A stretch of 64,000 nt of DNA, taken from the NCBI GenBank assembly GCA_947034895.1, contig OX344763.1, positions 80,681,093-80,745,092 of the forward strand. Direction: 5' to 3'. The notes under the pieces are model-generated. The model had not been told where the DNA came from, ran no database searches, and saw only the letters and a program-made list of their open reading frames with translations. Positions 1 to 64,000 of the stretch are shown piece after piece; positions within the stretch are counted from its first letter, which is position 1, and the number at the start of each line of letters is the position of its first letter. Source of the stretch: Rhytidiadelphus loreus (Eukaryota > Streptophyta > Bryopsida > Hypnales > Hylocomiaceae). The position numbers were made by a program, and so were the translations under genes.

Positions 1-474
1 ATTGCTTACAATGATATACAATTTTGAATTCTAAGTAATAAAATTTAAGGTTTAGAGTTGAACTAATTTTAGAAGCTTAAATGTCAATGCAAATGACAAT
101 GTCAAAGTGAACTTCAACTTTAGCTCTTTGATAATAAGCTTCATACAATCAGTTGTACCACATATTTGATTTTGTTTGAAGATAGTGAAGTATTTGGAGT
201 AGAAAATAATGTAGAATATATTTCAAAAATGAAGGCACTGTAATATTCTCGGTAATATTGCAATACAAATGTGTAGCCACAATCATAGAAGGCTCGAAGT
301 TGGCCTATGTACAACAAAACAAAAACACTGAAAGCTACACGCTTCTATCATATATAATACGCTTCTATATACTAGGGGTTTGACATTATATATCCTTGGA
401 CGTAAACCAAATAACCAAAGGAGAAATAAAGTCCATCTTTAAATTCTCAGACGTCAAATTCATTTGGATTGTTT
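1..474. other. AT-rich stretch without recognised gene
   Basis: No coding sequence or RNA gene is visible. By position this should be the interior or 3' flank of the outer transposon, downstream of the split RING gene. No copy of the terminal repeat (GACAACCCTA-like) occurs here, so the left end of the outer element must lie before the window. Confidence 0.4.
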
Positions 475-1914
475 TTACTTCGTAGAAGAACTTGCTTCAC
501 CATGTAAAGGTTGAAGTGCCTCCTAAAGGACTATCTTCTTCTTTGCACGAGTTCGTGAAGCTAGTCCTTCCGCATTCAAAATGAATTCCAGGACGTTGGA
601 ATCTTGGAGAGCTTGTAGGGTCCTTGTCATTTGTGGAGAATGTGCTTCTAAAAGATAGTCCAATGCCTAACTTTGGTAATAAGGTCTATACGTAGAGTCC
701 ATGCAAGCCATGTTAGTCATGTCTTCAAGAGAGGCAAATTGATTGCAATCGGGTCCCCTTTTACCTTCATTATCCCAACGGTGTCCTTTCGGATGAGGAC
801 TCCATTTCAATTCTCCTGAGCTCTTCTCGAAGTATCCACCAAGGCACTGGTAGAAGAATGCCCTTCTCCCTTCATTGTGTGGACCTTTTCCCATCAACTT
901 CGGTGCCACTTTGACAATCTCAGTCGGGTCAGTTTCCCAATTCAATTGAGAGCTACTAGGTGCCTTTTCATCATCATGTAGGCCTTGATGCTAGCTCCAA
1001 ACGAGGTCACGACCCCACAATGTCGTATTAGTTGTCGTTTCAACGCTATGTTCCCAAGAAGGTGACATGTACGTCATCAAGTTGAACATGGCATACAAGC
1101 GATCATGAAATGGTGTTGAACAAAGTACACAACGTCGTCTAATGAGGCATCCCATAAGGAGGCATTGAGGATGGTACACATGTGCACATGACCCAAGAGC
1201 CCAACCACCTTCAGGGCCAAATTGCTCTTGACAAATGGGGCATTTTATATGGTTGAGTACGAAAGCTGCAGGTTGTGGCCATAGTAGCTTTTGGTCCTTT
1301 ACCTCCATGTGACTAGACATTTGTTTTGCATGGTCCCAACCCTGTTGTGCCCAATCTATAATATTTGTGTCTGGCAACATCGGCATGTTTTCAGGAAACA
1401 TGTCATCTAAGAGTGCCTAGGACGTGAGTCCATTCTCACGTTTAGGTAAAGCTGCAACAAAATTCTTTGAAACCTTATTTAATTCCTTGGCTATTTGCTG
1501 TGATCTGTCCACGAAGAGAATGCACGCCACCTTCCAATGGTAGTACGTGGCAACCAATTGATCCAACCGTCATTGAAGCTTTTCGTTTTGCTTTTCAAGG
1601 TCTCTTTCTTTGTCAGTCTGCCTTGATTGATGAACTACTGGAAATGAGAGTGAATCTTGGGTCCCATGAATATCGTTCGTGTTAGTGGTCGTGTCTCCGC
1701 CAATTGTAGTGAGGAACGCACTTCGATTATTTTGCAAAACCTTAGCACGCTTGGAAGGGGGTGGATGGCAAAGGACATCATCGGTAAGGTCCCCCACAAC
1801 TTTGTCTAGATGATGTGGATCATGGTCAACAAAAGCCTCATCCATATCCAACAAAGTGAAAGTGCCAGCCTGATTTTCTCGAAGGGCTTGAAGCTCAGTA
1901 GATTGTCATGCAAT
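475..1914 (-). pseudogene. RING-H2 coiled-coil protein gene, 3' half, split by transposon
   Basis: This is the C-terminal part of an intronless gene whose N-terminal part lies at 25688-26730; the 23.8-kb inner transposon separates them. The frame opens with a charged, Gln/Glu-rich helical stretch that continues the coiled coil of the other half. It then has a RING-H2 finger at about 1095-1245: CPIC, then CAHVYHPQC, then CVLC, giving C-x2-C...C-x-H-x2-H-x2-C...C-x2-C. RING-H2 proteins are usually E3 ubiquitin ligases, so a ubiquitin role is inferred. One frame runs to a probable natural stop at 475-477, but it is broken by TGA at 1906-1908 and 1570-1572 and TAG at 1417-1419, 991-993, 667-669 and 523-525. 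No frameshift is needed. The gene sits inside a transposon, so it may be an accessory gene of the outer element rather than a captured host gene. Confidence 0.7.
1907..1914. repeat. Target-site duplication, left copy (CATGCAAT)
   Basis: Eight bases, CATGCAAT, lie directly outside the transposon end CAGGATTGTCT. The same eight bases lie outside the other end at 25688-25695. Deleting the insert and one copy joins the two halves of the RING gene in the same codon phase, which supports these as the insertion duplication. Confidence 0.85.
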
Positions 1915-2150
1915 CAGGATTGTCTACCCGGACAACTCGACAACTCGACAAACTCGATGTCGAAAACGTCTAGTAGAGGGTCCTGTCCGTCTAATAGAGT
2001 CAACTTTACCCTTTGACTTTTTCGGAATTTACCCCCCATTTACCTAGGCTTACTTGGCTGCCATGTGGCAGCCACGTCACAAATTTAGGGCGACTTCGGG
2101 TGGGGGCGACTTCGGGTAGGGGAGACCGCGGGTAGGGGCAAATTCTATAC
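1915..2150. repeat. Left terminal inverted repeat and subterminal GGCGAC repeats
   Basis: The first ~175 bases match the outer element's end (27492 going leftward) at close to 90% by eye, including shared GTCTAATAGAGTCAAC and TTTACCTAGGCTTA blocks. They are followed by three copies of GGGCGACTTCGGGT-like sequence at about 2088-2140. The match to the inner element's own right end is weaker beyond the first 11 bases. Confidence 0.75.
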
Positions 2151-2529
2151 TACAATTCAAAACTGCCACTTTTGTTGCATTCATCCAAAAAAATAGATTT
2201 TCTTTTTAAGAATCTAACCGGAAGATCTTGTACTTCACTTGTCTAAGATCACATGGTAAAAATTTCATGAAGTTTGACCGTATAGATTGGAAGATATTAA
2301 CAATCAAAGTTGGAAAGAAAAAATTCTGAACTGTGACCTGCAATTTCAGTTGACTTTGACTGTCATTTGTGGAAACTTTTTGCACTACATACTTTGAATT
2401 AAAAGACACATATGTTGAATAAAAAAGTTGAAAGTCTAGGGAAAAATATTCACTAATAAAAGCACTTGATTTGCATTCTTTAACCCCTAGAGGACCATTG
2501 TCCCTTTGGTTGACAAATTGGATTTTGGG

Positions 2530-3480
2530 CATGTACCTACAGTCTCATTTTTTGTCATAATTTTTTGAAACTTTTTTTAAAGATAGAAAAACTAATTATC
2601 TTTGTGGAAATATAATGTTTTCTCAAGTGGTGCCTAGGAACAAAAGTTGTCCCCAAATAAGTTCAAAACAAAGGCAACAAAAAAAAATTCAAAAATTTTA
2701 ATTTTTTTTCCTCATATATTATATTTTTTTTCTCAACGGAAAGCTTTGATTCATTTCATTTGGATAAGTGGTGTGAAAGTTATAGACAATCTTGTTTTTC
2801 TAGCAATCTAAGAATCTTCTTCAAAAGATAACTTGCAAGATTCATTTCTGAAATTTATTCCACACATTTTTATACTAATTATGTATAAGATCCTATAGTT
2901 AGACGATTAGACGTGCAAAAGAAACAATTTCCAAATTTTTTACTCTTTGCAATAGAAATGGCAATTTTGAATGTTTTTTGGCAAGAAAAAGGCCTTGGTC
3001 CTTTAGGGGTTAAGAAATTTTAAAGTAGAAGTAGGTCCAAGATTGAACAAAAAAATTAAATTGTTAAGAGCTCTAAGATGGAATTGAAACGCAATAATTC
3101 CAATGATGAGATTGTTCTAGTGAGCAAATTTAACCTTGTCAAATAAATTTTTAGAAAAATTGTGAAAATTGCATTAAAAAATGAACCTTCTAAGTTTTGT
3201 TTTCAAGAAAATGCTAAGTTTGTCCAAAAAACAAGATTGTCCATAACTTTTGCATTACTAGTCCAATTACAATGAATCAAAGCTTCACATGTAGACAAAA
3301 ATATAATAATTGAGGTGTCCACTGACCTCCATTTTTGGCTTTAGGGTGGCATAACTTTGTCTTCCAAACACTAATAGAAAAAATGTTATATTCCTACAAA
3401 GATGATATATTCTTCTGTCTTCAAAAAAAGTTTCAAAAAATCACAATGAGAATTGAGACTCTAGGCATTATGTAAACTGA
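2530..3480. repeat. Long imperfect inverted repeat in left arm
   Basis: About 2530-2900 reads as the reverse complement of about 3130-3480. Paired blocks are AAACTTTTTTTAAAGATAG (about 2570) with its partner near 3425, and AGCTTTGATTCATT (about 2742) with the inverted form near 3275. The pairing is imperfect. AT-rich blocks near 3065-3120 are also found inverted at about 24890-24945 in the right arm, so this may be the remains of a long terminal repeat rearranged within the arm. Confidence 0.55.
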
Positions 3481-3840
3481 GATGAGAATTCCTTAAGAAC
3501 TTTTGGTCTTCTATGCAGGGTTGCTAGCGTGTGAGCCTGTGAGCGGGAATTTTTTTTTGTACTATAAACTTGTTGGGACCTATGACCGTGGTTTTTTTAC
3601 ATTACAAATTTTAAGATATTTGAAGTTATTAATATTAAGAAATGTTAAACATATAGAACTGAAGACTAGACATAAAAAAAAGGAAACAAGAAATTGGTTG
3701 TTTACATCTACAGTATTTGACTTGTAAGCCATCTTGGGGATGTGCCATGTTTGTAGTGTTCAAATCACAAATAGTAATAAAACTTCATGCTCTTCAATTG
3801 AAAAATGACATTCCCAAATTTGTTTTCTGTTTTCTTTCCA

Positions 3841-3938
3841 AATACCAGAAATGGGGGGTTTGATTGGTACCTCTAGAACCCCAGTCGGGTCCGACTTGGG
3901 TTTTGAGAGTACTTGGTGGCACCCCCATTTTTGGTATT
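3841..3938. repeat. Fold-back repeat copy 1
   Basis: A ~98-bp palindromic unit. The arms are AATACCAGAAATGGGGG and its inverse CCCCCATTTTTGGTATT; the centre is AGTCGGGTCCGACT. One of nine such units inside the inner transposon. Confidence 0.75.
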
Positions 3939-3970
3939 CAAGAAAAAAATGAGGAATTTTTTTTTTTTTT

Positions 3971-4060
3971 ACTCAAAACAGGGGGTCTAGATGGAACCTT
4001 GAAGAACCAAGACGGGTCCGACTGAGGTTTTTGGAGTACTTGGTGCTACCCCTCATTTTG
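3971..4060. repeat. Fold-back repeat copy 2 (decayed)
   Basis: Same design as the copy just upstream: AAACAGGGGG left arm, ACGGGTCCGACT centre and CCCCTCATTTTG right arm. The pairing is weaker because of substitutions. Confidence 0.6.
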
Positions 4061-4878
4061 ATATTTTAACAAATTCAATTTTATTTATTTTTTGACCAAG
4101 AACATGATGTTATAGTAAAAGGTATATGGGGTGTTTATGGTGAATACAATGACAGACCACTAGCTTTTTCATGTCCATATATTAATTCTAAACAAGAATG
4201 CTACATGTTTCATCTTTGTAATCTTCAATCTTCGGAAATTTTTTTGGTGAAAAAATGTATAATTGCCCTCGAACCGTGAATCCTGTAAATTTGGGATTTA
4301 GGATACATGGGAGTTCATTTGAAGAAACGACGTTCACTTACAATTTTTTTCCAAAATTCTTAGGGCAACAACTACTTTTTTTTAAGTCAAACAAATATCA
4401 CAAAAAATAAAACTTTGAAGTGGGACAAATGAAGACAAAAAGTAGCCATAAAACACACAAATCCACTCATAATGAAAATCAACACAAAATACAATAACTT
4501 ACGAGATATGTCAATCTCGTGAGTCTAGGTAGCAGTAGACTCGGTTGCAAAATCATTGTTGGTAGAGGACTCAGAAGTCTCTCTACCCTCAGATGCGCTA
4601 ACATCTACAAACTCTAAAACATTCAATGCATAATTAGGTCTACGCTTCTTTGGCTTAGAAGAACCAAACTCCACGAAAGCCGATGCCAACTGCTCTGCAT
4701 AAACTGGCAAATCAAAAGACTTGTCTGGACTCAAAAGAAGCCTTCTTTTTTGCCGAGTTCCATCTTCCATCATCAACCTCTGACGGCTACACAAACACAG
4801 AAAAGTATGTTAAAATTAAGAAACATATATGATTTAATAGTTCATACGCACATGAAATAGAAATGTATGAAAACTTAC

Positions 4879-5895
4879 TTACAAGATTTTGTCTTCCGCG
4901 CGAATTTGTGAACTACGATGTCCATCGCATCTGGATCTTGAGATGCTGTAGCTTCCTTTGCCGATTCTGTAATCACCACGGCTGGAGTACTCTTTTGCAT
5001 GGGCAAGAGTATGGCATTGAAAATGTCCTTGTCCTCCTCCAATGCCACAATGTGCCGGCCTGTGCCACGGCAAGCTGTAATTGATGCACCTGTTACAAAC
5101 AATACACAATTGATTCACTGAATGATTTAGATGTAAAATATAAAACTCATTTAAAATTATGAGATTCAAAACTAACCAGTAGCTGATGTGCAGTCCAGAA
5201 CTACATCTCCTTCAACTGTTGTCCCTTCAATGAGGAACTGGAAAAACCTCGTGTCTTTCTCACGAGGCCCACGCCAAGGTACTCGCTCATTCATAAGCAT
5301 GGTATCCTCTGTAGTGTAGTTGATGAGTGTGTCATCTCGTAGAAGATCCACTTTGGCCTTCTTCAAGGAATTTGTTTGATGAAAAACAAATTCCGATTTA
5401 ACTCCCTTGCCGAGGTCTTTCACCAAGAGGGTGACTCCAAATTTCATTGTCTGTTAGCATTCAACCAAGAAAACATTAGAAATGAATTATATATTAGGTG
5501 TTGCAAATAGCCACAAAATTTAAAAAATCCTCAAAAGAATATACCGTATTTGAAGGGTCCACAGCCGAAGTCAAGTGGACACGGTTGATTCCCAACCACT
5601 CTTTCTTCTTCATTGTCGGGTATACCTCACACAGCCCAGCAATGACGCCCTTCGCATCCGCGCTCCACGAATGAAACACCACAAAACAACCATCATCTTG
5701 CAAATATTTATCTGCAAAATGAAAAGCCTCTTGAATTATCTCGTACTCCTTGTCGGCGTTCCATATAGGCACATGAGTGTTTGGGAAAGACACTCCAGGG
5801 ACTGGCAAATTCTCGTGGCAGTCAAAGAAAATTAGGTCCACTCTTGCCTGTCACATTACTTTACCACCATACTTCCGAACCTTCCCAGCCGAGAA
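4879..5895 (-). other. Beta-class DNA methyltransferase domain (motifs IV to I)
   Basis: Exon 5895-5545 reads VDLIFFDCHENLPVPG where family members have the strand before catalytic [D/N/S]PP[Y/F/W]; here DCHE replaces DPPY. It is followed by FVVFHSW, a typical motif V/VI strand. Exons 5450-5177 and 5089-4879 together give DTRFFQFLIEGTT, then VVLDCTSATG joined to ASITACRGTGRHIVALE. This matches motif X and the SAM-binding motif I/II region (family form DPFxGxGTT...G...GxE). The motif I join crosses a clean intron with GGT split 1+2. The reversed motif order is characteristic of beta-class enzymes. Confidence 0.7.
5851..5853 (-). other. In-frame TGA in methyltransferase exon
   Basis: The acceptor at 5896-5897 opens a frame FSAGKVRKYGGKVM, then TGA, then QARVDLIFF leading into motif IV. 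The residues before and after fit one continuous domain, so the TGA is best explained as a point change (for example from CGA). No short intron could remove it. Confidence 0.7.
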
Positions 5896-6914
5896 CTACA
5901 AAATAGAGGTGTGCAAACAAACAAGAATTAACACATTTTTCAATCATGCAGTTTCATAGAAAAATCATAATATTCAACAACGGAAAAAATAGAGAATTAC
6001 CTTGTCCAAAAAGTCCATGACTTCTTTGAAGCATGTCTTCCCTTCTTCTTCTTCATTCTCCATTACGTCCACAATGGAGACGTTGAGGATCAGCTCCTCG
6101 GAGTTCACTTCATCATCATCACCAATGACAATTACTTGTGTCCCCTGTGTGACCATTTCTTCTATGAGCTCTTTCAAAATTGCCTTCCTCTTCATACCAC
6201 TGCGTGATCCGGATTCCATTTGGGATCCCTGATCCACTGTTGAAGACGCTGGAACTTGGTCTGTACCTTCAACCTTCTTCTTACCCTTGCCTTTTGTCTT
6301 CCCCTCCTTCTCGGCCTCTTTCTCCTTTTCTGCCAACTTTGCTAAACGTTCTGCTTCCTTTTTCTCCTTGTTGGCCCTTATCTCTTGTTCCTTGCTTTCT
6401 TTCTTCTTGTCTGCAATTGTCCTTCGTGAAATGGCCCTTTTCTTCTGTATATCATTGAGATCAGCAAACTCGGGGACTTCCAAGTCAATAACACCAAGAC
6501 CATCAAAAGACTTTCGGAGCCCCACCTCCGTTGGATGAGTAAATGTGAGTTGGCAATCCAAGTACCACCGTCCACCGTTGAGATTGGCAATCGTGAAGGT
6601 TCGAAGTTGAGTCTGCGTGAACATGCACTCATCTAAACTTCGATCTAGCCACGACGATAGAAATGGTGGAAGATCCCCTCGTGCTAAAGCATTCTTTGCT
6701 ACTAGCTCAAGTTTCAAGTACTTGCCAAAACAACAAACTCAGTCCAACAATTCTTTGTGAATTCATATATTCATAATATCTGACGATGTTTAATACATTA
6801 CAAAAGGAAATACGTTCCTATTACTCAACCATGTCACAAATCTAACACAAATCATAAGCATCACATTTGTAATTTGAAATAAAAAATATGTCAAAATAAA
6901 ATAAAATTTCGAAA

Positions 6915-7005
6915 AACCAGAAGTCTGGGTAATGCAAGTAACTAAAAAACCTCAGTCGGACCCGACCAAGGTTTACTACATACCTTACAGTACCCCCATT
7001 TCCAG
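6915..7005. repeat. Fold-back repeat copy 3 in methyltransferase intron
   Basis: AAACCAGAAGTCTGGG on the left, CAGTCGGACCCGACC in the centre and CCCCCATTTCCAGG on the right. It lies in the intron between the exons ending at 7089 and starting at 6720. Confidence 0.65.
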
Positions 7006-8360
7006 GTGATTGTACATTTTTTCATTTATGGTTTAGGAATATTAAATCAAGTAATGGTTTAAAAAAATAAAAAAAATCAGAGACTTACCGGAAAAGAACT
7101 CTCCGCACGGCTTGCACTGATCCTTCATACGTAGAAAACGAATCAGACTTCTTGAAAGAGTTGGCCCCCTTCAGAAATGGGCCAAAACCTTGCTCCCAGA
7201 TTTTCCTTCTCCAACCTTCTATGTACTGTACAAGTGACTCCGGTTCCAGTGGAACCTCCATGTTGATTTGGAGGTTGTCCTTACTCACCACGTTGTCAAA
7301 GTACTCTTGAGCACCTTCTTCAATCTATAAAACAAGAAACGTATTCATGTAAAAATGGTAATCATAATCACAATTCAATTCATATACATGATAAAAAATA
7401 AGATTCAAAATACACATCAAAATGTTTAAAAATACTAATAACAACTTACCCCAAACCACCACACACACTTGTGGAGGAAGGGCAATAATTTCTCTTCAGA
7501 CACAGGCCGCAATGGAAATTTCCGAGCTTCCCGAGATGGATTGGATGAGTTCCACCACTTCATATACTTCAATTTCTGGGCAGGTGTTGTATTGCATGTT
7601 GCAATCATTTGCAACTTTTCAAGTGTCATCTCTTGAACCTCATTCGTGGTCCAATGCTTCTCCACCTAAAGAAATGCATTGTATATTTAGAAAACTACAT
7701 TACAAACTAGTCAATTAAAATCACAAAAGCGTGTCATTATAGAAATACATACCTCTTGTAGGAATTCAGGACCGAGAGCCGGGTTCGCCACAGCTAGCAA
7801 CTTTACCATCTTGATGTACAACTTTGATGACCTCTCTTGCACCGACCTTCATGGCATTTGCGATTCCTTGATCGGTTTTCTCTTCCAGTGGAGTAAGGTC
7901 ATTATATTTCCGTGCAGCAATATCTGCCGCTTGAGAAATCTCGTGCTGCAAAATTCCATAGAATCTCAATACAAAAGCTCATACAAATATACAATACCTT
8001 AATAATCCAAAGAAATATATAAATGTTTTCAAATATAAATTATATAACTCACCCGAAAGTTGAAAGCTGTGAAAACATCAGTAGGCATAGAGTACCAAGA
8101 CTTCCTTCCAATTTGAACACTACAACGCTTCCTTTCTGAAGGTCTTAGCATCTCCATGAACTTCTCCAACGGAAGAAGCCCATACTTCTGCATACGATAA
8201 AGTGTATGCACTAGATTGGTCTTTACGTGAGAATCCTCCGTTGACCTGAAAACAAGGCAACAAATTTATCATCAGAAAGTAATATGAAAATGCATTTTGC
8301 AAATTTCAAAATGTGAAAAATTAATTTGAAGTGAATGTAAAAAAAAATAGAATAACTTAC

Positions 8361-8917
8361 TTGTTAATATCATGCATCACCTGCATGACCAACTCGATTC
8401 TTCCTTTAGTTTCAAGAATGATGCAATCCACGGAGATGTGCCAATTCGGGTCAGCAGGGTAGCGTCTATTAATGTGACTCATCCAAGAAATCCGACGGTG
8501 ATTTCCGTCGCACACAAAGAACTTCAAGTTCTTCATGAATTTCAGCTCAGGCTTTGATTCCACAAACATGTTGAAATCATCGTTTGCTTGCTTCCAAAAC
8601 GGATCCCACTTGTTCACCTCGTCCACTGTGAAATGTGAACTTTCTCCAGCCTCATTCGTTGTAGAGACATAGAACACCGCAGCCCCTTCACGGTAACCAT
8701 GAACAAACTCTTGTTCAAGTTTTATCAAGTCCGAAGACAGTGTTGGCCTGACCATGGACATTGGCACAAGCCTGCAAAGCGGAATTCGTAGACGTGAGTG
8801 CTTCTCTGGCTTTATTCTCAAACTAGAAATGGTTGCAACGGAGTCAACCTTCTGCAAACGCCGAAGCTCATCTTCCAGCAATTCTCTCTCTTCCTCAGCA
8901 TCGTCAATGTCTTCCAT
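8361..8917 (-). other. ParB/Srx-like domain of the methyltransferase gene
   Basis: The exon reads IPLCRLVPMSMVRP near its start, like the IPLxxIxPNPxQPR strand of ParB-type domains. It later has FVCDGNHRRISWMSHI, matching the ParB box DGxHRxxA that binds or hydrolyses nucleotide. The following exon (8245-8053) is helical, where ParB proteins carry their DNA-binding helix-turn-helix; that role is inferred. Confidence 0.68.
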
Positions 8918-9264
8918 CTGAAAATCTTCTTCCACTTCACCTTCAATCTGGGGTTGTTGTGTCTCATTGTCTCCTGGAGTATCCTAGTGTTGTTCCTCTT
9001 GTGACAAAAGTATTGGAGATTCCTCAATCTGCAAGGACATTTGGAGTTGTCAAACATCTTTGAACAATAACATGAAATATAACAAAATAAAATAAAATAA
9101 AATTTCTGCTGAGGGTAACACATGTTAAATTTCAAGAGATAATAACTTTGGACACAAAATGTAATTGTATCATTCATATTATAAATGGAATATCATACCA
9201 AGATATGACTATTATTTCTAAGATATAACTCCAAACTCTCATTGCATAAAGAAATCTTTTACAT

Positions 9265-12200
9265 TCAATCTATGTAGACACTATCGTCTAAATCTTCACA
9301 TTGGTGTAGAATCACCACCCCGTTTCTACGTACTGGTCGAAGACAAGAACATTGACATGATTTAGGACCCCATGGACTTGAAATTGAGTCTGAGGACTCA
9401 GCCTCAGAGGTGCACTCTGCCTCAGAGGTGCACTCTGACTTTGAGCTATACTCAGTCTCTGAGCTTTCATCCGAGAAAAGTGGCATCCTTCGTTTCCTTT
9501 TTTTGGATTCACTAATACAACTTTGCATGGGCACCTCCAATTGATTGGCTGCACGATCACATGCATCCAAAATATCTCCCAAACTTACCACATCTGTCTC
9601 TTCTTGTGCTTGGGATTCACTGTACACTTCCACAATTGCAGGTCTTGGAGTCTGAGGTACCAATTCTTCTGCCACTTCAACCTCTAAATGTGTAGCAGGT
9701 ATAGCCGATGAAGAGGCAAGCTGAGTAAGAACATTGGTCTGTTCCATCTGTACATGCCAAGACGTACACATTATTACCATACATATTACATTCAAGTTTT
9801 AGTAATCAAGTTATACTAATTAAGTTTTACATTCAAATTACACTAATCAAGTTTTCACAACATTGGAAATACACATAACATGTCTGATCCAATTGTCGAC
9901 AACGCATCAGAAAAAAATAACTCATGCCGACACAGCTTCGAAAAGACAACATCGGCCAAAAAAAAATGTCATTCCAGAAACTCCTACCATATGGAGATCG
10001 GAAGTTGGGGTAGTGCAAGGTACCCCTAAAACCCCAGTCGGGTCCGACTGGGGTTTTGGAGGTACCTTGCGGTACCCCAATTCCCAGTCTCATACAAATG
10101 TCGAGAAAGCATCGGCAAAAATAATCTCGACACGAGGGCAACCATTATCGGCAACTCGGGCGAGAAAGATCAGATAGGCAACATCCACAATTTAAAAAAT
10201 AAAAATAAAAAGTAATTCAATCAATACCTACCGTATGGAGACCGAAAGTTGGGGTACCGCGAGGTACCCCCAAAACCCTAGTCGGGTCCGACTAGGGTTT
10301 GGGGGGTACCTTGCGGTACCCCAACTTCTGGTCTCATTACAATGTCAAGAATCAACCGGCAAAAATTAAACTCGACACGAGGGCAGCCATTAACGGCAAC
10401 TCGGGCGAGAAAGATCGGATAAACATCATCGGCAATTTTTTTTTAAACACAAGTATTTTAATCAATACCTACCGTATGGAGACCGAAAGTTGGGGTACCG
10501 CGAGGTACCCCCAAAACCCTAGTCGGGTCCGACTAGGGTTTGGGGGGTACCTTGCAGTACCCCAACTTCCGGTCTCATAAGAATGTCGAGAATCAATCGG
10601 CAAAAATTAAACTCGACACGAGGGCACCCATTAACGGAACCTCGGGCGAGACAGCATCGGCGGCAAATTTTAAAAAAAAAAACAGATCATTTAAAGACTA
10701 CTTACCCTATAGAGACTAGAAGTTGGGGTACCGCGAGGTACCCCCAAAACCACAGTCGGGTCCGACTCGGGTTTGGGGGGTACCTTGCGGTACCCCAACT
10801 TTCAGTCTCCTGTAAACAATGCTGACTAGGAGACTTCTCAGAGCTAGGCAAGATTAAAAAAAGCATTTCGTAGAATATTCTGGTTCTTCTGTCGATTCCA
10901 GACTTCTCAGAGGTCGGCAACATTAAAAAAAGCATTTCGTTCCTCTCAGATCGGTCTGAGACTGGAAGTTGGGGTACTGCGAAGTACCTCCAAAACCACA
11001 GTCGGGTCCGACTGGGGTTTGGGGGGTACCTCGCGGTACCCCAACTTCCAGTCTCCCCCTCAAATTGAACAACTAAGTATCGCATTTTCTTATTATTTTT
11101 CTTGTTGATTCCTTTGCGGATCAGAGGTGGATGCTACGCCTACAACTAGAAAACTGAGCGTGCAACAACAAAACAGTAGATTAGAGCTTGGAAAACGTTG
11201 GATTCATCATCGAGGTTGGAGCTCCGAATCCACGGATCATTACTGGATGCTACGCCTTCAACTACAGAACAAACCACATTAAAAACTGGGCTCGCAACTC
11301 CAGAGCAGTAGTTCAGAGTTTGTAAACAACCGGTTACAACTTCAATGTCGGAGGATCAGATAAGAAACCGAAATCTGAAGGTTCAGAGCTCGGAAACAAT
11401 AGATCACATCTCCGGGTTCAGAGCTCAAATTCAGCAGATAATATGTACGAGTCTAGACCAGTCTTGAAAACAGTAGGTCAGATCTTTAGTTAGCACGACT
11501 AGGTCCATTTGACTAATTCGGGGTCAAAAAGCAAACCCACGTCCTAGAGACTAGTTCGGAATGACACAGATCGAGTACACTTGGGATTTCAATCGACAAC
11601 CTTAACCTGAAATCGACTACAGCCACCAAAAAGACTACCGATCACATACATGTGAGCATCGGGATAGAATGTGTGACTAGATTCTGAATCAGGGCAGATG
11701 GATCACATTATCTCTGGAAGTAGATTGATTGAGCTCCACGTCGACATGCGGGTTAGAATTTTCGATTCTGTGAACTTCGGCATGCGCTCCGAAATGAACA
11801 ACAGGAAAATGACAGCGAGCATCGACCATCTCCGAAATGAGAATCAAAGGATCAACAATCATCTCCAGAAATTATAATGGACGATTTCAGAGCAACAAAA
11901 AGAGTTCAGTAAGCAAACTGTTTCAAACATGTCTTAATTCATTTTTGTGGCAATGAAACCTCAACTGAAGCATAGAAGCAAATGAATGAAGTTGAAACCA
12001 AGATTCTTACCTCAGTTGGAGTGTGTGCAGGTTCTGGATTTGTCGTTTCGTCTTCGGCTGAAGACCTCTTTTCTTCCCTGGAACGCGCCCTCTTGTGTCT
12101 CATACTGCCGACCCTCCCCAAAACTGCCTGGCGTGACTGGCACTGCAAGAATACAGGTAGAGATGATTGTTTAAGTTAGTGGTTCAGTTATATATTATAT

Positions 12201-14199
12201 TTCTTACACCTCCAGAAGAACTAGATAGCATGAGGGAATTGAACGTGTGGTTCACCGGAAACCGAAGGCTTGGCGGGAATGGCGGCAGGTGCATGAATAT
12301 TTTTCCGAGAAAGGAATTTTCCCGCATGCACTGGCAGTTCCTGATTTAGATAGAATGATCGAAAGTTTTGGCAGTTTTAGTAAAGGAAGTTTGAAAGATC
12401 ATGCGCCCCATTCTATCAGTCACTTGCCTATAAACATTCATCATGGAGGCTAAAAAAGGGCGTAACTATCCGGCTGTCCTTGAAACAGCCAGTCGGCTAA
12501 AATTGTCTGTTTGAAATAAAGATACTAATATCCTTAATTGCAGCTTCAAATAAGGAAATAAGCGAACCGTAATTGCAGCTTGAAATAAGGATACTAATAT
12601 CTTAGGCAAGTGTAAAAAGGAAATGGTCATATTTAACTTTTTTAGTATAAACCATTATACACTAATGTTCCAAAGAATATTTTGGAATCGGTTTTCTAAA
12701 TCAAAATCAGTAGATTTTGATATTTAAATTCTATTCGTACGGTTAGATCTATTAATATTGTCACCAATTATTTTCTATAAATTTCAAATAAAATATTTCA
12801 GAATTTCTTCCAAGTTCAATTACAAGTGAAATATTATTATTTTTCAGTGAAATGAGTTTGATTAAATTTGAAAAAACGTTATCTTCTTGTGGTGGTTTCT
12901 AAATTTCAATGACCTTTACATATTTCACCTCTTTTTTGCACTTTCTGTTTTTATCTAAAGTCCATGCAAGTATACTAGTTGACATATTTCTACATTTGTA
13001 ATTTTATGAATTTGTATATTCTAATAACACCAAATCCATCCAATAGATAGGACAACAACTAAATAAAATATCAACAAATATTAGGATGACTTTCATCCAT
13101 GCAAGAATGAGACTGAATGAAGGATCTGAATGTGCCGAACATCCAGGAAATAGACGTCGTACCGCTCCACGCTAAAGTACAAGTCAAACGAAGATATTTG
13201 TTCCTAATGTAATTCAAATATATTTGTAAATTTTTTAACTTCAATAGAATAACTTATATAACATTCTTTGAAATGAGTAACCATTCATTGAAATACATTG
13301 ATATTCAAATGAAAAAGATTGACCATTATTTGAAATATATTGATCATTATATTAATACATGAAAACTATTTAAGAATTTTCATAATTTATATCTTATAGA
13401 GAATCCTTCTGATATTAAACAATTCTTGAACATAAAAGGATTTTAGACAAGTACAAATGAATCCTTCTCACTCATTACCAATGTACAAGTTACAAATGAA
13501 ATGAACTTGCTAACATGTAATGGACATAATATGATGATTGTTGACAACCTGAAAGGTATTCACAGAACATTTAACCCATATCCCACATATTTAGTATTTA
13601 ATATTGAACCCTCTTCATTATACATAGTTCACATGCAAGTAATGTTTGTATGCTCCTATACAGAACCTACAATGAAACTTGCATTTGAAGTCATTGTATA
13701 AGGAAGAATTCACTTTTCCACGTAATCAATCCTATAGATTCAATGGTTATTGAAGGAATGAAAGGAATTTCAATGTGCTTACTTGTAGTACCGTCTCATC
13801 TCTGGGGTCCTCCGACATTGCTTGCTGTGAGTCCAAGCTTTGCACTTCGTCATTCTCTACCACACCGCTACCTCCAGCTTCAAAGCGAAGGACTTTCTGC
13901 AGGTTCCCTGGATTTGATTGAGCAATCTTGGACGCCACTCTCTTCGGACGATTCATTCTAGATATCCTAAGCGCTTTTGGAGATGAGAAATACAAACAAC
14001 TACGCCTCTTGCGTTTGCTTTTCAGCTTCGGAATAACAAATGTAACACTATGACTATCAATGGACTCATACATGAAAGGAATGGATGGAAGAGCCTCTCG
14101 AAAGCAAACGTTGTTTCCAAAAACAAGAATACGAGTGTCTCTTCCATGGAGAAGTGGAGAGTACTTATACTCAGAAGCACAGTAGTGGCATCCCCTCAT
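9265..14199 (-). CDS. Three-exon gene of unknown function, divergent from transposase
   Basis: Exons 14199-13783, 12142-12011 and 9747-9265 have consensus GT-AG borders (donors GTAAGC and GTAAGA; acceptors TTGCAG and TACAG). All three are multiples of three bases, giving 342 residues plus TGA with no internal stop. The protein starts MRGCHYCASEYKYSPLLHGR. It has basic clusters KLKSKRKRR, RHKRARSREEKR and KKRKRR that look like nuclear localisation signals, a Ser/Glu-rich acidic stretch with SECTSEAECTSEAE, and a short Cys cluster CQCSC near the end. No known family is recognised. It shares a 650-bp divergent promoter region with the transposase. Accessory proteins such as mudrB of MuDR are the obvious analogy, but no similarity is seen. 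It is the only gene of the element that is still open throughout. Its second intron holds five fold-back repeats. Confidence 0.6.
9993..11056. repeat. Tandem array of five fold-back repeats (copies 4-8)
   Basis: Five ~100-bp palindromes start at about 9993, 10236, 10477, 10711 and 10958, so the period is about 240 bp. Each has GGAGACCGAAAGTTGGGGTA-like arms ending in CCCAACTTCNGTCTC, inner arms CGAGGTACCCCC/GGGGGGTACCTTG and the centre AGTCGGGTCCGACT. The spacers of the first four units share GGCAAAAATTAAACTCGACA and ACGAGGGCA blocks. The array lies in the intron between exons 12142-12011 and 9747-9265. Open frames on both strands here are by-products of the palindromes. Confidence 0.85.
11100..11480. 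repeat. Degenerate direct repeat in intron
   Basis: GGATGCTACGCCTACAACTA at about 11129 recurs as GGATGCTACGCCTTCAACTA at about 11243, and phrases such as CAGAGCTC...GAAAACAGTAG recur further on. It appears to be a decayed tandem repeat of roughly 115 bp within the second intron. Confidence 0.45.
12143..13782 (-). other. AT-rich first intron of the unknown gene
   Basis: The intron runs from donor GTAAGC at 13782 to acceptor TTGCAG just above 12142. It is strongly AT-rich, with a short duplicated phrase CTTAATTGCAGCTTCAAATAAGG / CGTAATTGCAGCTTGAAATAAGG near 12530-12590 (described only, each imperfect). No coding frame of note was seen. Confidence 0.5.
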
Positions 14200-14850
14200 T
14201 GATTACATTCCTCTGACACGCCGCCCTGAAAATTTAAAAGTCATACCACCTTCACGCGCCGCCCTAAGAATGTAGAAGTAATTATAGCTAACATTTCATT
14301 TAAAGAGCTATCCTCCCACTTGGCAATGTACCCTTAACTTTCACAATAAGTATTCATAGATTGTTGTGAAAAAGTGGAGGCATCTTTCATAATAAGTATA
14401 ACTATGTCAGATCAATTTATTGCATTCACTGTAAAGGTCCTTGCCAGAGCCACCAAAATGCTTGTGAACGTGACCTTTAAAAATCGAGGGAATAAAGTTG
14501 GAGTGTGGCTGCTTTAGCCATGATCTATGTACCCATTTATGGGAAATAAATGTTAACCCAACTACTACATGTCCCTTGGTGGAAGGTATATGCTAGAGCC
14601 GCCTAAATGCATTGAATGCCATGCTTTATAATAGTGGTAGGGAATTTAATTTTTGGCGGCTTCTTTGGTAGCCCCTCTTAGACATAGTGCATGATAAAGA
14701 ATCCTCTATTCATGGAAATTCTGTGGTCTATTTTGAATGGATGTATATGCATACATGATGTAGTACTTAACTAAGTTCAGTCATTCCCCCACTTCAGTCT
14801 AAGTATCGGCTTCTTGAGTTTCATGAAATACACAAGTGTATTTCATCATC
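14200..14850. promoter_or_regulatory. Divergent promoter region between transposase and unknown gene
   Basis: About 650 bp separate two divergent start codons, at 14199 (minus) and 14851 (plus). Two similar phrases, GACACGCCGCCCTGAAAATTTAAAAG and CACGCGCCGCCCTAAGAATGTAG (abbreviated here as the shared CGCCGCCCT box), lie at about 14217 and 14264. No clear TATA box at a standard distance was recognised on either side. A shared region would allow both genes to be controlled together (inference). Confidence 0.5.
14823..14846. promoter_or_regulatory. Perfect palindrome abutting the transposase start codon
   Basis: ATGAAATACAC, then AA, then GTGTATTTCAT: two perfect 11-base arms with a 2-base centre, ending 4 bases before the ATG at 14851. 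It could act as a protein-binding operator or as a hairpin in the mRNA leader. Function is not shown. Confidence 0.6.
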
Positions 14851-16845
14851 ATGGCTTGTGTTAGAGTAGATGGTCATACGATACCACTTGTGTTTCCAGT
14901 TGAGGAGGGAGGATTTGCTAGAGTACTAAGTCATTTGCTTCATGTACGGTTCAGATTTGTTGAGTCTTCCATCTATGTTGAAGAAGAGAGGAAGTCAAAA
15001 TCCGGTGAGCACCAAGAGTCTGTTCCTGTTGTGAAGTCCGTAGAAGAGGGAGGCCATTGTTGGTACCTTGCTTCAGGAAACTACAGAGCTTATGGTCTTC
15101 CTCTTTCCGTGATAGCTGCATCAACTGAGATTCTAAGTCGCCAATCTGATAATTCGACAGTTGATATGCCATATGTCAACCATGCTGTTCTGTGTAGTCC
15201 TCCTCGTCAAGTTTTGGCAGTCCCTTCTCGACCTACAATTCTGGGTGCGGTAAAGGTTGAGCAATTACACCCCATCATTGAGTTGTCTAGCGAATCGGAA
15301 GGAGAGTCACCTGACCTTACTCTACATAAGAAACCACGATTTGTAGAGAAGGATCAAAACGAGAAGCATGTTGTTCATTCACTTTCTGGCACCCCATCAA
15401 TTAGTCCTGCAACGTCGTTGTTGTCCCGTCCTCCGTTGTATCCAAGTCCAGTTGATAGAGTAAGTATTATGGATTCTTTGAGGAGACTGAGTGGCATGCA
15501 TCGATCTAGAAACGAATTGTCAACAATGGATTTGAATGCCATTAACCACCATCGAGTGCAATTCCTTCCACCAGTGTTCAATGGAGATGTCATCTTCGAA
15601 TTGCCTCCATGTCGGGGGGCTTCGTCTTCATCAACAGCTAGGAATTTGGAAGGGATGGACAAGCGTTATGACGGCCATCCATGGTGCAAGGTATTGACCA
15701 CAAACATTCACAACTCTGATAACCTGAAGTTCCGTAAATCATACTGCGCTGGTCATCTTGCTTGTGTAAATCCAGAGTGTGATTACTTGAAGAGGGCTTC
15801 AAAATGCAATGAAACAGAGTGGACTGGTTACACGACCTTTCCATTTGTAGAAGGGGACAGTGCTCCTAAAGATTGTACGTTAGTTTGCAAGATCTGCAAA
15901 TTGACACTGACGTGCTTGCAGACATGTGATGTTAGAATTTACTACTGCTATAGTGAGAATCCAAAAATGACTAGGGCCGCTATTCATATTGGAGATCATT
16001 CTCATCCAGTAGCAAAAGGCATGTATAGAGATTCTACAGAAAAGATTTGTGGACTCATAGCAGAGCAAGTGGCAAAAACACCAACCGCAACAAACTCGGC
16101 AATTGCTCTCTCCACCAGTAAAGATTTCCTAACAACGTATTTGTTTCACAACGGTGAAGGAGAGAAAGAGATGTTGAAAGGACATGAACTGGAAGAGGTT
16201 ATGGATAGGTTTGAGTATTTGAGTAGTCCGAACATCCGTAATGTGATATCTTCCTTTCGCTCTAACAACCGTGGAGGCGTGATCGACAACATTATGACCA
16301 TGAAGAAGGAGTCAAAATTTGAGTTCATTCATGAGAGCGTCTTCCCAGGCCAAGGGAAGGAGAAGGTGTACATTTTCAAGATGCTCACTGAAGGACCTGG
16401 AAGTGGAGTGGACCTGGTGAAGCGCATGCAACCCGGAGGGAATCTAGAAAATGCGTGGATGATGTTTGACCACGTCAAGCGTGTGAAGGAGTGGACCACA
16501 ATGGCTTGCCACGTGTACGATTCCGATTACAAGAAAGTCATGACAATTGCAACATGCGATATGCAATCGGAAGATACTGAGGTACAAGTGTTTTTTTGGA
16601 AATGCTTGAATGCAGTCATGTCACGACACGGAGTAGAATATCCAAACTTCAAGGGGTTCATGGCAGATAGCGCTATGGCCAATTGGAATGCGGTTCGTAT
16701 CATTTATGGTAGCGGTTTTCCAAATCAAAAAATGGAAAATCGCGAGAGGACTTGCTTGTTGCATTGGAGTACTTCACTTCAGAAGCACACACAGAAGTAT
16801 ATCAAGGAAGCATTCCAACAACAACACAATGTACTATGTAAACAA

Positions 16846-16848
16846 TAA
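16846..16848 (+). other. In-frame TAA within transposase DDE domain
   Basis: The frame reads HNVLCKQ, then TAA, then KDAKSMGDAETKYLAIRSWW with no shift. The residues after the stop belong to the DDE domain between the CxxH signature and the candidate Glu. A single base change explains it. Confidence 0.8.
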
Positions 16849-17010
16849 AAAGATGCAAAGAGTATGGGGGACGCAGAGACGAAGTATCTTGCAATTCGGT
16901 CATGGTGGTTATCATCAGGAGCTACCACTGAAGATGCACTTCATCACTTAGACCATTGGCTTGCCTTTTGGCATTTCCGGTATAGACAATGGGGAGGCTT
17001 CATGCAAATG

Positions 17011-17503
17011 GTAAGCTCAACTCCAATTTGAGATTTAGTATGTTTTGCGACATTCGGAACACTATGTTTAAATTTTATTTAAATTTTTTTGGTTGCAATT
17101 CTGGATTAACAGGAGAATTTTAGAGTAACCTGAATTTATTTATTTATTTATTTTCTAACAAAACTGGAAATGGGGGTACTATGAGGCAACCAAAATACCT
17201 CAGTCGGACCCGACTAAGGTTTTGGGGTCCCCACTCAATACCCCCATTTTTGGTTTATGTAGAAGAAAAAAAATATAGAAATTGTCATTCGGAAGGATTA
17301 GGATGTCTGAACGTGGAGTTGGATTTTCTTGTAATGGTTGTTTCCGAAGGTTTAATATAAGGTGATCTTCAATTTTTATAGAATGACCTTGACTTCATGT
17401 GACTTGTACATTGCATTTTATTCTGTAATAGTCAAAATGCAGTGGACTATATCATGTTCTATTGAATGTGAGACCCATGAAGTATATTATGTTGCATTTG
17501 TAG
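17011..17503 (+). other. Intron of the transposase gene with fold-back copy 9
   Basis: The donor follows CAAATG and the acceptor TTTGTAG precedes GGTTTGAG, keeping phase 0. A fold-back repeat lies at 17161-17260: AAACTGGAAATGGGGGTA on the left, CAGTCGGACCCGACT in the centre and TACCCCCATTTTTGGTTT on the right. Insertion inside an intron would leave the protein unchanged. Confidence 0.75.
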
Positions 17504-18568
17504 GGTTTGAGTTTGGACGAGATGGCAGACATGCCTTCGTGCAACTTATCAGAAACCGTTCATAACAAGTGGCTTCAAATGTCTGGGAATCGAAGAAACA
17601 ATTTATTTGACGCCACTTGCGATGACAGCATCCGTGCGTGGATGCAAATGACAAACTATCGTGCTTACTTGAAGGGACATGCATCTGGATGTGGTCCATC
17701 AAAAGGAGAATTGAAGCTGAGAGCTGCAAGACGTAGTGGAGATCCTAAGAAAATCGCAGAGGCATTGAATACTTTACCGGGATCGGAAGGTGTGGGAACT
17801 CGCATACCCCATTTGGAAGGAGAAGAAGTATTTGGAAGTACAAAGAGGAAGTTGGACGTACCTATTGGCAATGCAGGAGATTCACATAGACCTGATAAAT
17901 TGAATTTTTCCCAACCTCGTGTCAGAACGCGGTCTACAATGGCATTTGCTGACTCCTGTGGGGATAGCAGTAAACAACCTGAAGGGAACACTTCTTCACA
18001 TGTGACAGTTGCTTTTGAAAGTGATTGTGACACTTCAAAGTGGCACATTGCAAGGATCAATCAGAAATCGAACGCAAAATGTCATGCTCAACAACGGGGG
18101 TCGAATATAAGGTGCACTGCAAGAATTTCGAAAGGGCAAAAGGGAACACCTTCTCCCACCTATCGCGGGAAAAAAGAAGATTACGGCACTAAGCGTGAAG
18201 TGCTAGCAGATTTTTGTTTTTGTGCAGATGATATTGAACGATGTGTCAAAGGAACTAAGCGAAAGTGGGTAATAGATTGGCTTGAGGTACCAGAGGAATG
18301 GCCTGTTTTAACTGGAACTCATCTAACTCGGGAAGAGACATTATTACTGCAGCATGCTGGCTTTCGACTTCAAGAGTGCCCTATCTTATCTCCTCGTCGA
18401 CTCTTCAATATATCCAACATATTCAAGAGCGTATTGTATGACCAACCACCTCCACCTGATGGTCATATGTATCCAACGGTCCGAAACAACCGAACAATAC
18501 GGCGAATCACAAATGCACCAACTATAGAACAACGGAATAAGTGGGAGAGTGCTGGAAATGTTAAAGGA

Positions 18569-18571
18569 TAA
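18569..18571 (+). other. In-frame TAA upstream of the SWIM finger
   Basis: The frame reads ESAGNVKG, TAA, ILGVTLLPFPGLGAIVSLE and then continues to the SWIM cysteines. The two parts share one frame across 17504-18907, so this is a nonsense change rather than the end of the gene. Confidence 0.75.
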
Positions 18572-18907
18572 ATACTTGGGGTAACATTGTTGCCATTTCC
18601 GGGGCTAGGTGCAATTGTGTCATTGGAGACCGGGGCAGAGCATAACCGAAATGTGTACCGAATTACAATGGGTATGTATCCGTCATGCAGTTGCCCAGAC
18701 TTTATTAGCATGGCTGTTTCATCTATTGGCGGTCGCCAACAGTACGTGAATTGCAAACACTTGTACTACTTGTTCCGCTACTTTTGCAAGATGAACATGG
18801 ATGAGGACAAATTCATTCATGCACCAAGTTATAGCTTCAATGAATTGAAGCTTCTTCTAGTTAAAGCAAGGATCATTACAATTCCAGAGGTAGTTGTGTC
18901 CACATAG

Positions 18908-21284
18908 TTATGTGTATTTCATTTGGTACAAATGAAATGACATTAAGTACCATTCACTAATCATTTGACATGGATGTATTTCAAGAAATTTATGCATTCT
19001 TAGAATATATGAGTGTCCATCATTAGTAAATCGTTTTAGAGAATGAAGCTAAGAATGGCTAAGCTCTAAAATGAAAGCCTAAATGTAACAGTGGACCTAT
19101 GAATGTTATATTCATTAATGTTCAACGGCCTGTACCTTTGATTTCTATGTGAGTTCATTATGATCCTTTTTTTCATTTTTTTTTTTTTTCATTTTTTTTT
19201 TTTTTGTAATTGAAATTGTTTTTTCCAATTTCCTTTTGTTTTCATTGTTTATTAATTTTTTTTAATCACACTCTTTTTTTAGGAGAGGGGGGATTCGGTT
19301 AATAATCCCTGAACCATTTCCATTGCTTACTCATTATATATTTATCATTCTTTTTCCACATTGGTTTACACATTATTTCCATTCAGGGGAGAGGGAGAAG
19401 CCTTTGTACATTTCTATATTTTTTGCCAGAAATACAGGCCTTTCCTTAAAGGTGGAGCATATTTGAGAAAGGTCAGTGAGCCTTCAATGTAGTGACCTCA
19501 GTTAAAATCCCGTGAGGCTATAAAGTATACTAATGGCCAAAATCTCTATATTGGGTTTAGAGTGATTGATCATGTACACATGCAATAGTAGAGGCGAGGA
19601 TATATGTACCGACATCAATTTTTGTAAGTAAATTTGCTTAATATATTATAGTATATTTATTAGAGAAATTGTAAGTGGGTACCTATTCGAATTGTATTGG
19701 GACAACTGAATTGTTCAACTGAAAACATAGGTTTAAATATTTTACACAGAATATAGAAATTTAGAATTTAGATACAAACATTCTATAAATACATGGTCAT
19801 AGGGGGAGCGGTTATGGGTCCTAAAATTTACTAAAAATAGAAAGTTTTTTTGAACTTCAAAAATTTTCTTCCAAAAAAAAATTATATTTGTAAAAATGTT
19901 GATTTAATTTTTTTTAAGGCTCCAAGCTCACAAGCTTCACGCTCGCAGCTCACGAGCTCCCCGCTCCAAGCTCGCACGCTAGCGTCGTTGGTCTTCTATG
20001 GGTTAAAATTCAACTTCATTTTTGTAAAATTTCTCACACAATAGTTTAGAAGCAAATAAACTATAATTAATTGTTTGACAAAAATTACAAAATATTTGCA
20101 CAAGAGAATTGAAATTTGAAATTCTATACAATAACTTTTGCACTTTGCATTTAGAATATTCAATTCATTTTTTTAAATGTCACATTGTATAAAAAGTCGT
20201 TAATATATTTGCATTGCTCTTCAAAATTTAAATGCATACAATGTGACCTACGTTTCTATTTATACTAATCTGGTAATATCATGTCCTATTACAAAAATAT
20301 TAGTGTGGAAAACAACTTTAAGGGGCATCATCAACCATGGTTTATCAATGAGCAAGTTTGTCACCTATCCACATATTAATTGCTTCTTTAGATTAGTTTC
20401 AATAAGGTCACCTAACTTCCTTACAAAGTATCTCACTATCAATGTATTTTCAAATCCTCTATTGTCGTATTTTTCCATATCATTCATATTCATTAAGTGG
20501 CCATTTTTTCTAGTTCAATACAAGATGGATTTCATTGTATATTTATGATTTTCTTGCATGATCTCTATGGTCCTCTTTGAATGTTGCAGCCCATATACAT
20601 ACGTTAGAGCCACCTGCCAACAATTCTTCATGTTCTCCAACTTCTTTTCCTTAATAGGTTATCTGTAATGAATCTTAGGAGACTCAAAAATGATAGCAAG
20701 GCACTTAACAGTAATCCATATAATTAGCCAATATGTCCTTTTAGTGATAATCACTCATTCTTGAATGACATCAAACGTTTCAATTGAACAACTAAATTGA
20801 TTATTTGCAATGCACAATTACAAGAAAGAACTTGCAAATCATAATAACAATTTCTGCATTAAAATTAGAGAAAAAATAAAAAAACAAGGGAAATTTAAAA
20901 AGACCCCACCTAATAAAGACCCTAGGAATCAAGAAGAAATTCTATAAACATTCTCAATGGAGTTCCTAAAAATTAGGTCATATATGTATTAACAACTCTA
21001 ATGTAATGAAAGAAATCGAGGGGAAATAAACAGTAAATGATTTTTACTATTTTAAAAAATATATATTTTGAGATTGATATGAAATATCAAGACTCTAAGA
21101 AAAAAAATATTATTAAGAAACTTTCAAAATCAAAAAGAAGAAGAAGAAAGATGTTTAAAATCTCTTATTTATACAGGAAATTGTAAAAAAAGGACATCCT
21201 CAAAGCAATGGCTCCCACCTCCATCCACAGTTGCACAATACAAGAGGTCCCTTTCACCCGCGTTCTTTTCTGATTAAATAGTCA
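18908..21284. other. AT-rich interior of transposon, no gene seen
   Basis: The stretch holds long T runs (about 19165-19205) and a short GC-rich island of AGCTC/GCTCAC repeats at 19917-19985. An AT-rich open frame at 20243-20548 shows no recognisable motif and is not taken as a gene. Confidence 0.5.
19917..19985. repeat. Short AGCTCRC-type repeat island
   Basis: About 70 bases of CAAGCTCAC, CACGCTCGCAGCTCACGAG and CAAGCTCGCACGCT words stand out from AT-rich surroundings. The function is unknown. Confidence 0.5.
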
Positions 21285-22920
21285 CCCAAGACCCGAAGTC
21301 GCCCCTAAAACCCTCCAAAAGGCCTAAATTTGCCAATTTTTAGACAAAGGGAGGTCAATTCTTCCCACCTCCACCCGTGGTGGCCCCCCACCCAAGGTCG
21401 CCCTTAAGAGGTCGCCCTCACTCGCGTTCTCCTCCCAAAGAGGTCGCCCAAGACCCGAAGTCGCCCCTAAAATCCTCCCAAAGGCCCAAATTTGCCAATT
21501 TGGGGGCAAAGGAAGGCCAATTCTTCCCACCTCCACCCGTGGTCGCCCCCTACCCGAGGTTGCCCTACCCAAGGTGGCCCTCACCCGCATTCTCCTCCCA
21601 AAGAGGTCGCCCAAGACCCGAAGTCGCCCCTAGAAGCCTCCCAAAGGCCCAAATTTGCCAATTGTCAAGCAAAGGGAGGCCAATTTTTCCCACCTCCACC
21701 CGCGGTCGCCCCCTACCCGAGGTCGCCCTCACCCGCGTTCTCCTCCCAAAGAGGTCGCCCAAGACCCGAAGTCGCCCCTAAAACCCCCCAATAGGCCCAA
21801 ATTTGCCAATTTGGGGGCAAAGGAAGGCCAATTCTTCCCACCTCCACCCGCGGTCGCCCCCTACTCGAGGTCGCCCTCACCTGCGTTCTCCTCCCAAAGA
21901 GGTCACCCAAGACCCGAAGTCGCCTCTAGAAGCCTCCCAAAGGCCCAAATTTGCCAATTGTGGGGCAAAAGGAGGCCAATTCTTCCCACCTCCAATTGTG
22001 GTCGCCCCCTACCCGAGGTCGCCCTCACCCACGTTCTCCTCCCAAAGAGGTCGCCCTAGACCCAAAGTCACCCCTAAAACCCCCCAAAAGGCCCAAATTT
22101 GCCAATTTTAGGGCAAAGGAAGGCCAATTCTTTCCACCTCCACCCGCGGTCACCTCCTACCCGAGGTCGCTCTATCCGAGGTCGCCCTCACCCGCATTCT
22201 CCTCCCAAAGAGGTCGCCCGAGACCTGAAGTCGCCCCTAAAACCCTCCCAAAGAGGTCGCCCAAGACCTGAAGTCGCCCCTAAAACCCCCCAAAAGGCCC
22301 AAATTTGCAATTTTAGGACAAAGGAAGGCCAATTCTTCCCACCTCTACCCGTGGTCGCCCCCTACCCAAGGTCACCCTCACCCGCGTTCTCCTCCCAAAG
22401 AGGTCGCCCAAGACCCAAAGTCGCCCCTAAAACCCTCCCAAAGGCCCAAATTTGCCAATTTTAGGGCAAAGGAAGGCCAATTCTTCCCACCTCCACCTGT
22501 GATCGCCCCCTACCCGAGGTTGCCCTACCCGAGGTTGCCCTACCCGAGGTTGCCCTAACCAAGGTCGCCCTCACCCGCGTTCTCCTCCCAAAGAAGTCGC
22601 CCAAGACCCAAAGTCGCCTTTAAAACCCCCCAAAAGGTCCAAATTTGGCAATTTGGGGGCAAAGGAAGGCCAATTTTTCCCACCTCCACCCGCGGTCGCC
22701 CCCTACCCAAGGTGGCCCTCACCCGCATTCTCCTCCCAAAGGGGTCGCTCAAGACCCAAAGTCACCCCTAGAAGCCTTCCAAAGGCCTAAATTTGCCAAT
22801 TGTAGGGCAAAGGGAGGCCAATTCTTCCCACCTCCACCCGTGGTTGCCCCCTACCCGAGGTCGCCCTCACCCGTGTTCTCTTCCAAGAGAGGTTGCCCAA
22901 GACTCAAAGTCACTTGAAGA
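21285..22920. repeat. GC-rich ~148-bp tandem repeat array
   Basis: About ten units of roughly 148-165 bp. Each has GAGGTCGCCCAAGACCCGAA, GTCGCCCCTAAAACCC, CCCAAATTTGCCAATTT, GGCCAATTCTTCCCACCTCC, CCCGCGGTCGCCCCCTACCC and CACCCGCGTTCTCCTCCC in order. Smaller internal duplications of TACCCGAGGTTGCCC occur near 22510-22560. The GGTCGCCC/ACCCG words are the same kind as the subterminal repeats at the ends of the inner and outer elements. Open frames occur on both strands because the array lacks stops; none is considered coding. Confidence 0.9.
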
Positions 22921-23369
22921 ACGCGTTGGATTGCATTTTGTGGGTGTTGATGGTAGAAATTGAAAGCTTCATTAGAGTCAGTTACTTTTGTTTTAGTTTG
23001 CTAGGTGTATTAGTGGACCTTCTTTGTTAGGTGAGCTAAGTAAATGGACCTTGATGAGATCAGATTTTGTAGCTTAGACACCTAATCTCATTTATTAGAA
23101 ATGAAAGCTCCTCTAAAAATCTAGTTGCTTTGGATTCTCTATAGTACAACTTGAATTTGACAATATTTTGTTTGATCTATTAATTTGCTCTAGTATATAA
23201 ATTTTATGACAAGATGTCATCTTCCATTGAACACTCTAGTTTTGCAAACATGCAATTTTTTTAAATATATATCAATGGTTCATTATCATTTATTCGATTG
23301 TGATTACATGATATGAAATAAAATAAAATAAGAAAGATCATACATATCTATCCATTTCTTTTTTTGTAT

Positions 23370-24190
23370 TTTGAAATTCATTTGATAAATTATACACTTG
23401 TAGAATGACTATTTGAGATTTGCTTAAATCCATAGGGAATTTTTTTTATTTAAATCTCTTTTCTCTAGTTTTAAGTTAGAGATGAAAATAGTAAGTAATT
23501 CATAAGTACAAAGATGCTTGGTGAATCAAGAAAATTAAATGGGGAAGGTGTTGCAAATATCTTCATGCATTATTTTGTATTTTGAAATATACTTGATAAA
23601 TTATAGACCCATAGGATAAATCTTTGAGATTTGCATAAATTAAATCAAAAGGGGAAGTTTTCATTTAAATCCCTTCCTCACTAATTTTTTAAGTTAGAGA
23701 TGAAGGTTGTAAATAATTCATGAGTACAAAGATGCTTAGAGAATCAAGAAAAATACACTTGATAAATTATAGACCCATAGGATAAATCTTTGAGATTTGC
23801 ATAAATTAAATCAAAAGGAGAAGTTTTCATTTAAATCCCTTCCCTACTATTTTTTTAAGTTAGAGATGAAGGTGGTAATAATTCATGAGTACAAAGATGC
23901 CCGGAGAATCAAGAAAATTAAATGGGGAAGGTATTGTAAATATCTTTATGCATTATTTTGTATTTTGAAATACACTTAATAAATTATAGGTCCTTTAGTA
24001 GGATAATTCATTGAAATATGCATAAATTAAATAAAAAAGGGATTTAAAAAAAAAAATCCCTTCCATCTAATTTTTAAGTTAGAGATGATGGTGGTAAATA
24101 ATTCATGGGTACAAGAATACTTGGAAAAAAGAAGAATTCAAATGGGGAAGTTTTTTATACAAATCTTCGTGCATTATTTTGTATTTTAAA
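23370..24190. repeat. AT-rich direct repeat, about four diverged copies
   Basis: TTGATAAATTATAGACCCAT-like blocks start at about 23387, 23594, 23759 and 23975. Each is followed by GGATAAATCTTTGAGATTTG, a run of AAATCCCTTCC and AAGTTAGAGATGAAGGTGGT. The spacing is uneven (about 165-215 bp) because of indels. Confidence 0.75.
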
Positions 24191-24199
24191 ATCCACCTC

Positions 24200-25310
24200 A
24201 TGAATAATCACTAGAAGAGAAAGGAATGTTTTAGGTATGGTCTTAGCAATATAGTTCTATAATTTATGACCTTTTAGCAAATTATAGTAAATATTTATTA
24301 GAAATACATTTGTTTTCAATAAAAATTTACTAAAAATCTCCCTAAAGATCATAAGATTGTAGGACTATACTACTAGGTTGTACTTAAAACAACCTTTTCT
24401 CTTGTAGAGAATACATTGTTAGGATGTTAAGCTCTAAAGTCTCAATTGTCTTTGTAGCTTGGAAAATGGATTTTGGGCAACTTCATATAAGGTCAATTTT
24501 TTATGAAGCTTTTGATACTTTTTCATGATATAGATAAACTTACTAGTTTTATGGGATTGTAATTTGTATTTTAATTGGTGCCAAAGAGAAAAAGTTATAC
24601 CACAATAAGCCTAAATATAAATTATGTGAACAAAAGAAATTCACAAAAATTTGAATTAAAAATTAAAGTTTTTTTGTTCTCATAGATTGGAATTTTTTTG
24701 TACTTCAAAATCTTTGGTTCATTTTTTGGGGATTGATGGTATGAAAGTTATAGAGCATCTTCTTTTGTGAGCAATCATAGTATCATATTAAAAAAAATTA
24801 GGCATAGGATTCTTTTGGGCCACTCAAGTTTCAAACTTTTTCAAAACAATTAAACAAATAAGTTCAAAAAATTAACTTTGATTCATAGAACAATCTCACC
24901 ATTGGGATTAGTGTGTTTTAATTCCATTTTAAAGCTATTAATGATAAAGTTTTTTCTCTATAATGTACTTTCTTCTATTTAATAATTTTTTAAAGAATGA
25001 AACCACATTATTTTTAAATTTTAAACTTTTTATATTTTCAAATCAATTTTGAATGATGAAATTTTTTTAATTCAAGACTATAATGTAAACTTTTTTAAGT
25101 TAAGAAGATTCAAAGTAGTTTGCCAATATGTCACAAATGTGATTTCTTCACTTTGAACGCATTTACCTTGCAATCTATGCGGTGAAAGTGTTTGAAATTT
25201 TTTCCACACATTGTCATACTATTCTACTTTAAGATTCTACAATTATAAATTCAAAAATACCATTAATTTTTTTTTCTCTTTATACTAGAAATAGTAGTTT
25301 TGAGAGTTTT
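24200..25310. other. AT-rich right arm of the inner transposon
   Basis: No gene is seen. A block at about 24890-24945 (GAACAATCTCACCATTGGGA...) is the inverse of 3065-3120 in the left arm. A block at about 24716-24780 resembles the left-arm inverted repeat near 2745. These are traces of longer terminal similarity. Confidence 0.5.
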
Positions 25311-25324
25311 TTTGGACAATTGCA

Positions 25325-25687
25325 ACAAAGAGGTCGCCCCTAGGAACTAGAGGTCGTCCCTAAGGATCAAAGGTCGCCCCTAGGAACCAGAGGTCGACCC
25401 TCGGGACCAAAGATCGCCCCCAGGGACCAGAGGTCGCCCCTAGACCCGCAGTCGCCCTAGATTTTGGACCCGCAGTCGCCCCCTATCTGCGGTCGCCCTT
25501 CATGAAGCACGCCACGTCACAGCCACGTAGGACAGTTCGTTTTACCTAGGGGTAAGAAAATTTGAAATCCGAAATCCGTACACGACAACAAAAACCGCCC
25601 ATACTCAACAACTCGACAATTTGACATGCGACATGCGACGTCTATTAGACACAAAAACCCGAAATTTTGTTAGACAAGACAACCCTG
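25325..25687. repeat. Right terminal repeat and subterminal GGTCGCCCC repeats
   Basis: About ten short words of the type AGAGGTCGCCCCTAGGAACC or CCCGCAGTCGCCCC run from 25325 to 25500, followed by CACGCCACGTCACAGCCACG and an AT-rich spacer. The end GACAACCCTG at 25678-25687 is the inverse of CAGGGTTGTC. Confidence 0.75.
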
Positions 25688-25695
25688 CATGCAAT
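25688..25695. repeat. Target-site duplication, right copy (CATGCAAT)
   Basis: Identical to the eight bases at 1907-1914 and directly outside the right end of the element. Confidence 0.85.
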
Positions 25696-26730
25696 GAGAG
25701 CATCTTTCAGTTCGCATTGTCCTTGCAATTTCTTCAAGTCACTTTCCAATGAAGCAATCTTATTGTCTTTGATCTGTAAGAGGTTTTGAGCCTTTGCTAG
25801 GGTCATAGTGTTGTGACCTACATCCACTCGGGATTGAAGAGCTGGTGCACGAACAATTGTTTCACTGGGCCCTTCATCGTTGCAACTGAATTCAAAGACA
25901 TCACTTGGGTTTTGTGCAAGCAATGGTGGATTCAAAGCTGATGGAGAAGCCCCTTGTAGTCCAATTCATGTAGTGGAACGTCGCACTCTTGACGATTGTC
26001 CAGATTTATGTCCCCGTGATGTTTCGACGCCATGGACAATTTCATTCTGATTTGGGGGGAGTCCAATGGGTAGTTCCATGGCTCATTCTACCCGAAGAAC
26101 CCGCGTACCATCTAAATTGTCATCCTCTTTTGATGACTCTATGTCAATTTCAACCGGGGCCCGATTCCTAGGAACACTTCGAAAAGGATCCAATCCACCC
26201 TCTGGAAAAAGGAGAATTCCTTTTGGTATGCACCCGTCCTCTGGACGTTTTACGTGAGGACTAGATTTGATCGTGCTCCAATCGACCTCTTTCTTCAATG
26301 ACACTTCAGCATAGGCTCCTCTCGCAAGGAAACGGGGGGTCTCACTCCTTTCTATAGAGGCCATATTGTAGAGAGCTTGCCACAATTCAATGCACCTGTT
26401 CACGAATATTTCAATCTCACAGAACTTCAAGTTTGCCTTGTTGGTGTGTCGATGGTGATGATGACGCCATGTCGGAAAGAACTTGCTGATGTGGCACCAC
26501 TCAATATAATCTTCGCAAGTTTGTATTGACCATGGCTTAGGCTCCTTGTTCCACCCCTTGAAAGCAATATGATCAGCACTATTCAATACATGCAACCGCT
26601 TTTGGTGACAAATACCCCTACGCTTCTGTTCCTTGTCTTTTTGAATCTTTCGCAATCCCACAACACAACGTGGAGCCGGTGGAGGAGTTTCAACAAGAAA
26701 TTCTCTAGTGGTATTGTCTCCACTAGCCAT
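25688..26730 (-). pseudogene. RING-H2 coiled-coil protein gene, 5' half
   Basis: The ATG at 26728-26730 has a strong plant/Kozak context (CCACCATGGC), and a TATA-like TATATATAAA lies about 190 bp upstream. The protein has Lys/Arg-rich helices (LRKIQKDKEQKRRG) and a His-rich patch WRHHHHRHTNKAN. A coiled coil near the cut reads AQNLLQIKDNKIASLESDLK. The frame is interrupted by TGA at 26083-26085 and 25966-25968 with no shift. It ends at the transposon junction after KDALIA, and the next codon is completed by the 3' half at 1906-1908. No known family is recognised for this part. Together the halves would encode about 820 residues. Confidence 0.7.
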
Positions 26731-26879
26731 GGTGGATTGTTGAAATGAAGGTGCTAGAAAAATGTAGAGGGATTGTTGACACCAAACCACCAGAAAAAGA
26801 ACCTTGGATGAAAGTAGTCAATAGTAAATTTTCAACACCAAATGCTTATGCATGTAGCCAGAAAGGGATACAAGCCAAG

Positions 26880-27492
26880 AAGCCTTAGGGATGAACATGA
26901 GAGAATGAAGATTCGGCGACTTTATATATAGGCGAACCCGGGTGTGGATGCAAAATGGATGCGTATGGGTCACCTAAGCGACCAACGGTTTTGGAGGGGC
27001 AACCAGCGGTCCTAGGGGGCGACCTCCGGTTCTGGAGGGGCAATCGCAGGTTCTGGAGGGGCGACCTCAAGTCTGGGGGGGGGGGGCGTGTGCAGGTGAC
27101 GAAGGGCGAGTGTGGGTCTTGGATGAGGGCAAGTGTGACCACAAGTGCGGGTAGGGGCGACCGCAACCTAGTACTCGTGTTCGCCTCAAACCTGTAGTCG
27201 CCCCATACCCGTAGTCGCCCCATACCCGAAGTCGCCTCCACCCGAAGTCGCCCCATACCTATGTTTGCCTCATACCCGCAGTCGCCTCCACCCGAAGTCG
27301 CTCCCACCCAAAATCACCCTACATTTGCTACGCGGCTACCACATGGCAACTAGATAAGCCTAGGTAAATGGGGGGTAAATTCTAGAAAAGTCAAAGGATA
27401 AAGTTGACTCTATTAGACGGACGGGACCCTCTACAAGACGTCTTCGACCTCGAGTTTGTGGAGTTGTGGAGTTGTCCGGGTAGACAACCCTA
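26880..27492. mobile_element. Right arm of the outer transposon
   Basis: Reading leftward from 27492 the end is TAGGGTTGTCTACCCGGACA, almost the same as the inner element's left end for about 175 bp. It then passes into GGGCGACTTCGGGT-like subterminal repeats (about 26975-27320), including a run of ten or more G residues near 27075. The end lies directly against the Ty3/gypsy integrase frame. The other end of this element is outside the window. Confidence 0.75.
26921..26930 (-). promoter_or_regulatory. TATA-like box upstream of the RING gene
   Basis: On the minus strand the sequence is TATATATAAA, about 190 bp before the ATG at 26730. It lies between the outer element's subterminal repeats and the gene, the expected place for a transposon-borne promoter. 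Confidence 0.55.
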
Positions 27493-27798
27493 CTTCTTGG
27501 CCATAAACTAATTGAAAAGGCGTACTCTTTGTAGTAACCTTATAGGCTGTTCGATAGGCCCACAAGGCATCAAACACTCTGGCATCCCAGTCAGTGTTCG
27601 ATCCTTGAACGGTTTTAGTAATAATTTTGCATAAAATACCATTAGTTTTCTCTGTTTGTCCATTTGCCCTAGGGTGATAGGGGCTAGTTTTCCTATGTTT
27701 AATAAAATATTTATCAGTTAATTTTGTAATAGTATCATTAATAAAATGAGTACCTCTATCACTTATGCCATATTTAACTACTTTTGGACTATTGAAAG
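27493..27798 (-). pseudogene. Ty3/gypsy retrotransposon integrase fragment
   Basis: The minus strand reads KYGISDRGTHFINDT, KHRKTSPYHPRANGQTEKTN, DWDARVFDALWAYRTAYK and TPFQLVYGQE in one frame. This is the second half of a retroviral-type integrase core: the second catalytic Asp in SDRGTHF and the Glu in GQTEKTN, plus the WAYRT motif typical of plant Ty3/gypsy elements. The frame is open but cut after VYGQE by the outer DNA transposon, and lost upstream near 27798. It is a dead fragment that marks what the outer transposon landed in. Confidence 0.88.
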
Positions 27799-27799
27799 T

Positions 27800-28130
27800 C
27801 CAAAATTAAAAAAATGCGGAAATCTCCCAATGCATGGTGTTATGAAATACACCGGGAGATTTCCCAATCCACTAAAGTTCATTTTTGGAGGGTGTTGCAA
27901 GGCTTCCAAGAGGTCCATTGAAGCACTCGAACATGCATCTCAAGATATACTTAAACTGTAAATGATGAAGTAAATAGCCTTCAATGCATGGTATTAGGCT
28001 ATACATCGAGAGATATATAGATACATTGAATATGGTGTTCATAAGGGTGCTGCAAGGACCTTCAGAAGTCCATTAACCCTTGAACGTCGACACGGACGCC
28101 AAATGTCTAATGGATGACAGGGAATCAACC
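27800..28130. repeat. Diverged direct repeat with inverted short words
   Basis: CCCAATGCATGGTGTTATGA at about 27828 recurs as TTCAATGCATGGTATTAGGC at about 27980. Both are followed by a CACCGGGAGAT/CATCGAGAGAT word and GGGTGTTGCAAGG/GGGTGCTGCAAGG. This is two diverged units of about 150 bp. CGAGAGATCTCCCGAT-like words also occur around 28740-28860. Confidence 0.6.
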
Positions 28131-28945
28131 TAGTAGGATAGAAGCACAACTATTCATCCTTGGAATTTTGTTGTGAAAAGGGGAGGTCTTCTATAGTAGT
28201 TTGGCTTCTACATTTATGCCCTACTGAAGTGTTTGCTGCTTGAATAATAAATGCGGAAATTCAACCTCATCCCATATTAACATTGTAGTTAGCAATATAA
28301 ATAATTGAAAGCAGTGACATAGGAGAATGTAGATATTAAGAAAACAATGGAATAAAAGGAAAGAAGATGAAACTTGAGAATAGTAACTATAAAAAAGAGA
28401 ATTGTCTTGCAACATTCTTATAATCGCTTAGGAGATCGAGTACAAGAAAAGAAAGAATAGCAAAGGTACTAGAGCATGGGCATTTACTACAACTATGACA
28501 AGAGATTTTAGAGGTTGCCCTCAAAGACTAACAAGGACAGCACTTCTCGAACCACCACTAGAAACTGTATTAAAAGACATACAAATACATTTAAGGACAC
28601 GGACATTGGCCGGATAGAAGAAAGCATCGGAAGATCTAATGATCCTGTCTCGATGTGACACTGGAGAACATGGCATATGTGCTAACTGCTAAGGGAATAT
28701 TTCTTGCTAACACTAATTCTCCTTTTAAAGTTGTTGCACCATCTGCAAGAAAGCATCGGTAGATCTTCCGTTAGTCGTGCCACTGCCATGCCAAACACAA
28801 CAAAACATCGAGAGATCTCCCGATAGTTGTGCCACTGTGATGCGGCATTGACAAATCTCTCGCTAGCCATGCCACTGTTACGCCAGACAAAAGAAAATAT
28901 AGGAAGATCTGTAGATAACCTGTTGGTCCACGACACAATAGTCAA
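28131..28945. other. No gene seen
   Basis: The stretch is AT-rich except for short repeats of AAGCATCGG(T/A)AGATCT and GTGCCACTG at about 28620-28900. No protein motif was recognised on either strand. Confidence 0.45.
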
Positions 28946-29596
28946 TCAAGGATCCACCTCGTTTGCTCTATTCAAATTTGTCTGGGCATCCTCTTTGCAT
29001 TTTTTAGGAATAGTACGTGATTGTGGGTTAACTCTCTTGGACCAATTTGCATATACTACACAAGATGCATCCATCCAAGTGGGAGGCGTGTTCTCCACAA
29101 CCCATTTTCCGTACCAACAATTCTGGTACCTCAATTCCAACGTACTTTCGGAGTTATCTAGTCTCCAATATTGGAGCATGAACTTCCCGTTATTCTCATG
29201 CCCTACTTCTTTGTAGACGTCAAATAGTACTCTTCCTTGCCAAACAGCACAGATGGAGGGGTCTTCGGGTCTGAGTAGAACCCATGAACCTGGGCGAATA
29301 TCAAGCCAAAGATTGAAGCTTTCCCTTGGTGCTTCATTTGCGGGTCCGCAGTAAGGTTCCAATTCCTCTTCCTCAAGAATCATGTCCACAGGATTGATCA
29401 CCGGCCCCTGCCTAGATGATTCCTGCACGCTCCAATCATACTTTGTCCAGAAGCCTTCAACCAATTCCGGAGGACAACCGGGAAGTGGCTCCTTCAGCTG
29501 ATTGAGCACGCGTTTCCACGTATGGAGCAAAGGCGGTCGCAAATCCCTCGCATTTTGACATTCTGTTTCTCTAGTAGTCAATGTACTTCTCAAGTC
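28946..29596 (-). pseudogene. Fragment paralogous to the C-terminal domain of the DUF7869-like gene
   Basis: The exon begins after an acceptor (TCTGTTAG) at 29596 and runs open to TGA. It aligns by eye with the C-terminal third of the gene at 30157-33009. LLHTWKRVLNQLKEPLP and LVEGFWTKYDWS match VVHYWRDVKVALLEPLV and LKDGFWPTT. WVLLRPEDPSICAVWQGRVL with LQYWRLDNSE match FVAVRPADGDSHPVWIARAL with IQYFRP. This part looks like a small beta-barrel (BAH/Tudor-like) module, which is inference. The DUF7869 core is absent, so it is a truncated or incompletely seen paralogue in the same orientation. Confidence 0.6.
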
Positions 29597-30156
29597 CTAA
29601 CAGAATAAAACCCTTGAACCAAATATTCATTAAAATGGAGGGTGTGAGGCCTCTCAAAATAGTCTTAGGCATTTGAAAGTACAACAATTAAATTGAATAA
29701 TCTAAAAGAGTTGAGCTCTGAAAGCACTTCATTGTTTAGTCCAAAGTACCAATTTCCATTAAAATGATAGTTCTACAAACAATGAGCACTTAGTTTTAGG
29801 CATATTGTTATATTTCATGTAAATAATCCACATGTTTCACAAGCAAAGTACACGTAAAATGACAAAAGCAAATACATCAATATAGTATATAAATTGCACT
29901 TGTGATCTTAATATCGCAAATGCATCACCAAAACATGTATACTCTATTAGAAATCAATATTTCTAGGTCCTATACATAGAAATTTATCATTAACCGTTTA
30001 GAAGACCTAGATCTAAAACCCCACATTCATGAGGACACAAAATATTGGCCTTTACATATACACTATTAAAGTAAACAAAAGACATATAAATGACAAATAT
30101 GACACTATCATAAAAAGTTAACAACGTAGTGAGTTTCTCTCCAACTACCGTTGTGC
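29597..30156. other. AT-rich spacer, no gene seen
   Basis: Between the paralogous C-terminal fragment and the DUF7869-like pseudogene the sequence is AT-rich without clear motifs. Confidence 0.45.
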
Positions 30157-33009
30157 TCAAGACAAAGGATATGAAGCCAAACTTTGGTTGATGACTTCAA
30201 TTTGAGTTCCCGGAATCTTGATCATACACTCCATTGTATCTTTTTGGATCCTGGACTTCCACGCTATTATAATAGCATCCGTGTGTTGCCAAAGTGGCGG
30301 TTCGCTTTCATCAACCTTCCAACGCAAACCTCTTTCGCTGTCCCAGCCAGTGTAGAGCTCTTGTACATGTCAATCTCTTGATGTTGGACGAAAGTATTGA
30401 ATGAGCACGCAATTAGGGTTCTCTGGGTTAGAGTTTGGATCAGACAACGCCCTTGCAATCCAAACTGGATGACTATCACCATCTGCGGGTCTAACTGCCA
30501 CAAAATAGCCTTCAAAAAGATCTCGACCCACCCTGAAAGATGGTTGTGGGTGACCACTCAATGGCCCAACATACGCTTCATCCTCCCCAAATTCTTCACG
30601 ATCCTCGCCGTCTTCGTCTAATTGATCTACTTCAGTTGCTCGAACACGAGTAGTCGGCCAAAAACCATCCTTCAAAACTGGAGAGCACACTAGTGGTTCA
30701 AGTAGTGCCACCTTCACATCACGCCAGTAGTGCACTACATGCTCATAGCGTCTTCGGTATTCCCCAGTGTGGTCTTTATGGCACAAATCCTCCCAATACT
30801 TTATAAATCCGCCTATACCCTTTAGGATGTCTTCTTGGCCTCTCATTAGAGTTGGTATAACCGCCAATGGCACTCCACGCGGCCACAAACTTTGTCCTTC
30901 TGAATCCTCTTTCCAGAGCTTCATTCCTTGACCTGGGCCTTTGGGTAACCAATCCAAATCAATGCACAGAAGTTTGTACTTCATGACTGGACACCCAGTT
31001 GAATCAAGATAGAACTTCACTTGTGGCTTTGTGTGTCCAATCATGATGTCATCGCCGTCCAAATATTTGCCTACAATGAAACCCTTGAAATCTGGCACCT
31101 CTTCTATAAGGTGAGGGATAGTAGGAATGGATTCTACATCCATAAAGGACTTCATAAGCGCAGGAATTGTAAAGAAGTTCTCCTTCTTCAAGAGCATACT
31201 TCATCTACCGAACAAGGCATCAATGTCATCATGAGTGTGGCCCACAATCATGAAATTCACATACACTTCACGAAAGATTTTGTTTGCAACAAGTAGAGAC
31301 CAATAGCAAAAAACATATCTGTTCTTATTATCCCCAGTGGCATTGTCCATTTGCACATTCAAAATGGGTGGCAAAGGCATCGTTGTACATAAGTTCACAG
31401 GTGGTGGGGGTAGCGATGCTTCGCACATCTTTGCACCTTTGAGCACTGCCTTGGACAAATTTGTGGAGCCTGACCCAACAAACAATTGTCGAGAGGAAGA
31501 TTTTGGTGGCAATTCCAAATCCCACAATAACTTGGCTATGGATCCAATGGTGTAGTTAGAATCATGGGGAAACATATCCAATCCGTAATGCGCATACCGA
31601 ACATCTGCATGACCATGTGCAATCATGCCAGTCACTGAAACAGACAACTTCATCAACCCATCAAGTTCTTTAGTTTTGTGGGAGAAAACAGGAGACGCGG
31701 TTTTTGCATGGTCCATCTTGTCATGCATGATTGTCAAGCATTCGTGAGGAAAAGTATGCGACCGGTAACGGTTAGCATAATATAGCTCCCTATGCGCTCG
31801 AGCAATAGCCAAATGTCTATCCAACCTCCGTGACCATTTCAGAGCACTTTGAGATCCAGCAAGAACACCCTTTCGGAGCTCTTGTAATTTGTCACAAACA
31901 GAACACCGAGCAAAATTATCTCCCGGTTTCTTCACCTTGTACTCTGGGAATTTGGAAGACCTAATCTTGCTCAAGCTTGAAGTAGAGACTTTAGGCAATC
32001 CAAAGGCTGCATTCACTTCGTTGATTTCTTTCATTTGACCCTTCCATTGAAAGGTCGGTGGGAGACACATGGAGACCACCTTATCCCCTGACTTCAATGT
32101 CCTCGTACGATGTGGCATGTGATCAGCCTCCTTGTCTAGAATGCACTTCAACGTTGTAGTAGCTTATTGAGTGTGCTTCCTTGGCTTCTCCAATCCCGTA
32201 TTACCGTGGGTTCTTGCTTCTCGGCTGTCTTTCCAATATTTTAGGTAACAATAGAATGTGGCCTCTGGGACCCCAGAAATATGCATCCATGCTCGCATAC
32301 ACACACTTATACTTTCAACCGTCACCATCTTTCTCCCACGTGCATCTTTATGAACTGATCTATGCACATCAGTCTTCATGTGAGACCTGAATTTGAACGA
32401 TGAACTTTGATACATGCGTTCACGGAATGCTCGAATCTTCTCCCTAGGAAACGGTTGAACACAATTCTTGTTGCAACAAACTTTGCTAGATACCGCATTG
32501 ATGGAGTCTTGAGAGAGTAATTCCTTTGATTTGAGGGCAGTCACACAAGGTGGATTCCGTAAGAGACTTGTGTACGGTCGGGCAGATGTTAAAGATGGAG
32601 GGTTGAGGAGACGAGCTTGCAGACAATTGAAATTATCCCGGACCTCATGGTCTCTGAGACTTGCTCCAGAACAATGCACTCGATCAATTGGCCAAGCTAT
32701 CAAATAGTAAATCCTCTCATGCGGGATGTCCTCTTCAGAAAAGGTTTTTGTAATGTGAACTGCTACATGAGTATTACCAAGAGGACCATTGGCTCCAAGT
32801 ACAAGGTCTGAGTTGACGCTGTGGCAAATTCCTTTGCCAACAAGTACACCGTCAGAGTTATACAAAGTGACACATCTCGTATTCCATAGACGTCGTGGAA
32901 TCCCTTCGCATTCCGGAATGCCAACGTTCATGCCTTGGAGCACTTGGAATTCGTCGTCAAAAGAATCCATATTATCGATCGGAACCTCAGAGGATGTCAT
33001 GTCAATATT
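30157..33009 (-). pseudogene. DUF7869-like transposon protein, three in-frame stops
   Basis: One frame runs from an acceptor TTTTACAG at 33010 (first Met in NIDMTSSEV) to TGA at 30157-30159, about 950 codons. The N-terminal third is unrecognised, with Cys clusters such as VCCNKNC and later CSVCDKLQELRKG. The core reads ILNVQMDNATGDNKNRYVF, then VNFMIVGHTHDDIDALFGR, the signature of DUF7869 proteins that are common in non-seed plant genomes and linked to transposons. The C-terminus has a VRPADGDSHPVW...IQYFRP beta-rich module. Stops at 32164-32166 (TAA), 31201-31203 (TGA, within FGR-stop-SMLLKKENF) and 30370-30372 (TGA) break it with no frameshift. The core is probably a diverged nuclease/transposase fold, but this is not shown here. 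Confidence 0.72.
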
Positions 33010-34470
33010 CTGTAAAAGGATGAGAGAAAAATTAGTTATTGAACACATGATTTGAATCTGAGAAAAACATCTCAATTCAAATAAGCTCAAATCGAGCTAA
33101 ATGGTTCTCAATAAGAATAAAACACTTTAAGAAACAGAGGAAAAAATATTCGATAAACTATTTGTCATAATATTAAAAATACTTCACTTCAAACCTCATT
33201 CGAGACTACAATCCAAATGATAGACGTAAATATGGACCCAGTCAAGGGTGAATTAAAATTTTGCGGACAGTCAAATCAATGAACACTTAGCTCGATTCGA
33301 GCTGAATAAAAATTATTTAGTCCACCACTAGAGTGAATACATAAAATGATTTGACGTGGATGATAATTCAGTAGGATGTAAAACCTCTGATTGCTTAGCT
33401 CGACTCGAGCTTAATGAAAATGTTTTTTGCTAGCACAGATGAATACTTACGTCGATTCGATCTTTATGAAAATTTTCTTGGATAGCACAGATGAATATTT
33501 AGCTTGAATCGAGCTTAACTTACTGAAAATTCATTAGGCAGACATATTGGTGAATACATAGTTCCAAATCAGTAGACATCTCCGTAAATTACGGAACATG
33601 AAATTGATTTAACTGTGACGGATTCCTTCAGTATCACATGCTTCCGTATTTTCCGTTGCATTATTCGGGTACTCTTTCCATCATTCTACTCTTCCAAGAA
33701 ACAATGATGTGAGAGATGCTCGATTCATTAGTGAATGATACACTAGATCAGCTACAAAATCTAACGAAATTCTCTCCACGCGAGAGTACTCTCTACACCT
33801 TTGTCTTCTGTTAGTACTACAAACGTTGGGAGACCTAATGTCAAAAGTTTTCAAATCACGAAACGAACAAAAATAAGTCACAAGAAGAGGTTGCAATGAT
33901 TTACCACAAACGCGGTCCTTTCGAAAACCTTCTTCAAAAACTACTCGGCTACAAGAACATGCAACCGCACACAGTCTCCGCACATCATCTGCAGTACTAG
34001 TTCAAATGTATACAAGACAATAGGATGTTAAACATCGGAGCCGATATAGACGACATGAAAGAAAAAAGGAGAGTTTCGAACTTTGACGTGACGGTGTACC
34101 TAGAATTCATTCGCGAGAACTGTTAGGCGGGATCGAAATGGCGCCAACTACATTTGCGAAGTATAATTTTGAACGCTCGGATTTCGAGGATTTAGAAACA
34201 TTATAAAAGCCATAATTTGGGAGTGCTTTTCAACTATGCAGCTCGGAAAGGGCATTCTCTGTAGCAGGTACTTAATTGCTGGCACTGAAATTCTGGATAG
34301 TCAGAGCTACTAAGATTCTCTCATTTATTGCTCAATAAGGGGAACATCCTTTTCTAGGATACCAAATGAGGTGGATTGTAAGCGTTTGATATAGGTCATA
34401 ATTGCTATAGTTGGAATAAAATTCAACGCACGCTACCAAATTTTACGGAAAAGGTGCTCTTCCTAAAATG
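33010..34470. other. Non-coding region upstream of the DUF7869-like gene
   Basis: The 5' exon and promoter of the DUF7869-like gene should lie here but could not be fixed. A 100-codon minus-strand frame at 33681-33983 has no recognisable motif. The region includes the palindromic repeat cluster at 33283-33530. Confidence 0.4.
33283..33530. repeat. Cluster of AGCTCGANTCGAGCT palindromes
   Basis: TTAGCTCGATTCGAGCTGAA (about 33288), TTAGCTCGACTCGAGCTTAA (about 33397), TACGTCGATTCGATCTTTAT (about 33449) and TTAGCTTGAATCGAGCTTAA (about 33498) recur, each followed by an A-rich GAAAAT word and a CACAGATGAATA-type spacer. This is a short tandem repeat with a palindromic core, upstream of the DUF7869-like gene. 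Confidence 0.65.
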
Positions 34471-34479
34471 AATATACTA

Positions 34480-34945
34480 TTGAGGGCATCTACAATGCGG
34501 ACTTGGCATACAAGCCTTGTAACGAAAAATGCAGGGCCATTCTACAACTCCACGAGGCCTCGAAAGTGCCACTTCTTTTTTGGAAAAATGATGCAGTGCA
34601 AAGCCGGCAATCCCAATGTCAAGTGAATTTTTTTGCATTATAAAAAGAAAGAAAGAAAAGAATCTACATTTTTTTTTTAAATCATCAAAACAAGGCATCT
34701 TTGAATTGATTGGCACAATCTACAATTCAAAAAAGGGTTGACAATCATTATTATTCTTACACCGGGCCAACTTGCAGGCCCTTCAAATATTGCAAATTTG
34801 TTGGTCTCGGGTGGTCGCATACCGAGGCCGTGGAATTGAAGGCCCCAATAACAGTTGCATGGCTTAAATTAAACTTCTGGTTGGACCCGCCAGAGTGCCG
34901 ATACTATTGAGTTTAGCGGGTGCATTGCACATGCTCTGAGTAATT
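34480..34945. mobile_element. Possible MITE-like element
   Basis: The left end GAGGGCATCTACAATGCGG and the inverse of the right end CAGAGCATGTGCAATGCAC match imperfectly over about 18 bases. The interior is noncoding and less AT-rich than its flanks. No convincing target duplication was found, so this is a weak call. Confidence 0.3.
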
Positions 34946-36976
34946 CTTGACAGTGTAGGGTTTTTGATTTGAGGGGGAGCAAACACGACCCTAACGAAGC
35001 TTATCAATATACACTATACATCTGTACGTGGGTTTTGTTTTATATCTATCGAGTGTACTGTTAAGGATTGTTCAGTGCTATTGTGCTCACATTTTCCAAA
35101 ATTTTGGATCTTTACAACTGGGCATCTTTAAATTCCATGCTTGGTACCTTCAAAAATGTATTGCTGATGAGTGGTGCATAGACTTTGTTTTGTGGCATTT
35201 TCATATATGGTAGATAAATTTTGGGTTTTCTGTGTTTTTTTCGACTCTTCAATTATCCTAATTTATGAATTTTTTCCCTCTACAAGGAGCAATGCATGCG
35301 CTTTGTTTTCTGGCGTTTCAATGTAGGATGTGAGAGTTTTTGAGTTCTGAAGTTTTTATTGAATTAAAAAAATAGAAAAAAATCTTCTTTTTATTTGGAT
35401 GTGTCATCGACACAGGCCACTATAGTAAACATTAATTTAGGATAAGTGATAGTTTTGAAGAAGAGTATTGTGCCTTCTAGTGTTTTCAAAGTAATAAAAA
35501 AAGAAAGTATATTATTTTTTTAATTTATTTAACAAAGCTTTCTAAACTCAATAGCTTTCTCACGTTAGGTCCAAACACCCCAAAACTAAGTCCATTCACC
35601 ACTCTTGGGCAAGGGCTTTTCGATGATATAAAATACAAAAACAAGGGATGCACGATCATAGAGATCTGAACGTCTAAGGTCATTTGAACGGTATGAAACA
35701 CATAAGCAAGGGATGCACAATCATAGGGATCTGAACGTAACAAACCAAAAAAATAAAACAAACAAAAAACTTTATTTAAGGTAATGATGACTTCAATATG
35801 GTGTGTATAAATGTATCTAATTGTTTATAATAGGACCACCTATTTTCCACCATTACTAATCTTAGACCATTCAAATTGCAATGATAAGACAAATCATTTT
35901 CTTATTTTTGTCTTATGTACTTTTACTTGAGTCTTAATTATAAAAAATTGATTGCTTTAATAAACAGTTGCAACTATAGCTTTATAACACCTAAATTAAT
36001 GATTGATGCTAGGTTGATCATCTTCATAACAATGGTTTCAATAATTCAATGAGCCTAAATATATACATGCAGCTACCTTCATATTTCTTACAAATATTAT
36101 GGAGTAATATATGTGGCAATCAAATCCTGTAGAACGTCATGAACAATAAATTTTTGGTAATAAAATAATATAAAACATATAGGATTACACTAAATAATAG
36201 ATCTTCTTGAAAGATGGTACATCTACATGTATATATAATATGTGTTATTCAAGCATGTGAACAATTTCTGAAGTATTTCTTTTTCATTTTCAATGAAACA
36301 CTTCACATGTTTACTATAATCATGGTGTACTTTTAGTTCTTGTAGTAGGCTCATGACAAGTGCATGCTTGTATGAAATCCGTTGTTAGTAGTGTTCTTCT
36401 ACCACAGCTGAGCTTTACAACTACTGTATCATTGAGGGTCATTTTTTTTAAAGCAAAGGTAACGCTCATTATTTTTCAATATAGAATGTCACACAATTGT
36501 TATAATTTAGGAAATTGTATGATTCCAAATGTAAGAGACTTATGTTGAGAAAAAAATTCATGTGTAGTGAACACTGTTTTGAACCCTTTTCTTTTAGCAT
36601 GACTATTCTTTCTACATATGCTTGTTCATTGTTACTATGCAACACTTGTTATAAGAATGAAGTAACATGATGTTCTAATAGCCCCTATACTAATCCTCTT
36701 AAGTCTACAAAATTGAGGACAACTGAACTAATGCCATCAGAATCCATGTTAGATATCATGACGTATTTGTTGTTTGACCATTACTTGATCTTGCATTCAT
36801 ATAATCTAGCAAGTAATTTTGCACTTAAACTTCTTAAAACAACAACAATGGTTAACACATTTGAAACTTCCACAAAAAATTACAACTTTTGTATGAATCA
36901 AGTGAAACTTAGTTCCTTAGTCATTTCACTAATAACTCACATACAAAAAATGTGTATAACTGAAGGATTAAAAAGC
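34946..36976. other. AT-rich region bordering the satellite, no gene seen
   Basis: No coding sequence is recognised. A short direct repeat (CAAGGGATGCACGATCATAG and CAAGGGATGCACAATCATAG, about 63 bp apart) lies at 35643 and 35706, each followed by ATCTGAACGT. The sequence passes abruptly into the satellite at 36977. Confidence 0.5.
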
Positions 36977-38099
36977 ATAAGCCATGCCCTGTATTTAAAA
37001 GCGCATGAATCCCGAACTCATGAAATTTGAACGTGAAAGAGTGAAAACAATTTAATGTCCAAGTTGCAAATGGCCGAAGCTCTTGCAATTAGGAAAAGAA
37101 TATATGATTTGTGAAATTGTGTGGAACCCTAGGCAAGAATAAAAAAAATGGAATAAGCCATGCCCTGTATTTAAAAGCGCATGAATCCCGAACTCATGAA
37201 ATTTGAACGTGAAAGAGTGAAAACAATTTAATGTCCAAATTGCAAATGACCGAAGCTCTTGCAATTAGGAAAAGAATATATGATTTGTAAAATTGTGTGG
37301 AACCCAAGGCAAGAATAAAAAAAATGGAATAAGCCATGCCCTGTATTTAAAAGCGCATGAATCCCGAACTCATGAAATTTGAACGTGAAAGAGTGAAAAC
37401 AATTTAATGTCCAAGTTGCAAATGGCCTAAGCTCTTGCAATTAGGAAAAGAATATATGATTTGTGAAATTGTGTGGAACCCTAGGCAAGAATAAGAAAAA
37501 TGGAATAAGCCATGCCCTGTATTTAAAAGCGCATGAATCCCGAACTCATGAAATTTGAACGTGAAAGAGTGAAAACAATTTAATGTCCAAGTTGCAAATG
37601 CCCGAAGCTCTTGCAATTAGGAAAAGAATATATGATTTGTGAAATTGTGTGGAACTTTCGGCAAGAATAAAAAAAATGGAATAAGCCATGCCCTGTATTT
37701 AAAAGCGCATGAATCCCGAACTCATGAAATTTGAACGTGAAAGAGTGAAAACAATTTAATGTCCAAGTTGCAAATGGCCTAAGCTCTTGCAATTAGGAAA
37801 AGAATATATGATTTGTGAAATTGTGTGGAACCCTAGGCAAGAATAAGAAAAATGGAATAAGCCATGCCCTGTATTTAAAAGCGCATGAATCCCGAACTCA
37901 TGAAATTTGAACGTGAAAGAGTGAAAACAATTTAATGTCCAAGTTGCAAATGGCCTAAGCTCTTGCAATTAGGAAAAGAATATATGATTTGTGAAATTGT
38001 GTGGAACCCTAGGCAAGAATAAAAAAAATGGAATAAGCCATGCCCTGTATTTAAAAGCGCATGAATCCCGAACTCATGAAATTTGAACGTGAAAGAGTG

Positions 38100-41000
38100 A
38101 AAACAATTTAATGTCCAAGTTGCAAATGGCCGAAGCTCTTGCAATTAGGAAAAGAATATATGATTTGTGAAATTGTGTGGAACCCTAGGCAAGAATAAAA
38201 AAAATGGAATAAGCCATGCCCTGTATTTAAAAGCGCATGAATCCCGAACTCATGAAATTTGAACGTGAAAGAGTGAAAACAATTTAATGTCCAAGTTGCA
38301 AATGGCCTAAGCTCTTGCAATTAGGAAAAGAATATATGATTTGTGAAATTGTGTGGAACCCTAGGCAAGAATAAGAAAAATGGAATAAGCCATGCCCTGT
38401 ATTTAAAAGCGCATGAATCCCGAACTCATGAAATTTGAACGTGAAAGAGTGAAAACAATTTAATGTCCAAGTTGCAAATGGCCGAAGCTCTTGCAATTAG
38501 GAAAAGAATATATGATTTGTGAAATTGTGTGGAACCCTAGGCAAGAATAAAAAAAATGGAATAAGCCATGCCCTGTATTTACAAGCGCATGAATCCCGAA
38601 CTCATGAAATTTGAACGTGAAAGAGTGAAAACAATTTAATGTCCAAGTTGCAAATGGCCGAAGCTCTTGCAATTAGGAAAAGAATATATGATTTGTGAAA
38701 TTGTGTGGAACCCTAGGCAAGAATAAAAAAAATGGAATAAGCCATGCCCTGTATTTAAAAGCGCATGAATCCCGAACTCATGAAATTTGAACGTGAAAGA
38801 GTGAAAACAATTTAATGTCCAAGTTGCAAATGGCCTAAGCTCTTGCAATTAGGAAAAGAATATATGATTTGTGAAATTGTGTGGAACCCTAGGCAAGAAT
38901 AAAAAAAATGGAATAAGCCATGCCCTGTATTTAAAAGCGCATGAATCCCGAACTCATGAAATTTGAACGTGAAAGAGTGAAAACAATTTAATGTCCAAGT
39001 TGCAAATGGCCGAAGCTCTTGCAATTAGGAAAAGAATATATGATTTGTGAAATCGTGTGGAACCCTAGGCAAGAATAAGAAAAATGGAATAAGCCATGCC
39101 CTGTATTTAAAAGCGCATGAATCCCGAACTCATGAAATTTGAACGTGAAAGAGTGAAAACAATTTAATGTCCAAGTTGCAAATGCCCGAAGCTCTTGCAA
39201 TTAGGAAAAGAATATATGATTTGTGAAATTGTGTGGAACTTTCGGCAAGAATAAAAAAAATCGAATAAGCCATGCCCTGTATTTAAAAGCGCATGAATCC
39301 CGAACTCATGAAATTTGAACGTGAAAGAGTGAAAACAATTTAATGTCCAAGTTGCAAATGGCCTAAGCTCTTGCAATTAGGAAAAGAATATATGATTTGT
39401 GAAATTGTGTGGAACCCTAGGCAGGAATAAAAAAAATGGAATAAGCCATGCCCTGTATTTAAAAGCGCATGAATCCCGAACTCATGAAATTTGAACGTGA
39501 AAGAGTGAAAACAATTTAATGTCCTAATTGCAAATGGCCGAAGTTCTTGCAATTAGGAAAAGAATATATGATTTGTGAAATTGTGTGGAACTTTCGGCAA
39601 GAATAAGAAAAATGGAATAAGCCATGCCCTGTATTTAAAAGCGCATGAATTCCGAACTCATGAAATTTGAACGTGAAAGAGTGAAAACAATTTAATGTCC
39701 AAGTTGCAAATGGCCGAAGCTCTTGCAATTAGGAAAAGAATATATGATTTGTGAAATTGTGTGGAACCCTAGGCAAGAATAAAAAAAATGGAATAAGCCA
39801 TGCCCTGTATTTAAAAGCGCATGAATCCCGAACTCATGAAATTTGAACGTGAAAGAGTGAAAACAATTTAATGTCCAAATTGCAAATGGCCGAAGTTCTT
39901 GCAATTAGGAAAAGAATATATGATTTGTGAAATTGTGTGGAACTTTCGGCAAGAATAAGAAAAATGGAATAAGCCATGCCCTGTATTTAAAAGCGCATGA
40001 ATTCCGAACTCATGAAATTTGAACGTGAAAGAGTGAAAACAATTTAATGTCCAAGTTGCAAATGGCCGAAGCTCTTGCAATTAGGAAAAGAATATATGAT
40101 TTGTGAAATTGTGTGGAACCCTAGGCAAGAATAAGAAAAATGGAATAAGCCATGCCCTGTATTTAAAAGCGCATGAATCCCGAACTCATGAAATTTGAAC
40201 GTGAAAGAGTGAAAACAATTTAATGTCCAAATTGCAAATGGCCGAAGTTCTTGCAATTAGGAAAAGAATATATGATTTGTGAAATTGTGTGGAACTTTCG
40301 GCAAGAATAAGAAAAATGGAATAAGCCATGCCCTGTATTTAAAAGCGCATGAATCCCGAACTCATGAAATTTGAACGTGAAAGAGTGAAAACAATTTAAT
40401 GTCCAAGTTGCAAATGGCCTAAGCTCTTGCAATTAGGAAAAGAATATATGATTTGTGAAATTGTGTGGAACCCTAGGCAAGAATAAGAAAAATGGAATAA
40501 GCCATGCCCTGTATTTAAAAGCGCATGAATCCCGAACTCATGAAATTTGAACGTGAAAGAGTGAAAACAATTTAATGTCCAAGTTGCAAATGGCCGAAGC
40601 TCTTGCAATTAGGAAAAGAATATATGATTTGTGAATTTGTGTGGAACCCTAGGCAAGAATAAAAAAAATGGAATAAGCCATGCCCTGTATTTAAAAGCGC
40701 ATGAATCCCGAACTCATGAAATTTGAACGTGAAAGAGTGAAAACAATTTAATGTCCAAGTTGCAAATGGCCTAAGCTCTTGCAATTAGGAAAAGAATATA
40801 TGATTTGTGAAATTGTGTGGAACCCTAGGCAAGAATAAGAAAAATGGAATAAGCCATGCCCTGTATTTAAAAGCGCATGAATCCCGAACTCATGAAATTT
40901 GAACGTGAAAGAGTGAAAACAATTTAATGTCCAAGTTGCAAATGGCCGAAGCTCTTGCAATTAGGAAAAGAATATATGATTTGTGAAATTGTGTGGAACC

Positions 41001-44000
41001 CTAGGCAAGAATAATAAAAATGGAATAAGCCATGCCCTGTATTTACAAGCGCATGAATCCCGAACTCATGAAATTTGAACGTGAAAGAGTGAAAACAATT
41101 TAATGTCCAAGTTGCAAATGGCCGAAGCTCTTGCAATTAGGAAAAGAATATATGATTTGTGAAATTGTGTGGAACCCTAGGCAAGAATAAAAAAAATGGA
41201 ATAAGCCATGCCCTGTATTTAAAAGCGCATGAATCCCGAACTCATGAAATTTGAACGTGAAAGAGTGAAAACAATTTAATGTCCAAGTTGCAAATGGCCT
41301 AAGCTCTTGCAATTAGGAAAAGAATATATGATTTGTGAAATTGTGTGGAACCCTAGGCAAGAATAAAAAAAATGGAATAAGCCATGCCCTGTATTTAAAA
41401 GCGCATGAATCCCGAACTCATGAAATTTGAACGTGAAAGAGTGAAAACAATTTAATGTCCAAGTTGCAAATGGCCGAAGCTCTTGCAATTAGGAAAAGAA
41501 TATATGATTTGTGAAATTGTGTGGAACCCTAGGCAAGAATAAGAAAAATGGAATAAGCCATGCCCTGTATTTAAAAGCGCATGAATCCCGAACTCATGAA
41601 ATTTGAACGTGAAAGAGTGAAAACAATTTAATGTCCAAGTTGCAAATGCCCGAAGCTCTTGCAATTAGGAAAAGAATATATGATTTGTGAAATTGTGTGG
41701 AACTTTCGGCAAGAATAAAAAAAATGGAATAAGCCATGCCCTGTATTTAAAAGCGCATGAATCCCGAACTCATGAAATTTGAACGTGAAAGAGTGAAAAC
41801 AATTTAATGTCCAAGTTGCAAATGGCCTAAGCTCTTGCAATTAGGAAAAGAATATATGATTTGTGAAATTGTGTGGAACCCTAGGCAGGAATAAAAAAAA
41901 TGGAATAAGCCATGCCCTGTATTTAAAAGCGCATGAATCCCGAACTCATGAAATTTGAACGTGAAAGAGTGAAAACAATTTAATGTCCAAATTGCAAATG
42001 GCCGAAGTTCTTGCAATTAGGAAAAGAATATATGATTTGTGAAATTGTGTGGAACTTTCGGCAAGAATAAGAAAAATGGAATAAGCCATGCCCTGTATTT
42101 AAAAGCGCATGAATTCCGAACTCATGAAATTTGAACGTGAAAGAGTGAAAACAATTTAATGTCCAAGTTGCAAATGGCCGAAGCTCTTGCAATTAGGAAA
42201 AGAATATATGATTTGTGAAATTGTGTGGAACCCTAGGCAAGAATAAAAAAAATGGAATAAGCCATGCCCTGTATTTAAAAGCGCATGAATCCCGAACTCA
42301 TGAAATTTGAACGTGAAAGAGTGAAAACAATTTAATGTCCAAATTGCAAATGGCCGAAGTTCTTGCAATTAGGAAAAGAATATATGATTTGTGAAATTGT
42401 GTGGAACTTTCGGCAAGAATAAGAAAAATGGAATAAGCCATGCCCTGTATTTAAAAGCGCATGAATTCCGAACTCATGAAATTTGAACGTGAAAGAGTGA
42501 AAACAATTTAATGTCCAAGTTGCAAATGGCCGAAGCTCTTGCAATTAGGAAAAGAATATATGATTTGTGAAATTGTGTGGAACCCTAGGCAAGAATAAGA
42601 AAAATGGAATAAGCCATGCCCTGTATTTAAAAGCGCATGAATCCCGAACTCATGAAATTTGAACGTGAAAGAGTGAAAACAATTTAATGTCCAAATTGCA
42701 AATGGCCGAAGTTCTTGCAATTAGGAAAAGAATATATGATTTGTGAAATTGTGTGGAACTTTCGGCAAGAATAAGAAAAATGGAATAAGCCATGCCCTGT
42801 ATTTAAAAGCGCATGAATCCCGAACTCATGAAATTTGAACGTGAAAGAGTGAAAACAATTTAATGTCCAAGTTGCAAATGGCCTAAGCTCTTGCAATTAG
42901 GAAAAGAATATATGATTTGTGAAATTGTGTGGAACCCTAGGCAAGAATAAGAAAAATGGAATAAGCCATGCCCTGTATTTAAAAGCGCATGAATCCCGAA
43001 CTCATGAAATTTGAACGTGAAAGAGTGAAAACAATTTAATGTCCAAGTTGCAAATGGCCGAAGCTCTTGCAATTAGGAAAAGAATATATGATTTGTGAAA
43101 TTGTGTGGAACCCTAGGCAAGAATAAAAAAAATGGAATAAGCCATGCCCTGTATTTAAAAGCGCATGAATCCCGAACTCATGAAATTTGAACGTGAAAGA
43201 GTGAAAACAATTTAATGTCCAAGTTGCAAATGGCCTAAGCTCTTGCAATTAGGAAAAGAATATATGATTTGTGAAATTGTGTGGAACCCTAGGCAAGAAT
43301 AAGAAAAATGGAATAAGCCATGCCCTGTATTTAAAAGCGCATGAATCCCGAACTCATGAAATTTGAACGTGAAAGAGTGAAAACAATTTAATGTCCAAGT
43401 TGCAAATGGCCGAAGCTCTTGCAATTAGGAAAAGAATATATGATTTGTGAAATTGTGTGGAACCCTAGGCAAGAATAAAAAAAATGGAATAAGCCATGCC
43501 CTGTATTTACAAGCGCATGAATCCCGAACTCATGAAATTTGAACGTGAAAGAGTGAAAACAATTTAATGTCCAAGTTGCAAATGGCCGAAGCTCTTGCAA
43601 TTAGGAAAAGAATATATGATTTGTGAAATTGTGTGGAACCCTAGGCAAGAATAAAAAAAATGGAATAAGCCATGCCCTGTATTTAAAAGCGCATGAATCC
43701 CGAACTCATGAAATTTGAACGTGAAAGAGTGAAAACAATTTAATGTCCAAGTTGCAAATGGCCTAAGCTCTTGCAATTAGGAAAAGAATATATGATTTGT
43801 GAAATTGTGTGGAACCCTAGGCAAGAATAAAAAAAATGGAATAAGCCATGCCCTGTATTTAAAAGCGCATGAATCCCGAACTCATGAAATTTGAACGTGA
43901 AAGAGTGAAAACAATTTAATGTCCAAGTTGCAAATGGCCGAAGCTCTTGCAATTAGGAAAAGAATATATGATTTGTGAAATTGTGTGGAACCCTAGGCAA

Positions 44001-45360
44001 GAATAAGAAAAATGGAATAAGCCATGCCCTGTATTTAAAAGCGCATGAATCCCGAACTCATGAAATTTGAACGTGAAAGAGTGAAAACAATTTAATGTCC
44101 AAGTTGCAAATGCCCGAAGCTCTTGCAATTAGGAAAAGAATATATGATTTGTGAAATTGTGTGGAACTTTCGGCAAGAATAAAAAAAATCGAATAAGCCA
44201 TGCCCTGTATTTAAAAGCGCATGAATCCCGAACTCATGAAATTTGAACGTGAAAGAGTGAAAACAATTTAATGTCCAAGTTGCAAATGGCCTAAGCTCTT
44301 GCAATTAGGAAAAGAATATATGATTTGTGAAATTGTGTGGAACCCTAGGCAGGAATAAAAAAAATGGAATAAGCCATGCCCTGTATTTAAAAGCGCATGA
44401 ATCCCGAACTCATGAAATTTGAACGTGAAAGAGTGAAAACAATTTAATGTCCAAATTGCAAATGGCCGAAGTTCTTGCAATTAGGAAAAGAATATATGAT
44501 TTGTGAAATTGTGTGGAACTTTCGGCAAGAATAAGAAAAATGGAATAAGCCATGCCCTGTATTTAAAAGCGCATGAATTCCGAACTCATGAAATTTGAAC
44601 GTGAAAGAGTGAAAACAATTTAATGTCCAAGTTGCAAATGGCCGAAGCTCTTGCAATTAGGAAAAGAATATATGATTTGTGAAATTGTGTGGAACCCTAG
44701 GCAAGAATAAAAAAAATGGAATAAGCCATGCCCTGTATTTAAAAGCGCATGAATCCCGAACTCATGAAATTTGAACGTGAAAGAGTGAAAACAATTTAAT
44801 GTCCAAATTGCAAATGGCCGAAGTTCTTGCAATTAGGAAAAGAATATATGATTTGTGAAATTGTGTGGAACTTTCGGCAAGAATAAGAAAAATGGAATAA
44901 GCCATGCCCTGTATTTAAAAGCGCATGAATTCCGAACTCATGAAATTTGAACGTGAAAGAGTGAAAACAATTTAATGTCCAAGTTGCAAATGGCCGAAGC
45001 TCTTGCAATTAGGAAAAGAATATATGATTTGTGAAATTGTGTGGAACCCTAGGCAAGAATAAGAAAAATGGAATAAGCCATGCCCTGTATTTAAAAGCGC
45101 ATGAATCCCGAACTCATGAAATTTGAACGTGAAAGAGTGAAAACAATTTAATGTCCAAATTGCAAATGGCCGAAGTTCTTGCAATTAGGAAAAGAATATA
45201 TGATTTGTGAAATTGTGTGGAACTTTCGGCAAGAATAAGAAAAATGGAATAAGCCATGCCCTGTATTTAAAAGCGCATGAATCCCGAACTCATGAAATTT
45301 GAACGTGAAAGAGTGAAAACAATTTAATGTCCAAGTTGCAAATGGCCGAAGTTCTTGCAA
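38100..45360. repeat. 14-monomer higher-order repeat within the satellite
   Basis: Sequence variants recur every 14 monomers (2464 bp) for nearly three copies. TTTACAAGCGC (for TTTAAAAGCGC) occurs in the monomers near 38580, 41045 and 43505. The AAATGCCCGAAG form occurs near 39180, 41645 and 44110. The alternation of CTTTCGG and CCCTAGG monomers follows the same 14-step order. Confidence 0.8.
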
Positions 45361-48300
45361 TTAGGAAAAGAATATATGATTTGTGAAATTGTGTGGAACT
45401 TTCGGCAAGAATAAGAAAAATGGAATAAGCCATGCCCTGTATTTAAAAGCGCATGAATCCCGAACTCATGAAATTTGAACGTGAAAGAGTGAAAACAATT
45501 TAATGTCCAAGTTGCAAATGGCCGAAGCTCTTGCAATTAGGAAAAGAATATATGATTTGTGAAATTGTGTGGAACCCTAGGCAAGAATAAGAAAAATGGA
45601 ATAAGCCATGCCCTGTATTTAAAAGCGCATGAATCCCGAACTCATGAAATTTGAACGTGAAAGAGTGAAAACAATTTAATGTCCAAGTTGCAAATGGCCT
45701 AAGCTCTTGCAATTAGGAAAAGAATATATGATTTGTGAAATTGTGTGGAACCCTAGGCAAGAATAAGAAAAATGGAATAAGCCATGCCCTGTATTTAAAA
45801 GCGCATGAATCCCGAACTCATGAAATTTGAACGTGAAAGAGTGAAAACAATTTAATGTCCAAGTTGCAAATGGCCTAAGTTCTTGCAATTAGGAAAAGAA
45901 TATATGATTTGTGAAATTGTGTGGAACTTTCGGCAAGAATAAGAAAAATGGAATAAGCCATGCCCTGTATTTAAAAGCGCATGAATCCCGAACTCATGAA
46001 ATTTGAACGTGAAAGAGTGAAAACAATTTAATGTCCAAATTGCAAATGGCCGAAGTTCTTGCAATTAGGAAAAGAATATATGATTTGTGAAATTGTGTGG
46101 AACTTTCGGCAAGAATAAGAAAAATGGAATAAGCCATGCCCTGTATTTAAAAGCGCATGAATTCCGAACTCATGAAATTTGAACGTGAAAGAGTGAAAAC
46201 AATTTAATGTCCAAGTTGCAAATGGCCGAAGCTCTTGCAATTAGGAAAAGAATATATGATTTGTGAAATTGTGTGGAACTTTCGGCAAGAATAAGAAAAA
46301 TGGAATAAGCCATGCCCTGTATTTAAAAGCGCATGAATCCCGAACTCATGAAATTTGAACGTGAAAGAGTGAAAACAATTTAATGTCCAAGTTGCAAATG
46401 GCCTAAGCTCTTGCAATTAGGAAAAGAATATATGATTTGTGAAATTGTGTGGAACCCTAGGCAAAAATAAAAAAAATGGAATAAGCCATGCCCTGTATTT
46501 AAAAGCGCATGAATCCCGAACTCATGAAATTTGAACGTGAAAGAGTGAAAACAATTTAATGTCCAAGTTGCAAATGGCCGAAGTTCTTGCAATTAGGAAA
46601 AGAATATATGATTTGTGAAATTGTGTGGAACTTTCGGCAAGAATAAGAAAAATGGAATAAGCCATGCCCTGTATTTAAAAGCGCATGAATCCCGAACTCA
46701 TGAAATTTGAACGTGAAAGAGTGAAAACAATTTAATGTCCAAGTTGCAAATGGCCGAAGCTCTTGCAATTAGGAAAAGAATATATGATTTGTGAAATTGT
46801 GTGGAACCCTAGGCAAGAATAAGAAAAATGGAATAAGCCATGCCCTGTATTTAAAAGCGCATGAATCCCGAACTCATGAAATTTGAACGTGAAAGAGTGA
46901 AAACAATTTAATGTCCAAGTTGCAAATGGCCGAAGCTCTTGCAATTAGGAAAAGAATATATGATTTGTGAAATTGTGTGGAACCCTAGGCAAGAATAAAA
47001 AAAATGGAATAAGCCATGCCCTGTATTTAAAAGCGCATGAATCCCGAACTCATGAAATTTGAACGTGAAAGAGTGAAAACAATTTAATGTCCAAGTTGCA
47101 AATGGCCTAAGCTCTTGCAATTAGGAAAAGAATATATGATTTGTGAAATTGTGTGGAACCCTAGGCAAGAATAAGAAAAATGGAATAAGCCATGCCCTGT
47201 ATTTAAAAGCGCATGAATCCCGAACTCATGAAATTTGAACGTGAAAGAGTGAAAACAATTTAATGTCCAAATTGCAAATGGCCGAAGTTCTTGCAATTAG
47301 GAAAAGAATATATGATTTGTGAAATTGTGTGGAACCCTAGGCAAAAATAAAAAAAATGGAATAAGCCATGCCCTGTATTTAAAAGCGCATGAATCCCGAA
47401 CTCATGAAATTTGAACGTGAAAGAGTGAAAACAATTTAATGTCCAAGTTGCAAATGGCCGAAGTTCTTGCAATTAGGAAAAGAATATATGATTTGTGAAA
47501 TTGTGTGGAACTTTCGGCAAGAATAAGGAAAATGGAATAAGCCATGCCCTGTATTTAAAAGCGCATGAATCCCGAACTCATGAAATTTGAACGTGAAAGA
47601 GTGAAAACAATTTAATGTCCAAGTTGCAAATGGCCGAAGCTCTTGCAATTAGGAAAAGAATATATGATTTGTGAAATTGTGTGGAACTTTCGGCAAGAAT
47701 AAGAAAAATGGAATAAGCCATGCCCTGTATTTAAAAGCGCATGAATCCCGAACTCATGAAATTTGAACGTGAAAGAGTGAAAACAATTTAATGTCCAAGT
47801 TGCAAATGGCCGAAGCTCTTGCAATTAGGAAAAGAATATATGATTTGTGAAATTGTGTGGAACCCTAGGCAAGAATAAAAAAAATGGAATAAGCCATGCC
47901 CTGTATTTAAAAGCGCATGAATCCCGAACTCATGAAATTTGAACGTGAAAGAGTGAAAACAATTTAATGTCCAAGTTGCAAATGGCCGAAGCTCTTGCAA
48001 TTAGGAAAAGAATATATGATTTGTGAAATTGTGTGGAACCCTAGGCAAGAATAAAAAAAATGGAATAAGCCATGCCCTGTATTTAAAAGCGCATGAATCC
48101 CGAACTCATGAAATTTGAACGTGAAAGAGTGAAAACAATTTAATGTCCAAGTTGCAAATGGCCGAAGCTCTTGCAATTAGGAAAAGAATATATGATTTGT
48201 GAAATTGTGTGGAACCCTAGGCAGGAATAAAAAAAATGGAATAAGCCATGCCCTGTATTTAAAAGCGCATGAATCCCGAACTCATGAAATTTGAACGTGA

Positions 48301-51300
48301 AAGATTGAAAACAATTTAATGTCCAAGTTGCAAATGGCCTAAGCTCTTGCAATTAGGAAAAGAATATATGATTTGTGAAATTGTGTGGAACCCTAGGCAA
48401 AAATAAGAAAAATGGAATAAGCCATGCCCTGTATTTAAAAGCGCATGAATCCCGAACTCATGAAATTTGAACGTGAAAGAGTGAAAACAATTTAATGTCC
48501 AAGTTGCAAATGGCCGAAGCTCTTGCAATTAGGAAAAGAATATATGATTTGTGAAATTGTGTGGAACCCTAGGCAAGAATAAAAAAAATGGAATAAGCCA
48601 TGCCCTGTATTTACAAGCGCATGAATTCCGAACTCATGAAATTTGAACGTGAAAGAGTGAAAACAATTTAATGTCCAAGTTGCAAATGGCCTAAGCTCTT
48701 GCAATTAGGAAAAGAATATATGATTTGTGAAATTGTGTGGAACTTTCGGCAAGAATAAGAAAAATGGAATAAGCCATGCCCTGTATTTAAAAGCGCATGA
48801 ATCCCGAACTCATGAAATTTGAACGTGAAAGAGTGAAAACAATTTAATGTCCAAGTTGCAAATGGCCAAAGCTCTTGCAATTAGGAAAAGAATATATGAT
48901 TTGTGAAATTGTGTGGAACCCTAGGCAAGAATAAAAAAAATGGAATAAGCCATGCCCTGTATTTAAAAGCGCATGAATCCCGAACTCATGAAATTTGAAC
49001 GTGAAAGAGTGAAAACAATTTAATGTCCAAGTTGCAAATGGCCGAAGCTCTTGCAATTAGGAAAAGAATATATGATTTGTGAAATTGTGTGGAACCCTAG
49101 GCAAGAATAAGAAAAATGGAATAAGCCATGCCCTGTATTTAAAAGCGCATGAATCCCGAACTCATGAAATTTGAACGTGAAAGAGTGAAAACAATTTAAT
49201 GTCCAAGTTGCAAATGGCCGAAGTTCTTGCAATTAGGAAAAGAATATATGATTTGTGAAATTGTGTGGAACTTTCGGCAAGAATAAGAAAAATGGAATAA
49301 GCCATGCCCTGTATTTAAAAGCGCATGAATCCCGAACTCATGAAATTTGAACGTGAAAGAGTGAAAACAATTTAATGTCCAAATTGCAAATGGCCGAAGT
49401 TCTTGCAATTAGGAAAAGAATATATGATTTGTGAAATTGTGTGGAACTTTCGGCAAGAATAAGAAAAATGGAATAAGCCATGCCCTGTATTTAAAAGCGC
49501 ATGAATTCCGAACTCATGAAATTTGAACGTGAAAGAGTGAAAACAATTTAATGTCCAAGTTGCAAATGGCCGAAGCTCTTGCAATTAGGAAAAGAATATA
49601 TGATTTGTGAAATTGTGTGGAACCCTAGGCAAGAATAAGAAAAATGGAATAAGCCATGCCCTGTATTTAAAAGCGCATGAATCCCGAACTCATGAAATTT
49701 GAACGTGAAAGAGTGAAAACAATTTAATGTCCAAGTTGCAAATGGCCGAAGTTCTTGCAATTAGGAAAAGAATATATGATTTGTGAAATTGTGTGGAACT
49801 TTCGGCAAGAATAAGAAAAATGGAATAAGCCATGCCCTGTATTTAAAAGCGCATGAATCCCGAACTCATGAAATTTGAACGTGAAAGAGTGAAAACAATT
49901 TAATGTCCAAGTTGCAAATGGCCGAAGCTCTTGCAATTAGGAAAAGAATATATGATTTGTGAAATTGTGTGGAACTTTCGGCAAGAATAAGAAAAATGGA
50001 ATAAGCCATGCCCTGTATTTAAAAGCGCATGAATCCCGAACTCATGAAATTTGAACGTGAAAGAGTGAAAACAATTTAATGTCCAAGTTGCAAATGGCCT
50101 AAGCTCTTGCAATTAGGAAAAGAATATATGATTTGTGAAATTGTGTGGAACTTTCGGCAAGAATAAGAAAAATGGAATAAGCCATGCCCTGTATTTAAAA
50201 GCGCATGAATCCCGAACTCATGAAATTTGAACGTGAAAGAGTGAAAACAATTTAATGTCCAAGTTGCAAATGGCCTAAGTTCTTGCAATTAGGAAAAGAA
50301 TATATGATTTGTGAAATTGTGTGGAACTTTCGGCAAGAATAAGAAAAATGGAATAAGCCATGCCCTGTATTTAAAAGCGCATGAATCCCGAACTCATGAA
50401 ATTTGAACGTGAAAGAGTGAAAACAATTTAATGTCCAAATTGCAAATGGCCGAAGTTCTTGCAATTAGGAAAAGAATATATGATTTGTGAAATTGTGTGG
50501 AACCCTAGGCAAGAATAAGAAAAATGGAATAAGCCATGCCCTGTATTTAAAAGCGCATGAATCCCGAACTCATGAAATTTGAACGTGAAAGAGTGAAAAC
50601 AATTTAATGTCCAAGTTGCAAATGGCCGAAGCTCTTGCAATTAGGAAAAGAATATATGATTTGTGAAATTGTGTGGAACCCTAGGCAAGAATAAAAAACA
50701 TGGAATAAGCCATGCCCTGTATTTAAAAGCGCATGAATCCCGAACTCATGAAATTTGAACGTGAAAGAGTGAAAACAATTTAATGTCCAAGTTGCAAATG
50801 GCCTAAGCTCTTGCAATTAGGAAAAGAATATATGATTTGTGAAATTGTGTGGAACCCTAGGCAAGAATAAGAAAAATGGAATAAGCCATGCCCTGTATTT
50901 AAAAGCGCATGAATCCCGAACTCATGAAATTTGAACGTGAAAGAGTGAAAACAATTTAATGTCCAAATTGCAAATGGCCGAAGTTCTTGCAATTAGGAAA
51001 AGAATATATGATTTGTGAAATTGTGTGGAACCCTAGGCAAAAATAAAAAAAATGGAATAAGCCATGCCCTGTATTTAAAAGCGCATGAATCCCGAACTCA
51101 TGAAATTTGAACGTGAAAGAGTGAAAACAATTTAATGTCCAAGTTGCAAATGGCCGAAGTTCTTGCAATTAGGAAAAGAATATATGATTTGTGAAATTGT
51201 GTGGAACTTTCGGCAAGAATAAGAAAAATGGAATAAGCCATGCCCTGTATTTAAAAGCGCATGAATCCCGAACTCATGAAATTTGAACGTGAAAGAGTGA

Positions 51301-54300
51301 AAACAATTTAATGTCCAAGTTGCAAATGGCCTAAGCTCTTGCAATTAGGAAAAGAATATATGATTTGTGAAATTGTGTGGAACCCTAGGCAAAACTAAAA
51401 AAAATGGAATAAGCCATGCCCTGTATTTAAAAGCGCATGAATCCCGAACTCATGAAATTTGAACGTGAAAGAGTGAAAACAATTTAATGTCCAAATTGCA
51501 AATGGCCGAAGTTCTTGCAATTAGGAAAAGAATATATGATTTGTGAAATTGTGTGGAACTTTCGGCAAGAATAAGAAAAATGGAATAAGCCATGCCCTGT
51601 ATTTAAAAGCGCATGAATCCCGAACTCATGAAATTTGAACGTGAAAGAGTGAAAACAATTTAATGTCCAAGTTGCAAATGGCCGAAGCTCTTGCAATTAG
51701 GAAAAGAATATATGATTTGTGAAATTGTGTGGAACCCTAGGCAAGAATAAAAAAAATGGAATAAGCCATGCCCTGTATTTACAAGCGCATGAATTCCGAA
51801 CTCATGAAATTTGAACGTGAAAGAGTGAAAACAATTTAATGTCCAAGTTGCAAATGGCCTAAGCTCTTGCAATTAGGAAAAGAATATATGATTTGTGAAA
51901 TTGTGTGGAACCCTAGGCAAGAATAAAAAAAATGGAATAAGCCATGCCCTGTATTTAAAAGCGCATGAATCCCGAACTCATGAAATTTGAACGTGAAAGA
52001 GTGAAAACAATTTAATGTCCAAGTTGCAAATGGCCGAAGCTCTTGCAATTAGGAAAAGAATATATGATTTGTGAAATTGTGTGGAACCCTAGGCAAGAAT
52101 AAAAAAAATGGAATAAGCCATGCCCTGTATTTAAAAGCGCATGAATTCCGAACTCATGAAATTTGAACGTGAAAGAGTGAAAACAATTTAATGTCCAAGT
52201 TGCAAATGGCCTAAGCTCTTGCAATTAGGAAAAGAATATATGATTTGTGAAATTGTGTGGAACCCTAGGCATGAATAAAAAAAATGGAATAAGCCATGCC
52301 CTGTATTTAAAAGCGCATGAATCCCGAACTCATGAAATTTGAACGTGAAAGAGTGAAAACAATTTAATGTCCAAGTTGCAAATGGCCTAAGCTCTTGCAA
52401 TTAGGAAAAGAATATATGATTTGTGAAATTGTGTGGAACCCTAGGCAAGAATAAAAAAAATGGAATAAGCCATGCCCTGTATTTAAAAGCGCATGAATCC
52501 CGAACTCATGAAATTTGAACGTGAAAGAGTGAAAACAATTTAATGTCCAAGTTGCAAATGGCCTAAGCTCTTGCAATTAGGAAAAGAATATATGATTTGT
52601 GAAATTGTGTGGAACCCTAGGCATGAATAAAAAAAATGGAATAAGCCATGCCCTGTATTTAAAAGCGCATGAATCCCGAACTCATGAAATTTGAACGTGA
52701 AAGAGTGAAAACAATTTAATGTCCAAGTTGCAAATGGCCTAAGCTCTTGCAATTAGGAAAAGAATATATGATTTGTGAAATTGTGTGGAACCCTAGGCAA
52801 GAATAAGAAAAATGGAATAAGCCATGCCCTGTATTTAAAAGCGCATGAATCCCGAACTCATGAAATTTGAACGTGAAAGAGTGAAAACAATTTAATGTCC
52901 AAGTTGCAAATGGCCGAAGTTCTTGCAATTAGGAAAAGAATATATGATTTGTGAAATTGTGTGGAACTTTCGGCAAGAATAAGAAAAATGGAATAAGCCA
53001 TGCCCTGTATTTAAAAGCGCATGAATCCCGAACTCATGAAATTTGAACGTGAAAGAGTGAAAACAATTTAATGTCCAAATTGCAAATGGCCGAAGTTCTT
53101 GCAATTAGGAAAAGAATATATGATTTGTGAAATTGTGTGGAACTTTCGGCAAGAATAAGAAAAATGGAATAAGCCATGCCCTGTATTTAAAAGCGCATGA
53201 ATTCCGAACTCATGAAATTTGAACGTGAAAGAGTGAAAACAATTTAATGTCCAAGTTGCAAATGGCCTAAGCTCTTGCAATTAGGAAAAGAATATATGAT
53301 TTGTGAAATTGTGTGGAACCCTAGGCAAGAATAAAAAAAATGGAATAAGCCATGCCCTGTATTTAAAAGCGCATGAATCCCGAACTCATGAAATTTGAAC
53401 GTGAAAGAGTGAAAACAATTTAATGTCCAAGTTGCAAATGGCCGAAGCTCTTGCAATTAGGAAAAGAATATATGATTTGTGAAATTGTGTGGAACCCTAG
53501 GCAAGAATAAGAAAAATGGAATAAGCCATGCCCTGTATTTAAAAGCGCATGAATCCCGAACTCATGAAATTTGAACGTGAAAGAGTGAAAACAATTTAAT
53601 GTCCAAGTTGCAAATGGCCGAAGCTCTTGCAATTAGGAAAAGAATATATGATTTGTGAAATTGTGTGGAACCCTAGGCAAGAATAAAAAAAATGGAATAA
53701 GCCATGCCCTGTATTTAAAAGCGCATGAATCCCGAACTCATGAAATTTGAACGTGAAAGAGTGAAAACAATTTAATGTCCAAGTTGCAAATGGCCAAAGC
53801 TCTTGCAATTAGGAAAAGAATATATGATTTGTGAAATTGTGTGGAACCCTAGGCAAGAATAAAAAAAATGGAATAAGCCATGCCCTGTATTTAAAAGCGC
53901 ATGAATCCCGAACTCATGAAATTTGAACGTGAAAGAGTGAAAACAATTTAATGTCCAAGTTGCAAATGGCCTAAGCTCTTGCAATTAGGAAAAGAATATA
54001 TGATTTGTGAAATTGTGTGGAACTTTCGGCAAGAATAAAAAAAATGGAATAAGCCATGCCCTGTATTTAAAAGCGCATGAATCCCGAACTCATGAAATTT
54101 GAACGTGAAAGAGTGAAAACAATTTAATGTCCAAGTTGCAAATGGCCGAAGTTCTTGCAATTAGGAAAAGAATATATGATTTGTGAAATTGTGTGGAACC
54201 CTAGGCAAGAATAAAAAAAATGGAATAAGCCATGCCCTGTATTTAAAAGCGCATGAATCCCGAACTCATGAAATTTGAACGTGAAAGAGTGAAAACAATT

Positions 54301-56759
54301 TAATGTCCAAGTTGCAAATGGCCTAAGCTCTTGCAATTAGGAAAAGAATATATGATTTGTGAAATTGTGTGGAACCCTAGGCAAGAATAAGAAAAATGGA
54401 ATAAGCCATGCCCTGTATTTAAAAGCGCATGAATCCCGAACTCATGAAATTTGAACGTGAAAGAGTGAAAACAATTTAATGTCCAAGTTGCAAATGGCCT
54501 AAGCTCTTGCAATTAGGAAAAGAATATATGATTTGTGAAATTGTGTGGAACTTTCGGCAAGAATAAGAAAAATCGAATAAGCCATGCCCTGTATTTAAAA
54601 GCGCATGAATCCCGAACTCATGAAATTTGAACGTGAAAGAGTGAAAACAATTTAATGTCCAAGTTGCAAATGGCCTAAGCTCTTGCAATTAGGAAAAGAA
54701 TATATGATTTGTGAAATTGTGTGGAACTTTCGGCAAGAATAAGAAAAATGGAATAAGCCATGACCTGTATTTAAAAGCGCATGAATTCCGAACTCATTAA
54801 ATTTGAACGTGAAAGAGTGAAAACAATTTAATGTCCAAGTTGCAAATGGCCGAAGCTCTTGCAATTAGGAAAAGAATATATGATTTGTGAAATTGTGTGG
54901 AACCCTAGGCAAGAATAAAAAAAATGGAATAAGCCATGCCCTGTATTTAAAAGCGCATGAATCCCGAACTCATGAAATTTGAACGTGAAAGAGTGAAAAC
55001 AATTTAATGTCCAAGTTGCAAATGGCCGAAGCTCTTGCAATTAGGAAAAGAATATATGATTTGTGAAATTGTGTGGAACCCTAGGCAAGAATAATAAAAA
55101 TGGAATAAGCCATGCCCTGTATTTAAAAGCGCATGAATCCCGAACTCATGAAATTTGAACGTGAAAGAGTGAAAACAATTTAATGTCCAAGTTGCAAATG
55201 GCCGAAGCTCTTGCAATTAGGAAAAGAATATATGATTTGTGAAATTGTGTGGAACCCTAGGCAAGAATAATAAAAATGGAATAAGCCATGCCCTGTATTT
55301 AAAAGCGCATGAATCCCGAACTCATGAAATTTGAACGTGAAAGAGTGAAAACAATTTAATGTCCAAGTTGCAAATGGCCGAAGCTCTTGCAATTAGGAAA
55401 AGAATATATGATTTGTGAAATTGTGTGGAACCCTAGGCAAGAATAATAAAAATGGAATAAGCCATGCCCTGTATTTAAAAGCGCATGAATCCCGAACTCA
55501 TGAAATTTGAACGTGAAAGAGTGAAAACAATTTAATGTCCAAGTTGCAAATGGCCGAAGCTCTTGCAATTAGGAAAAGAATATATGATTTGTGAAATTGT
55601 GTGGAACCCTAGGCAAGAATAAAAAAAATGGAATAAGCCATGCCCTGTATTTAAAAGCGCATGAATTCCGAACTCATGAAATTTGAACGTGAAAGAGTGA
55701 AAACAATTTAATGTCCAAGTTGCAAATGGCCTAAGCTCTTGCAATTAGGAAAAGAATATATGATTTGTGAAATTGTGTGGAACCCTAGGCAAGAATAAAA
55801 AAAATGGAATAAGCCATGCCCTGTATTTAAAAGCGCATGAATCCCGAACTCATGAAATTTGAACGTGAAAGAGTGAAAACAATTTAATGTCCAAGTTGCA
55901 AATGGCCGAAGCTCTTGCAATTAGGAAAAGAATATATGATTTGTGAAATTGTGTGGAACCCTAGGCAAGAATAAGAAAAATGGAATAAGCCATGCCCTGT
56001 ATTTAAAAGCGCATGAATCCCGAACTCATGAAATTTGAACGTGAAAGAGTGAAAACAATTTAATGTCCAAGTTGCAAATGGCCTAAGCTCTTGCAATTAG
56101 GAAAAGAATATATGATTTGTGAAATTGTGTGGAACTTTCGGCAAGAATAAGAAAAATGGAATAAGCCATGCCCTGTATTTAAAAGCGCATGAATCCCGAA
56201 CTCCTGAAATTTGAACGTGAAAGAGTGAAAACAATTTAATGTCCAAGTTGCAAATGGCCTAAGCTCTTGCAATTAGGAAAAGAATATATGATTTGTGAAA
56301 TTGTGTGGAACTTTCGGCAAGAATAAGAAAAATGGAATAAGCCATGCCCTGTATTTAAAAGCGCATGAATTCCGAACTCATTAAATTTGAACGTGAAAGA
56401 GTGAAAACAATTTAATGTCCAAGTTGCAAATGGCCGAAGCTCTTGCAATTAGGAAAAGAATATATGATTTGTGAAATTGTGTGGAACCCTAGGCAAGAAT
56501 AAAAAAAATGGAATAAGCCATGCCCTGTATTTAAAAGCGCATGAATCCCGAACTCATGAAATTTGAACGTGAAAGAGTGAAAACAATTTAATGTCCAAGT
56601 TGCAAATGGCCTAAGCTCTTGCAATTAGGAAAAGAATATATGATTTGTGAAATTGTGTGGAACCCTAGGCAAGAATAAAAAAAATGGAATAAGCCATGCC
56701 CTGTATTTAAAAGCGCATGAATCCCGAACTCATGAAATTTGAACGTGAAAGAGTGAAAA

Positions 56760-59700
56760 CAATTTAATGTCCAAGTTGCAAATGGCCGAAGCTCTTGCAA
56801 TTAGGAAAAGAATATATGATTTGTGAAATTGTGTGGAACTTTCGGCAAGAATAAGAAAAATGGAATAAGCCATGCCCTGTATTTAAAAGCGCATGAATCC
56901 CGAACTCATGAAATTTGAACGTGAAAGAGTGAAAACAATTTAATGTCCAAGTTGCAAATGGCCGAAGTTCTTGCAATTAGGAAAAGAATATATGATTTGT
57001 GAAATTGTGTGGAACTTTCGGCAAGAATAAGAAAAATGGAATAAGCCATGCCCTGTATTTAAAAGCGCATGAATCCCGAACTCATGAAATTTGAACGTGA
57101 AAGAGTGAAAACAATTTAATGTCCAAGTTGCAAATGGCCGAAGCTCTTGCAATTAGGAGAAGAATATATGATTTGTGAAATTGTGTGGAACTTTCGGCAA
57201 GAATAAAAAAAATGGAATAAGCCATGCCCTGTATTTAAAAGCGCATGAATCCCGAACTCATGAAATTTGAACGTGAAAGAGTGAAAACAATTTAATGTCC
57301 AAGTTGCAAATGGCCTAAGCTCTTGCAATTAGGAAAAGAATATATGATTTGTGAAATTGTGTGGAACCCTAGGCAGGAATAAAAAAAATGGAATAAGCCA
57401 TGCCCTGTATTTAAAAGCGCATGAATCCCGAACTCATGAAATTTGAACGTGAAAGAGTGAAAACAATTTAATGTCCAAGTTGCAAATGGCCGAAGCTCTT
57501 GCAATTAGGAAAAGAATATATGATTTGTGAAATTGTGTGGAACCCTAGGCAAGAATAAGAAAAATGGAATAAGCCATGCCCTGTATTTAAAAGCGCATGA
57601 ATCCCGAACTCATGAAATTTGAACGTGAAAGAGTGAAAACAATTTAATGTCCAAGTTGCAAATGGCCTAAGCTCTTGCAATTAGGAAAAGAATATATGAT
57701 TTGTGAAATTGTGTGGAACTTTCGGCAAGAATAAGAAAAATGGAATAAGCCATGCCCTGTATTTAAAAGCGCATGAATCCCGAACTCATGAAATTTGAAC
57801 GTGAAAGAGTGAAAACAATTTAATGTCCAAGTTGCAAATGGCCTAAGCTCTTGCAATTAGGAAAAGAATATATGATTTGTGAAATTGTGTGGAACTTTCG
57901 GCAAGAATAAGAAAAATGGAATAAGCCATGCCCTGTATTTAAAAGCGCATGAATCCCGAACTCATGAAATTTGAACGTGAAAGAGTGAAAACAATTTAAT
58001 GTCCAAGTTGCAAATGGCCGAAGCTCTTGCAATTAGGAAAAGAATATATGATTTGTGAAATTGTGTGGAACCCTAGGCAAGAATAATAAAAATGGAATAA
58101 GCCATGCCCTGTATTTAAAAGCGCATGAATCCCGAACTCATGAAATTTGAACGTGAAAGAGTGAAAACAATTTAATGTCCAAGTTGCAAATGGCCGAAGC
58201 TCTTGCAATTAGGAAAAGAATATATGATTTGTGAAATTGTGTGGAACCCTAGGCAAGAATAAAAAAAATGGAATAAGCCATGCCCTGTATTTACAAGCGC
58301 ATGAATCCCGAACTCATGAAATTTGAACGTGAAAGAGTGAAAACAATTTAATGTCCAAATTGCAAATGACCGAAGCTCTTGCAATTAGGAAAAGAATATA
58401 TGATTTGTAAAATTGTGTGGAACTTTCGGCAAGAATAAGAAAAATGGAATAAGCCATGCCCTGTATTTAAAAGCGCATGAATCCCGAACTCATGAAATTT
58501 GAACGTGAAAGAGTGAAAACAATTTAATGTCCAAGTTGCAAATGGCCGAAGCTCTTGCAATTAGGAAAAGAATATATGATTTGTGAAATTGTGTGGAACT
58601 TTCGGCAAGAATAAGAAAAATGGAATAAGCCATGCCCTGTATTTAAAAGCGCATGAATCCCGAACTCATGAAATTTGAACGTGAAAGAGTGAAAACAATT
58701 TAATGTCCAAGTTGCAAATGGCCGAAGCTCTTGCAATTAGGAAAAGAATATATGATTTGTGAAATTGTGTGGAACCCTAGGCAAGAATAAGAAAAATGGA
58801 ATAAGCCATGCCCTGTATTTAAAAGCGCATGAATCCCGAACTCATGAAATTTGAACGTGAAAGAGTGAAAACAATTTAATGTCCAAGTTGCAAATGGCCG
58901 AAGCTCTTGCAATTAGGAAAAGAATATATGATTTGTGAAATTGTGTGGAACTTTCGGCAAGAATAAGAAAAATGGAATAAGCCATGCCCTGTATTTAAAA
59001 GCGCATGAATCCCGAACTCATGAAATTTGAACGTGAAAGAGTGAAAACAATTTAATGTCCAAGTTGCAAATGGCCGAAGCTCTTGCAATTAGGAAAAGAA
59101 TATATGATTTGTGAAATTGTGTGGAACTTTCGGCAAGAATAAGAAAAATGGAATAAGCCATGCCCTGTATTTAAAAGCGCATGAATCCCGAACTCATGAA
59201 ATTTGAACGTGAAAGAGTGAAAACAATTTAATGTCCAAGTTGCAAATGGCCTAAGCTCTTGCAATTAGGAAAAGAATATATGATTTGTGAAATTGTGTGG
59301 AACTTTCGGCAAGAATAAGAAAAATGGAATAAGCCATGCCCTGTATTTAAAAGCGCATGAATCCCGAACTCCTGAAATTTGAACGTGAAAGAGTGAAAAC
59401 AATTTAATGTCCAAGTTGCAAATGGCCGAAGCTCTTGCAATTAGGAAAAGAATATATGATTTGTGAAATTGTGTGGAACCCTAGGCAAGAATAAGAAAAA
59501 TGGAATAAGCCATGCCCTGTATTTAAAAGCGCATGAATCCCGAACTCATGAAATTTGAACGTGAAAGAGTGAAAACAATTTAATGTCCAAGTTGCAAATG
59601 GCCTAAGCTCTTGCAATTAGGAAAAGAATATATGATTTGTGAAATTGTGTGGAACTTTCGGCAAGAATAAGAAAAATGGAATAAGCCATGCCCTGTATTT

Positions 59701-61900
59701 AAAAGCGCATGAATCCCGAACTCCTGAAATTTGAACGTGAAAGAGTGAAAACAATTTAATGTCCAAGTTGCAAATGGCCGAAGCTCTTGCAATTAGGAAA
59801 AGAATATATGATTTGTGAAATTGTGTGGAACTTTCGGCAAGAATAAGAAAAATGGAATAAGCCATGCCCTGTATTTAAAAGCGCATGAATCCCGAACTCA
59901 TGAAATTTGAACGTGAAAGAGTGAAAACAATTTAATGTCCAAGTTGCAAATGGCCGAAGTTCTTGCAATTAGGAAAAGAATATATGATTTGTGAAATTGT
60001 GTGGAACTTTCGGCAAGAATAAGAAAAATGGAATAAGCCATGCCCTGTATTTAAAAGCGCATGAATCCCGAACTCATGAAATTTGAACGTGAAAGAGTGA
60101 AAACAATTTAATGTCCAAGTTGCAAATGGCCGAAGCTCTTGCAATTAGGAGAAGAATATATGATTTGTGAAATTGTGTGGAACTTTCGGCAAGAATAAAA
60201 AAAATGGAATAAGCCATGCCCTGTATTTAAAAGCGCATGAATCCCGAACTCATGAAATTTGAACGTGAAAGAGTGAAAACAATTTAATGTCCAAGTTGCA
60301 AATGGCCTAAGCTCTTGCAATTAGGAAAAGAATATATGATTTGTGAAATTGTGTGGAACCCTAGGCAGGAATAAAAAAAATGGAATAAGCCATGCCCTGT
60401 ATTTAAAAGCGCATGAATCCCGAACTCATGAAATTTGAACGTGAAAGAGTGAAAACAATTTAATGTCCAAGTTGCAAATGGCCGAAGCTCTTGCAATTAG
60501 GAAAAGAATATATGATTTGTGAAATTGTGTGGAACCCTAGGCAAGAATAAGAAAAATGGAATAAGCCATGCCCTGTATTTAAAAGCGCATGAATCCCGAA
60601 CTCATGAAATTTGAACGTGAAAGAGTGAAAACAATTTAATGTCCAAGTTGCAAATGGCCTAAGCTCTTGCAATTAGGAAAAGAATATATGATTTGTGAAA
60701 TTGTGTGGAACTTTCGGCAAGAATAAGAAAAATGGAATAAGCCATGCCCTGTATTTAAAAGCGCATGAATCCCGAACTCATGAAATTTGAACGTGAAAGA
60801 GTGAAAACAATTTAATGTCCAAGTTGCAAATGGCCTAAGCTCTTGCAATTAGGAAAAGAATATATGATTTGTGAAATTGTGTGGAACTTTCGGCAAGAAT
60901 AAGAAAAATGGAATAAGCCATGCCCTGTATTTAAAAGCGCATGAATCCCGAACTCATGAAATTTGAACGTGAAAGAGTGAAAACAATTTAATGTCCAAGT
61001 TGCAAATGGCCGAAGCTCTTGCAATTAGGAAAAGAATATATGATTTGTGAAATTGTGTGGAACCCTAGGCAAGAATAAAAAAAATGGAATAAGCCATGCC
61101 CTGTATTTAAAAGCGCATGAATCCCGAACTCATGAAATTTGAACGTGAAAGAGTGAAAACAATTTAATGTCCAAGTTGCAAATGGCCGAAGCTCTTGCAA
61201 TTAGGAAAAGAATATATGATTTGTGAAATTGTGTGGAACCCTAGGCAAGAATAAAAAAAATGGAATAAGCCATGCCCTGTATTTACAAGCGCATGAATCC
61301 CGAACTCATGAAATTTGAACGTGAAAGAGTGAAAACAATTTAATGTCCAAATTGCAAATGACCGAAGCTCTTGCAATTAGGAAAAGAATATATGATTTGT
61401 AAAATTGTGTGGAACTTTCGGCAAGAATAAGAAAAATGGAATAAGCCATGCCCTGTATTTAAAAGCGCATGAATCCCGAACTCATGAAATTTGAACGTGA
61501 AAGAGTGAAAACAATTTAATGTCCAAGTTGCAAATGGCCGAAGCTCTTGCAATTAGGAAAAGAATATATGATTTGTGAAATTGTGTGGAACTTTCGGCAA
61601 GAATAAGAAAAATGGAATAAGCCATGCCCTGTATTTAAAAGCGCATGAATCCCGAACTCATGAAATTTGAACGTGAAAGAGTGAAAACAATTTAATGTCC
61701 AAGTTGCAAATGGCCGAAGCTCTTGCAATTAGGAAAAGAATATATGATTTGTGAAATTGTGTGGAACCCTAGGCAAGAATAAGAAAAATGGAATAAGCCA
61801 TGCCCTGTATTTAAAAGCGCATGAATCCCGAACTCATGAAATTTGAACGTGAAAGAGTGAAAACAATTTAATGTCCAAGTTGCAAATGGCCGAAGCTCTT
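56760..61900. repeat. 17-monomer spaced duplication within the satellite
   Basis: Runs of about 12 monomers recur 2992 bp (17 monomers) apart. The GGAGAAGAATATATG variant occurs near 57155 and 60147. The TTTACAAGCGC, then AAATGACCGAAG, then TTTGTAAAATTG set occurs near 58290-58410 and 61280-61400. A few monomers inside differ, so it is a recent but not perfect duplication. Confidence 0.75.
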
Positions 61901-64000
61901 GCAATTAGGAAAAGAATATATGATTTGTGAAATTGTGTGGAACCCTAGGCAAGAATAAGAAAAATGGAATAAGCCATGCCCTGTATTTAAAAGCGCATGA
62001 ATCCCGAACTCATGAAATTTGAACGTGAAAGAGTGAAAACAATTTAATGTCCAAGTTGCAAATGGCCGAAGCTCTTGCAATTAGGAAAAGAATATATGAT
62101 TTGTGAAATTGTGTGGAACTTTCGGCAAGAATAAGAAAAATGGAATAAGCCATGCCCTGTATTTAAAAGCGCATGAATCCCGAACTCATGAAATTTGAAC
62201 GTGAAAGAGTGAAAACAATTTAATGTCCAAGTTGCAAATGGCCTAAGCTCTTGCAATTAGGAAAAGAATATATGATTTGTGAAATTGTGTGGAACCCTAG
62301 GCAAGAATAAAAAAAATGGAATAAGCCATGCCCTGTATTTAAAAGCGCATGAATCCCGAACTCATGAAATTTGAACGTGAAAGAGTGAAAACAATTTAAT
62401 GTCCAAGTTGCAAATGGCCGAAGCTCTTGCAATTAGGAAAAGAATATATGATTTGTGAAATTGTGTGGAACCCTAGGCAAGAATAAGAAAAATGGAATAA
62501 GCCATGCCGTGTATTTAAAAGCGCATGAATCCCGAACTCATGAAATTTGAACGTGAAAGAGTGAAAACAATTTAATGTCCAAGTTGCAAATGGCCTAAGC
62601 TCTTGCAATTAGGAAAAGAATATATGATTTGTGAAATTGTGTGGAACCCTAGGCAAGAATAAGAAAAATGGAATAAGCCATGCCCTGTATTTAAAAGCGC
62701 ATGAATCCCGAACTCATGAAATTTGAACGTGAAAGAGTGAAAACAATTTAATGTCCAAGTTGCAAATGGCCTAAGCTCTTGCAATTAGGAAAAGAATATA
62801 TTATTTGTGAAATTGTGTGGAACCCTAGGCAAGAATAAAAAAAATGGAATAAGCCATGCCCTGTATTTAAAAGCGCATGAATCCCGAACTCCTGAAATTT
62901 GAACGTGAAAGAGTGAAAACAATTTAATGTCCAAGTTGCAAATGGCCGAAGCTCTTGCAATTAGGAAAAGAATATATGATTTGTGAAATTGTGTGGAACC
63001 CTAGGCAAGAATAAAAAAAATGGAATAAGCCATGCCCTGTATTTAAAAGCGCATGAATCCCGAACTCATGAAATTTGAACGTGAAAGAGTGAAAACAATT
63101 TAATGTCCAAGTTGCAAATGGCCGAAGCTCTTGCAATTAGGAAAAGAATATATGATTTGTGAAATTGTGTGGAACCCTAGGCAAGAATAATAAAAATGGA
63201 ATAAGCCATGCCCTGTATTTAAAAGCGCATGAATCCCGAACTCATGAAATTTGAACGTGAAAGAGTGAAAACAATTTAATGTCCAAGTTGCAAATGGCCG
63301 AAGCTCTTGCAATTAGGAAAAGAATATATGATTTGTGAAATTGTGTGGAACCCTAGGCAAGAATAATAAAAATGGAATAAGCCATGCCCTGTATTTAAAA
63401 GCGCATGAATCCCGAACTCATGAAATTTGAACGTGAAAGAGTGAAAACAATTTAATGTCCAAGTTGCAAATGGCCGAAGCTCTTGCAATTAGGAAAAGAA
63501 TATATGATTTGTGAAATTGTGTGGAACCCTAGGCAAGAATAAAAAAAATGGAATAAGCCATGCCCTGTATTTAAAAGCGCATGAATCCCGAACTCATGAA
63601 ATTTGAACGTGAAAGAGTGAAAACAATTTAATGTCCAAGTTGCAAATGGACGAAGCTCTTGCAATTAGGAAAAGAATATATGATTTGTGAAATTGTGTGG
63701 AACCCTAGGCAAGAATAAAAAAAATGGAATAAGCCATGCCCTGTATTTAGAAGCGCATGAATCCCGAACTCATGAAATTTGAACGTGAAAGAGTGAAAAC
63801 AATTTAATGTCCAAGTTGCAAATGGCCGAAGCTCTTGCAATTAGGAAAAAAATATATGATTTGTGAAATTGTGTGGAACTTTCGGCAAGAATAAAAAAAA
63901 TGGAATAAGCCATGCCCTGTATTTAAAAGCGCATGAATCCCGAACTCATGAAATTTGAACGTGAAAGAGTGAAAACAATTTAATGTCCAAGTTGCAAATG

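What the first reader, a model, noticed from the sequence alone, without database searches (positions are those of the whole stretch)
4525..9028. DNA transposon carrying a ParB-like/DNA amino-methyltransferase fusion
Seen: spliced minus-strand exons give a ParB box (CDGNHRRISW) followed by a beta-class methyltransferase with motif IV before motif I (VVLDCTSATG + ASITACRGTG). They lie inside a 23.8-kb element that also encodes a MULE transposase. Known: ParB-methylase fusions are typical of phages and bacteria. Fungal KDZ transposons are linked to TET/JBP DNA-modifying enzymes. N4-cytosine methyltransferases occur in bryophytes and rotifers. Inference: this may be a transposon lineage that marks its own or host DNA with N6A or N4C. 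I know of no described MULE with this cargo.
Basis: partly seen in the sequence, partly recalled or inferred. Interest (0 to 1): 0.92.

Follow-up and report, generated by a model that had tools for sequence, protein, structure and literature searches.

The report
Plant transposon carrying ParB-methyltransferase gene
A large family of jumping genes in a plant carries, next to its transposase, a gene that fuses a bacterial-type DNA-clamp domain to a DNA-methyltransferase-like domain, and it also carries repeated palindromes that could be the docking sites of that protein.

Summary
The observation largely holds. The window copy is decayed (frameshift, in-frame stop), but the host genome, a streptophyte plant, holds well over 100 relatives. 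Of 66 scored transposase copies, 44 have the ParB exon 5-10 kb upstream, all 44 head-to-head (chance about 1). The ParB-side exons are under purifying selection (median dN/dS 0.06-0.14 at dS above 0.1). A model from 75 sequences has the ParB/sulfiredoxin fold and the GxxR motif. The second domain is a PF01555/CcrM-type relative, but its catalytic DPPY is replaced by D-x-[PQH]-E-N-L-P wherever it could be read, so activity is uncertain. New here: a palindrome (AGTCGGRYCCGACT) forms an array between the two divergent genes and recurs at set places; of 565 genomic matches, 36 of the first 50 listed lie within 10 kb of such elements (0.3 expected), also in two copies only 60% identical in ParB. 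The MULE label is not confirmed (no transposase profile matches) and the element ends stay unresolved. The kind is in print: a 2025 Ectocarpus paper describes a ParB-methyltransferase gene opposite a Sola1 transposase. This is a new variant, in a plant, with a candidate binding site.

The parts
8361..8983 (-). Exon A: ParB/Srx-like domain; GNHR (GxxR P-motif) at 8495-8506
   Evidence: fold with 75-sequence alignment, Foldseek and VIA-align matches
8053..8245 (-). Exon B
   Evidence: GT-AG borders, no internal stop in 28 of 31 loci
7753..7945 (-). Exon C, frameshifted in this copy
7450..7665 (-). Exon D
   Evidence: no internal stop in 31 of 31 loci
7089..7324 (-). Exon E; join to exon F not resolved
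   Evidence: 3 of 29 loci with a stop
6001..6720 (-). Exon F, includes a charged linker between the two domains
5545..5895 (-). Exon G: methyltransferase motif IV DLIFFDCHENLP (5803-5838); in-frame TGA in this copy
5177..5450 (-). Exon H: first half of motif I (VVLDCTSATG)
4883..5089 (-). Exon I: second half of motif I (ASITACRGTGRHIVALEED)
4525..4786 (-). Exon J, C-terminal tail
14827..16848 (+). Transposase-like gene, first large ORF (673 aa here, 694-765 aa in seven relatives read)
   Evidence: no Pfam transposase match
17504..18907 (+). Transposase-like gene, second ORF, stop at 18569-18571; C-terminal CxC...CxH resembling SWIM
   Evidence: (SWIM E = 0.36, below cut-off)
9983..11056 (.). 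Array between the two divergent genes: about 241-bp units, each with a palindrome AGTCGG-GT-CCGACT (10036, 10280, 10521, 10754, 11000)
3883..4023 (.). Two further palindrome sites (3883-3896, 4010-4023), 3' of the ParB-methyltransferase gene
6954..6967 (.). Palindrome site between exons E and F
17202..17215 (.). Palindrome site between the two transposase ORFs; at the matching place in 26 of 30 transposase loci
1916..2142 (.). Left arm of a 228-bp inverted pair (87%); candidate end, not confirmed
   Evidence: common sequence elsewhere
27264..27491 (.). Right arm of the same inverted pair

Best explanation
This is a decayed copy of a large family of DNA transposons in a streptophyte plant. Its two core genes, a transposase (rightward) and a ParB-like/amino-methyltransferase fusion (leftward), are transcribed away from each other. 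Shown here: the two genes travel together; the fusion protein has been kept by purifying selection; its first domain has the ParB/Srx fold with the nucleotide-binding GxxR motif; its second domain is a PF01555 relative with an altered catalytic motif; and a palindromic sequence sits as an array between the two genes and at outlying places. Inferred: the ParB-like part recognises these palindromes, perhaps as an NTP-gated clamp, and puts the methyltransferase-like part on the element's own DNA. The result would be a self-specific mark, or block, that keeps the element active against host silencing and/or regulates the divergent promoter. In effect this is what VANC proteins do for Arabidopsis VANDAL elements.
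For: Linkage 44 of 66 head-to-head within 10 kb, chance expectation 1.4 of 66 within 30 kb; 59 of 100 listed motif-IV sites have a listed ParB exon within 12 kb, all 59 on the same strand and downstream of it. Selection: median dN/dS 0.136 (dS 0.1-0.2) and 0.063 (dS > 0.8) for exons A+B+D+E, 30 copies; 0.193 and 0.112 for the transposase ORF, 30 copies; one methyltransferase pair, 273 codons, 0.17 with dS near saturation. Fold. Methyltransferase: PF01555 down to E 1.6e-4, PHROG 4.4e-8, CcrM model 7.1e-5, CcrMI aligned over residues 31-260. Palindrome AGTCGGRYCCGACT: 565 sites, reversed control 0; 36 of 50 listed within 10 kb of an element (expected 0.32), with the upstream array also in two copies at 60% ParB identity; variant CGTCGGRYCCGACG 182 sites, 10 of 50 linked (expected 0.48). 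VANC precedent: PMC5735166 abstract.
Against: Binding and modification are not shown by any data here. Motif IV is D-x-[PQH]-E-N-L-P, not DPPY, so the domain may not methylate. 14 of 50 listed palindromes, and 40 of 50 of the CGTCGG variant, lie away from listed copies. The outer base pair is asymmetric in 165 of 912 sites, and in the window's E-F site itself it is mismatched, so symmetry is not strict. Palindromes inside long hairpins could be remnants of a hairpin repeat family rather than protein sites. No HTH was tested or identified after the ParB-like part. PF02195 itself does not match. CcrMI's best stretch has E 0.058 on its own, and unrelated T-cell-receptor chains follow from E 0.028.
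Confidence: 0.55

Rival explanations
1. The fusion protein is an ordinary part of the transposition machinery: it binds the palindromes to build the transpososome or to nick DNA, and the methyltransferase-like domain is only a structural or SAM-sensing remnant.
For: Motif IV has lost DPPY wherever it could be read. A Bacillus ParB-methylase was reported to have nicking endonuclease activity (PMC5512222 passages). Purifying selection is compatible with any essential role.
Against: The SAM-motif region is the longest nearly identical stretch between copies with about 60% identity, and canonical glycines are kept in relatives such as the moss protein (DIGAGTG). The palindrome array lies between the genes, not at candidate ends.
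Confidence: 0.25
2. Gene capture: the element picked up a host ParB-methyltransferase gene as passenger cargo, as Pack-MULEs do.
For: Capture of genes by large DNA transposons is common (recalled). 41 of 100 listed motif-IV sites have no listed ParB exon within 12 kb and 22 of 66 transposase copies have none within 10 kb.
Against: The linkage holds in one orientation across diverged copies, the gene shows lower dN/dS than the transposase, and a similar pair is in print for a brown alga. Both hit lists hold only the best-scored copies, so gaps are expected.
Confidence: 0.07
3. The palindromes are a separate hairpin/MITE family that inserts preferentially near these elements and have nothing to do with the ParB-like protein.
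For: Many are embedded in long near-perfect hairpins (arms up to 49 bp) with outer arms that differ between copies; 14 of 50 listed sites are elsewhere; some variant sites sit in an unrelated array with about 5.8-kb spacing.
Against: Same relative place in 26 of 30 transposase loci and an upstream array in two deeply diverged copies; the core stays GTCGG-NN-CCGAC while the outer arms drift.
Confidence: 0.3

Closest known systems
Sola1-1_Ec32 of Ectocarpus (PMC12477816; section on TE diversity read in full, other passages), with the green and red algal cases it cites (Iyer 2011; Petroll et al. on Bostrychia; neither seen here)
   Same: Giant DNA transposon (21.5 kb) with a gene on the strand opposite to the transposase coding for 1104 aa with a ParB-like and an N4C/N6A methyltransferase domain; self-binding and self-modification proposed by the authors
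   Different: Brown alga, Sola1 transposase. Here: streptophyte plant, transposase of unassigned superfamily, well over 100 copies in one genome, selection measured, and a palindrome array identified. Homology between the two could not be tested
Bacterial and phage ParB-methyltransferase fusions (ParB fold + PF01555; PMC12704722 and PMC5512222, passages read)
   Same: Same two-domain idea, GxxR P-motif, links to mobile elements
   Different: Here about 1100 aa with a long middle part and introns; PF02195 does not match; DPPY replaced by DxPE
VANDAL/VANC anti-silencing system of Arabidopsis (PMC5735166, abstract and outline read)
   Same: Transposon-encoded protein other than the transposase; targets often form tandem repeats that vary between related elements
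   Different: VANC proteins are not described in that abstract as ParB or methyltransferase proteins; here no effect on methylation has been measured
CcrM/DpnA beta-class adenine methyltransferases
   Same: Motif IV before motif I; CcrMI aligns over residues 31-260
   Different: Catalytic tetrapeptide altered; E-values weak (0.0025 for CcrMI with a profile, 0.07-0.09 for DpnA)

Membership tests
ParB/Srx superfamily | ParB/Srx fold | tested here: met
ParB/Srx superfamily | GxxR P-motif | tested here: met
   GNHR in the window; in the 120 listed relatives 107 have GNHR, 6 a GNH box with the R changed, 7 no such box found; motif from PMC12704722 passages
Canonical ParB (PF02195) | Match to PF02195 | tested here: not met
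   No PF02195 hit for the window or the 75 members of A3 at E <= 1. Weak hits: DUF1015 in 5, DndB in 1, DGQHR in 1 of 75 (ParB/Srx-like by recall), but also the unrelated KMP11 in 6 of 75
Canonical ParB (PF02195) | HTH and C-terminal dimerisation domains | not tested
   Exons B-E were not folded
N6_N4_Mtase (PF01555) | Profile match | tested here: inconclusive
   E 1.6e-4 to 9.5e-4, 21.4 bits for the first row against a cut-off of 26.7, 3 of 3 members match; the moss relative P0009 is listed with PF01555
N6_N4_Mtase (PF01555) | Catalytic [DNS]PP[YFW] motif IV (recalled) | tested here: not met
   DCHENL, DCQENL or DCPENL in the seven own-genome copies read (window, L069, L070-L074); D..E-type motif in 49 of 69 relatives, DPPY-like in 0 of 69
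MULE superfamily | MULE transposase domain (PF10551) | tested here: not met
   No match for the window ORFs at E <= 1 or for seven relatives and the second ORF at E <= 10
MULE superfamily | SWIM zinc finger | tested here: inconclusive
   SWIM E = 0.36 on one ORF, not listed for the longer second ORF
MULE superfamily | Terminal inverted repeats with 8-11 bp target duplication (recalled) | tested here: inconclusive
   Ends not located; candidate repeat is common elsewhere and shows no target duplication
Transposon ParB-methyltransferase accessory class (PMC12477816) | Two-domain gene on the strand opposite to the transposase within a giant DNA transposon | tested here: met
   44 of 66 head-to-head pairs within 10 kb; about 1093 aa conceptual length; exact element length not known
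Sola1 transposons | Sola1 transposase and 4-bp target duplication (recalled) | not testable with these tools
   No Sola1 sequence at hand; ends unresolved

The most novel reading that the evidence does not exclude
Plant transposons carry a parS-like self-recognition system. An NTP-gated ParB-like clamp loads on an array of element-specific palindromes and delivers a methyltransferase of altered chemistry (D-x-P-E in place of D-P-P-Y) that writes an unusual mark on the element's own DNA, telling it apart from host DNA and shielding it from silencing.
Probability: 0.3. Interest if true: 0.88.

Novelty: new variant of a known kind. Interest (0 to 1): 0.66.

Why it matters
ParB-methyltransferase genes in algal transposons have been noted, with the suggestion that they bind and mark their own element, but the passages read name no binding site. 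Here a plant genome offers well over 100 natural variants of the protein together with a matching, testable DNA motif, so one DAP-seq and one nanopore run could decide whether eukaryotic transposons use a bacterial-type clamp plus methylase to evade silencing. The DxPEN motif also flags a possible new chemistry or a dead enzyme turned binder.

Tried and rejected
Tried without gain: single-sequence AlphaFold of exon A (pLDDT 44). A search with the broken conceptual protein gave no hit among 7992 scored candidates, whereas profile searches with several copies did. Pfam and PDB sequence searches did not classify the transposase. Target duplication: the left flank 1-1917 is another repeat family (39 other copies scored, all ending at 1917), and right-flank repeats break at 27493 and 27763/27765, but the best copies of the two flanks do not lie together, so no empty site could be read. 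The inverted pair 1916-2142 / 27264-27491 looked like terminal repeats, but only 3 of 39 other scored copies lie within 25 kb of a listed transposase or ParB copy. A second, weaker inverted pair, 3010-3133 / 24872-24993 (75%), is tangled with other repeats at 2515-3465 and gave no ends. Viral contigs: 183 stretches matched a pattern, none was confirmed as a relative of the ParB part. A strictly compensatory reading of the palindrome was tempered: at the transposase-gene site the outer pair is A-T in 16, C-G in 7 and C-A in 3 of 26 loci, and at the E-F site it is mismatched in 16 of 17; genome-wide 565 + 182 symmetric against 165 asymmetric sites (376 expected under random pairing of half-sites), and several asymmetric sites lie close upstream of listed ParB copies.

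Literature: the listings showed no paper describing this gene pair in a land plant; only open-licence papers were searched, and only PMC12477816, PMC12704722, PMC5512222 and PMC5735166 were opened (one section and passages; passages; passages; abstract and outline).
Full report
What is there. The minus strand from 8983 to 4525 holds ten exons; all joins but E-F have GT-AG borders in matching phase. Joined with X at the damaged places and at the unclear join they give 1093 residues. The window copy is broken: frameshift in exon C, in-frame TGA in exon G. The window lies at C3:80681093-80745092 of a 407-Mb assembly with five chromosome-size contigs. That assembly has five matches to the LEAFY SAM family (best E 1.8e-27; 0 of 14 control genomes).

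Is it a gene family of a transposon? A search with exons A+B found 246 matches (2197 candidates, 142 scored); I used the 142 listed exon-A rows and dropped the 8 listed exon-B rows. The transposase ORF at 14827 found 66 (1687 candidates, 66 scored), so both counts are lower bounds. Of the 66 transposase copies, 47 have a listed exon A within 30 kb (1.4 expected), 45 of the 47 head-to-head; 44 are within 10 kb (5.2-9.6 kb), all 44 head-to-head. A DNA pattern for FFDC[PHQ]ENLP occurs 147 times (reversed control 0). Of the first 100 places listed, 59 have a listed exon A within 12 kb, in all 59 on the same strand with the motif downstream. The two domains and the transposase therefore belong to one repeated element.

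Is it kept by selection? In 31 fetched loci (window copy included, one copy present twice) exon A has an internal stop in 3, B in 3, D in none, and E in 3 of 29; the transposase ORF has one in 12 of 30. Pairwise dN/dS over exons A+B+D+E in 30 copies (L010 dropped as a duplicate of L069) has medians 0.40, 0.29, 0.136, 0.091, 0.093 and 0.063 in rising dS bins; the transposase ORF has 0.55, 0.26, 0.193, 0.144, 0.122 and 0.112. The high values at very small dS fit neutral decay after insertion, the low values at large dS fit selection in the active lineage. For the methyltransferase part only one diverged pair could be read (L069 against L070, 273 codons, dN/dS 0.17, dS near saturation).

Second domain. 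PF01555 at E 1.6e-4 to 9.5e-4, under its cut-off score, PHROG methyltransferases at 4.4e-8, CcrM model 7.1e-5, CcrMI aligned over residues 31-260 at E 0.0025, with unrelated T-cell-receptor chains following from 0.028. A three-sequence profile found 78 proteins: 69 family members, among them one named, from the moss Ceratodon purpureus, the others without organism name; then 9 proteins at E 1e-4 and above with PF01555, the named ones bacterial or annotated as methylases. In 49 of the 69 the motif reads D-x-[PQ]-E-[NG]-[LF]-P; the other 20 were not inspected; none of the 69 has DPPY. Own-genome copies read DCHENL, DCQENL or DCPENL. The SAM-motif region is the longest nearly identical stretch between window and L070. 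So the fold relationship is good, the chemistry is open.

A candidate binding site. Between the two genes lies an array of about 241-bp units, each with AGTCGG-GT-CCGACT. Nine sites with at most one mismatch lie at 3883-17215 and none in the rest of the 64 kb; one site at 922 has three mismatches. Copies of 93% identity or more mostly have them at matching places; the 84-88% ParB copies mostly lack this form in the 1.5 kb held upstream. Genome-wide AGTCGGRYCCGACT occurs 565 times (control 0). Of the first 50 sites listed, 36 lie within 10 kb of a known copy (0.32 expected) and 14 do not. Around the five listed ParB copies in that stretch there are 2-5 sites 1.0-3.0 kb upstream of exon A in all five, one at 7.7-9.0 kb in all five and one near -5.1 kb in three; two of the five are only 60% identical in ParB. 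In subfamilies at 83-89% transposase identity the transposase-gene site often reads CGTCGG..CCGACG; that variant occurs 182 times (control 5), 10 of 50 linked (0.48 expected), and some of its other sites sit in an array with about 5.8-kb spacing. Asymmetric forms number 165 (control 4), so symmetry is favoured (376 expected under random pairing) but not strict.

Transposase and ends. Element ends are unresolved.

What is known. PMC12477816 (section read) reports in Ectocarpus a 21.5-kb Sola1 element with a 1104-aa ParB-like/methyltransferase gene opposite the transposase, cites green and red algal cases, and proposes self-binding and self-modification. That is the closest precedent and makes this a new variant rather than a new kind. 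VANC proteins of VANDAL elements (PMC5735166 abstract) show that transposon-encoded proteins can act on targets that often form tandem repeats and cause loss of DNA methylation; that is the functional parallel I think most likely.

Noticed in passing
window 36977-64000: 27-kb array of a 176-bp satellite, 97% matches, perhaps centromeric or subtelomeric heterochromatin.
   Followed up: no
window 1-1917: A different high-copy repeat with a RING-like ORF (991-1416, minus; zf-RING_2 E 1.5e-5, just under its cut-off); 39 other copies scored at 95-96%, all ending at 1917.
   Followed up: partly
window 1920-2142 and 27264-27491: Very common repeat; the 39 other scored copies are 95-97% identical and all begin at 1920; possibly terminal repeats of another abundant transposon.
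   Followed up: partly
window 21535-22913 and 25329-25443: GC-rich tandem arrays (148-bp and 20-bp periods) near the right part of the element.
   Followed up: no
window 30370-33096: Minus-strand ORFs including a VGHTHDDIDALFGR stretch, another possible mobile-element gene.
   Followed up: no
L001-L008 (small contigs C62, C174, C245, C295, C309, C318, C426): PF01555 matches without internal stops on small contigs of the assembly, possibly bacterial contamination or associates.
   Followed up: no
G000 C1:11101589-11119051 and 11256435-11268076: CGTCGG..CCGACG sites at about 5.8-kb spacing, an unrelated tandem array, possibly rDNA.
   Followed up: no
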